Part shown: one piece after another, positions 1-64,000 of the stretch
How positions within the stretch are numbered: position 1 is the first letter of the stretch
Layout: each line of letters opens with the position of its first letter
Assembly (NCBI GenBank): GCA_028281285.1
Contig: JANQKF010000033.1
Span: 1 to 64,000 of the forward strand
Origin: Cyclobacteriaceae bacterium
GTDB lineage: Bacteria > Bacteroidota > Bacteroidia > Cytophagales > Cyclobacteriaceae
DNA length: 64,000 nt
Direction: 5' to 3'
Translations under genes and position numbers: made by a program
Notes under the pieces: model-generated
What the model was told of the DNA's origin: nothing
What the model saw: the letters and a program-made list of their open reading frames with translations, nothing else
Database searches by the model: none

Positions 1-271
1 CTCCAATAATAAAGGCGATAACGATGAATATATGTGTTGTTTCAACGAGTGTTGATATTAATGCAAGCAATGCTCCGGCAACTACTACAAAGATGGCAAG
101 CACACGATACTCGGCACTTAGGAAGGCCAATGCACCCTCTCGGATGTATTTCGCCAGGTCTTGCATCTTTTGTTCTCCTGCGTCCTGCTTATTCACCCAA
201 CGGGCCTTTATCACCATCACAAGCAGACCGAGAAGTCCTAGCACTGGAACTGCATAAATAAGGTATTCCAT
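1..271 (-). CDS. hppA: Membrane-bound (H+ or Na+) pyrophosphatase, N-terminal part
   Basis: Only the first 90 codons lie in the window; the gene runs off the left edge. The product begins MEYLIYAVPVLGLLGLL, a first membrane helix, followed by a short polar stretch with KQDAGEQKMQDLAKYIREGA and then two more hydrophobic helices. That N-terminal pattern (helix, WVxKQDAG, IxxGAxAFLxxEY) is characteristic of ion-translocating inorganic pyrophosphatases, which couple hydrolysis of pyrophosphate to H+ or Na+ export across the inner membrane. The catalytic loops and the residues that separate H+ from Na+ pumps are outside the window, so ion specificity cannot be told. The ATG at 269-271 is the only plausible start. 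The 210 bp between it and folE hold no gene. Confidence 0.85.
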   Translation of the reverse strand, partial: MEYLIYAVPVLGLLGLLVMVIKARWVNKQDAGEQKMQDLAKYIREGALAFLSAEYRVLAIFVVVAGALLALISTLVETTHIFIVIAFIIG

Positions 272-481
272 GTTTTAATAATCTGTTTTGTAAAAGACGT
301 GCAAAGATAAGGGATGAAACCTTAAAAATGAAGCTAATCGAAGGCTTAAAATTAAGATAATCCAGAGTTTATAAGTCCCTTATTATTAGGGGGTTAATTT
401 GTTGTGAGACAGCTCACACAATGGTCTTGTGGATAAGAAATCTTTGTTGATGATAAATTCAGAACAAATTCTATAGTCAGA

Positions 482-1165
482 TCAAAGGATATATTCCAAA
501 AATTCCTTCTTGGTAGCTTCCTCCTTGAACTTACCATGAAACTGGGCGGTAACCGTGCTGCTGTTCACATCTTTGATGCCGCGTGATGAAACACAAAGGT
601 GTTCGGCATCAATAACAACCGCAACGTCCTCAGTTCCCATTAATTCTATCAATTCTTTGGCAATTTGAACTGTTAGTCGCTCTTGCACTTGTGGGCGTTT
701 CGCGTAGTATTCAACAATCCGATTGATTTTGGATAGTCCAATCACTTGCCCATTTGATATGTATGCCACATGAGCTTTTCCTATAATGGGCACAAAATGG
801 TGCTCACAATTGGAATAGAACGTAATGTTCTTTTCCACAAGCATTTCATTGTATTGATACTTATTGTCAAAAAGGGCAACCTTAGGTTTGTTAGCAGGAT
901 TTAGTCCACTAAAGATTTCCTTGATGTACATCTTCGCAACACGTTTTGGAGTGCCCTTCAGGCTGTCATCGGTCAAATCCAGACCCATGATTTCCATGAT
1001 GTCCCTGAATTTGTCCTCAATCAATTCCATCTTCAGGTTATCATCCATTTCAAAGGCATTCTCCTTTAGTGGAGTATCATAGGATGATCCGATATGTTCA
1101 TCACCGATTTCTTCGATGGTCAAATTATCAAGCGGGGTACTCAACAAAGTTCCGTTCTGTTTCAT
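482..1165 (-). CDS. folE: GTP cyclohydrolase I
   Basis: This 227-residue enzyme converts GTP to 7,8-dihydroneopterin triphosphate, the entry step for folate, tetrahydropterin or queuosine. The zinc ligands are visible and correctly spaced: Cys120 and His123 in NCEHHFVP, and Cys191 in EHLCVSSRG, matching Cys110, His113 and Cys181 of the E. coli enzyme with a constant offset of ten. The SKINRIVEYYAKRPQVQERL segment of the tunnel-fold core is intact. The first 40 residues are acidic and poorly conserved, as in other family members with a variable N-terminus. Its start overlaps the 3' end of the upstream pterin gene by 38 bp, so the two are almost certainly co-transcribed and translationally coupled. 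Confidence 0.95.
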   Translation of the reverse strand: MKQNGTLLSTPLDNLTIEEIGDEHIGSSYDTPLKENAFEMDDNLKMELIEDKFRDIMEIMGLDLTDDSLKGTPKRVAKMYIKEIFSGLNPANKPKVALFDNKYQYNEMLVEKNITFYSNCEHHFVPIIGKAHVAYISNGQVIGLSKINRIVEYYAKRPQVQERLTVQIAKELIELMGTEDVAVVIDAEHLCVSSRGIKDVNSSTVTAQFHGKFKEEATKKEFLEYIL

Positions 1166-1535
1166 AAAGTGTAATTTTCAGATCAAGATGATCTTCGATC
1201 TGCTCTCTCAAAATTGTATAGATCACCCTAACTATATTTTCAGCGGTAGGGTTTAGATTTTTGAATTCCTCAACATCCAGATTCAGATTTTTATGATCAA
1301 ACTTGTTCGTGATATGCTCTTTGATCAAATCACTTAAAACCTTCATGTCATAGACATAGCCAGTTTCCGGATCAGGTTCTCCCGACACTCTGACGATCAA
1401 CTCATAATTATGCCCATGGAAGTACTCGTTATTACACTTACCAAATACGGCCTCGTTTTTTTCTTTGGACCAATTAGGATTATGCAACCTATGAGCTGCA
1501 TTAAAATGCTCTTTTCTGAATACGGCTACTTTCAT
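1128..1535 (-). CDS. 6-pyruvoyl/6-carboxy-tetrahydropterin synthase (PTPS/QueD family)
   Basis: A 135-residue tunnel-fold enzyme acting on dihydroneopterin triphosphate, the product of the adjacent folE. The zinc-binding histidines are His15 (HFNAAHRLH), His40 and His42 (FHGHNYEL), and the probable catalytic cysteine is Cys34 (FGKCNNEY). The C-terminal LYETERNFVEY resembles the ET-x-x-N segment of PTPS more than the ETCTAGC end of E. coli QueD, so the choice between tetrahydropterin and queuosine precursor synthesis is open; no queC or queE is nearby. I start at the ATG at 1533-1535; an in-frame TTG two codons upstream is a weaker candidate. It is the first gene of a two-gene operon with folE. 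Confidence 0.88.
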   Translation of the reverse strand: MKVAVFRKEHFNAAHRLHNPNWSKEKNEAVFGKCNNEYFHGHNYELIVRVSGEPDPETGYVYDMKVLSDLIKEHITNKFDHKNLNLDVEEFKNLNPTAENIVRVIYTILREQIEDHLDLKITLYETERNFVEYPA

Positions 1536-1702
1536 AGTCAATAATTGAACACAATTTTCTCATGAAAGCCTTGCTTTCAATCTTATCCTTTATGTGTGCC
1601 TGAAATTAAATCTGAATGAAGTTAATCACCCGTAAGTTCTGAGTAGAAAGGATGTCTACCACGGACTCACTCAATCTAAAACCAAGATCGAACTAATTTT
1701 GT

Positions 1703-4700
1703 TCAATTTTGATTTTTTTTCTCTTCAAGTACCATATTCGCCTCCAAATACTCACTTGGTAATTTGCCAAAACGATTGTGGAATTGTTCGGAGAAATATC
1801 GACTAGAGGTAAAACCGACAGCTCTTGCTACATCTTTTACTTGGACATAAGTTTTTTGTTCCAGGTAAGTGCGTGCCATTGTTAGTCTTATCTCCTTAAT
1901 GTAAGATACAGGAGTCAATCCGGTGATCTTTTTGAGGTTACGTTGAAATTGTCGTTCACTGAGTTCCAGTTTCTCAGCAATGGAGGCTACGTTGAAATCT
2001 ACCTTATTCATGTTTTCCAAGGTGAGTTGACGTAACCTTGACAACCATTGGTCGGGTGATTCTGGGTGATCGACTTCCTCTGTGTCCTCTGCAGTTTCGG
2101 TTAATGCCAGCTCTCTTGCTTTCGCATTGCGTAAAAGGTTTCGAAGTCTTGCCTTTAATTCTTCACTAGAGAAAGGTTTCAACTGGTAATCGTCAACTCC
2201 CAGGGTAAAGGCTTCCAATTTGTCTTCTTCTGCCGAACGTGCAGTTAGCATGAGCAGAGGGATGTGCTTGGTTTTCTCATTGGACCTGACATGTTTTAGA
2301 AATTCCAAGCCATCCATTTCAGGCATCATCAAATCGGAGATAATCAGATCGGGTAACTTGTTGTCAGATAAATGGGCCAGTCCTTCCTTTCCATTATTGG
2401 CGACACTTACAGTATGATATTCGTGCAGGAGTTTTTTGATGTAGTCCTGCATATCCTTATTATCTTCCACAAGAAGAAGGCGAGTTTTACCCGGATCCAA
2501 CTCTAGTTCTGTAAGCTCTTCATCGTACAATTGCTCATCGACAGATTCTGATTCTGTTGACTTTCGATGGTAGACATCCTTTGGGAGTTTCAAGGTGAAA
2601 CTAGAGCCTTTTTCAATTTTGCTTTCTACTTCCAGACTTCCGTCCAATAATTGACTCAATTCCTTCGACATAGCTAATCCGATTCCAGTACCACCCTGGA
2701 TAGCTTTGGTGGTGTCTTTGGTCTGGAAGAAACGTTCGAAAATATGAGGAAGGTCTTTTTCTGCAATACCAGAGCCTGTGTCCTTGATTTCGATGGTTAA
2801 TTGCTCGGACATTTCGGTAACCAAGAGGGAGATATGCCCCCCTGCCGGGGTGAACTTGAATGCGTTGCTTAATAGATTCGTCAGGATTCTATCTACCAGG
2901 CGTTGATCGAGCAAAACCACCAAATCGTGATTTCCATGATATTGATAATCGTAATTGATCCGCTTGTAATCTGCCTGTGATAAGAAATTATTGAAGATAA
3001 CCTCGAAGTATTCTTTGGCTAGAGTGGGCTGAGGTGTAATGGTCAGTTTCTTTGCGTCTAGCTTTGACAAGTCAAGAATCTCTTCAACCAAATTGGACAT
3101 GCTATGACCATTTCTTTGAACCCGCTTTAATTCTTCTTCAACTTCTTGATTAAGCGAATGACCTCTTAAGAGGTTGGACACCGGTCCGAGAATAAGTGTA
3201 AGTGGTGTTCGTAGCTCGTGGGAGACATTGGCAAAAAACCTCGATTTAATTTTGTCCATCTCACGAAGTTCTTCGGCCTGTTCGCTGATCTGCTTGGTTC
3301 GAACTTTCACCTCTTTTTCCAACCTTTCCTGATTTCTCCTTAGTGTTTGAAGTCGGTACTGGAAAAAAGCATAGATGGCGATCAGGAGCAATACCCCAAT
3401 AAGCAGGAAGAACCACCATCTCATGTAGATTGGACGAATGACATTGATCGGAATACTGACTTCACGAGACCATTGTCCATTTGGGCCTTGTCCCCTAAGA
3501 TTCAGGGTGTAATCTCCATAGGGGAGTGCATTAATACGAAATGTGGGCTGATCAACATAATTCCAACCGGCATCCAATTCAGCGATTTGATAAGAGAAAG
3601 TGTTGAACTCGGAATCAACATAGTCCAGCAAGGAGAAATCCAGTTTAAAGCCCAATTCACTAGGATGAATGTCAATTCTATTCAAACGCAATAGTTCGGA
3701 AGTTTGGTCTTGGTAGGCCCCTGTCTTTTTGGATTGTTTTTCAAGATTCGTGAGTTTAATGTCCAGACTTTCCTCGGCATCCATAAAGTCCTTTGGATTG
3801 AACATGGTAACTCCATCCAAATTACCGAAGAATATTCTGCCGTCTTCCGTCTGAAAATATGAGCCTGTATTGAACTCTTCGTGTATCAAGCCATCACCTT
3901 GCAGATACGTGCTGACGCTATAGTCTGAAAGGGAAATACGCATAATCCCCCGGTTGCTGGATACCCACATGTATCCGAATTCGTCCTCAAAGGAGGCATA
4001 AACCACATTATCTGACAATCCCTCATTGATGGTTAATTGCAGGTATTCTCCAGATCGTGTATTAAGTCGTATGAGTCCGCCTCCTTTGGTTGAGAGCCAT
4101 AGATAACCGTCAGTATCTTCCCTAATATGGCTGATCATATTGAATGGAAGATAATGGCCATCATCACCCTTGGAATGAAATCTTCTGAGTATCTCTCCAT
4201 CCAGGCTTAATAGATATAAACCTGTAGCGGTTCCGATCCAAATACCTTCCTCATTTTCGTAAAAGGCAAGCACGGCCGAATGTTCAAGTTCAGGGTATTG
4301 CCCATAACCCTGAAAGTGCTCAATGGTACTATCGCTCGCATGCAAGTATGCTAAACCCGTGGATCGTCCAATCCAAAGTTTTTGGTTTCGGTCGATATGT
4401 GCCGACCATAGAATTTGAAGTACAGCTGGAGTCGAGTCATTCGCGTTTTGTTCTAATGCTCTCTCGCTATACGTATAGTCAGTAAACTTGTCAGTTTTGA
4501 AATCATAGCGTGCTACTCTTGTTCCTTCATCGGTGTACCAAAGATTACCTTGTAGATCTTCGATCAGGGCTAAGCGTTTTAGAAAAGCCAGATCTCCACC
4601 ATTGTTGTAGAAGTCACCTGTTGGCCCAAAGTACTCACGGACCTGTTTGTTCAGGTCAATTCTAAAGGAGGGTCCTAAACCATTGGTATATAACCGATTG

Positions 4701-5881
4701 TCCCGATCTACAAACAGTCCGCGTGCTCCGTATCCATTGATGCCGAAAACACTAATGTCGGTGACATAATTCGTGAATTTAGATTTCTTCAAAGAGGCCA
4801 TATGCACCCTTCCCTCATGATTAGCCCAGGAAGTTCCATTCCTATCAAATGCAAGAAATCTGGGCCAGGAGAAGAATGGGTCAGCCCTGTTGAATTTATA
4901 GATGCTATCCAGGTTAATATTATGTATTTTGAATCTAAACCCATGTTTGCTGTCTGTCCATATCCGCTTTTTTCTACTGTCGAAACCTATGAGACGCTCT
5001 TTGACCCAAAAATCCCCAGCACCAGGAGGAAATCCTGATTTGGAATTGTAAAGCCCTTTTACCGGATTACCGTCTAAATGAAATGCTCCCGGGATCTCGT
5101 CCAAAAAATAGATATGGCCATCTGAGTCAACCCCTATTAAATTGATATCTCCAGTACTGCGCCTATTAATGGATTGTTCCTGTTGTCCTTGTTTGTTTAT
5201 GAAGACCACTTTACTACCCATTGACACCCATATGCCATCAGGCCCTGGAATACTGCTTGTTATTTCATTCTCTCCATTGTAGACTAAATGGAAGTAATGT
5301 TTACCATCTTCCACATGATGATAGTATACTCGACTGTCCTTGGTTTTAATCCAAATTTCAGAATTGTCCATGAATTGCTCGATGGCCCTGAATTGAGAAA
5401 TATCGAAGGGGAGGTCTTCTTTGATGTACTCTTCCAGAGATATAGCGCGTCCTTGAAGGGGATCAAAGATCTGTAATTGACGTTCGTTGTTTGCATCGAT
5501 ATTATGACCGGATAGCCAAATTTTATTATTCGCATCTTCAGCAATTCCATTAATAAAGTTGAATTTCAATGCTCCATTGGCAACGGTATAGGTAGTGATT
5601 TGATTTGCGTCATACCTACTCAATCCATATTCAGTTCCAAACCACATAAAGCCTGCTTGATCTTGATAAAAGGAAATGACATTTCTACCAGCCAACCCAT
5701 CTTCAATACCTATGGATTTGGTCTTGAATTGATATTGTTGAGCTTCACAAACAAAGCACAACATGCCCAATAGGAACAAGGGCAAAAGTCTCAAACTTGA
5801 GTTTGGCGCACGCTTTTTCAAGAGGTAGGTCAATAGGATGATAAATATAAAACGTCCGTGAAAATCAAGGGGACAGTCCAT
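1703..5881 (-). CDS. Hybrid two-component system protein (propeller sensor, kinase, receiver, AraC)
   Basis: A 1392-residue one-protein signalling system. In order: a signal-type hydrophobic stretch ending in CFVCEAQQ near residue 48; two-component-regulator propeller repeats to about 740 (first one GFMWFGTEYGLSRYD); a Y_Y_Y domain near 745-805; one membrane helix near 822-843; a coiled linker; HisKA with FFANVSHELRTPLTL (phospho-acceptor His near 889); HATPase with DTGSGIAEKDLPHIF and GGTGIGLAMSKEL; a receiver with ISDLMMPEMDG (Asp near 1184); and a C-terminal AraC/HTH_18 domain. It senses a periplasmic ligand and binds DNA from the cytoplasmic side. Such proteins usually control glycan-use loci; here no susCD pair is adjacent, and the divergent cell-surface operon is the obvious target. 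The true start may be an in-frame TTG at codon 21, which would give a compact MKKR-type signal peptide. Confidence 0.93.
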   Translation of the reverse strand: MDCPLDFHGRFIFIILLTYLLKKRAPNSSLRLLPLFLLGMLCFVCEAQQYQFKTKSIGIEDGLAGRNVISFYQDQAGFMWFGTEYGLSRYDANQITTYTVANGALKFNFINGIAEDANNKIWLSGHNIDANNERQLQIFDPLQGRAISLEEYIKEDLPFDISQFRAIEQFMDNSEIWIKTKDSRVYYHHVEDGKHYFHLVYNGENEITSSIPGPDGIWVSMGSKVVFINKQGQQEQSINRRSTGDINLIGVDSDGHIYFLDEIPGAFHLDGNPVKGLYNSKSGFPPGAGDFWVKERLIGFDSRKKRIWTDSKHGFRFKIHNINLDSIYKFNRADPFFSWPRFLAFDRNGTSWANHEGRVHMASLKKSKFTNYVTDISVFGINGYGARGLFVDRDNRLYTNGLGPSFRIDLNKQVREYFGPTGDFYNNGGDLAFLKRLALIEDLQGNLWYTDEGTRVARYDFKTDKFTDYTYSERALEQNANDSTPAVLQILWSAHIDRNQKLWIGRSTGLAYLHASDSTIEHFQGYGQYPELEHSAVLAFYENEEGIWIGTATGLYLLSLDGEILRRFHSKGDDGHYLPFNMISHIREDTDGYLWLSTKGGGLIRLNTRSGEYLQLTINEGLSDNVVYASFEDEFGYMWVSSNRGIMRISLSDYSVSTYLQGDGLIHEEFNTGSYFQTEDGRIFFGNLDGVTMFNPKDFMDAEESLDIKLTNLEKQSKKTGAYQDQTSELLRLNRIDIHPSELGFKLDFSLLDYVDSEFNTFSYQIAELDAGWNYVDQPTFRINALPYGDYTLNLRGQGPNGQWSREVSIPINVIRPIYMRWWFFLLIGVLLLIAIYAFFQYRLQTLRRNQERLEKEVKVRTKQISEQAEELREMDKIKSRFFANVSHELRTPLTLILGPVSNLLRGHSLNQEVEEELKRVQRNGHSMSNLVEEILDLSKLDAKKLTITPQPTLAKEYFEVIFNNFLSQADYKRINYDYQYHGNHDLVVLLDQRLVDRILTNLLSNAFKFTPAGGHISLLVTEMSEQLTIEIKDTGSGIAEKDLPHIFERFFQTKDTTKAIQGGTGIGLAMSKELSQLLDGSLEVESKIEKGSSFTLKLPKDVYHRKSTESESVDEQLYDEELTELELDPGKTRLLLVEDNKDMQDYIKKLLHEYHTVSVANNGKEGLAHLSDNKLPDLIISDLMMPEMDGLEFLKHVRSNEKTKHIPLLMLTARSAEEDKLEAFTLGVDDYQLKPFSSEELKARLRNLLRNAKARELALTETAEDTEEVDHPESPDQWLSRLRQLTLENMNKVDFNVASIAEKLELSERQFQRNLKKITGLTPVSYIKEIRLTMARTYLEQKTYVQVKDVARAVGFTSSRYFSEQFHNRFGKLPSEYLEANMVLEEKKNQN

Positions 5882-6080
5882 CCAATATTCTTTATTAACT
5901 CAATAAAGTTATATGCATAATTGAAAAAGTTAAAAATGTCGGAAAATTCTATGTAGAATGTCGGGTTTTCTGCATGTGGCACTTACATGAATCTGAAATG
6001 CGGAAATCTATCTTTAAACACACCTCAATCGAGTAGTTGCGAAGCCATCGCTTCTAATCGATAACATAACGTACAAAACG

Positions 6081-7052
6081 ATGAAACGAATTCTACTTTC
6101 CATTCTACTATGTGTGACAACAGTCACTTTAACAGCACAAACTAACATAGCCGAAAAAGGCTTTGGTTTCCAGGGCTATGCAAGAAACCTTGATGGCTCG
6201 GCAGTGAGTAATCAAACTGTTCAGGTAAAATTTTCAATTTACCCGGAAGGACAGAGCAATGAGTTTGAAGAGACTCAGACTTTAGAGACTGATGCTTTTG
6301 GAGTATTCACAGCGGAGGTGGGCAGCGTAAATACGATACCTTTTTCAAATCTAAACTTTGCTAATTCCAATTACTTCCTGAAAGTAGAGGTGAGCGTTCA
6401 AGGTGGCAATCTTTTTGAGATCAGCAATACCAAATTACAAAGTGTGCCTTATGCTCAGGCAGCAGCCAATGGTGTACCTACCGGGACGATTTTACCCTTT
6501 GGTGGAGAAACGATACCGGATGGTTTTGTTGTATGTGACGGTGCTTCTTATTCAAAGACAGATACCAAATACAAGGCACTGGCAACGGCACTAAATGGGG
6601 CCTGGGGTCAAAGTGGTAACAACTTCAATGTGCCAGATTTGAGAGGAATGTTCCTTCGAGGTGTAGATGGTGGAGCAGGTAATGATCCAAATGCTGGAAC
6701 AAGAGTGGCGAAAAACAACGGTTTTTCCGGGGATCGGGTAGGTAGTATCCAGGCCGATGGAACGGCATTGAATGGATTGGGTGTTGCGGGTGGACCAGAC
6801 CTTACGACAAGTTCCAACGGTGCACACACACATACTGTTGACATATTTAGGGATAACATTGGTAACCCTGATGGTGCGCTCGATATTCATACCGGTGGAG
6901 AGCAAGGAAGGAGATATTGGAGAGGTAATGGAGCTACAAAGCAGACAGACTCAAGAGGTGCTCATACCCATACTGTCACCGTTAATTTGGAATCGGCTGA
7001 TTCTGAGACGAGGCCTTTAAATGCAGGAGTGATTTACATAATCAAGCTTTAG
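6081..7052 (+). CDS. Secreted phage tail-collar domain protein
   Basis: A 323-residue protein with a signal peptide (residues 1-19, ending VTLTAQ). Residues about 25-135 form the Bacteroidota-type N-terminal module GFGFQGYARNLDGSAVSNQT ... LQSVPYAQAAANG seen ahead of many surface fibres. Residues about 137-200 form a phage tail-collar domain: GTILPFGGETIPDGFVVCDG, then NNFNVPDLRGMFLRGVDGG. The remainder is glycine- and histidine-rich (SSNGAHTHTVD and RGAHTHTVTV repeat) and ends ETRPLNAGVIYIIKL, the usual collar C-terminus. Collar domains occur in tail fibres and in secreted bacterial proteins of unknown role; no phage structural genes are nearby, so a surface protein is more likely than a prophage part. 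It lies 22 bp ahead of the giant gene and is the first gene of the operon. Confidence 0.85.
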   Translation: MKRILLSILLCVTTVTLTAQTNIAEKGFGFQGYARNLDGSAVSNQTVQVKFSIYPEGQSNEFEETQTLETDAFGVFTAEVGSVNTIPFSNLNFANSNYFLKVEVSVQGGNLFEISNTKLQSVPYAQAAANGVPTGTILPFGGETIPDGFVVCDGASYSKTDTKYKALATALNGAWGQSGNNFNVPDLRGMFLRGVDGGAGNDPNAGTRVAKNNGFSGDRVGSIQADGTALNGLGVAGGPDLTTSSNGAHTHTVDIFRDNIGNPDGALDIHTGGEQGRRYWRGNGATKQTDSRGAHTHTVTVNLESADSETRPLNAGVIYIIKL

Positions 7053-7074
7053 GAGTCACTTTAAACCCAAGATT

Positions 7075-10000
7075 ATGAAAAGGGCTCTTTTTACAATAAT
7101 ACTATTGTTATCTGCCTTTTATGTTCACAGCCAGGTATCGGGTACAGTCAATACATTAGGCTATGCCCAAGGCCAAAAAACTGTGGAACAAAATGGTCAA
7201 AAGATAGTAATAGGGATTTCTGGTGTGGGCTTTCTGGGAACTCAGAATAAGACAATTGCTCCCACTACCGCCACTTCTGATGAGGTGGTTGCTATGGCCG
7301 GATTTAATAACCTCTTGGCCTATTTTCCGCAGCTGTTGGATGAAGATTTCTTTATTTCAAAAGGCTATTTTCCCGACTATATTCAATTGAGGTGGAACCT
7401 GGAAAGAGACACTGAAAGTATCTCAAGGTTTCAGCTTTTCAGGAAACCATTGAATACAGAAGGTGATTCAATTCTGATAGCCACATTGGCTCCTGACATT
7501 TTTTCTTATCAGGACGAAACGGCCGAACTGGGGACACTCTACAAGTACACACTATTCGCTAAAGGAGTGGCAGACGATCTTCGTTTGGAGTTTGTCAATT
7601 GGATTCAGGATGACGGTTTTGCCTTTCCAGCAGGCTCTGTTTCAGGGCAAATCAATTATGAGGGTGGAACAGCTGTTCAGTCGGTACAGGTATTGGCTTC
7701 AACTGATGGAAGGTTGAAAGGTAAATCAGTCGATCTTGATGGTCAGAATTCGTTTCTAAGAGTTATACATAAGGCCGATGATGATGAGCTTGAGCTAAAT
7801 CAGGGTTTCACGATACAACTTTGGACAAAGTATGAGGGAAATCAGAAAGGTGTGCTTTTCAATAAGGGTGATGATTATGAATTGGACTACGATGGTCAGA
7901 AGTTGACCTTCTCTGTTGCTGATGCCACGTTGGAGATGGACTTTGTCAATCCGGTTGACAGTTTCTTTCATGTATCCGCCTCCTATATTCCAAATCAAGA
8001 ATTGAAGCTTTATGCCTTAGTGAATGAGACCCGATCATCGACCAAAACTGTAAGCGCGGGTAATACACCTGGGGTCAATAATAGTCCTATTCTCTTTGGA
8101 AGAAACTCATCGGGTAACTTCTATAAAGGCAAAATGGATGAAGCCAGAATTTGGCAAAGTGCTCTAACCAACGAAGAAATTGATAATAACTTCTCGAGGT
8201 ATATTGCTGGCTTTGAAGATAATCTTTCTGCCTATTGGAGGTTTGACATGGGGCTTACCAGAGACTTTTATGACTTTGCCAGACGAGGAGCCACATTCAC
8301 GGAAAATCATGGGTTTTTGGTTTCGGCCAACTTTTCAGACGTCACCCCTTATCAAAGTCAACTGGCTTTTCGTGGTATTACCGACAAGTTTGGTAACTAT
8401 ACCATAACGGGGTTTCCTTACGAAACTAACGGGTCACTATATCAATTTACACCATTACTTCCTCATCATACATTTGACCCTGGCCAGCAGATTCGTTTTG
8501 TAGGTCCGGGATCAGCTATTCATAACGAGGTCAATTTTACGGACAATTCCTCATTCCAGGTCAGTGGTACTGTGAAGTATAAAGACAGTCCTTTTCCTGT
8601 TGAAGGAGTTAGTATCCTCATTGATGGACAACCTGCGATTGATTCAGAAGGGAGATTAATACTAACAGACAATCTTGGACGCTTTACGGTCGATGTACCG
8701 ATCGGTGAGCATTCGATTCGAGTCAACATGCCAAATCATACTTTCGAGGATGAAGGTAGATTTCCAAAGCCGGTGGATGGGACATTGCCATTATTTGATT
8801 TCCAAGAACCTATCAATGGACTAGAGTTTGTTGACAACACTTTAATTAAGGTGGCCGGTAGAGTAGTGGGTGGTCCTATTGAAGAAGGAAAGGCGTTGGG
8901 TTTTAGTCTGTCAAAGAATAATATCGGAAATGCGACTATTACACTCACCACTCAAAAAGGCTTTGACATCACTAATGGTGAACAAACGAAAAATGTTACC
9001 GAGCGCAATGCTGGAACAGAGATTAACAATACAGTCAAACTACTTACACGAAATATCACAATCAAACCCGATACGGAAACAGGAGAATATGTAGCGTTTC
9101 TTCCTCCTGAGCAATATCGTGTGACTTCCGTTTCGGCTGGTACAAATAACTTCGATGATTCGTTTAATGTCACTTTAGATTTAAGACAGTCTTTCGGTGG
9201 TGATACCGAGAGTTTTCAGGACACGGTGGCCGCCAGTGTCAATGGGGTGCCTGTTCCAGGATATGCGCCATTTGATGAATCTGAGTATGAGGGTACAGAA
9301 GAATACCTTAGGAACGATACCTTGTTTACCGTAGCCATTGATACGTTCCGATATCAATTGCGAAAGGACTTCATCCTTAGGAATGCTCCTACCATTGTCG
9401 TTACCAACTTGGAAGGAGGGCAGCAGTTTGGCGAACCTACTTATACTTATAAGGATGAAAATCTGGGTATAGAGGAGACTATTGATCTATATGACGAGGA
9501 AACCGATACCTACACTTTCGGTCATCCAATATTCCAACAAAGGGCTGGCAATACATATGATTTCAACATTGAGTTGTTTGAGGAATATGTGAATTCGGAC
9601 AACGATAATGCTGTCGATAGGGTGCCGGTTCTTGATGGCAAAATTGAAGTAGTGAACGAACTGTCGTTCAGTAGTAATAAAATAGTGCTGCCGTTGGATA
9701 AAAATGGTAAAACCCGGTATTCTTTCAATGCAGGTTATCCGAATAGGAGCCTTGATGCGAATAATGCCGACAATAGCTTCACCAAAACCTTAAATATTAC
9801 CGCAGTTTCAGGAAATGATGGTGCTATTAAAACGGTTTGGAGGGAGAGTGACCCATTTAGGGGGATCGTGTTCGGAAGTCAGCCTATTGGTAACAACTTT
9901 GTCACTGCCGGGCCTAATGTAGTAGATTATATATTGCGTGATCCACCAGGTTCAAATAGTAGCACTTCATTAACCAAAGGTGAAACGATAGCCGTTTCCC

Positions 10001-13000
10001 GCTCTTTCAGCTTGACAGACGAGACTTCTGTAGACAATAGAGTCAACTTAAGTTTAGGTCTTGGTGTGACTACTTTTGTTGGATTAGGAGCTGGTGTTAT
10101 TAATGAGGTTGATGATCATGCTTCTCTTGAGGCAGGTTTTAACCAAACACAGACCTATACAGATGAGTCGACAGTGGAAGAAGTAACAACTGTTGAACGC
10201 ACAATCAGCACCAGTGACGCCTCGGTTTTTGTAGGAGAGTCTGCCGATGTTTTCATAGGTAAATCGACCAACATCGTTTACGGTGCTGCTTCATTTTTAG
10301 AAATAATACCTGTAGCGGATTGTACTCTGTGTGGAGATACTGAGGTTAATGGATATAAAATAGGAACCCGATCAGGGCTTAACTTTGATGCTCAGTTCAA
10401 TACCGGTTTTGCATTTACGCAATTCTATATTGAGAATATCCTGGTGCCTGAACTCAAAGATGTCCGAAACACCTTCTTGACTTTCAACGCCAATCCTGAG
10501 TCGGTAGTCGCGCAGGGAGATGACCCTGTTTACATTTCGAGGTTACCCACAAGCGATGAGAGATATGGTACGAACAATACGAATAGAAAAGTGTGGGGAA
10601 GCAGTGCTTCCGAATTTACAAATGACGGGCCTAGTTACAGAATTGTATTTCCTGATGACTTCGATGGCAAAAAGTCGGATACTATAGCTTACTATAATAA
10701 ACAAATCGAGTCATGGGAATATTGGTTGGGAGAAAACGAAAGACAAAAAGTCCAAGCAGAACTACAGGAGAACATTTCGTTTGAGTCAGGATCGGCTGTT
10801 GCGAGCTCATCGACTTTCGAGCGTACAGAGTCTTCATCTTTCGAAGTAGATTTTACAATAGATACTGACGTGGCTGTTGAAATGGGAGTGACTATCAATG
10901 ATCTAGGTATAACAAGATCCATGACCATGGCCTTCTCATCATCCAACTCACAGGCTGGCTCGAATGATACCACCAGGGTAACGACTGTAGAATTCAACCT
11001 TGCGGATGGGGACATTGGAGACTCATACACAGTCGATGTGAAAAAGCCAAAAGATGGTTTTGGCCCAATCTTTTCGACACGTGGAGGCCAGACTGCTTGT
11101 CCGTACGAGCCGGAATATAAAACCCGCTATTTTGAACCAGGACAGCATACATTAAGCGCAGCAACTGTAAGGAGAGAAGGGCCACAAATTTCCGTGAGTC
11201 AAAGTACGGTTTCAGGTGTGCCATCGAACAGGGCAGCCAATTTTAATTTGATTCTGAGCTCTGATTCGGAATCAGGAGAAGGTTTCTTCTATGATTTGTT
11301 TGTAGACCCTGTATCGAATCCCAATGGTGCAATTCTAGAGATTAATGGGACACCCATAGGAAACGGGCTTAGCTACTTAGTCAAAGGTACGGAGTCCTTG
11401 AATCAGACCCTTACTGTGAGACAAGGCCAAGACGATATTTATGACTATGAAAATATCCGCCTAATTCTTAAGTCTCAGTGTCAATTCGATCCGACAGAAC
11501 CGCAAGCGGACATAGCAGACACTGTTGCAATCTCTACATTCTTTGTCCCGGGATGCTCGGATATAAGGATTAGTGATCCCGGTGAGAATTGGGTGGTCAA
11601 TACTAATAATGCTAAACCTGACACCTTGTTGGTAAGCATCGATAACTACGATCTGAACTATGTCAATTTTAGGAGGATGCAGTTTCAATACAGACCGGCT
11701 GGAACGGCTGATTTTACGACTGACATGACCTTTTATAATGCATTACAAGTATCAAACTCGGAGTTTGAAGAAGCAGATGAACCTAAGATGTTGATTTCAG
11801 ATCCGTCTATTCTTTATGCCTTTGATATGAGTTCCCTACCAGATCAGGAATATGATATCAGAGTTGTGGCATATTGTGATGCGGGGCCAGGGGTTGTGTA
11901 TGAAACACCTTCTGAAGTGCTTCGTGGTGTGAAAGACACGCAACGGCCACAATTGTTTGGAGCACCACAACCGGCAGATGGTATTCTATCAGCGGGTGAA
12001 GATGTTAGAATTAAGTTTAGTGAACCTATTGTTGGTAGTTTACTGACTACTTCAAACTTCTCAATTCAGGGAGTACTGAATAATTCACCTGTACGGAATA
12101 GCGTGAGCGTTGATCTTGATGGAGTTAACGATTATGTGAGAATAGAGGATGGGGTGAATCTTGGCAATGGTTCCTTTACCATTGAGTTCAAGTTGAGAAG
12201 AAACAAGATCAACGAGGAGATGACTCTTTTCTCCAAAGGCTTTGTCGATGACGACAAACTGGAAATTGGTTTTACGGCTGACAATAAACTGTTTATCGAT
12301 GTATCAGGTGAGCGTAAAACGACCAGCGTATCTTTCTCTGATATGGTGCAGTTCAACCACTATACCATTGCATATAATGCTGACGAGGACGAATATTTCG
12401 CTTATAGAAATGATAAATACATTCTGGAAGGGGTCAGTTTTACCAATGAATTTAGTGGTATTGGTCCTATAGCAATTGGAAAATCTACCGTAGGAAGCGA
12501 CTCTTTCCTTGATGGAAATGTTTTGGATCTTCGAATTTGGGATAGGTTCAAGACCTTGCCTGAAGTGTTCGCCAAAATTTCAAATAAGCTTTTAGGCTCA
12601 GAGATTGGCCTCATTGGTTACTGGCCCATGGACGAAGGATTTGGTACACTTGCAGCCGATAGGGCAAGATTTAGAAATGCAACGGTATTTGCCGATTGGT
12701 TGGTTCTCCCTGCCGGTTATGCGCTCAGCTTTGATGGAGAGGACGAGTACCTTTCGATTAATACCGCAAGTACAGTTGTGATAAGTAATGAGATGGACTT
12801 CACTATTGAGTTTTGGTACAATGGTGTTTCAGGTCAAAGAAATGTGGTTCTTTTTTCTAGCGGGAGAGGAACCAATGGTACTGAAGAAGAGAACATCGTT
12901 GATGATCCATCCAAGTCACTGAGTATTGGAATAAATGCTCAAGGCGAGCTTATCGTGGTCAGCAATGGTCGAACTTCTAAACTACCCATTGACTCTGATG

Positions 13001-15492
13001 ATGTTTTAGATGATAATTGGCATCATTTTGCCATCTCAGTATCACGAATTGGTAATGCGAACTTCTTTTTTGATGGAGTGCAGGTGTTAAGCAAGCCCAG
13101 TGACAATTTTGGAGGGTTATTAAGAGCTAAAATGACCTTAGGTGCACGTGGATACAACACAGGAAGTAACACCGTCACTTTTGATCGGTTTTTCAATGGC
13201 AGCATAGATGATTTCAGGATATGGGGAAGTGCAAAGAATGGCACTCAAGTTAGTCTTGACCGAAATTCCAGGTTGTCGGGCGAAGAAATTGGATTGTTGG
13301 CCTACTATTCATTTGATCAATTTGTGAACAATGCCGGAATTCAGATGTTGGAGCCAACATTGGTGGATCAATTTGTTAATCCATTTGGTTCTAATGGAGG
13401 TGAAGCCCGGTCCAATGGTACTGAGTTTACCCAAAGCACACCAAATATTCAGCTTCAACGGCCAGTCAAAAGTGTTCCATACACTTTTGTTGTGAACAAC
13501 GATGAATTAATCATCAACTTGAGCTCAAGCATAAACGGTCTAATCGAAGGTTCAATAATCGAATTTGCGATATCGAATGTAGAGGATGAGTTTGAGAACC
13601 GTTTGGCTTCTCCTATAACCTTTACTGCGTTGATCGACAGAAATCAGGTAATCTGGGGTAATAGTTCAATTACTGTCGAAAAGAAATCCAATGAACTTCA
13701 TTCCTTTCAAGTGGATATCGTCAACCTTGGAGGGTCAGAGGAGAGTTTTGAACTAGTCAACTTGCCATTGTGGCTGACCGCCTCCGTGGAAAGAGGGTCT
13801 ATTGCTCCAAATTCCAGATTGTCGGTTGAGTTTGAGGTAAACTCAGGCTTGAATGTCGGTTATTATAATCAGGATATCTTTTTAACCACAGATTTCGGAT
13901 TCAACGAAAAACTCAATTTGAATGTGAATGTGTTTAAACAGGGGCCAGGTTGGGAAGTTAACCCGGCTGATTTTGAATTCTCCATGAGCATTGTAGCAGC
14001 CCTGAATGTGAACGGCAACCTTTCTCGGGACGAAAATGATTCAATTGCTGCTTATGTGGGAAATGAGCTTAGAGGTACAGCGCAATTGGAGTATGTGAGG
14101 GAGTTCGATCAATTTATGGCATTCATGGATATTTATAGTAACGATGCAAATGAGTCGACTCCTATAGAATTCCGAGCATTTGATGCTGACAAAGGAATTG
14201 AATATCGAGACTTGGATCCAATCAATCCTACATTCACTAATAATGCTACAATAGGCCGTCCTTCTGAACCTCAAATTTTGAGAACCGGGCAGTTAAGATC
14301 AGAGAAAATTCGACTTCAGAATGGATTTTCCTGGGTTTCATTCAATCTTAATTCTTCCCAGCTAGATAATTCAAATCTTCTGTTAAAGGACATCAATGCT
14401 CAAAATCAAGATAGAGTGTCGGGAGTCCAAGGTCTGGACTTCTTTACACCAGGTGTTGGGTGGCTCGGAGACATTTCTAATGATGGTGGCTACAAATTGG
14501 ATACTTATTACTTGTTTCATATCCAAGGCGGTGGAGAAATCGATTTGATAGGCACCAAAGTTGATGCAGGAACGACCATCAAGATTGGCCCAGGCTTTAA
14601 CAGAATTGGTTTTATTCCGGATTTTGTTCTTACAGTCAATGAGGCGTTTTCAGGTCTTGAGCCCTCTAGTGGTGACATTGTCAGAGGGCAGTTTGCATTT
14701 GCGGTATATGAAGAGGGTTTGGGTTGGATTGGAAGTTTGAATAACCTCAATCCAGGTCAAGGATATTTGTATTATTCAAACAGTTCTGAACAGCGTGCCT
14801 TCTCTTACCCTAGATCAACATTTCTGGCTGAAAACAGGGCACCACAACCTATCAATGATGACCTTTCTGATAGGCCGGTTTACTATGAATACAATAACCC
14901 GTGGAAAATTAACCCTCACGACTTCGGTTTTAATATGTCAATGATTGCGAGTCTAAAGGTCGATAATCCTGAAGAGTTCGTCATAGCAGCGTTCGATTCA
15001 GAAGGGCTAATAGGTTTAGCTGAACCAATGGACCATCACGGTGAGCCTACATTTTTCTTGACGATTTATGGAGATAATAGTCCAAAGGACGTGATTTTCA
15101 AGGCATTTAGTCTAAGAACCGGACAAACTTTCAATGTAAACGAGTCCATTAATTATCAGACAAATACGCTACTGGGAAATTTGAATGAGTCTTATGATTT
15201 GAACATAGGTCAGATTGAAGCCCGTCCAATAGTAAAGGCGATTGCCTATCCTAACCCTTTCAGTTCTACTGTAGAGATTGATCTTGGCGGAGAGTATTCC
15301 AATGTTAGAATGGAAGTGTTGTCCCTGGATGGAAGAATTCTAAAGGATGCAGTGTTTGGTGAAAAACAACCAATAAGAGTATTAGAGTGGAACGGTAGAA
15401 ACCACACTAATACCCCCGTTGCTCAAGGTGCTTACCTCATAAGGGTGGATCTAGGAGTAAGGGTTGAAACGCTCAAAGTCATAAAACGATGA
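7075..15492 (+). CDS. Giant T9SS-secreted multidomain surface protein with LamG domains
   Basis: A 2805-residue protein with a signal peptide (residues 1-20). Visible modules: a fibronectin-like stretch near 100-195; LamG/concanavalin-like domains near 217-375, 1677-1820 and 1881-2056 (each opening like VDLDGVNDYVRIED and containing a YKGKMDEARIW-type end); a carboxypeptidase-regulatory-like domain near 493-557; a large unassigned centre (about 600-1660) rich in Asp, Asn and Thr; a WEVNPADFEFSMSIVAAL domain near 2290 and a second copy (WKINPHDFGFNMSMIASL) near 2610, separated by GWLG/GYLYY-type repeats; and a type A sorting domain (about 2722-2805) with AIAYPNPFSSTVEIDL and the ending VETLKVIKR. 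It should cross the outer membrane by type IX secretion. Carbohydrate binding or adhesion is likely, but no catalytic motif is visible. The stop overlaps the next start. Confidence 0.9.
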   Translation: MKRALFTIILLLSAFYVHSQVSGTVNTLGYAQGQKTVEQNGQKIVIGISGVGFLGTQNKTIAPTTATSDEVVAMAGFNNLLAYFPQLLDEDFFISKGYFPDYIQLRWNLERDTESISRFQLFRKPLNTEGDSILIATLAPDIFSYQDETAELGTLYKYTLFAKGVADDLRLEFVNWIQDDGFAFPAGSVSGQINYEGGTAVQSVQVLASTDGRLKGKSVDLDGQNSFLRVIHKADDDELELNQGFTIQLWTKYEGNQKGVLFNKGDDYELDYDGQKLTFSVADATLEMDFVNPVDSFFHVSASYIPNQELKLYALVNETRSSTKTVSAGNTPGVNNSPILFGRNSSGNFYKGKMDEARIWQSALTNEEIDNNFSRYIAGFEDNLSAYWRFDMGLTRDFYDFARRGATFTENHGFLVSANFSDVTPYQSQLAFRGITDKFGNYTITGFPYETNGSLYQFTPLLPHHTFDPGQQIRFVGPGSAIHNEVNFTDNSSFQVSGTVKYKDSPFPVEGVSILIDGQPAIDSEGRLILTDNLGRFTVDVPIGEHSIRVNMPNHTFEDEGRFPKPVDGTLPLFDFQEPINGLEFVDNTLIKVAGRVVGGPIEEGKALGFSLSKNNIGNATITLTTQKGFDITNGEQTKNVTERNAGTEINNTVKLLTRNITIKPDTETGEYVAFLPPEQYRVTSVSAGTNNFDDSFNVTLDLRQSFGGDTESFQDTVAASVNGVPVPGYAPFDESEYEGTEEYLRNDTLFTVAIDTFRYQLRKDFILRNAPTIVVTNLEGGQQFGEPTYTYKDENLGIEETIDLYDEETDTYTFGHPIFQQRAGNTYDFNIELFEEYVNSDNDNAVDRVPVLDGKIEVVNELSFSSNKIVLPLDKNGKTRYSFNAGYPNRSLDANNADNSFTKTLNITAVSGNDGAIKTVWRESDPFRGIVFGSQPIGNNFVTAGPNVVDYILRDPPGSNSSTSLTKGETIAVSRSFSLTDETSVDNRVNLSLGLGVTTFVGLGAGVINEVDDHASLEAGFNQTQTYTDESTVEEVTTVERTISTSDASVFVGESADVFIGKSTNIVYGAASFLEIIPVADCTLCGDTEVNGYKIGTRSGLNFDAQFNTGFAFTQFYIENILVPELKDVRNTFLTFNANPESVVAQGDDPVYISRLPTSDERYGTNNTNRKVWGSSASEFTNDGPSYRIVFPDDFDGKKSDTIAYYNKQIESWEYWLGENERQKVQAELQENISFESGSAVASSSTFERTESSSFEVDFTIDTDVAVEMGVTINDLGITRSMTMAFSSSNSQAGSNDTTRVTTVEFNLADGDIGDSYTVDVKKPKDGFGPIFSTRGGQTACPYEPEYKTRYFEPGQHTLSAATVRREGPQISVSQSTVSGVPSNRAANFNLILSSDSESGEGFFYDLFVDPVSNPNGAILEINGTPIGNGLSYLVKGTESLNQTLTVRQGQDDIYDYENIRLILKSQCQFDPTEPQADIADTVAISTFFVPGCSDIRISDPGENWVVNTNNAKPDTLLVSIDNYDLNYVNFRRMQFQYRPAGTADFTTDMTFYNALQVSNSEFEEADEPKMLISDPSILYAFDMSSLPDQEYDIRVVAYCDAGPGVVYETPSEVLRGVKDTQRPQLFGAPQPADGILSAGEDVRIKFSEPIVGSLLTTSNFSIQGVLNNSPVRNSVSVDLDGVNDYVRIEDGVNLGNGSFTIEFKLRRNKINEEMTLFSKGFVDDDKLEIGFTADNKLFIDVSGERKTTSVSFSDMVQFNHYTIAYNADEDEYFAYRNDKYILEGVSFTNEFSGIGPIAIGKSTVGSDSFLDGNVLDLRIWDRFKTLPEVFAKISNKLLGSEIGLIGYWPMDEGFGTLAADRARFRNATVFADWLVLPAGYALSFDGEDEYLSINTASTVVISNEMDFTIEFWYNGVSGQRNVVLFSSGRGTNGTEEENIVDDPSKSLSIGINAQGELIVVSNGRTSKLPIDSDDVLDDNWHHFAISVSRIGNANFFFDGVQVLSKPSDNFGGLLRAKMTLGARGYNTGSNTVTFDRFFNGSIDDFRIWGSAKNGTQVSLDRNSRLSGEEIGLLAYYSFDQFVNNAGIQMLEPTLVDQFVNPFGSNGGEARSNGTEFTQSTPNIQLQRPVKSVPYTFVVNNDELIINLSSSINGLIEGSIIEFAISNVEDEFENRLASPITFTALIDRNQVIWGNSSITVEKKSNELHSFQVDIVNLGGSEESFELVNLPLWLTASVERGSIAPNSRLSVEFEVNSGLNVGYYNQDIFLTTDFGFNEKLNLNVNVFKQGPGWEVNPADFEFSMSIVAALNVNGNLSRDENDSIAAYVGNELRGTAQLEYVREFDQFMAFMDIYSNDANESTPIEFRAFDADKGIEYRDLDPINPTFTNNATIGRPSEPQILRTGQLRSEKIRLQNGFSWVSFNLNSSQLDNSNLLLKDINAQNQDRVSGVQGLDFFTPGVGWLGDISNDGGYKLDTYYLFHIQGGGEIDLIGTKVDAGTTIKIGPGFNRIGFIPDFVLTVNEAFSGLEPSSGDIVRGQFAFAVYEEGLGWIGSLNNLNPGQGYLYYSNSSEQRAFSYPRSTFLAENRAPQPINDDLSDRPVYYEYNNPWKINPHDFGFNMSMIASLKVDNPEEFVIAAFDSEGLIGLAEPMDHHGEPTFFLTIYGDNSPKDVIFKAFSLRTGQTFNVNESINYQTNTLLGNLNESYDLNIGQIEARPIVKAIAYPNPFSSTVEIDLGGEYSNVRMEVLSLDGRILKDAVFGEKQPIRVLEWNGRNHTNTPVAQGAYLIRVDLGVRVETLKVIKR

Positions 15493-17960
15493 ACCATCGC
15501 ATAATGAGAAGGATTATTCAGATCAGTCTATGTTGCCTGTTTCCCGTCATGGTCTTTGGACAGGCTCCCGACTGGACAATCGACCCATCAGCCTTTTCGA
15601 ATAGCATGCATGTGGTGGGTTTTCTGCAGCTTGATGGGGTAGAGTCGACCGATGCTGGAGATTTGGTGGCGGCATTTGTGGGTGATGAAGTGAGAGGTGT
15701 GGCAAGTCCTGTTTATGAGCAAGAAGTTGACCGCTATCTTGTGATTCTTACAGTAAGGAGTAACTCATCCTCTGAAGAAATCACTTTTAAAGCTTACGAC
15801 AAAAGTCAAGACAAGATTGTGGATATCGTTGATCAGGTAACATTTGTTCCTGACGGTTTTATTGGTGGTCTGGAAGCTTCATTCATTTGGTCAGATGTAA
15901 CTTTAAAAACAGGAGCAAGCTTGTTCAGCTATTCATTAATCGGACAACAAGGACAGGGAGAAATCGTGGGTGAAATGGTTACCGTCAATGTTGGATTGAC
16001 AACAAATTTGAGTTCACAGATTGCTGAGTTTACTATCTCCGAAGGGGCCACTGCTACGGTGAATGGTATTGATCAGGTTAGTGGTGTGACTTCCAATGAC
16101 TTTTCGAATACAATCACTTTTAAAGTCCAGTCGGAAAATGGGCTGAACGTGACAAACTATTCCATAAACATCAACGTGGTGAATGTTTCACCAACAGATA
16201 TTCAGATTTCAGGCAGCTCTGTCGCTGAGAATAGTGCGGCTGGAACTATCATTGGCGAGTTAAACGCAACCGATGATGAAGATGACCATGCCTTTACATT
16301 TGCTGTTGGCGATGGTGATGACGACAATCATAGATTTGAGATCGATGGTAATCAACTAATCACGGATGAAGTCTTTGATTTTGAGACTTTAAGTAGTTTC
16401 ACGGTGCGGCTAAAAGCGATTGACGCTGCGAACAATTCGTATGAGAAGGCAATCTCCATTGAAGTTTCTGATGTAAATGAAGCGCCTAGTGATATTTCAT
16501 TGTCAGTCAATACAATTGATGAGAATAACGCTGTTGGTCAGACTATTGGTTCGTTTACATCCACCGATGTTGATGCAAATGATCAACATTCCTATACGTT
16601 GGTTGAAGGAGAAGGGAGCACTGATAATGGAAGCTTTACGATATCCGAATCTGGTGCACTGCAAGCGGTAGTTGCTTTCGATTATGAAAGCCAAACGGGC
16701 TATAACATTAGGGTAAGAAGTACCGATGTGGTTGGACTCTCTATTGAGAAAACCTTTACAATTGGAATTTTAAATTTGAATGAGACGGCTATAGGGATAG
16801 AACTTTCGAATAGTTCGATTTTGGAGAACCAGGAAATCGGTTCAAGCGTAGGGACTTTAACAACGGTTGATCCGGATAACGCCAGTGACTTTACCTACCA
16901 ATTGGTGACTGGTGCCGGAGACAGTGATAATAGCGCATTCGAGGTTGTAGGTGATGTGTTGAAGACCAAAAGATCGTTTGATTTTGAAACTAAAGCTTCT
17001 TATTCAATACGTGTCAGTTCAACAGATCCTGAGTTAGGCAGTTTGGAGGTATCTTTTACAGTAACCGTCATTGATGACAACGATGCGCCTACTTCAATTT
17101 CGCTGAATAATGCCTCAGTTAAGGAAAATAGTGCACTGAATACTCTCGTTGGCACACTATCCACAGACGACCAGGACGAGGGTGACACACATGTCTATAG
17201 CTTTGTTGAAGGGGTTGGTGATACTCACAACGAGATCTTCTCGCTACGTAGCAATAATGAATTGGTGGTGGTTGGTGAAACTGATTTTGAAACCAATGAA
17301 ACTCTTCAAGTTCGCTTAATCACAATTGATGAAAACGGACTAAGGTTTGAACAGGCATTTTTGATAGTGGTGAATAATTTACCTGAGGCTGGTATTAGTG
17401 TTTCTGAGGAGCAAATTGATTTTGGAATTGTGAATATTGGTGAGCCTTCCGGAAAAACTTTCATGGTGAATAATACAGGGCCCGATGGAGTCTTGAATAT
17501 TACTTCATTTGAGCTGCCGCAGGGATTTTCTGTCAACCCGACTGAAGCCTCAATTAATCCTGGGGAAGGCTTGGAATTTACGCTACAGTTTGATCCGCCC
17601 CAAGAGGGTACTATAGAAGACGTAATGCTTATTTCTTCCAATGCGGGGGAGGTGGAAATCGCTATAACCGGGGAAGCCAATGTTGTTACCGGTATAGATG
17701 ATTTGCCAGATGTAAGCGGGAAGGTGGAATTATGGCCAAACCCCAGTTCTAACCAAGATGTCACTCTCGATCTGACTCCATTTGCAGGCCAATCCTTCTC
17801 TGTGACTATGCTGGACTTGTCTGGTAATGTATTAAAATTGGCTGAATCCCAAAGAAGTTCCCGATTTACTCTCAGTACGAGGAGAATTCCTTCCGGTCTT
17901 TATGTCGTGGTGATCAGAAATTCACAAAGGGTGGCCAAAAAGAAATTAGTAATAAGATAA
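15489..17960 (+). CDS. T9SS-secreted cadherin-repeat surface protein
   Basis: An 823-residue protein starting with a signal peptide ending VMVFGQAP. Residues about 26-130 are a third copy of the W-x-I-D-P-x-x-F-S-N-S-M domain found twice in the preceding protein. Then come a bacterial Ig/cadherin-like segment and four cadherin-type repeats near 235-635, each with ENSAAGTIIG-like openings, DxD calcium motifs (TDDEDDH, TDVDANDQ, DDQDEGD) and FDFET endings. Residues about 640-735 resemble a choice-of-anchor/HYDIN-type beta domain (VNIGEPSGKTFMVNNTGPDG). The end (about 745-823) is a type A sorting domain with VELWPNPSSNQDVTL and KKKLVIR. The ATG overlaps the upstream TGA (ATGA), so it is translationally coupled. 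Calcium-stiffened adhesion is the likely role. Confidence 0.9.
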   Translation: MNHRIMRRIIQISLCCLFPVMVFGQAPDWTIDPSAFSNSMHVVGFLQLDGVESTDAGDLVAAFVGDEVRGVASPVYEQEVDRYLVILTVRSNSSSEEITFKAYDKSQDKIVDIVDQVTFVPDGFIGGLEASFIWSDVTLKTGASLFSYSLIGQQGQGEIVGEMVTVNVGLTTNLSSQIAEFTISEGATATVNGIDQVSGVTSNDFSNTITFKVQSENGLNVTNYSININVVNVSPTDIQISGSSVAENSAAGTIIGELNATDDEDDHAFTFAVGDGDDDNHRFEIDGNQLITDEVFDFETLSSFTVRLKAIDAANNSYEKAISIEVSDVNEAPSDISLSVNTIDENNAVGQTIGSFTSTDVDANDQHSYTLVEGEGSTDNGSFTISESGALQAVVAFDYESQTGYNIRVRSTDVVGLSIEKTFTIGILNLNETAIGIELSNSSILENQEIGSSVGTLTTVDPDNASDFTYQLVTGAGDSDNSAFEVVGDVLKTKRSFDFETKASYSIRVSSTDPELGSLEVSFTVTVIDDNDAPTSISLNNASVKENSALNTLVGTLSTDDQDEGDTHVYSFVEGVGDTHNEIFSLRSNNELVVVGETDFETNETLQVRLITIDENGLRFEQAFLIVVNNLPEAGISVSEEQIDFGIVNIGEPSGKTFMVNNTGPDGVLNITSFELPQGFSVNPTEASINPGEGLEFTLQFDPPQEGTIEDVMLISSNAGEVEIAITGEANVVTGIDDLPDVSGKVELWPNPSSNQDVTLDLTPFAGQSFSVTMLDLSGNVLKLAESQRSSRFTLSTRRIPSGLYVVVIRNSQRVAKKKLVIR

Positions 17961-17999
17961 GATCCAGTACGTGGGTTGAGGTAGACCTCGAAAGAGGAG

Positions 18000-18024
18000 A
18001 AAAGGCGCTTATAAAGCGCCTTTT
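18000..18024. terminator. Bidirectional intrinsic terminator
   Basis: The arms AAAAGGCGCTT (18000-18010) and AAGCGCCTTTT (18014-18024) pair perfectly over 11 bp around the three-base loop ATA. The A-rich left arm and T-rich right arm supply a U-tract in both directions. It sits 39 bp after the cadherin gene and 4 bp after the stop of the convergent bacilliredoxin gene, so it should end both the surface operon and the SUF operon. Confidence 0.85.
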
Positions 18025-18028
18025 CTTA

Positions 18029-18445
18029 CTAGCAGTATTCTTCAAATACATCAGCAAGGTGATTGCCTATTACTTCGGCAGACCTTCCTTCGATATGATG
18101 TCTTTCCACCATGTGAACCAACTCACCGTCCTTAAAAAGAGCAACGGCTGGAGAGGATGGAGGATAAGGTAAATGATATTCTCTGACTTTTGCTGTAGCC
18201 TCGATATCACCACCGGCAAACACGGTAGTCAGGTTATCAGGTTGCTTATCGGCCAATTTCAGTCCGAGTTTAACTCCCGGTCTGGCAGTTCCGGCCGCAC
18301 AACCACAAACAGAGTTGATAACTACCAAAGAAGTGCCTTCTAAATTACCTAAATGGTCATCAACTGCATCAGCAGTTTTTAATTCGGTGAATCCCGCTTC
18401 AGTCAATTCTTGCCTGAAAGGGACAAGTAGATGTTCTGGATACAT
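18029..18445 (-). CDS. Bacilliredoxin (BrxA/BrxB family)
   Basis: A 138-residue thioredoxin-fold protein. It starts MYPEHLLVPFRQELTEAGF and carries the family's CGC active site at Cys47-Gly48-Cys49 (VVINSVCGCAAGTARPG), which replaces the usual CxxC. In Firmicutes such proteins remove bacillithiol from oxidised protein thiols; whether this organism makes bacillithiol cannot be seen here. It is the last gene of the SUF operon, 32 bp after the DUF59 gene, which suggests a role in protecting or reducing thiols used in iron-sulfur assembly (inference). Length is normal for the family. Confidence 0.9.
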   Translation of the reverse strand: MYPEHLLVPFRQELTEAGFTELKTADAVDDHLGNLEGTSLVVINSVCGCAAGTARPGVKLGLKLADKQPDNLTTVFAGGDIEATAKVREYHLPYPPSSPAVALFKDGELVHMVERHHIEGRSAEVIGNHLADVFEEYC

Positions 18446-18477
18446 ATTCTTATCGTTTTATTTCTTTCATTCATGAG

Positions 18478-18807
18478 CTACATAAAGCCCAATTCTAATT
18501 TTGCTTCTTCCGACATCATTTCTGCTTCATATGGAGGGTCAAAAGTTACCTCTACTTCCACGTCATTGACGCCTTCGATTTCTTTGATCCGCATTTTCAC
18601 CTCATCCGGAATTACCTCTGCAGCCGGACAGGAAGGTGATGTAAGCGTCATTAATACAAAAACGTTATTTACCGGGAAGACATTGATCTCATAGATCAAA
18701 CCCAGTTCATAAACATCAACAGGAATTTCCGGGTCGTAAACCGTCTTGATTGCGGCCTTGACCTCATCACGCAAATTCTCTTTTATACCTTCTGCCACTT
18801 CAGACAT
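18478..18807 (-). CDS. DUF59/MIP18-family iron-sulfur assembly factor (SufT-like)
   Basis: A 109-residue protein made almost entirely of one DUF59 domain. The family landmarks are KTVYDPEIPVDVYELGLIY and, with the conserved cysteine Cys60, LTSPSCPAAEVIPDEV, followed by EVTFDPPYEAEMMSEEAK. Members help mature iron-sulfur proteins, and the gene's position after sufE supports that. The long N-terminal extension of classical SufT is absent, so this is the short form common in Bacteroidota. Its ATG overlaps the end of sufE by 8 bp. Confidence 0.9.
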   Translation of the reverse strand: MSEVAEGIKENLRDEVKAAIKTVYDPEIPVDVYELGLIYEINVFPVNNVFVLMTLTSPSCPAAEVIPDEVKMRIKEIEGVNDVEVEVTFDPPYEAEMMSEEAKLELGFM

Positions 18808-19231
18808 TCGTTTTTGTTGAAAATGCTAATCCGTAGATTTTCATTTGTTTCATCATTGCTCCCAGACCATTAGATCGCTGAGTTCCGATGAATCTATTCA
18901 AACCTATTTTATCTATAAAATACAAGTCAGCATCCACAATCTCCTGTGGGGTCTGACTTGACAATACTCTTACAAGCATACTCACAAGACCTTTAGTTAT
19001 AGCCGTATTACTGTCAGCTTCAAAAACAATCTTGTCTTCCTTGAGTTCGGCATTCAGCCATACTTTCGACTGGCAGCCTTTTACAATATTTTCTTCCGTT
19101 TTCAGCACCTCATCCATCTCAGGTAATTGATCACCTAGTTCCATGATATAGCCAATGGTCATTTCCATGTCCCCATCTAGCATGGAAAATTCTTCAATGA
19201 TCTCATCCTGTATTTCCTGTATGTTGCTCAC
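18800..19231 (-). CDS. sufE: SufE cysteine desulfuration protein
   Basis: A 143-residue sulfur acceptor that takes persulfide from SufS and passes it to the SufBCD scaffold. The acceptor is Cys53 in NIVKGCQSKVWL, the invariant loop of the family. The start is GTG, not ATG: GTGA overlaps the sufS stop by 4 bp, giving tight translational coupling. The rest (SNTAITKGLVSMLVRVLS, RSNGLGAMMKQMK) matches the SufE fold. Length is typical. Confidence 0.95.
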   Translation of the reverse strand: MSNIQEIQDEIIEEFSMLDGDMEMTIGYIMELGDQLPEMDEVLKTEENIVKGCQSKVWLNAELKEDKIVFEADSNTAITKGLVSMLVRVLSSQTPQEIVDADLYFIDKIGLNRFIGTQRSNGLGAMMKQMKIYGLAFSTKTNV

Positions 19232-20469
19232 TTCTTGAACTTAGAAATTGTGTCCTTTAACGCTTGGGTAAAAATGTCAATCTCTTCGATTGTGTTGTAA
19301 ACTGAAAACGAAGCCCTAACAGTTCCTTCAATGCAGAAGAAGTCCATCAGAGGTTGAGTGCAATGATGTCCTGTTCTTACCGCCACTCCCTTGGCGTCCA
19401 TCCACATGCCAATATCAAAGTGATGGATACCTTCAACTGAGAACGATAAGACGCTTACTTTTTCATTTGCCTTACCGATTACCTTTACACCATCGATTTT
19501 CTCGATTTCTGTAGTGGCATAGGAGAGGAGTTCGTTTTCGTGTGCTGCAATCTTATCCTTACCCAATTCATCGATGAAATCAATGGCTTTTTTGAAGGCA
19601 ACTACGTTGGCGATATCCGGGGTGCCGGCCTCGAACTTGTAAGGGATATCATTATAGGTGGTGCCTTCAAAAGTAACCTCCTTAATCATCTCTCCACCGC
19701 CCTGGTATGGTGGCATCTTTTCTAAAAGAGTTCGTTTGCCGTATAGGATCCCTAATCCTGTCGGACCATACATTTTATGAGCGCTAAATGCATAAAAGTC
19801 TGCATCAAGGTCCTGCACATCCACTTCCAGGTGGGAAGTAGCTTGCGCTCCATCAATCAATACTTTAGCACCAACTTTGCGCGCTTTAGCCACAATTTCT
19901 TTTACCGGATTAATGGTTCCTAAAGAATTCGAGGCATGATTGAATGCGACCATTTTGGTCTTTTCCGTGATTAGTTTGTCGACCTCGGCCAGTATGATAT
20001 CACCATTTTCGTCAATGGGCATCACCTTGACTTGAGCGCTCTTCTCCTCAGCGATCATCTGCCATGGCACAATATTGGAGTGGTGCTCCATGGCTGAGAT
20101 AAGAATCTCATCGCCTTCTTCAAGGAACTTGCGTCCCCATGATGAGGCGACTAGGTTGATGCTTTCTGAAGTCCCTTTCGTGAAGATTATTTCCTCCGCT
20201 TCGTTGGCATTAATGAATTCACGTACGGCATGTCTCGTTTCTTCAAATGCTGCAGTGGACCTCTCTGCCAATGTATGAATGCCTCGATGGATGTTGGCAT
20301 TGTCGGTTTTGTAATGGTTTGCCAACGCCTCTATAACTCGCCTTGGTTTTTGGTTAGTCGCAGCATTGTCAAAATAGACTAACGGCTTGCCGTTTACCTT
20401 CTGATCGAGGATTGGAAATTCTTCCCTGATCTTCGCTATGTTCAATCCACTCTTCTCCAGGGTTTCCAT
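19228..20469 (-). CDS. sufS: SufS cysteine desulfurase (group II)
   Basis: A 413-residue PLP enzyme that releases sulfur from cysteine as a protein persulfide. The PLP lysine is Lys232 in AFSAHKMYGPTG and the catalytic cysteine is Cys370 in RTGHHCTQPLM, the short group II form. Other landmarks are the N-terminal YFDNAATNQKPRRV, the substrate-side AMEHHSNIVPWQ and the LIDGAQATSH cofactor motif. Its ATG shares one base with the sufD stop and its stop overlaps sufE, which supports obligate SufS-SufE partnership. Confidence 0.97.
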   Translation of the reverse strand: METLEKSGLNIAKIREEFPILDQKVNGKPLVYFDNAATNQKPRRVIEALANHYKTDNANIHRGIHTLAERSTAAFEETRHAVREFINANEAEEIIFTKGTSESINLVASSWGRKFLEEGDEILISAMEHHSNIVPWQMIAEEKSAQVKVMPIDENGDIILAEVDKLITEKTKMVAFNHASNSLGTINPVKEIVAKARKVGAKVLIDGAQATSHLEVDVQDLDADFYAFSAHKMYGPTGLGILYGKRTLLEKMPPYQGGGEMIKEVTFEGTTYNDIPYKFEAGTPDIANVVAFKKAIDFIDELGKDKIAAHENELLSYATTEIEKIDGVKVIGKANEKVSVLSFSVEGIHHFDIGMWMDAKGVAVRTGHHCTQPLMDFFCIEGTVRASFSVYNTIEEIDIFTQALKDTISKFKK

Positions 20470-21794
20470 TACTTCTCAAGTCGTTCTGTTATGATTTCTT
20501 CCAAGTACGTTTTTATAGCCTCATTGGCAATATTTTCGAGCACATCGCTGGCAAATGCAGTTAACAAGATGGCTCTGGCCTTCTCTTTTTGAATGCCTCG
20601 GGTCTGTAGATAAAACAAGGCATCTTCATCCAATTGCCCGGTGGTGCAACCATGGGAACACTTCACATCGTCTGCCCAAATTTCCAATTGAGGTTTGGTG
20701 TTCACAGTAGCCTTGTCAGACAATAGAATATTCTTATTCGACTGGAAGGCGTTGGTCTGTTGAGCATCCTGACGAACAAATATCTTTCCATTGAAAACAC
20801 CTCTTGAACTGTCATCCATAATGCCTTTATAAAGCTCGTTGGAGTAACAGTTAGGCATTTTGTGGTCTACGACCGTATGGTTGTCAACATGGGTTTTACC
20901 ATCCAGTAGATAAAGCCCGTTCATATAAGTTTCAATGCCTTCATTTTCAAGCTTGATATTCAGGTTATTCCTAACCATTGCGCCATTCAAGGCAAAAGTA
21001 TTAGCACTAAAATTGCTCACACTTTGCTGCGAAACATGAGTATTTGAGATATGATAGGCATTGTCACTATCATTCTCGATTTTGAAATACTTGAGATGGG
21101 CGTTTTCAGCAACTGAGAATTCATTAACAACATTGGTGAGACTCTGGTCATCTCCGAAACAATCAAATTTTTCGATAATAGTAGCTTCAGCAAACTTACC
21201 AGCCCTAACCAGGTTACGGACATTGTATACAAGCTTGTCTTTCGAACTATCTCCAATAAAGTATAGCGCTATTGGTTTCTCAATGATCGCCCTAGCTGCT
21301 ATTTCAATGACCAAGCCATGCTGTGCAAATGCCGTATTCAAAGCCACGAATGCATCTTCTTTAAAGTCTGCTTCAGAATTGAAAAGAGATTCAACTTTTT
21401 CAGGGTCTTCCTTAAGTGCTGCTTCGAGAGAGTTTATTTCCAATCCTTCAACATCGATTTCATCAGAATACTCTGGTGAAAACCGTCCATTGAGGAAAAC
21501 AATGTTATGAGCATCCAGCCCTTTAATTAAAGCACTCTTAACGACCTCACTACCCAAACTAAAGGGAGAGAGGGGAGCAGTCAGATCAAAATTCTTCTCG
21601 ATAGCTCGAGTCAAATTGGTGAATTTGTATTCCTCATGCTTTGGTCCGGGTAACCCTTTTTTCACAAGAGTATCTAGTGCGTTTCTCCTGATCTCATGAA
21701 CAGGAGACTTGCTTTGACCGTTGAGGCCTGATTCAAAGTCTTTGAAACGAGTCTCTAAAGATTCAACGATGCTTGTGCCTGCAAACTTCTCCAT
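20469..21794 (-). CDS. sufD: SufD, Fe-S scaffold subunit
   Basis: A 441-residue component of the SufBC2D scaffold. The C-terminal beta-helix region carries the family motifs KTHVDNHTVVDHKMPNCYSN, GRIFVRQDAQ-like sequence (GKIFVRQDAQQTNAFQ) and WADDVKCSHGCTTGQLDEDA, including the conserved His and Cys used at the SufB-SufD interface. The N-terminal half is helical and variable, as usual. I start at the ATG at 21792-21794; an in-frame TTG three codons upstream directly abuts the sufC stop and is possible if the two genes are coupled. Confidence 0.95.
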   Translation of the reverse strand: MEKFAGTSIVESLETRFKDFESGLNGQSKSPVHEIRRNALDTLVKKGLPGPKHEEYKFTNLTRAIEKNFDLTAPLSPFSLGSEVVKSALIKGLDAHNIVFLNGRFSPEYSDEIDVEGLEINSLEAALKEDPEKVESLFNSEADFKEDAFVALNTAFAQHGLVIEIAARAIIEKPIALYFIGDSSKDKLVYNVRNLVRAGKFAEATIIEKFDCFGDDQSLTNVVNEFSVAENAHLKYFKIENDSDNAYHISNTHVSQQSVSNFSANTFALNGAMVRNNLNIKLENEGIETYMNGLYLLDGKTHVDNHTVVDHKMPNCYSNELYKGIMDDSSRGVFNGKIFVRQDAQQTNAFQSNKNILLSDKATVNTKPQLEIWADDVKCSHGCTTGQLDEDALFYLQTRGIQKEKARAILLTAFASDVLENIANEAIKTYLEEIITERLEK

Positions 21795-21803
21795 AGCTTT
21801 CAA

Positions 21804-22562
21804 TTAGGCTGTGGCTTCCGCCTCTTCTTTAATCCAGTCGTATCCTTTTGCTTCCAGCTCCAGCGCTAGTTCTTTCGTTCCTGACTTCACAATCCTTCCA
21901 TTGTACAGAACATGGACATAATCAGGCACGATATACTCAAGAAGTCGCTGATAGTGTGTCACCACGATTGTAGCATTATCACTTGATTTTAGCGTATTCA
22001 CCCCATTAGCAACAATCCTCAATGCATCGATGTCGAGCCCGGAATCTGTCTCATCCAGAATCGCCAACTTTGGCTCAAGCATGGCCATTTGAAAGATCTC
22101 ATTTCTTTTCTTTTCTCCGCCTGAAAAACCTTCATTCAGTGATCGACTGAGTAATGATTGATCAATCTCGACCAATTTCATTTTCTCTTTCATTCGTTTC
22201 AAGAAGGAGACCGCATCCAATGGTTTTTCACCATGATGCTCCCTGATCTGGTTAATGGCAGTCTTCATGAAGTTGGTGGTACTTACACCTGGAATTTCCA
22301 CAGGGTACTGAAATGCCAGAAAAACACCCTCTCGGGCTCTTTCATCAGCATCCATATCCAAAAGGTCATTACCTAGAAAATCAACTTCGCCTCCAGTCAC
22401 TTCATAATCCTCACGCCCGGCCAATACCGAGGCTAAAGTACTTTTTCCAGAACCGTTAGGGCCCATGATGGCATGCACCTCACCTGGTTTCACTTCCAAG
22501 TCAATCCCTCTCAGGATTTCTTTCTCTTCTATTCTCGCTTGTAGATTTTTTATTGATAGCAT
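21804..22562 (-). CDS. sufC: SufC, ATPase of the Fe-S scaffold
   Basis: A 252-residue ABC-type ATPase that drives conformational change in SufBCD. Walker A is GPNGSGKS at residues 34-41, the signature is LNEGFSGGEKKRNE, Walker B is LAILDETDSGLD, and the switch histidine lies in IVVTHYQRLL. All are intact. It is a soluble ATPase with no membrane partner, as in all SUF operons. It lies 40 bp after sufB and directly before sufD. Confidence 0.97.
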   Translation of the reverse strand: MLSIKNLQARIEEKEILRGIDLEVKPGEVHAIMGPNGSGKSTLASVLAGREDYEVTGGEVDFLGNDLLDMDADERAREGVFLAFQYPVEIPGVSTTNFMKTAINQIREHHGEKPLDAVSFLKRMKEKMKLVEIDQSLLSRSLNEGFSGGEKKRNEIFQMAMLEPKLAILDETDSGLDIDALRIVANGVNTLKSSDNATIVVTHYQRLLEYIVPDYVHVLYNGRIVKSGTKELALELEAKGYDWIKEEAEATA

Positions 22563-22602
22563 CTTTAGATGTTATTTTCTTATTAATAATAATTGGGATG
22601 AT

Positions 22603-24048
22603 TTACCCTACAGATCCTTCAAGAGTAAGGGCAAGTAGTTTTTGAGCTTCAACAGCAAACTCCATCGGGAGCTGTTTCAACACCTCTTTTGCATAACCGT
22701 TGACGATCAAGGCTACTGCCGACTCTTCGTCTATACCTCTCTGCTGGCAATAGAAGATTTGATCTTCTCCGATTTTTGAGGTGGTTGCTTCATGTTCCAC
22801 CTGAGCAGATTTATTCTCGATGTCTATGTAAGGGAAGGTGTGTGCTCCACATTTGTCACCCATTAGCAAAGAGTCACATTGGGAGAAGTTTCTTGCTCCT
22901 TCAGCTCTCTTCATTACGTGTACCTGACCTCTGTAACTATTTTGAGATTTGCCTGCAGAAATTCCCTTTGAAACAATTCTTGATTTTGTGTTTTTACCAA
23001 TGTGAATCATCTTGGTTCCCGTATCGGCTTGCTGAAAATTGTTGGTGACCGCCACGGAATAAAATTCACCTTGAGAATTATCTCCTTTCAGTATACATGA
23101 AGGGTATTTCCATGTTACAGCTGATCCGGTTTCTACTTGTGTCCATGAGATCTTGGAGTTATCACCCTCGCAAATTCCTCGTTTGGTTACAAAGTTGTAG
23201 ATCCCGCCTTTTCCTTCTTTATCACCAGGGTACCAGTTTTGAACGGTTGAATACTTTACTTCCGCATCTTTTGCGGCCTTGATCTCAACCACAGCTGCAT
23301 GCAATTGATTTTCATCTCGCATTGGTGCAGTACATCCTTCAAGATAGCTGACATAAGAACCTTCCTCTGCAACGATCAATGTTCTTTCGAACTGACCCGT
23401 ATTAGCCGCATTAATTCTGAAATAAGTCGAAAGCTCCATCGGGCATCTTACGCCTTTTGGAATGTAGCAGAATGACCCATCTGAGAAAACGGCTGAGTTC
23501 AGCGCTGCAAAGTAGTTATCATTTGCAGGCACAACTGAACCGATATGTTTCTTGATCAGCTCCGGATGATCTTTAACTGCTTCAGAAAATGAGCAGAAAA
23601 TGATTCCTAATTCCGCCAGGGTATCTTTGAAGGTGGTAGCGACTGAAACGGAGTCGATTACCGCATCCACGGCAACACCGGTCAATCTCTTTTGCTCTGT
23701 AAGTGAAATACCAAGCTTTTCGAAAGTAGCTATCAATTCAGGGTCCACTTCATCGAGTGACTTTGGCTTAGCGGTCTGCTTTGGTGCAGAATAATAGATG
23801 ATGTCCTGGTAGTTCACTTTGGGATAGACCACGTTGGCCCACTCCGGTTCTACCATCTCCTTCCATTGACGGTAGGCTTTTAACCTCCACTCCAATAGCC
23901 ACTCCGGCTCTTCCTTTTTGGCAGAGATAAATCGGATAATATCTTCATTGAGTCCCTTGGGAGCTTCGTCTGCTTCCAGGTCTACCGTCCACCCGAATTC
24001 ATACTCTTTGGAGGTAAATTCTTCTAAGATCTGATCGTCAGCACTCAT
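22603..24048 (-). CDS. sufB: SufB, Fe-S scaffold core subunit
   Basis: A 481-residue core scaffold protein and the first gene of the operon. Landmarks are [39 protein letters not shown], the cluster-binding region with [19 protein letters not shown], and [20 protein letters not shown] near the C-terminus. The length matches SufB rather than the shorter SufD. No sufA or Rrf2-type regulator gene precedes it, so regulation must come from elsewhere in the genome. A TAnnTTTG element lies 28 bp upstream. Confidence 0.97.
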
Positions 24049-24075
24049 TCTCTTTATTTAGAATCATTTTAAATA

Positions 24076-24083
24076 CAAATGTA
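24076..24083 (-). promoter_or_regulatory. Candidate Bacteroidota -7 promoter element for the SUF operon
   Basis: On the minus strand this reads TACATTTG, a perfect match to the Bacteroidota sigma-A -7 consensus TAnnTTTG, 28 bp before the sufB ATG. I do not find a clear TTTG -33 box at the expected distance, so the call rests on the one element and its position. Confidence 0.45.
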
Positions 24084-24207
24084 CAACTAATATGGATAAT
24101 GAATGGTTTCGAAAAGGGCAATTTTTTTAAGTGGCTGATTTGAACACAACCAACCATTTGAAGATGCGTTTTTCTCTGGCTAAATTCAATCCTCAATTCA
24201 ACCAGTA

Positions 24208-25575
24208 ATGAGAACTTCGTTTGTCAAAAACCCGCTTTGCTTATTTCTTTTTCTGCTTTTTCTCATATCGTGTTCTGAGAACACAACTGAACGCGAAGTC
24301 AGACTTTCAGGAAAACTTGTGAATTGGGGTAATGCGTCCAAGATTCTGACCTCACAGGGTTTGGAAGCCGATTTTGGCTTGGGTGACAATGTTATCATTC
24401 AAACAGATGCTGCAGGCAATTTCGAGTTTTCGTTCGCGCTTAGCGAACCGACCTATTTTTCCTTGGGAAGAAACAAGTTATATCTACAACCTGGAGATGA
24501 ATTGTACATGGAAGTTGATTACCGGGATCCGGAAGCCGGAGTATTTAAAGGAGATGGTAGTGAACTTCAGGAATACCTTGGAGGAGTACCTTTCCCCAAG
24601 GCAGGTTCATATTTGTCAGGTGGTAGGGAAGTGAAAGGCCCCGAGGTAGATGTGATTATTGAACTTGCCAGAGAAAAATCGGCCGAAAGACGAATCCTCC
24701 TGCACAATATAGAATCGGCACCGGTTGAATTTCGTGAACTGGAGGAAGTGAGACTCAAACTGGACCACTTAAACACTGTACTCTCTTTCCCTATTTACGG
24801 GTCTTTCAAGGGATTTTGGGAATATAGCGAAGACAAAAAAGCCGAAGTATTGCAGGCCGCTAAACCGGAATTGAACATGATTTCTGAGGGAATTATGATT
24901 GACGCCCATATGAAGCACCCAAACTTCAGGGATATGGTCCATTCGCTGGTCGATGGCCAGCTTCAGCAGGCTGGTATTTTCTCGTCATTGGCAATGACTC
25001 CTTTTATGAAAGAGTATGATGCCTTGGGAGCGCTTATTCAACAATTGGAATTGAATGGCTTGACGGAGGAAACGAGACAGGAGGCCCAGGCATTTATGAA
25101 CGGTGAACACTCTCCGGAATACCTAAGAATGGCCCGCAAGAAACTAGATGAATATGCCGCATTGGAACAAGGGCGACCTGCGTTTGATGTTACCTTTAAA
25201 ACGGTAGAAGATGTGCCTGTTGAGCTTTCTGCATTCAAGGGACAGCTTATTTATGTAGACCTTTGGGCAACCTGGTGCGGCCCCTGCATAGAAGAACTTC
25301 CGGCTTTTGAGCAACTCCGAAAAGATTATGCGGATAAGGAAATTACCTTCCTGCCTGTATCGATAGACACTGACCTGGATGCCTGGAAGAAGTACCTGGC
25401 TAAACATGAGCTTTCAGAAAATGAACTGATCATCAACCGACTTGACTTGAGTGATTACAAAGTGATTACCATCCCTCGGTACTTACTAATTGATAAGGAC
25501 TTCAATATTATTTCAGTTTTTGCACCGAAGCCGTCATTGCCTGAAACCAGAGCGTTAATAGATCAGCACCTCTGA
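24208..25575 (+). CDS. TlpA-like thioredoxin-domain lipoprotein
   Basis: A 455-residue lipoprotein: basic start, hydrophobic stretch and lipobox LFLISC near residue 22. Residues about 30-130 form a beta-rich DUF4369-like domain (VRLSGKLVNWGNASKILTSQ), the middle is helical, and about 330-455 is a redoxin domain with WATWCGPCIEELPAFE; the active-site cysteines are Cys357 and Cys360. The cis-proline region reads VITIPRYLLIDKDF. Proteins of this build reduce or exchange disulfides in the periplasm. It is transcribed away from sufB across a shared 159-bp spacer and is probably a single-gene unit. Substrate unknown. Confidence 0.88.
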   Translation: MRTSFVKNPLCLFLFLLFLISCSENTTEREVRLSGKLVNWGNASKILTSQGLEADFGLGDNVIIQTDAAGNFEFSFALSEPTYFSLGRNKLYLQPGDELYMEVDYRDPEAGVFKGDGSELQEYLGGVPFPKAGSYLSGGREVKGPEVDVIIELAREKSAERRILLHNIESAPVEFRELEEVRLKLDHLNTVLSFPIYGSFKGFWEYSEDKKAEVLQAAKPELNMISEGIMIDAHMKHPNFRDMVHSLVDGQLQQAGIFSSLAMTPFMKEYDALGALIQQLELNGLTEETRQEAQAFMNGEHSPEYLRMARKKLDEYAALEQGRPAFDVTFKTVEDVPVELSAFKGQLIYVDLWATWCGPCIEELPAFEQLRKDYADKEITFLPVSIDTDLDAWKKYLAKHELSENELIINRLDLSDYKVITIPRYLLIDKDFNIISVFAPKPSLPETRALIDQHL

Positions 25576-25629
25576 TTTAAGATTACTCTTCAACGTTGAA
25601 CTACATTCCGAATATGGCTTTGGAATACG

Positions 25630-26460
25630 TTATTTGTTTTGATTATAGCTGTGGTTTCGAACAATCTCCGTAGCTCTAAAAATGACAACAATTTCCAGTA
25701 TCTCAGCCGGGATAAGAATGAAGGGAGATATAAACGATAGAATCACTGTGATGGAGAACATCCCAGCAATGATTTCGACTGCACCTGCCAACTTGGACAC
25801 TCTGCCAAGGGCTCCACTAAATCGAGTAAGTGCATAACCATAAATCATTCCCATGGCCCCCAGGACAACGGAGTAGACCAATATCACAAACTCGAGTTCG
25901 ATTTCTGGATTGTAGATGGAATAAACGTCAAACCCAATCACAGCAATATGAGCGATCACAAGCACCATGGTAATCATTTTGAGTAGGTAGTTTTCAAAAA
26001 GGGAGCCGATAATGACAAATCCGCGCTGGAAAAGGACAAAGGCGATCAATAACCCGACCTTGACGTAGACATATCCCTGAGGAGTGAATAAGTCCTCATC
26101 CATAAATCGGGAGTATTCTGCAATACCTTCAAAAAACCTAAGCACGAAATAGATAATACCAAAGACCCAGGCAGTGTTGAGGTACTTGATCATCGAACGA
26201 TTCGATCCATCCGATTCAATCATGAACATCCTTTCCAACCAGGAAGAGCGATCGATTGGCTCAATCTCTACTTGATTTAAATCGTAGTTGAGTGCCCCAA
26301 ATATAGTTTTTACAGTGTAGTCCCTGGGTGTGACTTCGCCTGCCTCTATCCGCTGAATGGTCCTCACACTGATGTTACATTTTTCCACCAGTTCTTCCTG
26401 GGTCAGCATTTGAGATTTTCTCAATTCAGCAATTTTCTTTCCTAGTTCCGGCTGTTTCAT
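25630..26460 (-). CDS. XRE-family regulator with a membrane-spanning C-terminal domain
   Basis: A 276-residue protein with an N-terminal helix-turn-helix (residues about 6-60: LGKKIAELRKSQMLTQEELV, then SVRTIQRIEAGEVTPRDYTV) and about five or six hydrophobic helices from residue 110 to near the end. The DNA-binding domain is therefore tethered to the inner membrane. I start at the ATG at 26458-26460: a longer reading frame to 26529 would overlap the upstream gene by 53 bp and adds a non-conserved leader. It follows the Ntn hydrolase gene by 16 bp and is likely co-transcribed with it. The ligand of the membrane part is unknown. Confidence 0.8.
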   Translation of the reverse strand: MKQPELGKKIAELRKSQMLTQEELVEKCNISVRTIQRIEAGEVTPRDYTVKTIFGALNYDLNQVEIEPIDRSSWLERMFMIESDGSNRSMIKYLNTAWVFGIIYFVLRFFEGIAEYSRFMDEDLFTPQGYVYVKVGLLIAFVLFQRGFVIIGSLFENYLLKMITMVLVIAHIAVIGFDVYSIYNPEIELEFVILVYSVVLGAMGMIYGYALTRFSGALGRVSKLAGAVEIIAGMFSITVILSFISPFILIPAEILEIVVIFRATEIVRNHSYNQNK

Positions 26461-26476
26461 GATAGCATCTCTTGTC

Positions 26477-27622
26477 TTATTGACCAGATTTTTTCTTCCA
26501 GGCTGTGAATGACCAGTATCCATTCTCATGCATTTTGAGAGTCATCTCCTTTGTGTCAAACTCAATGGTGACCCTTTCTTCTGGTAGGTAAAATACATTT
26601 TTTGACCACGGAAATAAAGGGAAGCTCATTCCATCCACAAAAGTCACTTGAATACCTTGATTTACCGCTTTGATGGTGATTTCACCTGTAGCTGAATTGT
26701 TATATGTCCCGGCAAATTCATTTAGTAGATCATAGCTAAGCTCAACTGTCGAGGGTTCGACCCATTCTTCTTTTCTTTTATCACTCACCAACTCGTTTAA
26801 CTTGCTGAAAGAGTAAGAGCGTTGCCCTTTTGCCAATAGATTTTTGATAGTTGTATTTACAATCATTCCCGGATCGTGCTTAGAGAAGAACCAGACTTCG
26901 CCAGTCGTCAAATTCTGAACATTAGAATACATGGTCCCACCATTTTTTTGAGCGGTTTGTTCACAGATATCAGTCATCGTTTTGAGACTGGCACCATGTG
27001 TATCGAGAAGTTGGGTGGCCAATGGATATCGCCAGCAGTAGGAGCCATCCTCGTTTCCACAAATGTCGAAGTTGGTTGATACCAGGTGTTCACCCTTTTC
27101 GACCAGTTCAATTCCGGAAGCAGAGATGATTGCAAACCTACCATGCTTGTCCGATACATGCATTTGGGCGCTCCGGAAGCCATTCATAAACCAGTAAGTC
27201 TCAAAGAATTTGAGGACCTCCTCTACGGAGCTCATCTCTCCAAGAAGATGGGTGAGTATGGCGTCATTCCCATCAGGATAAGCCTTTTTGCTATTCGGAT
27301 CAAAGTCTTGCACATAACTGATCGCATTAAAATCGAACGTGAGTCCCGCTTCATTCATACCTCCCTGGATATTGGCTCCCTGTCCATACCTGGGCGATAA
27401 ATAGGAGAGGGTGTAATAACCGTACCTGGCATTTCCAGACTTTGGAAAAACATTGATAAAGTTGGCTACACCAAACGGACCGTCTTCATTATTGGCAGTC
27501 CAGACCTGTCCATTTTTTCCAATAGCGCTCACAATGGTACAAGCATCGCAGAATGAAGGAGTAAATGCCAGACAGATTAAAATGACAAATTGAGTAATTG
27601 ATTTTGGGCTTTTAGATTTCAT
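26477..27622 (-). CDS. Penicillin V acylase/choloylglycine hydrolase-like Ntn hydrolase
   Basis: A 381-residue secreted amidase. A signal peptide ends SFCDA so that cleavage before Cys28 would expose the N-terminal nucleophile (CTIVSAIGKNG), the defining feature of this Ntn family. The next landmarks also fit: TANNEDGPFG, GMNEAGLTFDFNAI and STNFDICGN. The C-terminal 80 residues (FAGTYNNSATGEITIKAVNQ) resemble the beta domain often appended to Bacteroidota hydrolases. It should cleave a linear or bile-acid-type amide in the periplasm or outside; substrate unknown. I start at the ATG at 27620-27622, directly ahead of MKSKSPKSI; an upstream in-frame ATG at 27724 would spoil the signal peptide. 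Confidence 0.82.
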   Translation of the reverse strand: MKSKSPKSITQFVILICLAFTPSFCDACTIVSAIGKNGQVWTANNEDGPFGVANFINVFPKSGNARYGYYTLSYLSPRYGQGANIQGGMNEAGLTFDFNAISYVQDFDPNSKKAYPDGNDAILTHLLGEMSSVEEVLKFFETYWFMNGFRSAQMHVSDKHGRFAIISASGIELVEKGEHLVSTNFDICGNEDGSYCWRYPLATQLLDTHGASLKTMTDICEQTAQKNGGTMYSNVQNLTTGEVWFFSKHDPGMIVNTTIKNLLAKGQRSYSFSKLNELVSDKRKEEWVEPSTVELSYDLLNEFAGTYNNSATGEITIKAVNQGIQVTFVDGMSFPLFPWSKNVFYLPEERVTIEFDTKEMTLKMHENGYWSFTAWKKKSGQ

Positions 27623-27813
27623 AACCGTATTGTTTTTGCTTTGGTGAATTTTTGACTTATGCAATATCATCTCAGCATACGGCCTTAGCCAAATTTTGTC
27701 GGACATTTGACCCGACATTCGCACGTCATTTCATCAAATCCGGTTTTTTGGCGGTTTTGTGTGGGATTGGACTTCTGACAAATAGGGGAGTATACAATTA
27801 GAACTTACATCGG

Positions 27814-28323
27814 CTAGTTCTTGTCAACGGCACTGATCAAAACTCTTGTGGCATATTGTTCTCGCGAAAACGTTCGGATCAGAACAATGCTTGGATGCTT
27901 GTAGTCATTGAGCCTGGAACCTATATCGTCTTTGTGAACCAATGTCATGTGCCAGCCCGACCGAATTGTATTGACCGTGTACATTCCATCCATGCAGTCG
28001 TTCATTTTCTTGATAAGTGCGTTGAAGTTCTCTACTGCTTCCTCCTTCGTTGCACCTCCATCTACCATCAAAGTGAGCTCGGCTTTCTTTGATATAGGAC
28101 TGGAATTGGGAGTTACTTCGAGGCTTTGCTGAAGTGTGCTAATGAAGCTCTGTTTATAGGCATATTTATCTCCTGTTTTTCCTGCTCCTTGCTTTTCACC
28201 ACGATGCTCCAGGAAGTCATTTGCCCCGTCCTTCATCACTGATTTGAAGACATCACAGTTGAAGTCTTGTCCTTGTGAGATGAAGGCTGAAGAAAGTAAT
28301 AAGAGTGTCAGTAGTTTTCTCAT
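27814..28323 (-). CDS. Small secreted protein of unknown function
   Basis: A 169-residue protein with a signal peptide (residues 1-18, LLTLLLLSSAFISQGQ). I do not recognise the mature part. It has two cysteines (CDVFKSV near residue 22 and MNDCMDG near 108) that could form a disulfide, an amphipathic middle (KEEAVENFNALIKKMNDCM) and a beta-rich end (WHMTLVHKDDI, HPSIVLIRTF). The start chosen is the ATG at 28321-28323; the frame extends upstream to 28419 without a signal sequence. No operon partner is evident. Confidence 0.6.
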   Translation of the reverse strand: MRKLLTLLLLSSAFISQGQDFNCDVFKSVMKDGANDFLEHRGEKQGAGKTGDKYAYKQSFISTLQQSLEVTPNSSPISKKAELTLMVDGGATKEEAVENFNALIKKMNDCMDGMYTVNTIRSGWHMTLVHKDDIGSRLNDYKHPSIVLIRTFSREQYATRVLISAVDKN

Positions 28324-28442
28324 GCTTGGATATTGTAAACCTCGAACTATTAATAATCTGTCAGATGTACCAAGCAGAAATGTTATGGATTGTTGAAATG
28401 AAAATTCTATGACCCTCATGAAGATTATGTCAGAACAATAGA

Positions 28443-29561
28443 TTATTGAAGACTTTTTAGCTTTAGAATCAAGTCACGCGAGGCCCTTCCTAAATTGGTC
28501 TTACCTCGGTTATAGTTGCGCATAAGTATTACTCCATATTGACTCTCTTTGTCAAACGCCATATAGCAATTGTAACCAGCGACCGATCCACCGTGTCCGG
28601 CAGTTGAAATTTGGTCGTCCTTAAATAATGAAAGACCATAGCCATAATTGTTTTCCGGGGTCTGACCATTGAGCATGGCAGACAGGCTCTTTTGATTTAA
28701 TAATGTACCATAGCCCATAATGGCATTCATAAACTTCATCAAATCATCAGGAGTCGCATAAATACCCCCATTCGGTACTTTGTAACCACGACCAGAATGT
28801 TCTCTTGAGGCAAGACCATGCACCTGACCTTTCCCATTACTTTGCATGCCAATTGCCAATTCTGGTATCTTGTTCTCGGGTACAATGAAAAAGCTGTTGG
28901 TCATATTCAACGGCTTGAAGATCTTCTCTTCAACTAATTGCATAAATGACTTCTCTGCAGCCCTGGAAAGCGCCAGCCCCAACATTCCAAACCCGATATT
29001 GGAATAGCTATAAGCTTGGTCCATGCCCGTTTTGAAAGATGTTTTGGGAATAGACTCCAAGATCTTTTCTTCCCATTGCTCAATCGTGCCTGCAGCCGCA
29101 TTCCGCAAATTCGGTTCCCGAATCAGCCCCGAGGTGTGACTGGCAAGATGGTGGAAGGTGATTTTTGTAGTGTCAGAATATCCTTCAAGCCCTTTGATTT
29201 CGGGGAGGTATTTTTCTACCGGGTCATTCAGTTGAATGATTCCTTCCTCTGCTAATTGCATCATCAGAAAGGCCGTAAACGTTTTTGATATGGAACCTGT
29301 CCGGTAGATGTGGGAGGAATTGGCTTTTATATTGTTCTCGGAGTCTGCAAGGCCATAAGCACCTGACCATAAGAGATTATCTCCCTTCAGAATGGTGATC
29401 GAAATGCTACCGTTGTTTTTATCCTCTTCTACTTCCTTATTGATTTGACTGCGGAATTCACTGATTACTTCATCAATATCTTTCTGTGATTGCGCATAGG
29501 TGGCAATGGAGAAGAGTCCAATGAATAGGGCGGAGATTGTGATAGAAAGAATTCTTTTCAT
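28443..29561 (-). CDS. Serine hydrolase, beta-lactamase class C family
   Basis: A 372-residue secreted enzyme of the beta-lactamase/penicillin-binding-protein-like family. The signal peptide is residues 1-23 (ending ATYAQ). The catalytic motifs are SxxK (Ser90-Lys93 in RTGSISKTFTAF), YxN (YSYSNIGFGMLG) and HxG (TAGHGGSVAGYN). Such proteins in Bacteroidota are mostly esterases or D-amino-acid peptidases, and the HGG in place of KTG argues against a true beta-lactamase. I start at the ATG at 29559-29561, which gives a proper signal peptide; the frame continues 13 codons upstream. Confidence 0.85.
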   Translation of the reverse strand: MKRILSITISALFIGLFSIATYAQSQKDIDEVISEFRSQINKEVEEDKNNGSISITILKGDNLLWSGAYGLADSENNIKANSSHIYRTGSISKTFTAFLMMQLAEEGIIQLNDPVEKYLPEIKGLEGYSDTTKITFHHLASHTSGLIREPNLRNAAAGTIEQWEEKILESIPKTSFKTGMDQAYSYSNIGFGMLGLALSRAAEKSFMQLVEEKIFKPLNMTNSFFIVPENKIPELAIGMQSNGKGQVHGLASREHSGRGYKVPNGGIYATPDDLMKFMNAIMGYGTLLNQKSLSAMLNGQTPENNYGYGLSLFKDDQISTAGHGGSVAGYNCYMAFDKESQYGVILMRNYNRGKTNLGRASRDLILKLKSLQ

Positions 29562-29760
29562 TGCTGAATGGTCTGTATCCTGTATATCGTTTAAAAACAA
29601 GAACTCAAGTTAAATTAAAAAGAAAAGATCAGCTACTAAAGGTGATTTATGCTTCTGGCATTTTAAGTTGGTTAGGAAATTATAACAAAAGGATAATTCG
29701 AAATCGTTAGCAGCGTCATATTTCTTTAGTAAATCGAAGTACCATAAATCAACCTTAACC

Positions 29761-31428
29761 ATGAAATACCTTACCACACTTTTGTTGATCCTTGTCTGCC
29801 TTTCTGCTTGTCAGGAATCAGAATCTACTGCCACTCGACTTCCCCATAGCATAAAAGCCGAAGCGGGTGAAGAACAGGCCAAAGGATTTGTGTTTCACGA
29901 CCGTAATGAGAATCGCCAAAAAGATGATTCCGAACCGGGAATCGCAGGTGTGGCTGTTTCTAACGGGACCGATATTGTGCACACCAATGATGAAGGGGCT
30001 TATGAGTTACCAGTCTCTGATGATGCCATCGTCTTTGTGGTAAAGCCAAAAGACTGGATGACTCCGGTCAACGAACACTTTCTCCCTCAATTCTACTACT
30101 TACACAAGCCCAATGGCTATCCTGACAACTATAGATATAAAGCCACCGCCCCCACAGGACCACTTCCTGAAACCATCAATTTTCCGTTGTATCCTGAAGA
30201 TGGCTCCCCGGATTTCAAAATGGTGGTTTTTGGTGATCCCCAGCCGTATAACATCGATCAGGTCGACTTTTTTGCCGAGGATATTGTCACCGAGTTGATT
30301 GGAAGAACGGACCTGGAATTCGGAATTACCATGGGAGATATTGTAGGGGATGACCTGGAATTATTCTCCCCACTCAATCAGGCCGTTTCGAAAATTGGAA
30401 TTCCATGGCACAATGTCCTTGGAAATCATGATATCAATTATATGGCTCCGAATGATCGGATGTCTTCTGCGACTTATGAGAGCGTCTATGGTCCGGCCAC
30501 TTATGCTTTCGTTTATGGCGATGTACATTTCATCGTGGTAGACAATGTGATCCATAAGGATGAAGTTGGTTCGAGGAGCTATGTGGGTGGACTGCGACCT
30601 GATCAGTTTGAATTTGTATCAAACTACCTGGAGACGGTTTCCAAAGAAGATCTGGTGGTAATCAACATGCATATCCCACTTGCTCAGCATGGAGAAAGCT
30701 TCCGAAAAAGCGATCAAAAGCAGTTGTTTGATCTGTTAAAGGATTTCCCGAATTCGCTTTCGATTTCAGCACATTCACATGTTCAGGAGAATAAACTCTT
30801 CCATAAGGATTCCTCTGATTGGCAGCGGGAGGTACCACATCACCACTTCAACGTGGGTACCACCTCCGGCAGCTGGTGGAACGGAATGCGCAATGAAAAT
30901 GATGTTCCCCATACTATGATGCGTGATGGTACACCTAATGGATATTCCTTTATCACTTTTAAAGGAGCTGAATACATTATCGATTGGAAAGTAGCTGGTA
31001 GCCCGGATAATCACCGGATGAAAATCCATGTGCCACGGGGCATAAAGGCCAATTCGACTGATACTACCTTGCTGACGGTGAACTTCTTTAATGGGAGCGA
31101 GGAGTCAGAATTGTCCTATCGGATCAAAGGGCAAACTGATTGGAAACCCATGGAAAAAGTGTTGAAACCGGACCCTTATTATGCTCTACTGGGTAAAAGA
31201 TGGGAGAAGTTTAGAAAGATTGATTTTAGAGCCAAATGGGCTGCTGATACTACGGTTGACTTGGCTCAAATTGGGGTTTTGCCAAGACCTGTAAATAGTT
31301 CGCACCTCTGGGAAGCGAATATTGGCACCGATTGGCCTGCCGGCAGACATATTATTGAGGTAAAAGCTAAAGACCGCTATGGCCAAACCTTTACGGCTTA
31401 TCATATGATGAGGGTAGTGGAGGAATAG
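29761..31428 (+). CDS. Calcineurin-like metallophosphoesterase lipoprotein
   Basis: A 555-residue lipoprotein (lipobox LVCLSAC near residue 16). Residues about 40-110 are an N-terminal beta domain (KGFVFHDRNENRQKDDSEPG) known from this subfamily, residues about 150-370 the phosphoesterase core, and the rest a C-terminal beta domain. Metal-ligand motifs are VVFGDPQ (Asp159), MGDIVGDD, LGNHDINY, NMHIPL and SAHSHVQE, so both metals should be bound. It acts outside the cytoplasm on an unknown phosphoester or pyrophosphate. Its last 13 codons (TFTAYHMMRVVEE) are repeated downstream at 32097 and in part at 35888, which suggests its 3' end is an integration site. Confidence 0.88.
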   Translation: MKYLTTLLLILVCLSACQESESTATRLPHSIKAEAGEEQAKGFVFHDRNENRQKDDSEPGIAGVAVSNGTDIVHTNDEGAYELPVSDDAIVFVVKPKDWMTPVNEHFLPQFYYLHKPNGYPDNYRYKATAPTGPLPETINFPLYPEDGSPDFKMVVFGDPQPYNIDQVDFFAEDIVTELIGRTDLEFGITMGDIVGDDLELFSPLNQAVSKIGIPWHNVLGNHDINYMAPNDRMSSATYESVYGPATYAFVYGDVHFIVVDNVIHKDEVGSRSYVGGLRPDQFEFVSNYLETVSKEDLVVINMHIPLAQHGESFRKSDQKQLFDLLKDFPNSLSISAHSHVQENKLFHKDSSDWQREVPHHHFNVGTTSGSWWNGMRNENDVPHTMMRDGTPNGYSFITFKGAEYIIDWKVAGSPDNHRMKIHVPRGIKANSTDTTLLTVNFFNGSEESELSYRIKGQTDWKPMEKVLKPDPYYALLGKRWEKFRKIDFRAKWAADTTVDLAQIGVLPRPVNSSHLWEANIGTDWPAGRHIIEVKAKDRYGQTFTAYHMMRVVEE

Positions 31429-31431
31429 CGA
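31384..31431 (+). repeat. Attachment-like repeat, copy 1 (3' end of the phosphoesterase gene)
   Basis: Covers the last 45 bases of the coding sequence and 3 bases beyond. The most conserved part is TATCATATGATGAGGGTAG followed by TGGAGGAATAG. Copy 2 matches over about 48 bases apart from a 2-base insertion and a few substitutions. Confidence 0.6.
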
Positions 31432-31446
31432 ACAGTCTCGACCATG

Positions 31447-31469
31447 AATTCGTAGCGCAGCTATGAATT
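31447..31469. repeat. Hairpin after the phosphoesterase gene
   Basis: AATTCGTAGC (31447-31456) pairs with GCTATGAATT (31460-31469) around a three-base loop with one G-T wobble. It starts 19 bp after the stop codon. There is no T-run behind it, so it may be a REP-like hairpin or mRNA-end stabiliser rather than an intrinsic terminator. Confidence 0.45.
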
Positions 31470-31575
31470 ATAGCCAATTTTGTGCCTGGTAGTGATAAAA
31501 ATCATAAAAAACCCCAGTTACAAGGGATACATTTAATTGTTGCCAATTAAGTCTAACATTTGAGTAGTTAAATAC

Positions 31576-31959
31576 ATGTTGAAATTTATTCTGGCCTGGT
31601 TCCCCATGATTTTTATCGCAATTGCCAATGGGTTATTTCGCGAGAGAATTCTAACAAGTCGTTTAACTGAGCTTCAAGCACATCAGGTATCTACTGCGAC
31701 TATGATTGTGCTATTAAGTATTTACGTTTGGATATTATTTAAGATATGGCTTCCGACATCGGCCAATCAGGCCATAATTATAGGTTTAATATGGCTTGTC
31801 TTGACTATAGTTTTTGAGTTTTTATTTGGTCATTATGTTGCAGGACATTCATGGGATAGACTTCTACAGGATTATAACGTTTTAAAAGGACGAGTTTGGG
31901 TTTTGGTTCTTATTTGGATATCGATTGCACCATTTATAATCCATAGATTACAAAAATAG
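31576..31959 (+). CDS. Small four-helix membrane protein of unknown function
   Basis: A 127-residue hydrophobic protein with about four membrane helices (near 2-20, 42-60, 66-86 and 106-122) and a short amphipathic loop, GHYVAGHSWDRLLQDYNVLK, between the last two. I do not recognise the family with certainty. It lies alone between copies 1 and 2 of the attachment-like repeat and so appears to be cargo of the putative integrated element. A spacer repeat (31984-32044) begins 24 bp after its stop. Confidence 0.65.
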   Translation: MLKFILAWFPMIFIAIANGLFRERILTSRLTELQAHQVSTATMIVLLSIYVWILFKIWLPTSANQAIIIGLIWLVLTIVFEFLFGHYVAGHSWDRLLQDYNVLKGRVWVLVLIWISIAPFIIHRLQK

Positions 31960-31983
31960 ATACATTGTTTAGCTATTGGGCAC

Positions 31984-32044
31984 AACTATTGGTTATAAGC
32001 CCGTTAACCAGACATATTGGAATGAATACAGGAATGTATAATCT
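31984..32044 (+). repeat. Dispersed spacer repeat M, copy 1
   Basis: Begins AACTATTGGTTATAAGC, then CCGTTAACCAG. Its second half (32004-32042) matches 35676-35714 at about 32 of 39 positions by eye. Both copies lie shortly upstream of an attachment-like repeat. The rest of 31960-32260 holds copy 2 of that repeat and a hairpin, with no gene. Confidence 0.55.
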
Positions 32045-32096
32045 GTTTTTTTACTTTATTTCAACCCAATTCTATCAGCAAGACATCCTTCAAGAG

Positions 32097-32146
32097 CAAA
32101 CCTTTACCGCCCCTATCATATGATGAGGGTAGTGGAAGAGTAACGA
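32097..32146 (+). repeat. Attachment-like repeat, copy 2
   Basis: Starts CAAACCTTTACCGC and continues TATCATATGATGAGGGTAG, TGGAAGAGTAACGA. It is a nearly exact, out-of-context copy of the last codons of the phosphoesterase gene (31384-31431), with a 2-base insertion after CCGC. No gene body precedes it, so it is a 3'-end copy only. Confidence 0.6.
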
Positions 32147-32177
32147 TCTGTGTATAAAAAACGTAGGGCTTTCGGAG

Positions 32178-32224
32178 AGCTTCACTGTCCACCGAGACGA
32201 ACCTTAGCTACGAACAGTGAAGCT
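32178..32224. repeat. Long-loop inverted repeat downstream of the AbiEii gene
   Basis: AGCTTCACTGT (32178-32188) and ACAGTGAAGCT (32214-32224) are perfect 11-bp complements around a 25-base loop. On the minus strand a run of six T (32155-32160) follows some 17 bases after the stem, so it could act as an atypical terminator for the AbiE operon, or be a recombination-site hairpin. Confidence 0.4.
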
Positions 32225-32260
32225 TCGTCAATACTTCTTTGAAATTGTCTTTCGTTATCA

Positions 32261-33064
32261 TCAGAGTTCTAGTTTTTTAAGGTGTCGCATCACTTCTCTT
32301 TGCACAGTTTCAAAATCTGGCAAATCTCGAATTTGGTCTGACATAGATCTTTGCCAACGTCCTTGATATTGAGGCAGTCGTTGATCTAGCTTTTCATGAA
32401 ATCCTTCGTGATCAATAGCCTTACTTTCACATTTTGCTTTGAATTCATTCACATAAAAAGTCACATCCATTTCATGCATCTCTAGTAGATACCATATATC
32501 GTAAAAGTCCCTGGCTTGCATCCGCTGTATTATTGATCTTAGCTTTTCAACAAGCACTTCTTCAAGAGGGTAGCAAAGTAATTGATGGTCTTCTTGATCT
32601 GAATATCCAAGGTATGCGTTCTGCAACGAAGGCTCGAATTGTAATACCTCGCTTCTTGAAATATCTACTTTGACTCGCTTATTTGCCCCAATCCCTCCGA
32701 GAGGGCCTACATAACTGATATAAAAATTTATTCCGCCATCTTCATGTTCATTATTATCGATTATTTCAAGTGGAATATTAGCCTCATCACGTATGTTCTC
32801 AAATACTTCTACAAACCATTCAAAGATTTGATCATTTGATATTTCATTGTCGAGAAGAGTGAAATCAAGATCCTCGGAAAATCTATAGTCTTCAAAATAG
32901 ATCTTCTTCATGACGGTTCCTCCTTTGAAGACAATAGAATTTGAAAGCTGCTCATGTTGGGCAATTCCCTGTAATATCCATGACAGGATATAGTCCTTCT
33001 CAATCTGCTGATCTCTTACACCAACTTCTCGTGCTTTGTTTTGTATTTCTCCAGGTCTTATCAT
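32261..33064 (-). CDS. AbiEii-family nucleotidyltransferase toxin
   Basis: A 267-residue protein of the AbiEii/AbiGii toxin family. The nucleotidyltransferase fold shows the GGT motif (residues 48-50, IVFKGGTVMKKIYF) and the paired acidic residues in RFSEDLDFTL (Asp65, Asp67). Characterised members of type IV AbiE systems transfer nucleotides to tRNA and arrest growth, giving phage resistance by abortive infection or acting as a toxin. It overlaps the antitoxin gene by 4 bp (ATGA) and is second in the operon, the usual order. It sits inside the putative integrated element. Confidence 0.9.
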   Translation of the reverse strand: MIRPGEIQNKAREVGVRDQQIEKDYILSWILQGIAQHEQLSNSIVFKGGTVMKKIYFEDYRFSEDLDFTLLDNEISNDQIFEWFVEVFENIRDEANIPLEIIDNNEHEDGGINFYISYVGPLGGIGANKRVKVDISRSEVLQFEPSLQNAYLGYSDQEDHQLLCYPLEEVLVEKLRSIIQRMQARDFYDIWYLLEMHEMDVTFYVNEFKAKCESKAIDHEGFHEKLDQRLPQYQGRWQRSMSDQIRDLPDFETVQREVMRHLKKLEL

Positions 33065-33882
33065 GTATAGATGGCAGATTTAATGGTTTCAGTTTCTAGG
33101 TTTTGCTGGATGCTCCAGCGGCTTAACATTTTGCCTGATTTTGGAAGTTCAGTATCGAGAAGAACATACGAAGCTGTTTTAGCATTCTGTAGATGTTTTG
33201 TAATAGTTGACTTAATTTCAAGAGATTCTAGAAGGAAGCCCAATCTTTTTATTACTGCCTGCGAATTGAATCGCTGAGTATATTCAAGAAGTTTATCATA
33301 TTTGAGTTTGTCTCGTGATATGTGGATTGCTCTTGCAATTTCCACGATACCACCAGCATAGTCAGGTTTGAACAGGCAGTCGATGAATGTTTTTTCCAAG
33401 TCTGAGCACATTACCTTATTAAAGCTGTCAATCCATATTTTTTTGGAACCAAAGAAGTGTTTTTCGTTGTGGTAAATGAATTGAAAATCCACATCCTTTA
33501 TTGTGATTTTCGAGGGTCGGATTTGTTTATCAACTACAACTTGTTCTTTTAGTGAAGGCTGGGTGATTAGGTTATGAATCTGCAAAGCTGAGTAGTAACC
33601 GACATAGTGGTTGACATCCTTCGCTAGATGACCGGCAACAATGTGCCAATCAGGCATAAATGTGTCAGGATCTTTTTCAAATGGAATAATATAATAAAGT
33701 CCTTTTTTCAAGCGCATCAATAAACCGCGCTTAACCATATCACTAAGCAACTCTTTTAAGGCACTTTCACTTGATTGTGGCAATACGTTTATTGCGTCTG
33801 CATATGCAAAACAATCTTTACCTATTTGATTGAAATAGGTCAAAACTTGGTTGGATTGAGTTGATATGTTTTTTCTTTTCAT
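33061..33882 (-). CDS. AbiEi-family antitoxin and transcriptional repressor
   Basis: A 273-residue partner of the AbiEii toxin. The N-terminal part is a winged helix (residues about 10-75: ESALKELLSDMVKRGLLMRL, KKGLYYIIPFEK) and the rest is the AbiEi C-terminal domain (YVGYYSALQIHNLITQPS, KVMCSDLEKTFIDCLF). Family members repress their own promoter through inverted repeats and neutralise the toxin without needing to bind it. Two matching palindromes lie just upstream (33891-33909 and 33958-33976), which supports autoregulation. Confidence 0.88.
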   Translation of the reverse strand: MKRKNISTQSNQVLTYFNQIGKDCFAYADAINVLPQSSESALKELLSDMVKRGLLMRLKKGLYYIIPFEKDPDTFMPDWHIVAGHLAKDVNHYVGYYSALQIHNLITQPSLKEQVVVDKQIRPSKITIKDVDFQFIYHNEKHFFGSKKIWIDSFNKVMCSDLEKTFIDCLFKPDYAGGIVEIARAIHISRDKLKYDKLLEYTQRFNSQAVIKRLGFLLESLEIKSTITKHLQNAKTASYVLLDTELPKSGKMLSRWSIQQNLETETIKSAIYT

Positions 33883-33890
33883 AGTTTAAA

Positions 33891-33976
33891 AGTCAGCTTT
33901 AAACTGACTACAATGATATGAAAAGTAATTTGTCTTAACTATGTTTTAAAGTAAAAAAGTCAGTTTAAAGCTGATT
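33891..33976. promoter_or_regulatory. Paired palindromic operator upstream of the AbiE operon
   Basis: Site 1 (33891-33909) reads AGTCAGCTTTAAACTGACT and site 2 (33958-33976) reads AGTCAGTTTAAAGCTGATT. Each is a palindrome with 6-base arms AGTCAG/CTGACT around a TTTAAA core, and site 2 is site 1 inverted with one arm mismatch. Their centres are 67 bp apart, suitable for cooperative binding by the AbiEi repressor; site 1 is only 9 bp from the start codon. The remaining spacer to 34254 holds no gene or clear signal that I can see. Confidence 0.6.
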
Positions 33977-34254
33977 TAATTGATACGAAACATAATTTCG
34001 AATTGTATTCATGGGAAGGTTTTGGTTTTTTCAGGGTTTGTATTGCGGTGGTAAAAACCAAATGTGCTTAAATGTGCGGTAGATCTATGTCATGGTATGA
34101 ACGGCCCCGGCTAAGAAACGTGCGGGTTTTGGAACTTGTATATGTTAACCGAGTACTGAGTTTTATTATGTATCTAATGTTCATCTTACTTCATTAACTA
34201 GCATATTTTCTTAGCTGATGTTGGAGCCAGTTAATTCCCTTGAAACGAAAATTG

Positions 34255-35004
34255 TTATCCTTCGTTTTGTATTGGATTCCACCATGAAAACAAATATTGT
34301 AGAGCTCGTAGCTCAGTATGAATAATATTGTCGGCAAAAATGGCGAAGGAAAAATCAGTTCTATCTTCAATTGATAGCGAGTTCATATAATTTGATGGGT
34401 TGGATCTTAATTCCTTTTCATCCAAGTTGTATTTTTTTGCAATTTGATATGCAGTCTCCAAGTATTTACCACTTTGATCATTGAGTTGACTAGCTAGTTG
34501 CCTGAAGTCTTGGGAGGAGTAGTTTGGCAGCATTTGTATCTTAGGGCGTAAGTGATTCATAAACCAAGGAACCAAATTGTATGTTAATGGATCAGCTAAT
34601 TTTGTTTCATTGCAGAATTTTTGGAGAAAACCAGACTCTGCCCATATTTGGGTTTGATTGCTAAGGATATGCCTACCTACTTCATCAGATTTTAAGAATT
34701 TGAGGATAAACTCTCCAATTTTTTCAATGTCTTTGGCTTCTTCTTTTGACAATACAAATACATAGTCGGGAGCCCTATTATAGTCGGGTTCACCATAAAC
34801 TTTTCGGATTACTAATGCTAAGACTATACCCACAACTATTGGCCACCATATGACATAATAAAAGCTAGCTACTCCTCCAAGCAAATAACTCAATCCACCA
34901 AGAGTTATCCCCTTATGATCAAACCCTTTGAGTATTGCTGATAAAAAAACAAATGCACCAAATAGGCCTGTTAATCCTGCAATTATTTTGAGAATAATCT
35001 CCAT
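34255..35004 (-). CDS. Membrane-anchored protein of unknown function
   Basis: A 249-residue protein with two or three membrane helices in the first 68 residues (IILKIIAGLTGLFGAFVFL; LGGVASFYYVIWWPIVVGIV) and a soluble, mostly helical domain of about 170 residues. That domain has no motif I recognise; notable stretches are VLSKEEAKDIEKIGEFILKF and a C-terminal aromatic cluster (LRALQYLFSWWNPIQ). It lies within the accessory island between the AbiE pair and another unknown gene, in the same orientation, with separate spacers on both sides. A role in the island is possible but unsupported. Confidence 0.55.
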   Translation of the reverse strand: MEIILKIIAGLTGLFGAFVFLSAILKGFDHKGITLGGLSYLLGGVASFYYVIWWPIVVGIVLALVIRKVYGEPDYNRAPDYVFVLSKEEAKDIEKIGEFILKFLKSDEVGRHILSNQTQIWAESGFLQKFCNETKLADPLTYNLVPWFMNHLRPKIQMLPNYSSQDFRQLASQLNDQSGKYLETAYQIAKKYNLDEKELRSNPSNYMNSLSIEDRTDFSFAIFADNIIHTELRALQYLFSWWNPIQNEG

Positions 35005-35185
35005 GTCATTTTTAATTGGCTACAACGTCCAGTTACGATGAGAGAGGATTAGGAAGCACTAATCTCCCGTCTCGCACATAGCCACTCCTTGATTTAAATT
35101 TATTGCTTGTGGCGGACTTTCCAATCCATACGAAAATATCCTGACAGACAAAACCCCATTCATTCATAACATCTGTTAGCTGGCA

Positions 35186-35599
35186 TCATTCTTCGTCTTC
35201 AATCTCTATTGTTGTTAGACGATCTCTCATATGGTTGATTGCAAGAAAATCAAATCGCTTAATGTATTTCCCAAGTGTTGAGTACGGAATGTAAATAGTC
35301 CTTGATGTTACAGAAATTATTCCAGCGTTCGAAATAACCTCTTGTTCAATATCATCAAAGGTTTGTCCGTACTTCTCTCGGTCAGCAAGTAGTACCTTGA
35401 ATCCGACTTGATCTTGTTGACCAACTCCTTGGATTGTGAATTCTGAAAGCCCAAAGCCAACAACAAAGAATTTTTCCATATCAATTCCGTTATCTTCACA
35501 GAGTTTGAAAATGTCAGTTCCGCTATGTGCGTCTATTTCAATTGTTCCTTTGTAATCGTGATATTGAGTTCCTACGTGTTCGTCTAAAAGTTCTTCCAT
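35186..35599 (-). CDS. Small acidic soluble protein of unknown function
   Basis: A 137-residue acidic protein with no signal peptide or membrane helix. It alternates short strands and helices (VVGFGLSEFTIQGVG; IISVTSRTIYIPYSTLGKYI) and ends in an acidic tail IEIEDEE. I do not recognise it. Spacer motifs flank it on both sides: CTGTTAGCTGGC shortly after the stop and GCCAGCTAATTACTGGTTA before the start, parts of which are mutually complementary. That arrangement marks it as a one-gene module of the island. Confidence 0.55.
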   Translation of the reverse strand: MEELLDEHVGTQYHDYKGTIEIDAHSGTDIFKLCEDNGIDMEKFFVVGFGLSEFTIQGVGQQDQVGFKVLLADREKYGQTFDDIEQEVISNAGIISVTSRTIYIPYSTLGKYIKRFDFLAINHMRDRLTTIEIEDEE

Positions 35600-35648
35600 T
35601 TTAAGTTCTTGGTTGAGGGTTCAAATATGTGTGGCGAATATGCCAGCT

Positions 35649-35714
35649 AATTACTGGTTATGGGGTATATGCCTATTAACCAGATATAAAGGAATGAATA
35701 TAGAAATATATCAT
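35649..35714 (+). repeat. Dispersed spacer repeat M, copy 2
   Basis: Begins AATTACTGGTTATG and contains TTAACCAGATATAAAGG. The second half corresponds to 32004-32042. It ends 27 bp before the integrase remnant, just as copy 1 precedes copy 2 of the attachment-like repeat. Confidence 0.55.
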
Positions 35715-35740
35715 GAATAAATTGCTATATTCCATATATC

Positions 35741-35920
35741 ATGAGTGTACCTGATTTTGTGAAAATACTGAAGATTAAACGGTATAGTCGGAATACTATC
35801 AATAGCTATGCTTCAATAGTTAAATTGGCACGGCTACATTTCAGAAAGCCTCTTGAACTTATTTCTGAGTCGGAGTTGCACCAGTTCTTTTATCATATGA
35901 AAAGGGTGGAGGAGGAGTAA
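35741..35920 (+). pseudogene. Tyrosine recombinase (integrase) N-terminal remnant
   Basis: A 59-codon frame whose product reads like the SAM-like core-binding domain of XerC/D-type integrases: FVKILKIKRYSRNTINSYAS, then a helix and ELISESELHQFFYHM. The catalytic domain with the R-H-R-Y residues is missing entirely; after HM the frame runs at once into KRVEEE and a stop. Those last 30 bases match the end of the phosphoesterase gene (YHMMRVVEE, stop), so the truncation point coincides with the third attachment-like repeat. It is a remnant, not a working recombinase. Confidence 0.6.
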
Positions 35921-35923
35921 CCG
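35888..35923 (+). repeat. Attachment-like repeat, copy 3
   Basis: TTATCATATGA is identical to copy 1 and the following AAAGGGTGGAGGAGGAGTAA matches at about 14 of 20 positions. It forms the tail of the integrase remnant. Confidence 0.5.
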
Positions 35924-35934
35924 TTTGGCCTTGG

Positions 35935-36408
35935 CTATTTCTCGTACTCGATTTTATTAATTCTCCAGATGAAGTCGCCAGCGCTAGTCTTCACTATTAC
36001 CTCATCACCTACTTTTTTCTTTTCCAATGCCTTGGCCATGGGGGAGTCTGTTGAAATGTAATCTTTCATGCCGATCAACTCTTCATAACCCACAATGCGC
36101 AGTCGTTTCTTGAGTCCTTTGTCATTTTCAATTTCTACCCAGGCGCCAAACATAACTTTGCCTTCCTGGTGAGGATGATAGCCGATGACTTTGAAATTAT
36201 CGATACATCTTCGGAGATAGAGTAGACGTCTGTCTATCTCTCGAAGACGTTTTTTATTGTAATGGTAATCGGCATTTTCCGACCGGTCACCCAAACTCGC
36301 TGCCCATGAAACTTTCTTTGTAATCTCGGGCCGTTCTACTCGCCAAAGGTGATTCAGTTCGTCCTTAAGTCTTTCCATCCCTTTCGGGGTGATCCATGGA
36401 GTTCTCAT
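35935..36408 (-). CDS. greB: GreB-type transcription elongation factor
   Basis: A 157-residue factor that rescues backtracked RNA polymerase by promoting cleavage of the nascent RNA. The N-terminal coiled coil carries the acidic tip residues Asp41 and Glu44 in SWAASLGDRSENADY, and the C-terminal FKBP-like domain has GKVMFGAWVEIENDKGLKK and DYISTDSPMAKAL. From memory this is strikingly close to the enterobacterial GreB (same length, long identical blocks such as the acidic-tip region and NKKRLREIDRR), closer than to typical Bacteroidota GreA. I start at the ATG at 36406-36408; the longer frame to 36453 adds a non-conserved leader. The gene borders the accessory island, and acquisition by transfer is plausible. 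Confidence 0.9.
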   Translation of the reverse strand: MRTPWITPKGMERLKDELNHLWRVERPEITKKVSWAASLGDRSENADYHYNKKRLREIDRRLLYLRRCIDNFKVIGYHPHQEGKVMFGAWVEIENDKGLKKRLRIVGYEELIGMKDYISTDSPMAKALEKKKVGDEVIVKTSAGDFIWRINKIEYEK

Positions 36409-36611
36409 TTCGTTGATAAAAAAACCTGTCCGTTGAAAATTGATCCGGTACAAATATAATTGTCCTTGATATGGGTTTTGAACTTCCTAAAGACTTTCCA
36501 GGGTTCGTAGAAGATTGATAAAGTCAGGACATATAGTCGGTTATAGTCCAGCGATAATTGGTTATTACACCCAGTTTTCACCGGACTAAAAACACTTAAA
36601 TTCGCTTCAGA

Positions 36612-37091
36612 CTATTGCTCATCAATAAAAGCCGTATACATCCAGACTGATTTTTCTTGTTCACTGATATAATCGCTCATGAGTGAGTTTGTGCCTTCAT
36701 CATCCGTGTCACCTGAAAGTCGAAGTAACTCACGTTCTAACGGAAGAATGACTTGATAAGCCTTTAGTATCTGCTTTACCGCTACTCTTCCTTGTGAGAC
36801 ATCACTTGCTTCTTTTACAGCTGACATGGCAATGAAGTCCGAATATCTGTGAATTGGAGTAAACCCCAATGTTAGAATCCGCTCTGCTATTTCATCAATT
36901 TTCTCCTGTAGATTATTATAAACCTCTTCAAATTTTGAGTGCAACTCAAAGAATTGTTCCCCTCTAATGTTCCAATGAAAACCTCTGGCATTCATGTAGA
37001 ATATCTCATAGTTTGCTAACAATGTATTGAGTTTATCAGCAATGTCTTTCGAAGATACTATGTCTAATCCGATTTGATTTAATCCATTCAT
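36612..37091 (-). CDS. dps: Dps-family ferritin-like DNA-protection protein
   Basis: A 159-residue dodecameric mini-ferritin that oxidises Fe(II) with peroxide and stores iron. The ferroxidase ligands are in the family spacing: His39 (RGFHWNIRG), His51 (FFELHSKFEE), Asp66 and Glu70 (LQEKIDEIAERI). No Lys-rich DNA-binding tail is present, so direct DNA binding is doubtful. It is divergent from oxyR across an 89-bp spacer with a palindrome, consistent with peroxide-induced expression. Confidence 0.93.
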   Translation of the reverse strand: MNGLNQIGLDIVSSKDIADKLNTLLANYEIFYMNARGFHWNIRGEQFFELHSKFEEVYNNLQEKIDEIAERILTLGFTPIHRYSDFIAMSAVKEASDVSQGRVAVKQILKAYQVILPLERELLRLSGDTDDEGTNSLMSDYISEQEKSVWMYTAFIDEQ

Positions 37092-37137
37092 TTCTCTCTG
37101 CTTTATTTTAATTCAAAGGTCTTAGTTTGTAACTTAT

Positions 37138-37152
37138 TTATCAAATTGATAA
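37138..37152. promoter_or_regulatory. Candidate OxyR operator between dps and oxyR
   Basis: TTATCAAATTGATAA is a perfect 15-base palindrome that contains the LysR-type T-N11-A pattern. It lies 29 bp before oxyR and 47 bp before dps, suited to dual control of the divergent pair. Confidence 0.5.
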
Positions 37153-37180
37153 TTTAGTATTAGTTATTAATAAAATCAAT

Positions 37181-38110
37181 ATGACCCTACAACAACTCCA
37201 ATACGTTGTGGCTTTACATACTCACAAGCATTTCGTTAAAGCCGCTGAAAGTTGTTTTGTAACCCAACCCACCTTAACTCTTCAGCTAAAGAAGCTAGAA
37301 GAAGAGATATCAGCCGTTCTTTTTGACAGATCACGGCAGCCATTAGAAGCCACGCCTGTCGGAGAGTTATTTGTTTCGAAAGCAAAAAGGATTTTATGGG
37401 AAGTAGATGAGCTGAAAAAGTCTGTTAATGATGACAAGGATCAAATGGATGGAAGTTTTAAAGTAGGTATAATCCCTACATTGGCTCCAAACCTGTTGGC
37501 CTTGTTTATCTCGGACTTTATTGGCAGCCATCCAAAAACCAAATTGATTATCGAAGAGCTTCAGAGTGAGAGAATCATCGAGTTAATCAATAACAAAGAA
37601 CTTGATCTTGGTATTCTTTCAGCTCCCTTAAATGAACCCAAGATTAGAGAAATACCGCTTTTTAACGAACCCTTTTTAGTTTTTTCAGATAAGGACAATG
37701 AGATGCTCTTAAATAAAACGATCACTCAGCAACAGTTACGATCTGATGGTCTTTGGATATTAAAAAAAGGACATTGCTTTAGGAATCAGACTTTAAATAT
37801 TTGTGATTTTGATCTGTCTGAGCAACATAAAAATGTAACGATGGAAGGAGCTAGTATTGATACTTTGAAAAAACTGATTCGAGAAGTCAATGGTTATACC
37901 TTAATACCTGAACTTTCCTATGATAAGCGCATAGATTCTGAAAATGTGATTCCCTTCGAAGATCCAAAACCTGTCAGATCCATTTGCCTGGCAGTTCACA
38001 AACATTTTACCAAGGAACGACTGATCAATGAACTCCAAAAGTCTATTCTGGCGCATGTTCCCGATTCATTCGAGAAGAATACTAAGATCAGGAAGGTAAA
38101 ATGGAGGTGA
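37181..38110 (+). CDS. oxyR: OxyR-type LysR hydrogen-peroxide regulator
   Basis: A 309-residue LysR-family protein with an N-terminal winged helix (LQQLQYVVALHTHKHFVKAA, VTQPTLTLQLKKLEEE) and a periplasmic-binding-like regulatory domain. The redox pair is present at exactly the E. coli OxyR numbering: Cys199 and Cys208 in GHCFRNQTLNICDFD. Oxidation to a disulfide would switch on targets such as the divergent dps gene. The start ATG at 37181 follows the AT-rich shared promoter. The 38127-38153 stretch after the gene can form an 8-bp hairpin without a T-run. Confidence 0.94.
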   Translation: MTLQQLQYVVALHTHKHFVKAAESCFVTQPTLTLQLKKLEEEISAVLFDRSRQPLEATPVGELFVSKAKRILWEVDELKKSVNDDKDQMDGSFKVGIIPTLAPNLLALFISDFIGSHPKTKLIIEELQSERIIELINNKELDLGILSAPLNEPKIREIPLFNEPFLVFSDKDNEMLLNKTITQQQLRSDGLWILKKGHCFRNQTLNICDFDLSEQHKNVTMEGASIDTLKKLIREVNGYTLIPELSYDKRIDSENVIPFEDPKPVRSICLAVHKHFTKERLINELQKSILAHVPDSFEKNTKIRKVKWR

Positions 38111-38184
38111 CCAAATTTCATTGGGATTGTTGAATTATTGTCTATTTCAACAAGGAGGTGTCTGACTCTGGGCTTTACTAATAA

Positions 38185-40803
38185 TCACTCATCTCGAAGA
38201 CAATCCGCGGGATTAGCAAGTGCAGCTTTGATAGACTGGCCACCAACAGTCATCAACGCCAATGTCAATGCGGCTAAACCAACGACAAGAAAGGTAAGCC
38301 AATCGATATCGACCCGATAGGCATAATTCTCCAACCAATCTTGCATTGAAAACCAGGCAATGGGTATGGCGATCAGAAAACCTCCAACAATTAACTTCAT
38401 GAAATTTCCGGATATCAGAATGAGGATATTGGAGATTGAAGCCCCAAGAACTTTACGGATTCCAATCTCTTTGACTTTTTGATGTGCATTGAGTGCAGCG
38501 AGTCCATATAGGCCCAACGAGGCAATGATAATTGTCAACAAACTCAAAGAACTGAACAGCTTTGCCTTCTTCTGTTCACTTTCATAAAGTCGATTGATAC
38601 GATCGTCCATGAACTGGAAACTGACCGGATAATCGCTATACTTTTTTAGTGATTTATCCAGGAATTCAAGCAATTCCGGCATATTTTGAGCGTGCGCCTT
38701 GACAGAGATGAATTGAAAATAGCTTTTTGTCTCAATCAACATGGGGCTGATCTTTAAGTGTAAGCCATGCATGTGAAAATCTTTCACCACACCAATGATT
38801 GTGCGATATCTGCTAGGGGGTGAGTCATCTGTCAAAATTTTGCCTACTGCTTCATCCGGACTGAGCCCCAGCGCCTTTGCCGCAGATTCATTAATGAGGC
38901 ATTCAGGTTTTTTGCCTTGTTGTAGTGTTGGAGGTAGGGACCTTCCCGCCAGCAGTTCCAGCCCGAATAGTTCTAAAAAATCACGATCTGCCCGCAATCT
39001 GTAAATAGCCAGGTCATCATTTGGGTCACCACCTTTGTCATCATTAACCACCGTTCCGGATTGGATGTTGTGAGGTAGATCTTGTGAAGTGCCCACTTGA
39101 ATTATATCAGGGTTAGTCAGCCATTCTTCTTTAATCACATCAAAATTTTTGATGATTTCCCTATCCAGTACCTCCAACGTGAGAATTTGTTCCTTTTCGA
39201 AGCCCAAGTCCTTCTGACTTATAAAATTGAATTGTTGATTTATGATCAGCGTACAGATGACCATGGCTATAGAAACCGCATACTGAAATACCACTAACCA
39301 TTTTTGAGTACCCCTGCCCTGGACGGTATCATGAGATTTTCCTTTGATAATGTCTATCGTTGAGGGTGAAGAAATCACCAAAGCGGGATAGATGCCAGCG
39401 AAAAAGCCGAGTAATAAAACCGCTCCGGCCAGAGTTAGCACAAGGTCGAGGTTGTTTGAGAGGTTCAACTCCAATTGTCGGTCTAATACGGCCCCGAAAG
39501 ATGGAAGCAAGGAAGATGCAATCACCAAAGAAATGACGAACGCCACTGCAGCCAATAACTCTGACTCGAGTAAGAATTGAAAGATCAATTGCTTTCGATT
39601 GGCGCCAAAAGATTTTCGTACACCTACTTCTTTGAACCGTATCATTGACCGGGCGATGGAGAGATTAACGTAATTGATACCTGCCAATATGAGAATCAGC
39701 AGAGACACGGCAATGAATAGATAGATTTGCTGTTCGCTTCCTTTTACGCCAAAATCATTGTTGATATTGGCATTCAGGTGCATATCCCTAAAAGGCTGTA
39801 GCAGATAGTCAAAATCAAAAGGGCGGTCTTTCGTCCAGTAGTGATCTATTAAGTCACTCATTTTTTGTTGCAGCAAGTCAGGATTCGCAGAAGGGTTCAA
39901 GGAGAAAAAAGTATAATAATTGCTGCCGTCCCACTTTTTCTTTTTGAACTCACTCAGGTACCTGCTATCATCCTGAAGGTTGGTAATAAAGGCAAACTGA
40001 AATGTGGCATTTACAGGCGGGTCTTCTACAATGCCTGTAATTTGGTGGGGTTTCTCCTGGTAGACCAAAGACTTGCCAATGGCCTCACCATTGGGAAAAA
40101 TCTTTGACGCTAAAGATGCTGTTAAAACAATGCTTCTCGGATTTTGAAAGACAGTTTGAGCGTCCCCTTCAATAAACTCAGGATGCGAAAACAACTTAAA
40201 GAATGTCGGATCTGTAAATAGCCCTTTTTCATACCAGTGATTGTCCTGCTCGTAAGTAAGGAGTGCCTTGTCCTGAGCAATTGTGGTGGCGTGCTCCACT
40301 TCGGGGTAGTCAGTCATCAAGGTAGAGGCGAGTTGTGCAGGTGTCACTGCATAATAGCTTGAACCCAGGTAGACATCATCGGGAGAGTATTCATATACAT
40401 GATAAATGTTGTCCACATTATCATAAAAACCATCAAAGGATCGCTCGTGGGACACAAAGACTGAAATCAAAATGAAACAGGTGATACCAATGACCAGGCC
40501 AGCAACATTAAAAAGGCTATACAGTTTTTGCCTCATGATATTCCGCCAACTGACCTTGAAATAGTTGGATAACAGGCTGGTCTGAATAATTCTGGAACCG
40601 AAACTCAAATGCTTTATCATGGACGGTCTGAAAAGGAGTAATATTTCTTTGAACAGAAGTCGGTCGGCTTTTCTTTTTCCGTGTAGTTGGACATTGCGTT
40701 CATAAAATTCCAACAAGTCACCTTCTATATCTTTATGATATGCTGGTCGGCAAAACCACTTCAGGAAACGCAGGAGCAATAGGGGAGGCTTTGAAGAACT
40801 CAT
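38185..40803 (-). CDS. FtsX-like ABC transporter permease
   Basis: An 872-residue permease. It starts with an 80-residue cytoplasmic prefix (PLLLLRFLKWFCRPAYHKDI, GDLLEFYERN) typical of the Bacteroidota permeases paired with PadR. Then come a membrane helix, a MacB-like periplasmic domain, an FtsX block of three helices (near 380-530, with IRFKEVGVRKSFGANRKQLI), a second periplasmic domain and a second FtsX block at the end (VKEIGIRKVLGASISNILIL). The ATPase partner is not encoded here. I start at the ATG at 40801-40803, one base after the padR stop. Likely an efflux or lipid/peptide stress transporter under PadR control. Confidence 0.9.
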   Translation of the reverse strand: MSSSKPPLLLLRFLKWFCRPAYHKDIEGDLLEFYERNVQLHGKRKADRLLFKEILLLFRPSMIKHLSFGSRIIQTSLLSNYFKVSWRNIMRQKLYSLFNVAGLVIGITCFILISVFVSHERSFDGFYDNVDNIYHVYEYSPDDVYLGSSYYAVTPAQLASTLMTDYPEVEHATTIAQDKALLTYEQDNHWYEKGLFTDPTFFKLFSHPEFIEGDAQTVFQNPRSIVLTASLASKIFPNGEAIGKSLVYQEKPHQITGIVEDPPVNATFQFAFITNLQDDSRYLSEFKKKKWDGSNYYTFFSLNPSANPDLLQQKMSDLIDHYWTKDRPFDFDYLLQPFRDMHLNANINNDFGVKGSEQQIYLFIAVSLLILILAGINYVNLSIARSMIRFKEVGVRKSFGANRKQLIFQFLLESELLAAVAFVISLVIASSLLPSFGAVLDRQLELNLSNNLDLVLTLAGAVLLLGFFAGIYPALVISSPSTIDIIKGKSHDTVQGRGTQKWLVVFQYAVSIAMVICTLIINQQFNFISQKDLGFEKEQILTLEVLDREIIKNFDVIKEEWLTNPDIIQVGTSQDLPHNIQSGTVVNDDKGGDPNDDLAIYRLRADRDFLELFGLELLAGRSLPPTLQQGKKPECLINESAAKALGLSPDEAVGKILTDDSPPSRYRTIIGVVKDFHMHGLHLKISPMLIETKSYFQFISVKAHAQNMPELLEFLDKSLKKYSDYPVSFQFMDDRINRLYESEQKKAKLFSSLSLLTIIIASLGLYGLAALNAHQKVKEIGIRKVLGASISNILILISGNFMKLIVGGFLIAIPIAWFSMQDWLENYAYRVDIDWLTFLVVGLAALTLALMTVGGQSIKAALANPADCLRDE

Positions 40804-40804
40804 T

Positions 40805-41137
40805 TTATGAAAGGTTGATGATGGTTTGCGGTAATGCATCCCAGAGTTCGTTTCTTGTTCCTCTCACATATTCAAGCGACTTTTTGCCGGAAGCAGTCAA
40901 TGTGAAAAAGAGTTTGGGACGACCACCTCTTGATTCGGAACTTTCACCATGGTTTGATTCCAGAAAACCCTTTTTTTCCAGTCTTCTTAAGGTAGTCTGT
41001 AGTGCACCTACACTGACCGTTCTGCTAAGCCTGTTTTCAATTTCATCACGGATCGTCACACCATAGGCATTCCCGTCTAAGATGCCTACGGTTAACAATA
41101 CGATCTCTTCAAATTCACCTAACTGGAGTTGTTTCAT
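40805..41137 (-). CDS. PadR-family transcriptional regulator
   Basis: A 110-residue winged-helix repressor (LGEFEEIVLLTVGILDGNAYGVTI; LQTTLRRLEKKGFLES; GRPKLFFTLTASGKK) lacking the long C-terminal coiled domain, as in the short PadR class. It is first in an operon with the FtsX permease, 1 bp apart. Two palindromes upstream (41144-41161 and 41187-41205) are probable autoregulatory operators. The start is the ATG at 41135-41137; an in-frame TTG two codons upstream lies inside the first palindrome's flank. Confidence 0.9.
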   Translation of the reverse strand: MKQLQLGEFEEIVLLTVGILDGNAYGVTIRDEIENRLSRTVSVGALQTTLRRLEKKGFLESNHGESSESRGGRPKLFFTLTASGKKSLEYVRGTRNELWDALPQTIINLS

Positions 41138-41143
41138 ATTCAA

Positions 41144-41205
41144 TTACTATAAAGTAGTATTGCTAATGTAAACGGAAATTTTGATAAATACTATTTTGTA
41201 GTATT
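41144..41205. promoter_or_regulatory. Tandem PadR operators
   Basis: Two copies of TACTA-N5-TAGTA: 41145-41159 (spacer TAAAG) and 41189-41203 (spacer TTTTG), the second extended to AATACTA/TAGTATT. Centres are 44 bp apart, about four helical turns, directly ahead of padR. A third copy lies at 46277-46291. The remainder of the spacer to 41460 shows no gene. Confidence 0.6.
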
Positions 41206-41460
41206 GTTTTTTGAAATTAGGTAGATAGTCAGAAATAAAAGCTAACGGTGTAGTTATGCGTGGTGGGGGATTTCGCTGCAGCAAACCATTCGAGCCGCAT
41301 GGGAAGTAACCAAACATACGTCTTTCTGATATAAACTAGTGATTATAATGTAAAGGGCTTTATTCTTCTTCCCGTTCTTTGTGGGGTGTCATTTTCAACC
41401 TGTAGTGCTACTGTTCGGGTTTATTTGAACCTAACATTGGTTGACTGTTCTTCAAATCTT

Positions 41461-41952
41461 TCACTCTAGTTCTTTGGAAACAGAAACCCATTGAGGTGCA
41501 TCATCAATTTCCTGGCGCAGAAGCAAATTAAGTTGTGCTGTATGATGTTGCACATGGCGCATGTTGTAGAGTATGATTTCAAAAACGGAATAATTCTTAT
41601 AGTCGTTTATCCAGCGAGAACTTGCGATTGGATCAGTTAAGTCTAAGATCAGATCATGACATTTGTTTCGACAGTACTGCAGATATGAAAGAAGTTCTTC
41701 TTTGCTATAGGTTCGATCGGGCATAGCACCCTCCGGATCAAATTCGCTTAAAGTATATGGAGCAGGTGGTGCATATCCATTAGGGTTTAAGGTGAGATAG
41801 TAATCTAACCAAAACAAACAGTGGTATGTGATATACCAAAATTTCTTCTCGGTATCCCAAAAGTTGGCAGGACAGAGTTCTATTGCATTTTCAAGCATTT
41901 TGATGCTTGCTCCAAATTGTCCCCAAAGCTCTTCTTTAAGCAATTTTTCCAT
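41461..41952 (-). CDS. DinB-like four-helix metal-binding protein
   Basis: A 163-residue protein with the DinB/YfiT-type helical bundle. Candidate metal ligands are the histidine in ITYHCLFWLDYYL (near residue 47) and the pair in NMRHVQHHTAQLNLLLRQ near residue 135, the usual positions in the family. Members include thiol-dependent S-transferases, but this one's substrate is unknown. It is a lone gene whose upstream spacer (41952-41985) holds, in reverse, the AATTACCGGT...TTATAGCC spacer motif seen elsewhere in the region. Confidence 0.75.
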   Translation of the reverse strand: MEKLLKEELWGQFGASIKMLENAIELCPANFWDTEKKFWYITYHCLFWLDYYLTLNPNGYAPPAPYTLSEFDPEGAMPDRTYSKEELLSYLQYCRNKCHDLILDLTDPIASSRWINDYKNYSVFEIILYNMRHVQHHTAQLNLLLRQEIDDAPQWVSVSKELE

Positions 41953-42040
41953 GGTTAACTGGCTATAAGCAGCGACCGGTAATTAGTTTGTGTGGAGAAG
42001 TTGGTCAAAAGTTCCGAGAAATGAAAAGGCCATTCCAAGT

Positions 42041-42088
42041 CGATGTCAGTGTTAATATCAAAGACAAGCTTTTGAGAATGCTTGTTGG
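42041..42088 (+). repeat. Dispersed spacer repeat A, copy 1
   Basis: Contains ATATCAAAGACAAGC followed by TTTTGAGAATGCTTGTTGG. It lies directly after the PhzF stop in gene direction. Copies 2 and 3 are at 42941-42981 and 46185-46232. Confidence 0.65.
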
Positions 42089-42096
42089 CGTTAGTT

Positions 42097-42885
42097 CTAT
42101 TCTGTCCATAAGTTTCCGATCGAATATGTTTTCGCTTTTCCGCCAATGATTACCCTGTCTTTTTTGTTTTGACAATATAGTTTCCCAACTCTATCAGAAA
42201 TTTGTATTGCATTTAACTTGTTCTTTCCAAGTCTTGATGACCAAAATGGAATTAATGAGCAATGTGCTGAACCTGTTACCGGGTCTTCCAGAATTGAGGC
42301 TTGTGGTGTAAAAAATCTTGATACAAAATCACAACTTTCTCCTTTTGCTGTTACAATTACCCCACCTGGATCAAGATTTATTTGGTCAAACATTTGTCTA
42401 TCCACTTTGATATTCTCAATCTCTTGCTCTGTATCGTAGACCAACATATAGTCTCTTGATTTGTAAACTTCTATGGGTTTTATATTTAGTGAATTTCTAA
42501 TTATGTCAGGTAGCTCTGAGGAAATTGGCATTCGTGATGGGAAGTCTAAATGATATAGATCGTTTTTTATAGACACAGTTAAATCACCACTCTGTGTTTC
42601 AAAGATTATTTCGTCTTTAGGATAGTTTAAAATTGACTTTAAGCAATGGGCGGTCGCGAGTGTTGCATGTCCGCATAAATCCATTTCAATTTCTGGCGTA
42701 AACCACCGTAAATGTATTTTATCGTCTCCATCAACAAAAAATGCTGTTTCTGCAACCGCATTTTCTTTAGCTATTTTTAATAATGTATGATCAGGCAACC
42801 AATCATTTAAAGGAACCACACAGGCAGGGTTTCCTCCGAATGTTTTATCTGTAAATGCGTCTATCTGATAGAGTTCGAGTTTCAT
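42097..42885 (-). CDS. PhzF-family isomerase
   Basis: A 262-residue protein of the PhzF/diaminopimelate-epimerase fold. The catalytic glutamate is Glu46 in KENAVAETAFF; other landmarks are DAFTDKTFGGNPACV, MDLCGHATLATAH and LEDPVTGSAHCSLIPFW. Most chromosomal PhzF homologues outside phenazine operons have unknown substrates, and no phenazine genes are present here. It is a single-gene module with the same repeat (A) on both sides in the same orientation, which suggests insertion or duplication as a unit. Confidence 0.88.
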   Translation of the reverse strand: MKLELYQIDAFTDKTFGGNPACVVPLNDWLPDHTLLKIAKENAVAETAFFVDGDDKIHLRWFTPEIEMDLCGHATLATAHCLKSILNYPKDEIIFETQSGDLTVSIKNDLYHLDFPSRMPISSELPDIIRNSLNIKPIEVYKSRDYMLVYDTEQEIENIKVDRQMFDQINLDPGGVIVTAKGESCDFVSRFFTPQASILEDPVTGSAHCSLIPFWSSRLGKNKLNAIQISDRVGKLYCQNKKDRVIIGGKAKTYSIGNLWTE

Positions 42886-42940
42886 TTTTGCTCGTTTATA
42901 AGAATTATCGCCATCGTTTTGGCTGTGGATAGTGTGGTAT

Positions 42941-42981
42941 TATTACCGACATCAAAGATAAGCTTTTGAGAATGCTTGTTG
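42941..42981 (+). repeat. Dispersed spacer repeat A, copy 2
   Basis: Reads TATTACCGACATCAAAGATA, then AGCTTTTGAGAATGCTTGTTG. It differs from copy 3 (46185-46232) at only a few positions over the shared 40 bases. Confidence 0.65.
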
Positions 42982-43008
42982 CTGAGAGGGACCAGCAAGG
43001 GAAAAAAA

Positions 43009-43053
43009 TTCACTAAAAGACTGGCAGGATGCTCTGGCTTGACCTGGTCTCAG
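43009..43053 (+). repeat. Dispersed spacer repeat B, copy 1
   Basis: Contains ATTCACTAAAAGA and GGATGCTCTGGCTTGACC. Copy 2 at 46077-46122 has ATTTACTAAAAGA and GGATGCCCTGACTTGATC. The two copies lie on either side of the S9 peptidase gene in the same orientation. Confidence 0.6.
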
Positions 43054-43166
43054 CTAGATGCTAAGATCAGGAGAGTGCTTCTTGGTCTTCTTGATAACAA
43101 GTGGGATTTTATTCACTATCACTTTTCTTCTAATACTCAAAAGTAGGTTGTTAGCTACAGCTTCAT

Positions 43167-46031
43167 TCATTTCCACTTTGACACCGTTCCTCTGTCTTTA
43201 TCATCTTTTGATTCTTTTTGGGTATAGGGAAGCTCCTCAATCATCCATTTTTTAGGCTCATGGCCCTTGAGGTAGTGGTCAAAGAATTCTTTGAGTCTTC
43301 TCTGGAAGTCAAGTCGGTTTGGCTCTTTTCTTAAGCCGTGACCTTCGCCTCTATACGAGAGAAAAACAACAGGTTTCTTTAAATAGCGTAGTAGGTTATA
43401 GTATCCAAAAGAATGTTCCCATTGTACGATTTTGTCCTCAGTACCGTGGTACAGCAACAATGGCGTATTCATGTTTTGGGCGTTGAATACGGGTGACTCA
43501 GAAATGTACATCTGTGTATTTGAAGTAGGGTCTGTGCCCAGTCTGCCCTGAGAGGTCATATAATAATCCTGCTCGTTGCTACCATCTCTTACAATGTCAA
43601 CTGTAAAGCCTTGTACTAGGTTACTCACACCAGCACCAGCGGTAATAGCGGCAAATTTGCTGTCTTGTGTAGCTACGTACATCCCAGTATGTCCACCAAA
43701 GCTGAAACCATTGTAGCCAATGCGCTCTTCATCCACATACCCTAATTCAATTACTTTCTCAATGGCAGCATCGATACACTCGTGCATATCGGAATGTGGT
43801 GTTCCTACATTAAAATGAATGTCAGGATAAAGGTGCAGATAGCCATTTGATACATACGGCATATGCGGTAAAGTCCAACCTAAGTAGGGCACGGGATAGT
43901 AATACATAATCTGTGATACTTTCTCGTAAGTGTAGACCACCATAGGTAGTTTTTGACCCTTTTTGTAATTCTCCGGGATGCTTAAAATGCCTTGTAATGG
44001 CACTCCATCGTCATTAGTATAATCAATCAAGATGCGCTTGCCCCAGTTATACTTTTTTTGTTGTGGATTGGTATTGCTTAGTTTTTTAGGCTTTGAAAAA
44101 TCCATATCGCTCAAATACGTTTCAAAGGGATTCTGGTAATCACCCTTGCTGAAAAGGATGGCATCAGAGTCTTCGGCTTTGTAGATTCTGTGGGTAAACC
44201 CATCTCCAATGAAAGCAGCGGGCTCATAGATAATCTTCGAGAGTTGGCCATCCTGTAATTTGTAAAAGCCATCATACTTCGTTTTTATATGAAAGGCGTT
44301 TAAAAAATGGGGTTTGGAAAGGTCGATGTACCTTTCTTCTATCACTTGTTCGTCTGCAAAGCGTTTATCTTCCCATCTAAAACGGATAGAATCTCTTTTG
44401 GTCACGGATGCAGTAAGGTTTTGCGCTTCCGTACCGTCATCAATGGGCAGCAGCCATAAATCCAACTTGTGGTTAACCATTATCGCATTGCGGCCTTTTA
44501 ACCAACCCACAAAGCCGTAATTGGGTTTGTAGCCAAATTGGTCATAGTCTTTATCGATAAAGGAAACCTCCAATCCTTTGGTAATATTCTTCCTTGTATT
44601 CGAGGCTATATCGTAACACCAATAGTTTTCTTCGTTCCATAGAATAGCTTTTGTGCCATCAGGAGATATCTGTACCTGATTGCCAAATCGAGAACGGTAT
44701 CCTTTCTCTATGAGCTCTTTTTCTCCGGTTTGTAGGTTAATGCGATACAAATCGTGCTTGTTCACATCCCAATCTGATATGTATTCTCGGTTATCGGTCC
44801 CGATGGCCCAATTGTCGGTTCCTTTACTAAAAATCAGGTTCTGGATACTCTCACCAGTCAATGGCACTATTTTCTTTGTGCTACGGAAGAATATGGCATC
44901 AAAGGTTTCATTCTTCTTCTGATCCACCTCCATAATGCGCTCGGACAACAATTTTTTATCTTTCCAGTGCCAGATCTGAACGGTGGGCTCGTCTGAATCG
45001 GTCTCTTTTTTGGCTGCCTCATCGCCCTTATTATTCTCAATTTCCTTGAGCTTTACGAAAAGCCGCTCACCATTTTTGCTCCAGATGATATTGTTATTCT
45101 TTTTTCCTGGACTGGCCGCAAATCCCATACCTTCAGGAATACTCTCGATTTCTCTTACTGAATATTCAAGAGATTCAGTATTAGTAGAGTTAATGCCGTC
45201 CACCACTACTATGCTTATACTACTGTATTTAACTTCTTTTTCTTCCTTGTTGAATTTGTAGGCGGCCAGGGCATCCTTGTTGTGATGCCAGGACAAGTTT
45301 GAAAAAATGAAGTTACCGGTTGTAAGTGTTCGCGTTGTTCTGTCCTGCGGTTTGTACAGGTATATACCATTACCGCGTTTATCTTCCGAGGCAATAGTGT
45401 AAGCGATATAATCCGACTTCTTATCTATCAAATATTCTCCAACGTTACCGATGAAATGTTCTCTGCGATTGTCTAAATCATAAATGAGCAGGGTATTTTT
45501 GCTTTCCGTAATCAAAAGGTTTTTATCCTTTGGAAAACTGTAAGTAGCATCGCTCTCATACCTTACAGTAAAACCAGACTTTAGATGCTTTAGCTCAATA
45601 ATTGGGGTTTCCTTTTTGTCAGATTCTGCCTCTATTTTATAGGCAATCCATTCTGAATCATTGGAAAACACTGGCCTGCTGCCAGAGGGAATCTGGTATT
45701 TCAAGCCAGTATTTACTTTGTGGATATAAAGTACATCGGTTTTGTTATTGTCGGTATAAAATTCCTCACTGGTCTTTTCAACAAGCTGTTGCAGGACGGA
45801 GTCCTTTTTAGATTCGGGTTTATCGATGATCCTGTAGTACGTGGTGTACCATTGGCCATTGTTTGACAATTCAACGGAATGCGCTCGCCAAAGCCTTACA
45901 TCATTGAAGGAGAGTGGTTCTTTTTTGGTTTGGGCAAGAAGGAGACTATCAGCAAATGATGTTAATGCAACAATGCTCAAAAGGACCGAAAACTTTACAA
46001 AATTCAGTTTAATATTTTTCAAATCATTCAT
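43167..46031 (-). CDS. Secreted S9-family prolyl-oligopeptidase-like peptidase
   Basis: A 954-residue protein with a signal peptide (ending SLLLAQ near residue 34), a long beta-propeller (about 40-640) and a C-terminal alpha/beta-hydrolase domain. The catalytic triad is Ser777 (YNGFSFGGHTG), an Asp near 866 (YHGTEDKIVQWEHS) and His898 (YRGEGHGLRKEP). The domain order and the FSFGGH serine motif fit the DPP-like acyl-aminoacyl peptidase branch. It probably trims peptides in the periplasm. Repeats A and B flank it on both sides, and a PadR-type palindrome lies about 250 bp upstream of the start. Confidence 0.92.
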   Translation of the reverse strand: MNDLKNIKLNFVKFSVLLSIVALTSFADSLLLAQTKKEPLSFNDVRLWRAHSVELSNNGQWYTTYYRIIDKPESKKDSVLQQLVEKTSEEFYTDNNKTDVLYIHKVNTGLKYQIPSGSRPVFSNDSEWIAYKIEAESDKKETPIIELKHLKSGFTVRYESDATYSFPKDKNLLITESKNTLLIYDLDNRREHFIGNVGEYLIDKKSDYIAYTIASEDKRGNGIYLYKPQDRTTRTLTTGNFIFSNLSWHHNKDALAAYKFNKEEKEVKYSSISIVVVDGINSTNTESLEYSVREIESIPEGMGFAASPGKKNNNIIWSKNGERLFVKLKEIENNKGDEAAKKETDSDEPTVQIWHWKDKKLLSERIMEVDQKKNETFDAIFFRSTKKIVPLTGESIQNLIFSKGTDNWAIGTDNREYISDWDVNKHDLYRINLQTGEKELIEKGYRSRFGNQVQISPDGTKAILWNEENYWCYDIASNTRKNITKGLEVSFIDKDYDQFGYKPNYGFVGWLKGRNAIMVNHKLDLWLLPIDDGTEAQNLTASVTKRDSIRFRWEDKRFADEQVIEERYIDLSKPHFLNAFHIKTKYDGFYKLQDGQLSKIIYEPAAFIGDGFTHRIYKAEDSDAILFSKGDYQNPFETYLSDMDFSKPKKLSNTNPQQKKYNWGKRILIDYTNDDGVPLQGILSIPENYKKGQKLPMVVYTYEKVSQIMYYYPVPYLGWTLPHMPYVSNGYLHLYPDIHFNVGTPHSDMHECIDAAIEKVIELGYVDEERIGYNGFSFGGHTGMYVATQDSKFAAITAGAGVSNLVQGFTVDIVRDGSNEQDYYMTSQGRLGTDPTSNTQMYISESPVFNAQNMNTPLLLYHGTEDKIVQWEHSFGYYNLLRYLKKPVVFLSYRGEGHGLRKEPNRLDFQRRLKEFFDHYLKGHEPKKWMIEELPYTQKESKDDKDRGTVSKWK

Positions 46032-46076
46032 ACCTCTTCTGTTTCAGGTTGTGGCCAAAGCTGTCTTTGGGTTTTA

Positions 46077-46122
46077 ATTTACTAAAAGAAAGATTCGGAT
46101 GCCCTGACTTGATCTGTTCTCA
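46077..46122 (+). repeat. Dispersed spacer repeat B, copy 2
   Basis: See copy 1 at 43009-43053. The order on this side of the peptidase gene is B then A, whereas on the other side it is A then B, so the flanks are not one simple duplicated block. Confidence 0.6.
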
Positions 46123-46184
46123 ACAAGGCACTCAGACAAAGGGCTAGGACACTCTGATGCATTGTTAGCTACTCAAGCCGATGT

Positions 46185-46232
46185 CGATGTTATCACCGAC
46201 ATCAAAGATAAGCTTTTGAGAATGCTCGTTGG
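46185..46232 (+). repeat. Dispersed spacer repeat A, copy 3
   Basis: CGATGTTATCACCGACATC leads into AAAGATAAGCTTTTGAG. A small hairpin, GATGTCG (46180-46186) with CGACATC (46197-46203), overlaps its left end. The 46032-46400 spacer otherwise holds repeat B copy 2 and a PadR-type palindrome, with no gene. Confidence 0.65.
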
Positions 46233-46276
46233 TGAGAACCTGCCTACCGAAGGTAGGCCCAACAAGGGGAAAATAA

Positions 46277-46291
46277 TACTATTTTGTAGTA
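46277..46291. promoter_or_regulatory. Third PadR-type palindrome
   Basis: TACTATTTTGTAGTA, identical to the site at 41189-41203 including the spacer; the identity continues outward as AATACTA/TAGTATT followed by a T-rich run. It is about 5 kb from padR, upstream of the S9 peptidase gene and downstream of the lipoprotein gene. Confidence 0.5.
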
Positions 46292-46400
46292 TTGTGTTTT
46301 AAAATCTAAAAAAATGGAAGTCTTTGCGGTGCATCAGGAAAGCACTTCTTTTTTGGGGTAGGGCCTGGAATGCTCCTTTTATTATTTCATTTCGATGCTT

Positions 46401-47129
46401 TTACTTCATATCTGTGTAGACGACAAATGTAAATTCCGGAGAGTTTAATTTTTGAGTCTCGGGAAGTGATTTGGCATACATGTTTACGTCAAATGACCCT
46501 GTAATTGCATATACCGTATTATAGAACTCGAATAAACTTGGAGTCAAATCCGAGTCTTGGGTTCCTCTTTCATGGTTATCAAGTGTCAACTTGGTTATTT
46601 CGTTGATTTCAAAATGATTTTCTTCGTTTTCAGCCGATCCAAATTCCTTAAAAATATTCATGCGCTTATCCGAGTCATAAGAAAGAAATTCAAAGTGATG
46701 GATGTTCGTGCCGTTTGATGGTCTGACAAGAAGTGGTCCAATAAAATTGACCTCATGATCTACTATAGAATGACTGCCTTTTTGAAATACTTGCAGCAGC
46801 TCTCTTTCAGAAAGAACATAATCAGAAGGGAAATTGGGTGAAATTTCATTCTCCAAATCGTCAATTAAGAAGGACTTAAAAAATGTTAATTGTAAGTAGG
46901 AGGTCCTCCCCGTGAATTCGATTCTGTAGTCCACAATAATAGAATCCGGATTAGAATTTTGGTAGTGGAAATAATAGATTTTATTGTCCATCTGATAGTT
47001 ATACAAAGCAGTCGTATTGCCGGAGCTAAGAAAAAGTTGTGGTTCGACCAAAAATTTAGGGTCTTCGTCTGAATTCTTACAGGCAGTTATTGTGTGAAGT
47101 AAGATGGCAAGTAAAAGGAGTCGTTTCAT
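46401..47129 (-). CDS. Lipoprotein of unknown function
   Basis: A 242-residue lipoprotein (MKRLLLLAILLHTITAC, lipobox cysteine at 17). The mature part is predicted by eye to be mostly beta strands (IIVDYRIEFTGRTSYLQLTF; HSIVDHEVNFIGPLLV) with an acidic linker after the cysteine. I do not recognise a family. It stands alone with non-coding spacers on both sides and the same orientation as its neighbours. Confidence 0.65.
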   Translation of the reverse strand: MKRLLLLAILLHTITACKNSDEDPKFLVEPQLFLSSGNTTALYNYQMDNKIYYFHYQNSNPDSIIVDYRIEFTGRTSYLQLTFFKSFLIDDLENEISPNFPSDYVLSERELLQVFQKGSHSIVDHEVNFIGPLLVRPSNGTNIHHFEFLSYDSDKRMNIFKEFGSAENEENHFEINEITKLTLDNHERGTQDSDLTPSLFEFYNTVYAITGSFDVNMYAKSLPETQKLNSPEFTFVVYTDMK

Positions 47130-47292
47130 TGCAATGTTGTTTAAATATATCTTTTGAGCCTAATCATAGTATATGCAAAGTTGGCAACTGTTGGGTTCAT
47201 ACATACTTAAACCAGGATTATATTGAAATAGGCGACAGTCCTTGAAAATACGACTATCATTCCTAATTCTATATACATTGTAGGCAGTTGTT

Positions 47293-48174
47293 TTATTCCG
47301 TTTCCTTTACAGCTCTAAATCCTAAGTAGTTTGCCCCGTAATTCTTCCTTCTTTCCCAGATTTTTCCATCATATACGATCATATACGCATTGTTTTTGTC
47401 GATCTCTGTTTTGGTCCACCAGTAGATGACCTTTGAATTGGGGTTCCATAACGGGGTTTCTTTGTCCGGACGTATTTCATATTCAGGTCGTCCTTCTGAG
47501 TTCAGTTTTCCATGGGCGTTGGCACCATGTCTTTGCATGGATTTGATGGCTTCTTCAATAGTCGGTAGTCGCCAAATGTTCTGAGGTTCGGTAGCAATGC
47601 TTAAGCCGTCTTCGGTCAAATAAGTACAGATACTATCTGCTTCATACCAATTTGTACCATCATCCGGCCATCCAAGGCCCTTGGGTGCCCAAATCAGTGA
47701 GATACCATTCTGTTCTATTTTTCTGCTTCCAAAGTCTCCATCATTGATTCTTCCACTTACTCTAATTACAGGTTCAATACCACAGGCGATTAGCGTTAGG
47801 AGAGGCAAAATGAGGACCAAGCGATATTTCCATTTTTTTGGTGAAAAATCACTGAACCAAAGCAAGGCCCCAAGGATAATGAAGGGCACTGAAGCAACCG
47901 GATTATTGACAAAAGAGGACAGTGCAATACCAATGGCAAGAAAGAGTATAGCACCGATTCTATTTTTGAAAATTGCTACCAGTGACAAAGCAATGGTTAT
48001 AATTACCGGAGCTAAGTACTGAAGAAACATTAGCTTGATATTCTGCTTGAAAGAAGTGTGATACCATCCCTCATGAAAATTTTCAATGATACCCCAATAT
48101 GCCCAAAAACAAGCAGTTAGAATTGAAATAGAAATGGTAATCCAACCAATAATCAATTTCGTTTTCATCTTCAT
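47293..48174 (-). CDS. Membrane protein with C-terminal Lcl/DUF1566-like domain
   Basis: A 293-residue protein with about five membrane helices in the first 130 residues (IIGWITISISILTACFWAYW; IGAILFLAIGIALSSFV). After a short lipoprotein-like stretch (LLTLIACGIEPVIRVSGRIN) comes a DUF1566/Lcl-type domain: SLIWAPKGLGWPDDGTNWY, NIWRLPTIEEAIKSMQRHG, YWWTKTEIDKNNAYMIVYDG and NYLGFRAVKE. That domain is a C-type-lectin-like fold of unknown ligand. I start at the ATG at 48172-48174; the frame runs back to 48312 but only through the spacer repeat. Confidence 0.72.
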   Translation of the reverse strand: MKMKTKLIIGWITISISILTACFWAYWGIIENFHEGWYHTSFKQNIKLMFLQYLAPVIITIALSLVAIFKNRIGAILFLAIGIALSSFVNNPVASVPFIILGALLWFSDFSPKKWKYRLVLILPLLTLIACGIEPVIRVSGRINDGDFGSRKIEQNGISLIWAPKGLGWPDDGTNWYEADSICTYLTEDGLSIATEPQNIWRLPTIEEAIKSMQRHGANAHGKLNSEGRPEYEIRPDKETPLWNPNSKVIYWWTKTEIDKNNAYMIVYDGKIWERRKNYGANYLGFRAVKETE

Positions 48175-48251
48175 TTTGCAGTTATATCTAACAACACCAT
48201 AAACACTTCGTCTATTTAGAAAGTACAAATACTTCAAACCTGACGCAAATG

Positions 48252-48295
48252 TTCGAGATTTCTGTTTTAGTGAAGTTAAAAGAATTGAATGAGTT
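48252..48295 (+). repeat. Dispersed spacer repeat K, copy 1
   Basis: Starts TTCGAGATTTCTGTTTTAG and ends AAAAGAATTGAATGAGTT. It matches 55096-55139 at 39 of 44 positions without gaps. Both copies lie 70-80 bp upstream of a minus-strand gene. Confidence 0.65.
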
Positions 48296-48398
48296 GTTAT
48301 CCTGTTTGCCACAGGCAGGCGCGATCTGGCAGTGTAGTGGACAGATAGGGAGAATTACTGTATACATGATGTTGTAGCTAAAAAGATGCCTATCCTGT

Positions 48399-50606
48399 TT
48401 AAAACTGCTTTAAAAAAGTCACTTTAAATATTCCTTGCTGGTCACGCAACTGCCTCATGGGGTCAGTTCCAGAACCAGCAAGATCTTGGCGATTATCATT
48501 GAAAACCAGGTAGATATAGGAAAGGGGTTGATACTCCCAAACAAAACGGCTATTCAGTGTGGTTCTTTCAGAGGCCGTATTGTATTGTAAGAATGAGATG
48601 AGTTGGACCCTTGGGTTAAGTGCCAATCTCAATTCCGTTCCTATAAGGTGTGTTTCCTCCGTTCTTCGTTCCAGACCTAAATCGGAAAGCCTATTAAATT
48701 CATAGTCAGCGGTGAATTGAATGTGGGGTAAAGGTGCAAATCGCAATGAAGTTGAAAACGTGTTTAGATTCCCATCAAAGTATCCACCAAAACTGTATGA
48801 ACCACTGATGGCGACCTTTCTTGAGAAATCGCTTGTGTAACTAAAACGATGGCTAGTGTACTGGTAATCACCTGGAAGAATGTCTATCCCCACCGGAGAA
48901 AACGTATCTCTTAAAGATTGCCAGTTGGTACGTATTCTATAGGCAAATTCACTTCCATTTTGGAGGTTAATAACGAATGGGCTGAGGCTAACGAAGCCTT
49001 CCCTAAAAGACAGATCATCCAGATAATGATAGAAAAAAGTGGTAACACCCGGACTGTACTGTCGAATGAATTTGGGAAGCCAAGTGGGACGTAACCTGAA
49101 TTCGACCGCAGGGCTAGTCAATAAGTAATTGTTGGCACTAATAAAACCAGCCCTGGGATTGTATTGAGAAGTGACAAACGCTTGTACATGCCCCAGGTAA
49201 ATCCAATTGTTGGAAAAATAAGTCCACGTTGCTCCTGAAAGTCCTTGATCATTAATGGCTCCTGAAGATTTTGAACCTGACACCATCCAGAAAGAATTTA
49301 TTTGCTGGGTCGGGCGAAAAAAACCATCAACTGTAGCTGTAATGTTAGTTGTTGATTGACCTATTGAATTGGCCTCATCATGTCTGAAGGTCGCCATTCC
49401 TCCGATGCGACCTTGTGATGAAAGATTGGCGGAATATCGTGCAACCGCGAAATTGGAGGCAGGAGTATTCCCATTTTGTTGTTGTCGGATGGCTAAAAGA
49501 CCGATGTTTTGTTTTTCGTTTCGGCTGGTAAACCGAATTCCAGCATCGATCGGTATAGGATTGCCGCTGTCATCGAGACCAATTCTTCGACTAAAGAAAG
49601 GTTGCAATTCATCCCAAGCTGCCATACTATAGATTTCATTTCCTTCCAAAAAGAACTGTCTTCTTTCAGGGAATAAAACCGAAAATCGAGTCAAGTTGAC
49701 TACCTGTCGGTCTACATCGACTTGTGCAAAATCTGTGTTGAATGTAAAATCCAACACTGAATTGGGGCCGGTAACCCATTTGACTTCACCACCTACTTTG
49801 AAATCCGTGTTTTCTTCCACAACCTCTCCGTCAACTAAGGCGCGATCATTATTAACTAGTGCATAAGGTATAACCTGTACATTTGCAGAAGGGGGTGGTG
49901 GCTCAATTCCTTCAAGAATAGCTTCATACGGCATTCGATAAACATTAAAGGCACGAGGCACCGCAGGAAAAGAGACATATTCATTATTGCTCCTGATATT
50001 TCTAGTTAAAATAATCCCCATTTTGTCGCAACCCGGAGGATAACGGAGTGTTTTCCAGGGAATGGCCATTTCAACAACCCAGGCCGAATCCAAAATTTGG
50101 GTTCGAACCTTCCATAAACCAGACCATTCACGGTTGAAAATCTGGTCATCCATGACCAAAATTTCTCGTTGTGTGCCATGAGGGTTGGTTTGAAAGGCCA
50201 TGGCATTGCGTTTGTCCAGGAATCCATCAATGGCTATTCCAAACATATCATTTTGGAAATATTGAAAATCTCGTTGCATGTTTTGTGTCCTGATATCGGA
50301 CCTTCCGTTGATGGTTTTACAAATAGCACCCACGTACAAATATTCCTCATCAAACAGAATTCTTGCCTCCGTGGGCATGCTTGCAGGATCTCCCTGGGTC
50401 GGATCTTTTTGGATAAAAGAAGTGATAGGCGAAGCGGCCAGCCAGCTAGCTTCATCTAGTTTGCCATCAATACTTATAGGCTGGGAAGCCTTGACTACAT
50501 TGATCTTTGCAGGTTCCTCCGGAGGTTCAAAGGTGACTTGAGCCAGACAATGGCTAACTACGAGGCTGAGCAACAGCCAAATGAAAATTTGTTTAGAAAT
50601 ATTCAT
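48399..50606 (-). CDS. DUF5916 protein with N-terminal CBM9-like domain and beta-barrel
   Basis: A 735-residue outer-membrane protein. A signal peptide ends SHCLAQ near residue 22. Residues about 33-235 form a carbohydrate-binding-family-9-like domain (ISIDGKLDEASWLAASPITS; ILFDEEYLYVGAICKT; MAIPWKTLRY). The rest is DUF5916, with SVLFPERRQFFLEGNEIYSM and alternating aromatic strands consistent with a barrel, ending in the terminal-aromatic TFLKQF that marks outer-membrane barrels. The ligand is unknown. A 29-base palindrome lies 49 bp upstream. Confidence 0.85.
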   Translation of the reverse strand: MNISKQIFIWLLLSLVVSHCLAQVTFEPPEEPAKINVVKASQPISIDGKLDEASWLAASPITSFIQKDPTQGDPASMPTEARILFDEEYLYVGAICKTINGRSDIRTQNMQRDFQYFQNDMFGIAIDGFLDKRNAMAFQTNPHGTQREILVMDDQIFNREWSGLWKVRTQILDSAWVVEMAIPWKTLRYPPGCDKMGIILTRNIRSNNEYVSFPAVPRAFNVYRMPYEAILEGIEPPPPSANVQVIPYALVNNDRALVDGEVVEENTDFKVGGEVKWVTGPNSVLDFTFNTDFAQVDVDRQVVNLTRFSVLFPERRQFFLEGNEIYSMAAWDELQPFFSRRIGLDDSGNPIPIDAGIRFTSRNEKQNIGLLAIRQQQNGNTPASNFAVARYSANLSSQGRIGGMATFRHDEANSIGQSTTNITATVDGFFRPTQQINSFWMVSGSKSSGAINDQGLSGATWTYFSNNWIYLGHVQAFVTSQYNPRAGFISANNYLLTSPAVEFRLRPTWLPKFIRQYSPGVTTFFYHYLDDLSFREGFVSLSPFVINLQNGSEFAYRIRTNWQSLRDTFSPVGIDILPGDYQYTSHRFSYTSDFSRKVAISGSYSFGGYFDGNLNTFSTSLRFAPLPHIQFTADYEFNRLSDLGLERRTEETHLIGTELRLALNPRVQLISFLQYNTASERTTLNSRFVWEYQPLSYIYLVFNDNRQDLAGSGTDPMRQLRDQQGIFKVTFLKQF

Positions 50607-50654
50607 GCCTTCGGCTGCATTCTATAACCTTGTTTTCAAAAGCACTATAATGAC

Positions 50655-50683
50655 TCATAATTGCAACAACGTTGCAATTATGA
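50655..50683. promoter_or_regulatory. Perfect 13-bp inverted repeat upstream of the DUF5916 gene
   Basis: TCATAATTGCAAC (50655-50667) and GTTGCAATTATGA (50671-50683) are exact complements around AAC. There is no T-run in either direction, so an operator is more likely than a terminator. The rest of 50607-50904 carries two copies of the TGGTTA spacer motif (50687 and 50787) and no gene. Confidence 0.5.
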
Positions 50684-50904
50684 ACAAATTACTGGTTAAT
50701 CCAACTCGGTTATTTTGTGCGCGGAAATAAAGAATCATAGTCGGCCTATTCACGTCAAATTGTTTGAATAAATCGACTGTTTTGAGAAGTATTGGTTATA
50801 GCGTGTTAGTTCTGGCACATGTTTGAATGTGCCTCCACAATCTATGAATAAAGTGCAAGGGGCACACCTAATTTCATCCAGGTGGGAATTACGACTGGTA
50901 GGGG

Positions 50905-51885
50905 TTAATTACTTGACCCCAATTTTTTATATCCGATATCAGGATCATCAATTATCAACTCAATTGCATTTTTGGACATCTCTCGATAATCATGACCTAC
51001 TTCTTTGACTGTGTCGATACTCCAGTTAAATGACCAGTTATACTCCTTGCTCAGTTTCTCATTTGTATTAAAAAAATGGGTTCCACGTTCGAGTCTGTGT
51101 GCTCCTTGTTCCATTGCCAACTCGGTTGTTCTGAAAGTCCCTAAACTCGGGTCATTGTCCAGTTCTCCCAATAAAATAATTAATCTCTTTTTGTAAGCTG
51201 TTTGTAGATGGGTATTCAATTTGACGTTTGTTTTCTTAAATCCATATGGGAATTCAAGATTTTCGTCTGGAAAACTGTACAACCCTGCATTTGCAGCAAT
51301 GGCTGTTCCAATTCGTGATTCGGGCATAATCATTATCATTCTATGAACAAATTGTCCGCCAGCAGAATGTCCGAAAATGTCGTAATGGCTATTTGTAATA
51401 GGGTTGACTGACTTGATATGGTCGAATATGTTTTCAACCACCGCATAAGCCCATTTACTCTTTGGATTTTTGGTTCCGAAAAAAGTGAATAGGTTACCCT
51501 CCTGATAGTCGTTAGTCGTAATGTTGGAAAACTTGTTTTCGAATTCAGGTGCAACTATTAGCAGGTTATTGTCTTCGGCTAATTCAACCCAGGCATCAAG
51601 GTAGTTATCTGCATTGCGTCCTCCTCCATGCATGACAAACACTATTTTGTCTTGGTCTTTCCAGCGCTCTGGTTTATAAGTCCATACTCGGATTGATTTT
51701 CTTTTGCTCTCCTTATGTGCGTAGATGACAAAAGCGTCTTTTCCCGTATTCAACTCAGTTGGTGTTGTGATTTCGGGTCCTTTCGGAAGTACATAGAGAT
51801 AGATATAACCTGCAACGCTTAGCAGAAGGAAAAAAGAGAAAGTATATAAAAGTACTTTCTTTAAAATTCTTAATGTTTTGTTCAT
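50905..51885 (-). CDS. Membrane-anchored or secreted alpha/beta hydrolase (esterase)
   Basis: A 326-residue hydrolase with a single N-terminal hydrophobic segment (VLLYTFSFFLLLSVAGYIYL), probably an uncleaved anchor. The nucleophile is Ser174 in IFGHSAGGQFVHR, the histidine is His298 in KEVGHDYREM, and the oxyanion region is FVMHGGGRNADNYLD. The build resembles the polyhydroxybutyrate-depolymerase/feruloyl-esterase-like group. Substrate unknown. It lies about 140 bp from the next esterase gene, in the same direction. Confidence 0.8.
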   Translation of the reverse strand: MNKTLRILKKVLLYTFSFFLLLSVAGYIYLYVLPKGPEITTPTELNTGKDAFVIYAHKESKRKSIRVWTYKPERWKDQDKIVFVMHGGGRNADNYLDAWVELAEDNNLLIVAPEFENKFSNITTNDYQEGNLFTFFGTKNPKSKWAYAVVENIFDHIKSVNPITNSHYDIFGHSAGGQFVHRMIMIMPESRIGTAIAANAGLYSFPDENLEFPYGFKKTNVKLNTHLQTAYKKRLIILLGELDNDPSLGTFRTTELAMEQGAHRLERGTHFFNTNEKLSKEYNWSFNWSIDTVKEVGHDYREMSKNAIELIIDDPDIGYKKLGSSN

Positions 51886-52026
51886 TTCAATTCCGAATTG
51901 TCGTTTTTACTCACCCCAACACATTCGTTTAGGGATTGCCTTAATTGTTCCGGAATATCCAACAATAAGAATGCCAGTCGTGGGTAGATGGGTGCCTGTT
52001 GAGGAAAATAAATCCAGCTGGAAGAA

Positions 52027-53775
52027 TCAATACCTCCAGCTTCTCAAGTCGGCACCTCTTGGGGCTACACTGCGAACCTTCTCTACATACTTTTTGATAA
52101 ACATTTGATGATAGCGCAGTCGGCTGATATGATTGCCATTTTCATGATCGCCATTCCAACAATGTTCCGCACGATCACCATAATCAACTTCACCATTGTA
52201 ATAAGGGGCGGTGGTTTCAGATAGGATTTCCTCAGCGAGATATACGGCATTATTGAGGTAATAATTATCCATATCGCCACAATATAAATGGATTTTATTC
52301 TTCCAATCGTTCCCGTGTTTTGCCCAGTCTCTTTTTAAAATATAAGCCAGATCATAATTCTCTTTCCAGTATGCGGCTACTTCCTTATCTATTTCTCCGG
52401 TAATGCGATCCCAGATTCTTTTAGGATAGCCTTCTTCATCGATAGGCGAATAAGTGGCCTCCCAAATATCCCATTGCTGTCCTGATCTGCCTTTGGTGCC
52501 TAATACCAATTCCCGATAATTCATATCTCTCAAGGTAGCATCCACATTGCCCAGATAGTCCCGATGACCGGCAACCAACGTTTTTCTGAAGGTACCTACC
52601 TCGTAATAGGCATTCTCGTCTTCGTAGATATTGACCAAACAATAGGCTCTGAAATCAATAGGGTCCGGACAAGCCGCGAAACACATGCCGTACTCTGTGG
52701 GGTATTTTACCTGCACTGCCAGGGATTCCCATCCACCGGTACTTCCTCCATAGACAAAGCGTGACCATCCTTCACCTATTCCTCGAAATTGCTCCTCGAT
52801 ATAGGGGATGAGCTCGTAAGTAATGGCATCACCATATGGACCTTGAGCGGCACTGTTCACCGCATACGAATCATCATAGTAGGGAGTGGGATGTTGGATC
52901 TTAATGGCGATGACCCTGGGGAAATTCGGACCGGTCCAGGTTTTGTAAAAATCATAGGCTTCCTGTTGGACAATAATATTGTATCCCTCAACATCAAATC
53001 GTTCACTATAATCAGGCACAAGATCAGGATCGGGGGGAGTGGTTCGGAAACCTCCGAAATCACTGGGAAAATGCCCATGCATGATCGCAAGTGGGTATTT
53101 TACATTGGGGTGCGTGTCCCATCCTTCCGGCAACAAAACGTGTGCTCCCAAGTACATATCTCTTCCCCAAAACTCGCTCAACAATTCACTTTTGATTTTA
53201 ATGTGCTTAATGTATTCGGTATCTTCAGGTTCTGGAATCGGTGGTATTTTCTGATCCAGTTTTACAGTGAGCGAAGGAAACTGCCCATTGGCAATATTAA
53301 ACTTTTGTGGAGTGGAATAGAGGTTCCCGGGTGCCCGGTTCCATTTTTGTCCTTCGCCTCTGTCCATCGGCAATTTGACTACATGCCCATCTGCCCGATT
53401 AAAGGTTTCGTATTTATGAAACACGACCTGAACAAAAAACTCCCCGGACGGTAAATCTTCAAAATTACGGATAGGATACCCAAAGGCAGTCCCATCAAAT
53501 TGCAGAGACTCTCCGGGATTCCAGTTCTCCACGTCCATACCAAATCCCTGACAAGTTTTGGAGTCGTCCCTCAACTGAAATCGGGGTTCGGAATCTAAAT
53601 GTTCCGAAATCAATACAATTAGTCTTCCATCCAATACTTCATCATAATGCTCTGTTGGAAAGAGCAGCTCGATGTCCGTGGATGAGCCGGAGCTGGAACA
53701 AGAGAAGAGGCAGGCCGTGAAGAGTAAAACAACTGGCAGAATTACCTTGGGATAAGGGTGGATGGACTTTTTCAT
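52027..53775 (-). CDS. Esterase-like lipoprotein with alpha/beta-hydrolase fold
   Basis: A 582-residue lipoprotein (lipobox LFTACLFSC near residue 26). Residues about 35-190 are beta-rich. The hydrolase domain follows (YPLAIMHGHFPSDFGGFRTT), with the nucleophile Ser345 in FVYGGSTGGWESLAVQ and a likely acid in IHLYCGDMDNYYLNN; the histidine is probably in AEHCWNGDHENG. The serine sits in GGSTGG rather than GxSxG with a variable first residue, as in putative-esterase (Esterase D-like) proteins. It acts at the cell envelope; substrate unknown. Confidence 0.78.
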   Translation of the reverse strand: MKKSIHPYPKVILPVVLLFTACLFSCSSSGSSTDIELLFPTEHYDEVLDGRLIVLISEHLDSEPRFQLRDDSKTCQGFGMDVENWNPGESLQFDGTAFGYPIRNFEDLPSGEFFVQVVFHKYETFNRADGHVVKLPMDRGEGQKWNRAPGNLYSTPQKFNIANGQFPSLTVKLDQKIPPIPEPEDTEYIKHIKIKSELLSEFWGRDMYLGAHVLLPEGWDTHPNVKYPLAIMHGHFPSDFGGFRTTPPDPDLVPDYSERFDVEGYNIIVQQEAYDFYKTWTGPNFPRVIAIKIQHPTPYYDDSYAVNSAAQGPYGDAITYELIPYIEEQFRGIGEGWSRFVYGGSTGGWESLAVQVKYPTEYGMCFAACPDPIDFRAYCLVNIYEDENAYYEVGTFRKTLVAGHRDYLGNVDATLRDMNYRELVLGTKGRSGQQWDIWEATYSPIDEEGYPKRIWDRITGEIDKEVAAYWKENYDLAYILKRDWAKHGNDWKNKIHLYCGDMDNYYLNNAVYLAEEILSETTAPYYNGEVDYGDRAEHCWNGDHENGNHISRLRYHQMFIKKYVEKVRSVAPRGADLRSWRY

Positions 53776-53897
53776 TTTAGTTTTCGGTTTTGATCTGTGT
53801 TTCAGATCCTCTTAATAATTGTATGAAACCCATGGACTGTATTAGGTTTGCATAAAATCAAGATAAGTAAAATTTATAAGGAGTGGGTTTAGAATTA

Positions 53898-53926
53898 CAC
53901 GAGCAAAATGCTCGCGCAACAGGGGA
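53898..53926 (+). repeat. Dispersed spacer repeat L, copy 1
   Basis: ACGAGCAAAATGCTCGCG, then CAACAGGGGAT. GAGCA-AAA-TGCTC is a small hairpin. Copy 2 at 55201-55229 has ACGAACAAAATGCTCGCG and CCAGCAGGGAT. The two copies bracket the isochorismatase-GNAT pair in the same orientation. Confidence 0.6.
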
Positions 53927-53962
53927 TGCTCGGAGGCAGCTTGCTTGTTGGCTTATTGTTTG

Positions 53963-54511
53963 TTATAGGTCTTCAAATTCATCAAATGAGATCTCTTCTG
54001 AATTCATACCGGTCACGTAGCCGTTTCTTAAAGTATCATTATGATGTTGGATGATTTGTGCAGCTGAAAGTGTATTCGTGTCCCATGTCGAATGGCAATC
54101 TTCAATTAGAATAACTCGAAACCCCTTGGAAAACCCACTTCTGCAAGTAGAATCGATGCAATATTCTGTTTGGTTTCCAATTATGTATAAATTCGAAACA
54201 GATAAATTGGTTAGCACTTCTAATAGTTGCGTGTCCTGGAACGAATCAGGATAGCTCTTTTCGATTACTAACTCTTCTTCTTTGGGTGATACTTGTTTTT
54301 GAATTCTCCAGCCTTCAGAACCCTTCTCAAGCGGATGCCCTTGATCGCCATTGTGTTTTATATAGATCAGAACTATTTCCTTGCTTCTGGCCTTTTCGAG
54401 GACGTGTCTGATTTTCTCCATTTTCTCTACTCCTTCAAAAATGGGTGCTATCCTCTTTCCATTATACATTCCGGATTGTACATCAATTATTAGCAAAGCA
54501 GATTTACTCAT
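53963..54511 (-). CDS. Isochorismatase-family cysteine hydrolase
   Basis: A 182-residue cysteine hydrolase. The triad is readable: Asp10 in ALLIIDVQSGMYNG, a lysine in the central VIEKSYPDSF region, and Cys118 in NQTEYCIDSTCRSGF. The cis-peptide motif preceding the cysteine (IIGNQTEYC) also fits. Family members cleave small amides such as nicotinamide or isochorismate; the residues visible do not settle which. It follows the GNAT gene by 9 bp, so the two are co-transcribed. Confidence 0.86.
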   Translation of the reverse strand: MSKSALLIIDVQSGMYNGKRIAPIFEGVEKMEKIRHVLEKARSKEIVLIYIKHNGDQGHPLEKGSEGWRIQKQVSPKEEELVIEKSYPDSFQDTQLLEVLTNLSVSNLYIIGNQTEYCIDSTCRSGFSKGFRVILIEDCHSTWDTNTLSAAQIIQHHNDTLRNGYVTGMNSEEISFDEFEDL

Positions 54512-54520
54512 GACCTATGG

Positions 54521-55027
54521 CTATGGTGAGTAGTTTTTATTTATCAATTTATAAAAGAGAGTCGGTTTCCCTTCAATTTCTTTTTCTTCGATAAGCCCCA
54601 TGTTTAGCCGATCACAAACATTAACTGAGTCTTTGTTTGGCTTGTCCATTGATGCTAAGAGATACTCGAAATTCAACTTTTCAAATGCATAATTTATGAT
54701 TTTCCTGGAAGCTTCAGTCGCATATCCGTTCCCAGTGTGTTCCGGTAATAGTGCATATAAAAGCTGTGGTAGTTTTTCGTCAAAAAAGAACCAGAAACCG
54801 ATATAACCTAAATAATCGCCATCCTTTACTATTTTCCAAAGTCCCCATTTTTCCTCTTTAAATTTTGATTCAACCTCATTAATGATATCAATAGAAACAG
54901 ATTCAGGAATAACCTGATCATCCCACAAAAACTTCCTGACAAAAGGATCGGTATTTGTCTTATGAAAAATATCCAAGTCTGATGCTTTCAGTGGGATCAG
55001 ATAAAGTCTGTCGGTTTTTAATTCCAT
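54521..55027 (-). CDS. GNAT-family N-acetyltransferase (RimJ/RimL-like)
   Basis: A 168-residue acetyltransferase: ELKTDRLYLIPLKASDLDIF at the start, GLWKIVKDGDYLGYIGFWFF in the central sheet, the acetyl-CoA loop LPEHTGNGYATEASRKII (the R/Q-x-x-G-x-G/A motif reads HTGNGYA), and the C-terminal ASMDKPNKDSVNVCDRLNM. This is the ribosomal-protein acetyltransferase-like branch; substrate unknown. I start at the ATG at 55025-55027, matching the family's ELxTDRLxL opening. First gene of a two-gene unit with the isochorismatase gene. Confidence 0.87.
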   Translation of the reverse strand: MELKTDRLYLIPLKASDLDIFHKTNTDPFVRKFLWDDQVIPESVSIDIINEVESKFKEEKWGLWKIVKDGDYLGYIGFWFFFDEKLPQLLYALLPEHTGNGYATEASRKIINYAFEKLNFEYLLASMDKPNKDSVNVCDRLNMGLIEEKEIEGKPTLFYKLINKNYSP

Positions 55028-55095
55028 TGGTCTTTTAATCCGGTTTTTCAAATTACGTGCAACTACTGGTTAAATGCTATAGGTAGTGCCAAGTA

Positions 55096-55139
55096 TTCGA
55101 GGCTTCTGTTTAAGTGGAGTTTAAAGAATTGAATGAGTT
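55096..55139 (+). repeat. Dispersed spacer repeat K, copy 2
   Basis: Starts TTCGAGGCTTCTGTTTAAG and ends TAAAGAATTGAATGAGTT; partner at 48252-48295. It is preceded by the AACTACTGGTTAAATGC spacer motif (55061-55077). Confidence 0.65.
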
Positions 55140-55200
55140 ATGGAGGGACCATTGCTTGGGAGAAAACAGTCTACTGTTGCCGCACTCTTTCGGGTGTGAC

Positions 55201-55229
55201 ACGAACAAAATGCTCGCGCCAGCAGGGAT
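55201..55229 (+). repeat. Dispersed spacer repeat L, copy 2
   Basis: ACGAACAAAATGCTCGCG, then CCAGCAGGGAT; partner at 53898-53926. Confidence 0.6.
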
Positions 55230-55292
55230 CACATGCATATAGCGTGGGAGGGTTTGTAAAGAATACACTAATGTGATTCAAGAAGTGCCGTA

Positions 55293-58193
55293 TTATTTAT
55301 AGTCGACAGAGATCCATTTGTTTAGAAAGTCACTATCATCTAATAGTTTATCTATAGTGTCTGATACTTGACTGGTAAGGCTATCTACTGAGTCAAAAGT
55401 AAAAGGGAAATGTTCAAGATTCCTCAAGGTCTCAAGAAAAGCGAACCGACTATCTGAATCTGATTTAGTTAGGTTCTTTGGCAAATCAACATCCTTTTGG
55501 AATATACATATTCTAGGCAAACCTCTTAGGTCAAATAAGTAACGTGCATTGTCAAATTCTTCTAAGGTGTATTTACCTACTTTTGAATAAAAAAGTAAGA
55601 TGAATAAATCACACTCTTTAACTTCCAGATTATAATTGTCTTGAGAGCGAAACGACTGACCTATGTGCTTTCCGTCTTCCCAAATCATTAATTCAATGGA
55701 AATTCCTTCATTTTTGAGTCGCTTATTTTTTCTGCCGACAATTCGCTCTATTTTTTCTCTTTCTGCTTTGAGTTCATTCGAAGAGGCCAAAAAGAGCTTG
55801 ATAGTCTTTAGCTTTGAGGTGATTTGTCGATTTATCTTTTCTTTCAATTCCACTGAACGCCCTTGAAAAAAGGTCTCCAAAACAAAAGTGTTTTCCAATA
55901 ACTTCAGAACGTTTAAGGTCTCGAGAGATCTATCGCATTCTACCTCGAACTTTCCTTTTTCAAGCCTCAGTTTGAGATTGGCAAATTCAAAATAATGCTG
56001 TCGGTTTTGTCTAGTAGAACATCCATTGCATGTGCATGGTACTTTTTCATCGCATTTAATCCCATCATAGTACATGCCATGTAATTCTCTGAAGGTCTTA
56101 ATAATTACGGTCATTAAACCTTTTCTATTTGCCCCCTGTGCGCGAATATAAAGTGCATCTCGTCCTTGTAGCTTGGTTTTTGATACTTCCGCTAGGGCTT
56201 CATCAGGCCATTCTAGTATTACTCCATGTCGCCAAACCAGTGTTCTCTCTTTTGCAATATCATAGTGTCGACTTACAATGAATTGTGTTAATAAAGCTTT
56301 TGGAAGAAATTCATATTCTATATAGAGCTCAAGAGAATGTTGATCGGGCCAAGTGAAGTTTTCGGGATATGATTGAGGCAAAAGAGGAGGTGTGACATAT
56401 TCCTCTCTACCAGGCAACTGATAAGCTAGTTTGAATTGTTTCATAAGTTCCAAAAGTTGGGGACGCATATCTTCATACTCTTCACTTGCCCAAATTCTTT
56501 TGAGATCTGACCTATCGAAAAAGCCAAACTTTGATCCTGCAACAATTGTATCATCAAGGATCTTGTAAACGGCATCAGTTGCCCACGTGTTTTTCAGTAT
56601 GATGAACTGCCTTAGGAGGTCATTGTTCTGATAATGAAGGCAATCTCCAACAGTATGCAATATGGAACTCAAGAGCAAAGCACTTTTTTTATCAGGTACA
56701 TCATTTTCTTTGCAGATGCGTAAATATTCGTTTAGGGTTATAAACTGCTGATTTCTCCTATCATGTAAAACCCTTCTGACAGCAACCCAATTAGAAGGAA
56801 GTGCATATTTGGTGTGTGGCAATGTTTGTGCGATCAGTTGAATGTAATTTTCGGCACTTTGTAAGTTCTCCCTAGTCCCTAGATTGACCGTAAAAACTTC
56901 GTTCAAAAGCTCAGGGAATTGTTTCCGCCAATAATTGGTGTCAAAACTACCTAGGCCTATACCTGAATTAAATTCGTTAAGTATGACAATGAGAGGGCTT
57001 CCTTTTCCAAAAAGTGCAGCAGTTTGAAACCAATCATCAAAATCTGTATTATCACTACCGCTTTCCGATAGCATAACATAGACACTACTTTCTGTGTAGA
57101 AGAGCTGATGGAGAGTTTTGTATTTATCATGTCCTGCGAAGTCCCATATATTCAGTTTGAAGTTTGTTTCATTAGCGATGGGATAGCTATATTCTCCAAC
57201 CACGATTTCCACACCTTTCGTTCTATCCACTTCCTTTGGAAGTTCTTTTCCTAGAAGACTATTTGCAAAAGAGGTTTTACCAGCTCTACCATCTCCAAGT
57301 AAAATCAGTTTTGCCTCATTTAATTGTTCTTCCCCGCTTTTTCTGCTCTCTTTGAAGTACATCATTATTGCCTCATTACCCTTTTTCATAATGCTAGGAT
57401 GAGGAATTGTCACTGGGTTTGATTCGATTCGAATACATTCTAGTATAGATGATGAATCCGCTTCAAAAATGATTGGGAGTTTAAGGTGTAGTAAGAATTC
57501 TGGAAACTTCGAGATATTGTTGTTTTGCAAATGAAGTTGCTTAAGATTGGTTAGAGCTTTAAGTGCTTCTAGATCATCAATCTGATTATAAGACAGGTCT
57601 AAAAAATTTAATTTTGTTAGAGACTCCAAACCCGTAGTATGCGTCAATCCATTATTGTCAATATGTAATTGATTAAGTTGATCAAGTGATTCTAATCCGT
57701 TGATTGTCAGTATTTTGTTGTAACGAAGATCTAAAGTTCTAAGAGCGCTTAAATTTTCCAATCCTTGAATTTTATCGATTTGATTATGAGCTAGGCTGAG
57801 CCATGTAATTTGGTCTAAAACACTGAGGTTCTTGATTTCGCTAATTTGATTGTAGCGAAGAAAAAGAGTGGTTAACTGTTGTTGATTTTCTAAACCGCTG
57901 ATCTCGCTTATGTTGTTATTCGACAAGTAAAGCGTTTCTAAGCTGACAAGTTTTTCCAGCCCATTAATCCTTGACAGTTTGTTTTGAGAAAGATCAATCC
58001 ATTTCAGGTGATTTAAACTTATAGGTGGTTCCAGATCTGTCAGATAATTGTGAGATAAATCCAAAGAAACAAGCTGGTTCAACTTATTGAGCTCAGCAGG
58101 AATTTTGGTGAGTCCCAAATTTGAAAGGTCAAGAGATCTACGACCCTTGACTTTCGCGATTTGGATCCTATTCTCAACTTCCTCACTTAACAT
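55293..58193 (-). CDS. Roco-family protein: LRR, Roc GTPase, COR, TIR/DUF4062-like C-terminus
   Basis: A 966-residue cytosolic protein. Residues about 15-245 are ten or so leucine-rich repeats of 22 residues (LKWIDLSQNKLSRINGLEKL). A Ras-like Roc domain follows, with P-loop GDGRAGKT near 299-306 and switch motif WDFAGHDKYKT near 350. The expected base-recognition NKxD is replaced by LNEFNSG, so nucleotide specificity is uncertain. The COR region spans about 470-700. Near residue 714 a cysteine cluster (CDEKVPCTCNGC) may bind zinc. Residues about 793-960 look like a TIR/DUF4062-type fold (IKLFLASSNELKAEREKIER; VKECDLFILLFYSKVGKYT). Roco proteins are dimeric GTPases. The sensor-switch-effector order is like that of immune receptors. 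No partner gene is adjacent. Confidence 0.88.
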   Translation of the reverse strand: MLSEEVENRIQIAKVKGRRSLDLSNLGLTKIPAELNKLNQLVSLDLSHNYLTDLEPPISLNHLKWIDLSQNKLSRINGLEKLVSLETLYLSNNNISEISGLENQQQLTTLFLRYNQISEIKNLSVLDQITWLSLAHNQIDKIQGLENLSALRTLDLRYNKILTINGLESLDQLNQLHIDNNGLTHTTGLESLTKLNFLDLSYNQIDDLEALKALTNLKQLHLQNNNISKFPEFLLHLKLPIIFEADSSSILECIRIESNPVTIPHPSIMKKGNEAIMMYFKESRKSGEEQLNEAKLILLGDGRAGKTSFANSLLGKELPKEVDRTKGVEIVVGEYSYPIANETNFKLNIWDFAGHDKYKTLHQLFYTESSVYVMLSESGSDNTDFDDWFQTAALFGKGSPLIVILNEFNSGIGLGSFDTNYWRKQFPELLNEVFTVNLGTRENLQSAENYIQLIAQTLPHTKYALPSNWVAVRRVLHDRRNQQFITLNEYLRICKENDVPDKKSALLLSSILHTVGDCLHYQNNDLLRQFIILKNTWATDAVYKILDDTIVAGSKFGFFDRSDLKRIWASEEYEDMRPQLLELMKQFKLAYQLPGREEYVTPPLLPQSYPENFTWPDQHSLELYIEYEFLPKALLTQFIVSRHYDIAKERTLVWRHGVILEWPDEALAEVSKTKLQGRDALYIRAQGANRKGLMTVIIKTFRELHGMYYDGIKCDEKVPCTCNGCSTRQNRQHYFEFANLKLRLEKGKFEVECDRSLETLNVLKLLENTFVLETFFQGRSVELKEKINRQITSKLKTIKLFLASSNELKAEREKIERIVGRKNKRLKNEGISIELMIWEDGKHIGQSFRSQDNYNLEVKECDLFILLFYSKVGKYTLEEFDNARYLFDLRGLPRICIFQKDVDLPKNLTKSDSDSRFAFLETLRNLEHFPFTFDSVDSLTSQVSDTIDKLLDDSDFLNKWISVDYK

Positions 58194-58426
58194 TCTGAAT
58201 GTTTTTTGATTTTCGATTAGTATTAAGGAAATGTATGATTTTTATAATAGATAATTTAATGAATTAAAAAATTATGAATTTTAACTAAAACTAATTCGTT
58301 TTAAAATGATGTATTAACGATGTTGTCTTAGGGTGATTAAAAGAGAATATGGCCTTGGACTGAATAAAGCTATAAGAGAAAAGACATCCTCTCTTTTGAT
58401 AATCAGCAAACAATCAACAGTTGACA

Positions 58427-58451
58427 TTGAATATGTTACTGTAATATTCAA
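58427..58451. promoter_or_regulatory. Inverted repeat upstream of fadD
   Basis: TTGAATAT (58427-58434) and ATATTCAA (58444-58451) are exact complements with a 9-base spacer, 17 bp ahead of a -7-like element. The geometry fits a TetR- or GntR-type fatty-acid regulator. The rest of 58194-58496 is AT-rich, divergent promoter space with no gene. Confidence 0.45.
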
Positions 58452-58467
58452 ATCTTTATGATTCTCT

Positions 58468-58475
58468 TATATTTG
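58468..58475 (+). promoter_or_regulatory. Candidate -7 element of the fadD promoter
   Basis: TATATTTG matches TAnnTTTG exactly and lies 21 bp before the fadD ATG. No clear -33 TTTG is seen; the inverted repeat occupies that area. Confidence 0.45.
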
Positions 58476-58496
58476 GTGAATGCCAAATTTTAACCC

Positions 58497-60158
58497 ATGA
58501 GCCAATTCCCCTGGACCGCCAATTACCCTGAAGGTATTCCTTCAGAAATCAGTCAGGATCGCCCTGAAAACCTACTCGAAGTATTTGATAATGCCTTTAA
58601 GAAATATGGAAGCCGTGAAGCCTTCGAAAATATGGGCAAGGCCTTCATCTACCAGGAAATTGATCAGCTCTCTACCAACTTTGCAGCCTTTCTTCAAAAT
58701 GAATTAAAACTCCAAAAAGGAGATCGCATGGCTATCCAAATGCCCAACTGCTTGCAATATCCGATTGCTTTGATTGGAGCATTAAAGGCGGGGCTTATCG
58801 TAGTTAACACCAACCCGCTCTACACGCACCGTGAGATGGAGCATCAATTCAAAGATGCGGAGGTCAAGGCAGTCTTGATTATGGCCAACTTCGCTTCTGA
58901 GTTGGAGCAGGCCTTAACGGGCGTCAACATTCAACATATTATCGTTACCGAGCTCGGTGATCTGCTGGGAGGATTAAAGGGCACGCTGGTGAACTTTGTC
59001 GTGAAGCGGGTGAAGAAGATGGTGCCTGCCTACAACATCCCCAATACCATTGCCTTCAAAGATGTCATGAAGCGTGGGGCAAGAATGAAATATGCAAAGC
59101 CTGAGATTGCTTCTACGGATACGGCATTTCTGCAATATACTGGAGGGACCACCGGGGTGTCCAAAGGCGCAACACTGTCTCATGCCAATGTGGTAGCCCA
59201 TACTATTCAGACTAATCACTGGTTCAAACCCTTTTTGGATGAGGGTGGCCAGGAAATCATCATCACCGCCATACCCATGTATCATATCTTCGCGCTGAAT
59301 GTCAATGGCGTTTTAATGATGCATGCAGGTGCCAAGAACGTGTTGATTACCAATCCCCGTGATATGAAGGGCTTTATCAAGGAACTAAAGAAGCACAAGT
59401 TCACGATTATGACGGGGGTGAATACCCTCTTTAATGGCCTGCTCAACCAGGAAGACTTTAAGACGGTCGACTTCTCTCATTTGAAGGGGGCAGTTGGTGG
59501 TGGTATGGCAGTGCAGGACTTTGTTGCTAAAAAGTGGGAAGAGGTGACCAAGGCTCCGCTGGTAGAAGGTTATGGCTTGAGTGAGACTTCTCCGGTGCTT
59601 TGCTGCAACCCCTTGGATGGCACCCATCGATTAGGGACGATTGGACTGCCGGTACCTTCAACGGATGTCGCGATTTTTGATGATGATGGGAATCAACTGG
59701 CTCAGGGTGAGGTAGGAGAGATTTGTGCTAGAGGTCCTCAGGTAATGAGCGGCTATTGGGGTAAAGACAATAGCGATGTATTCCATGATGGAGGTTGGTT
59801 CAAAACCGGGGATATAGGTTTGATGGATGCGGATGGCTTTTTCAAGATAGTCGACCGAAAGAAGGATATGATCAATGTATCTGGTTTTAACGTTTTCCCA
59901 AATGAGGTTGAGAATGTGATCGCAGATCATCCAAAAGTGTTGGAGGTGGCAGTGATCGGGGTTCCTGATCCGAAATCTACAGAATGTGTGAAAGCGTTTA
60001 TCGTAAAGGCTGACCCTTCGTTGACCGAGGAAGAACTAAAGGAATTCTGTAATGAAGAACTGACGGGGTATAAGCGTCCTCGGCATTTTGAATTCAGGGA
60101 TGAGTTGCCCAAATCAAATGTGGGTAAGATCCTTCGAAGAATGCTGAAGGAGGAGTGA
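58497..60158 (+). CDS. fadD: Long-chain fatty acid-CoA ligase
   Basis: A 553-residue AMP-forming acyl-CoA synthetase that activates long-chain fatty acids for beta-oxidation or lipid synthesis. The ATP loop is LQYTGGTTGVSKGATL; other landmarks are AIPMYHIFALNVNGV, EGYGLSETSPVLCCNP, GWFKTGDIGLMDADGF, DRKKDMINVSGFNVFPNEVE and the catalytic-lysine end LPKSNVGKILRRML. From memory it aligns along its whole length with E. coli FadD. It is a single-gene unit with its own promoter. Confidence 0.95.
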   Translation: MSQFPWTANYPEGIPSEISQDRPENLLEVFDNAFKKYGSREAFENMGKAFIYQEIDQLSTNFAAFLQNELKLQKGDRMAIQMPNCLQYPIALIGALKAGLIVVNTNPLYTHREMEHQFKDAEVKAVLIMANFASELEQALTGVNIQHIIVTELGDLLGGLKGTLVNFVVKRVKKMVPAYNIPNTIAFKDVMKRGARMKYAKPEIASTDTAFLQYTGGTTGVSKGATLSHANVVAHTIQTNHWFKPFLDEGGQEIIITAIPMYHIFALNVNGVLMMHAGAKNVLITNPRDMKGFIKELKKHKFTIMTGVNTLFNGLLNQEDFKTVDFSHLKGAVGGGMAVQDFVAKKWEEVTKAPLVEGYGLSETSPVLCCNPLDGTHRLGTIGLPVPSTDVAIFDDDGNQLAQGEVGEICARGPQVMSGYWGKDNSDVFHDGGWFKTGDIGLMDADGFFKIVDRKKDMINVSGFNVFPNEVENVIADHPKVLEVAVIGVPDPKSTECVKAFIVKADPSLTEEELKEFCNEELTGYKRPRHFEFRDELPKSNVGKILRRMLKEE

Positions 60159-60194
60159 GTTCCATTTCACCCAGAACATTCAGGGTCCGATAGA

Positions 60195-60376
60195 TGCTGA
60201 ACCAAGTTCAGCATGACTTTTATTTGTCATCCTTCGTCACACTCAGAGTGACGAACCTGAGAAGTAGTAAAAGCGAACGTCATTCAGAGTCTATGCCCCA
60301 GGCATGGACGAAGAATCTCCATAATTGTCAATCTCAAGTTTATTCATTCAACTTTCTTTGCTTGCCCAAAGAAAGT
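60195..60376. repeat. Cluster of REP-like hairpins after fadD
   Basis: Four inverted repeats in 180 bp: TGCTGAAC/GTTCAGCA (60195-60202, 60206-60213), TTCGTCAC/GTGACGAA (60233-60240, 60248-60255), ATGCC/GGCAT (60293-60297, 60301-60305) and ACTTTCTTTG/CAAAGAAAGT (60351-60360, 60367-60376). Sequences like GTCATTCAGAGT and GAAGAATCTCC are typical of dispersed intergenic repeats in Bacteroidota. A 103-codon frame across it is not a gene. From 60377 to 60705 I see only AT-rich, non-coding sequence. Confidence 0.55.
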
Positions 60377-60705
60377 AACAAAGAAAAGGCACCAACATCA
60401 AAACAGTCGGGGCAAATTATCAATTATAGCCTGATCATCAGCCGACTGTCACACGGATGTTGGATCTCCACCCTCATATACTGCCTCTTTTATGCTGAAT
60501 TGTAGAGCAACAGATGTACTTTTTTTATCAAGACATCAATCAAAATAACATACCTGAGATTTTATTGTAATCCCATTTTTCAGCTCACCCGTTTTTTGTT
60601 TTTCTCAGTCAAACAAATGCTTTGTAAATCATAATTATCTAAGGGTCAGTTGATTTCATAGATTTACATCGGGTCATTAATCATCCGTTCACCTAAATGC
60701 TTACT

Positions 60706-61332
60706 ATGAAACTGACTAAAGAAGCCAAGTGGTTCTACTTGGTGATTACGATTTGCATGACCCTGCTCGTACTGAGTTGCGAGGAAAAAGACAGCCCCAC
60801 GCCCGATGACAATGAGATAGAAGATATCGGCACACTCCTTTCACAATCTGCCCAATTCACTCACTTTGCCGATTTGATCACTATTGCTGATCAGGAAATC
60901 CCTGAGGGAGGAAGAGGAATTATGGATATGCTTACGGATACTGAATCGAATGAACAGTATACCATTTTTGCTCCTTCAAATGAGGTGTTTGAATCTCTGG
61001 CCCAGGAGTGGAGTGGAGGAGATTTTCAATTGGGTGTTGCAGAAGTCATCGCAGAGTTTACCCATAGTGGTCAACCCGCCAAAACCCGTGACTTTGTGCT
61101 GGGCCACATCTTCAAATCGACTGTCAGATTTGAGTCTTCCGCGTTCCAGACTGACCTGGTATTCGAAAGCGAAAAAGGGATTAGCTGGACTATGATCCAA
61201 AGTCAAAACGCCAACTCCGGCTTCGGGTTTGTGTTAAGCCAGAGCTCCTCCAATGTGAATCCCTATTTGATTTTTGAAACCGACATAATACTTGCCGATA
61301 ATGGAGTGGTCCATTCGGCCTTAGTGAACTAA
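60706..61332 (+). CDS. Fasciclin-domain lipoprotein
   Basis: A 208-residue lipoprotein (lipobox LLVLSC near residue 24) with one fasciclin (FAS1) domain over most of its length: AQFTHFADLITIADQEIP, the H1-like motif YTIFAPSNEVFESLAQEW, and a C-terminal DIILADNGVVHSALVN, the usual NGVxHxIxxVL element. FAS1 domains mediate adhesion. An in-frame ATG three codons upstream (60697) is a weaker start. It converges on the TonB-like gene, 21 bp apart, with no evident terminator between them. Confidence 0.85.
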   Translation: MKLTKEAKWFYLVITICMTLLVLSCEEKDSPTPDDNEIEDIGTLLSQSAQFTHFADLITIADQEIPEGGRGIMDMLTDTESNEQYTIFAPSNEVFESLAQEWSGGDFQLGVAEVIAEFTHSGQPAKTRDFVLGHIFKSTVRFESSAFQTDLVFESEKGISWTMIQSQNANSGFGFVLSQSSSNVNPYLIFETDIILADNGVVHSALVN

Positions 61333-61353
61333 TAGGGGAGGTTACGTTGCCGT

Positions 61354-62169
61354 CTACAGCCTGAAACTTATGGCGATGGCCATTCGGGAATTGACGGCAA
61401 CCCCTTTTTGTTTTCCTGGAATCCAGTTGGGTGAATTCTTTATTACCTCCAGCGCGGCTTCATCACAGCCAGCCCCAATGCCTCTGACAATTTTAGGATC
61501 AGAAATTTGTCCGTCATCATTCACCACGAAGGTGACAAACACACGCCCCTCAATACCTTCGCGCTTCGCCTGTTCAGGATATACCAGGTTGTTTTTGAGA
61601 TGATCCGCCCAGGCCTCAGTACCTCCTTTGAAAGTTGCCTCTTCCTCAACAACACTGAATATGTCGTCTTCATGAGGAGTGACAGTTTCAACGATCTCAA
61701 TTTCCTGTACTTCGGGTTTTTGTTTGGTGTTGACAGACACTTTTCCGACAGAATCAGAAACCGGCTCAAAGGCGAAAGAAACGATCATTCTGGAGTTTAC
61801 GTCTCTTCCTCTTTGTTCTCCAGGATTCCAATCGGGTGAACTCTTCACCGCAGCGAGAGCCGCCTCATCAATGCCATGGCCGACTCCTCTGACAAGCTTG
61901 GCATCTATTACTTTTCCGGAGGAAGAAACCACAAAGGAGACATAAACTCTCCCTCCAACTCCCTCTTTCAATGCCTCTTGAGGATAGGTGATCGTTCTTT
62001 GCAAATATTTCTGCCAGGCAGTATCTCCACCTTTGAAGGTCGCACGGTTTTCAACGATTTCGAATACTTCATCTATGATATCTTCTTCTGTTTCGGACTT
62101 TGGTTGCGGCTCATCGATGCATGCTGATAGTAAGAGTAGACAAGCTACATAAGGGGCTAATTTTTTCAT
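61354..62169 (-). CDS. Lipoprotein with two TonB C-terminal domains
   Basis: A 271-residue lipoprotein (lipobox LLLLSAC near residue 17) with two tandem TonB-C-like domains, near 45-135 and 175-271. Each has FKGG-x-x-AW, YP, a G-R-V-x-V-x-F-V-V strand (GGRVYVSFVVSSSGKVIDAK; EGRVFVTFVVNDDGQISDPK), RG-x-G-x-x-x-DEAAL and a NSRM strand. A classical TonB has one such domain after an inner-membrane helix and a proline-rich linker; here there is neither, only a lipid anchor and an acidic spacer. It is therefore unlikely to carry ExbBD energy, and may instead bind outer-membrane or periplasmic partners. Confidence 0.85.
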   Translation of the reverse strand: MKKLAPYVACLLLLSACIDEPQPKSETEEDIIDEVFEIVENRATFKGGDTAWQKYLQRTITYPQEALKEGVGGRVYVSFVVSSSGKVIDAKLVRGVGHGIDEAALAAVKSSPDWNPGEQRGRDVNSRMIVSFAFEPVSDSVGKVSVNTKQKPEVQEIEIVETVTPHEDDIFSVVEEEATFKGGTEAWADHLKNNLVYPEQAKREGIEGRVFVTFVVNDDGQISDPKIVRGIGAGCDEAALEVIKNSPNWIPGKQKGVAVNSRMAIAISFRL

Positions 62170-62232
62170 GGTTGACTAAATTTGCAATGAATATAACGAT
62201 ATGATTAGTTATAAAAAATAATAATTAGTTAT

Positions 62233-62307
62233 AATCGTTTTGTGAAGACAACCGTCACCTTCAAAACAAATTTTTTGCCTTTTGAAAATATTAAATCGTT
62301 TTGTGAA
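62233..62307. repeat. Direct repeats upstream of the TonB-like lipoprotein gene
   Basis: AATCGTTTTGTGAA occurs at 62233-62246 and 62294-62307, 61 bp apart. This could be a regulator's tandem binding site. A TTCAAAACAAA/TTTTGAAA pairing lies between them. Confidence 0.4.
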
Positions 62308-62384
62308 ACATACCACTGGAAAATCCAGTTGGAGTATTTAAATTAAAAGTGGAATATTTGACTTTCCACACCTAAATATCTGTG

Positions 62385-62498
62385 ATGCAACACACCAAAG
62401 ACTCTACATTCTGGCCGGTGCTCCCATTAGTGAGCCTGGCCTTTGTGTTTCCTAATAAGAAGAGAAAGAGGATTAAGGCGATTCGAAAGTCTGCCTAA
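62385..62498 (+). CDS. Possible 37-residue peptide
   Basis: A short frame encoding a hydrophobic stretch (FWPVLPLVSLAFVFP) followed by a strongly basic tail (KKRKRIKAIRKSA), like a single-helix membrane peptide. It overlaps the stop of the convergent gene by 4 bp. There is no clear ribosome-binding site and I know no homologue, so it may be chance. Confidence 0.25.
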   Translation: MQHTKDSTFWPVLPLVSLAFVFPNKKRKRIKAIRKSA

Positions 62499-62950
62499 TT
62501 ATTGTCTATTCTCCGGTATTCGAATTTGCCCGACTGAGTGTTGAATTCGAAAATGATGTTATGCCAATTCCGTAGTCCCAATCGTATTCCTGACTGTGCT
62601 GAGTATTGACCTTCATAGGGGATAAGCCCGATTTCGATTCTGTTCTCAATGACCAAGGCCGGTGTCATTTTTCTATGGGTCAATCTTCCACCATGTGCGG
62701 TATAGATTTGCGTTTGATTCCGTCCGGTGATCAACTCTACTTTAATACCATTAATCTCTTTAGGGAAGTAGTTGGTAATGCCTTTCACTTCTTCAAAATA
62801 GACGGTGTCGGTCTCAGGTTCGAAGCGTTCTACCCATCGGGCATATTCTTTTAATGCCCTATAATAGATGTTGTCTTCATCTATATTTTGCGCATGCGTA
62901 TTCACTCCCATTACCAATAGGAGTGCCAAAGTTGAGGTAATTTTTAGCAT
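62495..62950 (-). CDS. Small secreted protein of unknown function
   Basis: A 151-residue protein with a signal peptide (LALLLVMGVNTHAQ, cleavage near residue 20). The mature part starts with a helical, acidic segment (YYRALKEYARWVERFEPETD) and continues with beta strands (IKVELITGRNQTQIYTAH; IGLIPYEGQYSAQSG). I do not recognise it. It follows the serine hydrolase gene by 9 bp, so the two probably form an operon. Confidence 0.62.
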   Translation of the reverse strand: MLKITSTLALLLVMGVNTHAQNIDEDNIYYRALKEYARWVERFEPETDTVYFEEVKGITNYFPKEINGIKVELITGRNQTQIYTAHGGRLTHRKMTPALVIENRIEIGLIPYEGQYSAQSGIRLGLRNWHNIIFEFNTQSGKFEYRRIDNN

Positions 62951-62959
62951 GTAACCCTT

Positions 62960-64000
62960 TTACTTATCAATGAACAACTCTATTAAATCAAAATAGATGC
63001 CATTGTAGGACAAGTTTGAGATATTTCCTGTAATCGCCAAGACAGTTTCTGAATCTTTGTGAATAAGAAACATGGTAGATCCTCCTACAGACCCACCACT
63101 ATGACCATAGTAGGTGTTGCCGTCATGCCTTTTATACGTTCTCCAGCCAATACCATAGTTAGTGTCTTTACCATTGGCCATCTTTTGAGACCTCATCCAT
63201 TCATCCAGTGTGGATTGTTTTAAAAAACCGGCTTTCATATGTGCCTGACCAAACTTGCAAAGGTCTTCTGTGGTACCTATGAATCCTCCACCTGCCCATT
63301 TATAGCTATTATCAACGACAGGAGCCAATCGCACACCTGATTCGTTTCCCCGGCTGGATCGGACATAGAATTTCGTTCTGTTTGGCCATTCCTTTAACAT
63401 GTCTTCCGCCACAGTATTGTTCATTTCAAGGGCATCGAAAACACTTTCTTGCATAAACTGTAGGAAATCTTGCCCGGTCTGGAGAAAAGTCCCCCCGCTG
63501 GCATTTGCCTTTTCCATTGCCACAGAAATCAGGTTCCATCCATAACTGGAATAGGAATATTCAGTACCCGGTTTATTGATCAGAGGATCATTCATGAAAA
63601 TGGCCAGGCCGTCAGTAACGGTTGGATAGTTTTTTGAACTCTGAAACTCTCCTGGTTTGTAATGTCGGATGCCTGCAAGATGTCCGGCCAACAGTCTTAG
63701 GGTGATCTTGTGTTTTTTCTGTGGCCACATGGGTACATACTTTTCAATTGGGACATCCAGATCAATTTTTCCTTGTTCGTAAAGTAAAGCCAATCCGGCA
63801 GCTGTGACGGTCTTCGATACACTACCAATCCTGAATTGTGTTTTGGCAGGATCTACGGGTACTTCTGCTTCCAGGTCAGCATAACCAAAGCCCTTTGAGT
63901 AGACCAGTTCTCCCTTTTGCGATACGCTCATTGCTAAGCCAGGAACCCGGGATTCCTTTACAAAGACCTCGAGCTTTTCGGTAACTTGTTCCTCAACAGA
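62960..64000 (-). CDS. Serine hydrolase, beta-lactamase class C family (5' end outside window)
   Basis: At least 347 codons; the frame stays open to the right edge, and residues just before the first internal ATG (63931) read VTEKLEVFVKESRVPGLAMS, the usual start of this domain, so the real start is beyond the window. The motifs are SxxK in IGSVSKTVTAAG, YxS in YSYSSYGWNL and HxG in YGHSGGSVGG. It is a paralogue in family, not a close copy, of the enzyme at 28443-29561. Probable periplasmic or secreted esterase or peptidase. Confidence 0.85.
   Translation of the reverse strand, partial: SVEEQVTEKLEVFVKESRVPGLAMSVSQKGELVYSKGFGYADLEAEVPVDPAKTQFRIGSVSKTVTAAGLALLYEQGKIDLDVPIEKYVPMWPQKKHKITLRLLAGHLAGIRHYKPGEFQSSKNYPTVTDGLAIFMNDPLINKPGTEYSYSSYGWNLISVAMEKANASGGTFLQTGQDFLQFMQESVFDALEMNNTVAEDMLKEWPNRTKFYVRSSRGNESGVRLAPVVDNSYKWAGGGFIGTTEDLCKFGQAHMKAGFLKQSTLDEWMRSQKMANGKDTNYGIGWRTYKRHDGNTYYGHSGGSVGGSTMFLIHKDSETVLAITGNISNLSYNGIYFDLIELFIDK

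Follow-up and report, generated by a model that had tools for sequence, protein, structure and literature searches.

A probable decayed two-unit chromosomal integron between a phosphoesterase gene and greB in a Cyclobacteriaceae bacterium

The window analysed here is a 64,000-nucleotide stretch of contig JANQKF010000033.1 from a Cyclobacteriaceae bacterium, and the locus of interest lies in it between a host gene for a calcineurin-like phosphoesterase (hereafter P) and greB. The intervening DNA is laid out as two units, with two attI-like sites, one integrase remnant and four cassettes, each with a terminal attC-like site. The features are as follows, all cuts and cassette boundaries being predicted from sequence.

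29761-31428, plus strand: P, host calcineurin-like phosphoesterase, 555 aa (Pfam MetallophosC/N, Metallophos)
31384-31431, plus strand: P-end copy 1, the gene's own end
31430-31487, minus strand: attC4, predicted cut between 31433 and 31432
31433-31985, minus strand: unit 1 cassette, predicted boundaries, closure 7/8
31978-32042, minus strand: attI of unit 1 (attI1) and former integrase 5' region, predicted cut between 31986 and 31985
32043-32096, no strand: 54-bp stretch between attI1 and copy 2, the expected place of an integrase gene
32097-32146, plus strand: P-end copy 2, 86% identical to copy 1
32138-32262, minus strand: attC3, assigned by sequence likeness, its end overlapping copy 2
32261-33064, minus strand: AbiEii-type toxin gene, cassette 3 (Pfam AbiEii, 128 bits; PADLOC AbiEii, 326 bits)
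33061-33882, minus strand: AbiEi-type antitoxin gene, cassette 3 (PADLOC AbiEi, 320 bits; NCBIfam TAA_AbiEi, 36.6 bits, below cut-off)
34094-34228, minus strand: attC2, predicted cut between 34102 and 34101
34255-35004, minus strand: 249-aa frame of cassette 2, no family over cut-off
35018-35184, minus strand: attC1, predicted cut between 35026 and 35025
35186-35599, minus strand: 137-aa frame of cassette 1, no known family
35642-35714, minus strand: attI of unit 2 (attI2), with A in place of G at the predicted cut (between 35651 and 35650)
35741-35899, plus strand: integrase remnant, codons 1-53 (profiles, intact recombinase N-termini)
35890-35923, plus strand: P-end copy 3, beginning at the shared TTATCATATG
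35935-36453, minus strand: greB, right-hand host flank (Pfam GreA_GreB), also the neighbour of P in G009

Protein comparison identified orthologues of P at 72-86% in four genomes (G009, G007, G003 and G021; G and L numbers are our handles for genomes and loci). In G009, a member of the same genus, the P stop codon is followed by about 30 bp and then by the 3' end of greB (locus L004), the uninterrupted arrangement that a preliminary description of this DNA had proposed as a check for an empty site. A tRNA target was set aside, as no tRNA gene was found in the 64-kb window. Direct repeats of the P end (copies 1-3) mark both borders of the inserted stretch. Copies 1 and 2 are 86% identical over 50 columns (E 7.3e-9 to 7.8e-9), making the repeat real but the earlier wording, nearly exact over about 48 bases, a little too strong; a 66-base P-end query finds copy 2 in its own genome at E 2.1e-9, and its ungapped score of 27 was reached by none of 1000 dinucleotide shuffles (maximum 13). 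The weaker third copy, previously noted as the tail of a truncated integrase, also held up, with 68% identity over 38 bases (35891-35928) and a best ungapped score of 20 in 35601-35960 that 0/1000 dinucleotide shuffles reached (maximum 14). Copies 1 and 2 agree in 6 of the 8 bases past the stop, and the boundary between host sequence and attC3 or attC4 is therefore inexact. No second P-end copy was detected in G003 or G007 at E 0.01, and G009 has an extra piece resembling the P end beyond greB (E 2.5e-4).

The 59-codon frame that runs into copy 3 is the N-terminus of an integrase, as had been proposed. Profile searches matched it to Pfam Phage_int_SAM_4 (E 1e-4; 23.1 bits, curated cut-off 27) and to NCBIfam NF040815 (E 7.9e-6; 25.6 bits against a cut-off of 220, a low score being expected of a fragment), and the same N-terminus opens intact recombinases, four of which measure 275, 276, 277 and 285 aa. 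In tblastn searches of window positions 26001-42000 at 1e-3, integrase matches were N-terminal only. Remnant and copy 3 are fused at a stretch of 9-10 bp common to the P gene and to 6 of 16 intact integrase relatives, which have TATCATATG at the fusion codon; in the 21 bases that follow TATCATATG in copy 3, 15 match the P end and only 5 or 6 match the six relatives. Since TATCATATG thus occurs at the same codon in six intact genes, a microhomology junction is the preferred reading of the fusion, over an att site. A fixed attP within the integrase gene, for which SSV-like splitting is the comparison, was considered and rejected as the main account: besides the restriction of window matches to the N-terminus, other remnants break elsewhere. 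One retains only the first 28-37 residues (L018), another the first 45-71 (L016), a third reaches residue 118 in two frames (L025) and a fourth consists of C-terminal pieces (L155), and no fixed split site within the integrase gene is therefore seen.

A second repeated block, unmentioned in the preliminary description, pairs 31987-32042 with 35659-35714 at 79% over 56 bases and corresponds to attI sites with integrase 5' regions. By eye, attI1 has the CCAATAG/TT found upstream of intact integrases. Relative to the integrase gene, attI and the P-end copies are on opposite sides. Unit 2 consists of the first 53 codons of the integrase, an attI and three cassettes (those of the 137-aa frame, the 249-aa frame and AbiEi-AbiEii), and unit 1 comprises attI and a single cassette, with a 127-aa frame (31576-31959, plus strand) that is hydrophobic by eye and matched no Pfam family above cut-off.

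The candidate attC sites were evaluated with two models, R1 and R2, built from other genomes only. R1 ranked attC4 first in the 64-kb window (31430-31485, 18.1 bits, E 0.036; second match 11.9 bits), R2 recovered attC2, which R1 had missed (34096-34226, 27.9 bits, E 2.9e-5 in 12 kb), and within 28-40 kb attC2 and attC4 ranked first and second. Three of the sites have sequence relatives in other arrays: attC4 resembles an attC that the models found in L107 (86% over 29 bases); attC3 resembles one that they found in another array of its own genome (L153, 14186-14315; 78% over 45 bases, E 0.001); and attC1 resembles two array sites of G045 (L156), neither of them model-matched, at 86% over 159 and 85% over 157 bases, and a site in L063 at 83% over 154 bases. 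Closure, in which the cassette start is complementary to the arm of its own attC, was found at the G/TT boundaries of three of the four window cassettes (9/9 in cassette 1, 7/8 and 7/8). A home-made AAC/GTT hairpin scan, which proved too strict, returned 3 sites in three arrays and none in the window, and minimum-energy folds of the candidate sites were uneven. The window's cassette proteins had no homologues at 1e-4 in the loci fetched to that point, and none of 194 other genomes contained a match to the 249-aa protein at 1e-8.

Several features of the window sit awkwardly with an integron: the AbiE cassette fails closure (4/8), attC1 and attC3 were missed by both R1 and R2, the unit 1 frame opposes the array direction, and attI2 has A at its cut.

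The intact relatives of the window's integrase are linked to attI/attC arrays, and in many of them (Flavobacteriaceae, Roseivirga and others) cassette arrays point away from the integrase gene, as did 30/30 model matches in loci outside the training set. Model matches were present in 13 of 33 held-out integrase loci and lacking in 20, several of which end at contig ends. The main set of integrase loci yielded 42 matches in 642 kb. A further 26 loci, which do not make a clean control, were drawn from 7 loci of the P gene, 4 regions where integrase matches are weak and 15 lower-ranked integrase loci, and yielded 5 in 319 kb (E no higher than 1). One of these was attC4 of the window itself (in L003); the other four fell singly in L111, L113, L130 and L133, which belong to the lower-ranked integrase loci. 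The hairpins of the relatives' attC sites scored 0.317 for covariation against a shuffled mean of 0.065 (0/500; the alignment was fitted to the structure). Closure at 9/9 was seen in 10 of 31 neighbouring attC pairs versus 0.4% of between-locus pairs, a count that entered 53 of 59 model matches, training loci among them, with 52 usable.

Since the remnant in the window has lost the corresponding region, the I2 domain was assessed in its intact relatives. Those examined have about 42 residues fewer than IntI, equivalent to the I2 or "additional domain" region: the spacing from the catalytic lysine motif to HxxRH is 64 or 65 in all 28 rows, of 31, that could be scored by pattern, versus 106 in 6/6 IntI, alignment to IntI4 shows the additional domain to be absent, and no helix is present at model residues 181-196. 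Four intact relatives scored 194-202 bits against the IntI profile TIGR02249, below its curated cut-off of 265 bits, and none of the 16 genomes searched contained a protein above that cut-off. In a tree built by a quick method and rooted on IntI by choice, 31 rows group together at SH-aLRT 92 and IntI stands apart at 100, with rows L101, L107 and L108, initially assigned to the clade, outside the 31-row group. That the intact relatives are without the domain usually used to recognise integrons is a point against assigning them to this class.

We interpret the stretch 31433-35899 as a decayed two-unit chromosomal integron of a Bacteroidia type, with a probability of roughly 0.8, in which the P-end copies would be scars of illegitimate recombination. 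A tyrosine-recombinase gene stands beside attI at the remnant (35741-35899) and attI2, the gene truncated and attI recognised by eye; of the imperfect-hairpin attC sites, the models find attC2 and attC4 but miss attC1 and attC3. The recombinase of the intact relatives, a XerA-like tyrosine recombinase about 275-285 aa long, would insert circular gene cassettes at attI (..CCARTAG/TTRGC) next to its own gene, one hairpin attC per cassette, the array heading away from the integrase; the enzyme is taken to recombine attC with attI, and the cassettes of the window were presumably moved by it. Donor DNA from a lineage with an integron beside P would have entered the recipient, with the left-hand exchange occurring by homology within P and the right-hand one by the shared TTATCATATG, an exchange that would leave the integrase gene joined to the P end already present in the recipient. 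A second such exchange, or a tandem duplication, would account for copy 2. The 54 bp at copy 2 are left unexplained by the integron account, which also does not predict the P-end-like piece past greB in G009.

The preliminary description had read the locus as a decayed tandem integrative element, and two tandem units, a tyrosine recombinase and insertion at the 3' end of P all stand, as does the AbiE pair. What is not supported is the P end as the att site, with two successive insertions leaving one copy each and the cassettes as cargo. We regard that account as highly improbable even though three P-end copies in the same orientation bound both units, an integrase or its 5' region adjoins copies 2 and 3, and G009 has an empty site: the genes lie in cassettes bounded by attI- and attC-like sites, the integrase's intact relatives are tied to attI/attC arrays, and the P ends of G003 and G007 show no second copy at E 0.01. 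The P end is not supported as att because attI lies across the integrase from the P-end copies and the fusion sequence is present in intact integrase genes. The P end may nonetheless have a site-specific role.

One such role would be that of attG, a genomic secondary site for cassette insertion, into which the integrase would repeatedly have placed cassettes directly (at G/TT adjoining the P stop codon), yielding the copies. Consistent with this, attC3 and attC4 each end a few bases from a P stop codon, and in G007, of the same genus, several small genes on the minus strand follow P, and an attC lies some 2.2 kb away from the P end (E 5.4e-6). In the gap immediately behind P in G007, however, no attC was detected, the copies include 30-50 bases of coding sequence, and attC × attG insertion is not known to duplicate its target by itself, so that we consider this origin unlikely. 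Tandem duplication of the P end together with the integron by unequal exchange, with the units then decaying and turning over cassettes separately, keeps the integron reading and differs from our preferred explanation in the origin of the copies. It is possible, if doubtful: both units follow the order P end, cassettes, attI, with 79% identity between the attI blocks and 86% between the P ends, but the units have no cassette in common, and an extra event is needed for copy 3 and the greB flank.

Like sedentary chromosomal integrons (IntI, attI and attC arrays), the system described here combines an integrase beside attI, cassettes leading away from it, a single attC, with AAC...GTT ends, in each cassette and closure at G/TT; it differs in the shorter integrase of the relatives, with the missing residues falling between the catalytic lysine motif and HxxRH. 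The profile matched by the remnant, NF040815, is named "site-specific tyrosine recombinase/integron integrase" and represents XerA-type tyrosine recombinases. XerA is described in one source as a chromosome-dimer resolvase (PMC8138268), whereas the relatives of the window's integrase adjoin cassette arrays. The AbiE genes resemble type IV AbiE toxin-antitoxin systems in comprising, by gene content, an AbiEii nucleotidyltransferase and an AbiEi regulator as one operon, overlapping and antitoxin first, and differ in residing in an apparent integron cassette.

According to passages of a 2020 eLife study, I2 is necessary for cassette capture, and I2 and single-strand recombination occur only in integron integrases, with intermediates lacking (PMC7790495). 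The IntegronFinder 2.0 paper lists few complete integrons close to this group: a first survey gave only In0 in Bacteroidetes, to which was added one complete integron in Salinibacter ruber, alongside others in Chlorobi and Ignavibacteriae (PMC9024848). As outlined in a paper on archaeal integrons (PMC9668308), the program detects integrases by the overlap of two profiles; because one of these targets the IntI-specific domain, IntegronFinder should pass over integrases that lack I2. No description of an I2-less Bacteroidia integron lineage was found in the searchable literature.

On balance, and by a modest margin over even odds, our analysis suggests that the Bacteroidia have their own widespread lineage of integrons, in which cassettes with hairpin attC sites are captured without I2 and of which the window holds a decayed member. 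If this is true, I2 is not required for cassette capture, and the Bacteroidia integrases either are the intermediates hitherto lacking between Xer-like recombinases and IntI or show that the integron was invented twice. Should the lineage function as its sequences suggest, marine Flavobacteria and Cytophagales would hold a largely overlooked reservoir of mobile genes, and natural enzymes would allow a direct test of what I2 does.

The stretch between the host calcineurin-like phosphoesterase gene (P) and greB is, with a probability of about 0.8, a Bacteroidia-type integron that has decayed and consists of two units; the copies of the P 3' end are most likely recombination scars. As the preliminary description had it, this end is present in three copies, its own and those at 32097-32146 and, more weakly, 35890-35923, and the frame at 35741-35920, which it took for an integrase remnant, was matched to a tyrosine recombinase N-terminus by family profile searches. 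A second repeated block (31987-32042 and 35659-35714, 79% alike) resolves the region into two units, each with a P end, then cassettes, then attI. The decayed two-unit mobile-gene region of that description stands, with its integrative element replaced by a probable integron and its P-end copies reinterpreted as likely scars. The empty site that it proposed to seek in relatives was found in G009, a genome of the same genus where greB directly follows P, so that either the window's lineage acquired about 4.5 kb or that of G009 lost it. Past greB, G009 also carries a diverged P-end-like piece that the integron reading does not predict (L004 3840-3885; contig C44, 93813-93854).

Features of the region (R1 and R2 are attC models)
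29761-31428: P gene, its 3' end repeated downstream
31430-31485, minus strand: attC4, best R1 match in the whole unfiltered window (18.1 bits; runner-up 11.9)
34096-34226, minus strand: attC2, best R2 match in 28-40 kb (E 2.9e-5)
attI1, ATAACCAATAG/TTGTGCC: fits by eye the motif found upstream of intact integrases
attI2, ATAACCAGTAA/TTAGC: likewise fits that motif by eye

Intact relatives of the remnant, XerA-like recombinases of which many lie beside cassette arrays and four measured ones have 275, 276, 277 and 285 aa, are present in Flammeovirgaceae UBA6059 (G075, G082), Cytophagales UBA9432 (G020) and Roseivirga sp. FE80 (G007), a member of the window genome's own genus, with others, among at least 80 loci, in Zobellia, Maribacter, Flagellimonas, Allomuricauda, Arenibacter and further taxa. 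Genes upstream of the integrase are in many such loci small, on the opposite strand and directed away from it; strands are mixed in L079, L086 and L088. Pfam assigned four such genes of Roseivirga FE80 to Barstar, NADase_transloc, SMI1/KNR4 (slightly below cut-off) and, for one, no family. Separately, 17 matches to the integrase query in a single genome (G140, contig C1), several equal in score, are a multicopy recombinase element of related kind.

Model R1 was built from 16 attC sites hand-picked by eye in six loci, and pairing within them is therefore partly selected. With E limited to 1, it returned 42 matches in 39 loci, and R2 was derived from these matches; 30 fall in the 33 loci outside training, 13 of which have any. 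All 30 point away from the integrase, 22 lying upstream on the minus strand and eight downstream on the plus strand (L101, L104, L107). Across the 42 matches, in an alignment fitted to structure, 46 cells of the attC arms were altered on both sides. The single-contig genome G045 has 10 of 11 attC matches on one strand within 22 kb, about 5 kb from a 285-aa recombinase frame. An integrase co-directional with the attC sites, inverted relative to the usual order, occurs in G045 (contig C1, ~2.247-2.275 Mb), L104 and L107. IS elements of the IS110 kind that target attC are known from other integrons, and an IS110-family transposase (DEDD_Tnp_IS110, Transposase_20) lies against the array direction inside a UBA6059 cassette array (L028 6599-7639).

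Within the window, attC4 ranks second under R2 (E 0.06, 28-40 kb), and neither R1 (whole window) nor R2 (28-40 kb) matched attC1 or attC3. The former is 83-86% identical to two sites within the G045 array, themselves no model matches, and to one in L063; attC3 agrees at 78% over 45 bases with a model-found attC in its own genome's other array, and attC4 at 86% over 29 bases with one in L107. Elsewhere in the window's genome, a further series of small genes on the minus strand (L153; contig C1, 222000-240000), with attC matches at L153 8071-8122 and 14186-14315 and no integrase match at 1e-3 in that stretch, is probably another cassette array.

The start of an integron cassette pairs with an arm of its own attC, and this closure is the strongest test of the sites. 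Closure at 9/9 bases was found in 10 of 31 neighbouring attC pairs, and in 9 of the 17 spaced less than 1.6 kb, against 0.4% of between-locus control pairs; the bases lie partly in model columns conserving TGCC/GGCA, a bias that the control shares. In the window, the 137-aa cassette closes at 9/9 and the 249-aa and 127-aa cassettes at 7/8 each, while the AbiE cassette fails (4/8). The interval 33877-33998 upstream of AbiEi holds a pair of 55-bp direct repeats (75%) and an inverted repeat of 20 nt (95%), possibly its operator.

In the integrase genes of 6 of 16 intact relatives (L075, L076, L078, L079, L083, L085), the codons at the remnant's point of truncation read TATCATATG; the P end contains TTATCATATG at 31398-31407. 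Past the shared sequence, 15 of 21 window bases are those of the P end, versus 5 or 6 for the six integrase genes, and the P-like stretch of the third copy runs to a stop, followed by the greB flank. Joining at these common 9-10 bp, with the P end of the recipient itself kept to the right, would generate this copy in one step; the copy at 32097-32146, separated from attI1 by 54 bp, would require a separate event. In Roseivirga FE80 (L152; G007 contig C59, 178000-196000), small minus-strand genes follow P, the first two being RibD_C and DUF2200, with an attC about 2.2 kb beyond P; integrons may have settled repeatedly on the 3' side of P.

Bacteroidota integrons as such are already published: passages of PMC8618304 and PMC9668308 list the phylum, one in PMC2426708 names the Bacteroidetes/Chlorobi group, and PMC9024848 mentions a complete integron in Salinibacter ruber. 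Titles and abstract openings of the open-licence literature yielded no description of Bacteroidia whose attC arrays are accompanied by integron integrases lacking I2, the additional-domain helix of IntI; this is not proof of novelty. As a wreck, the element in the window is nothing unusual, unlike the intact lineage that stands behind it.
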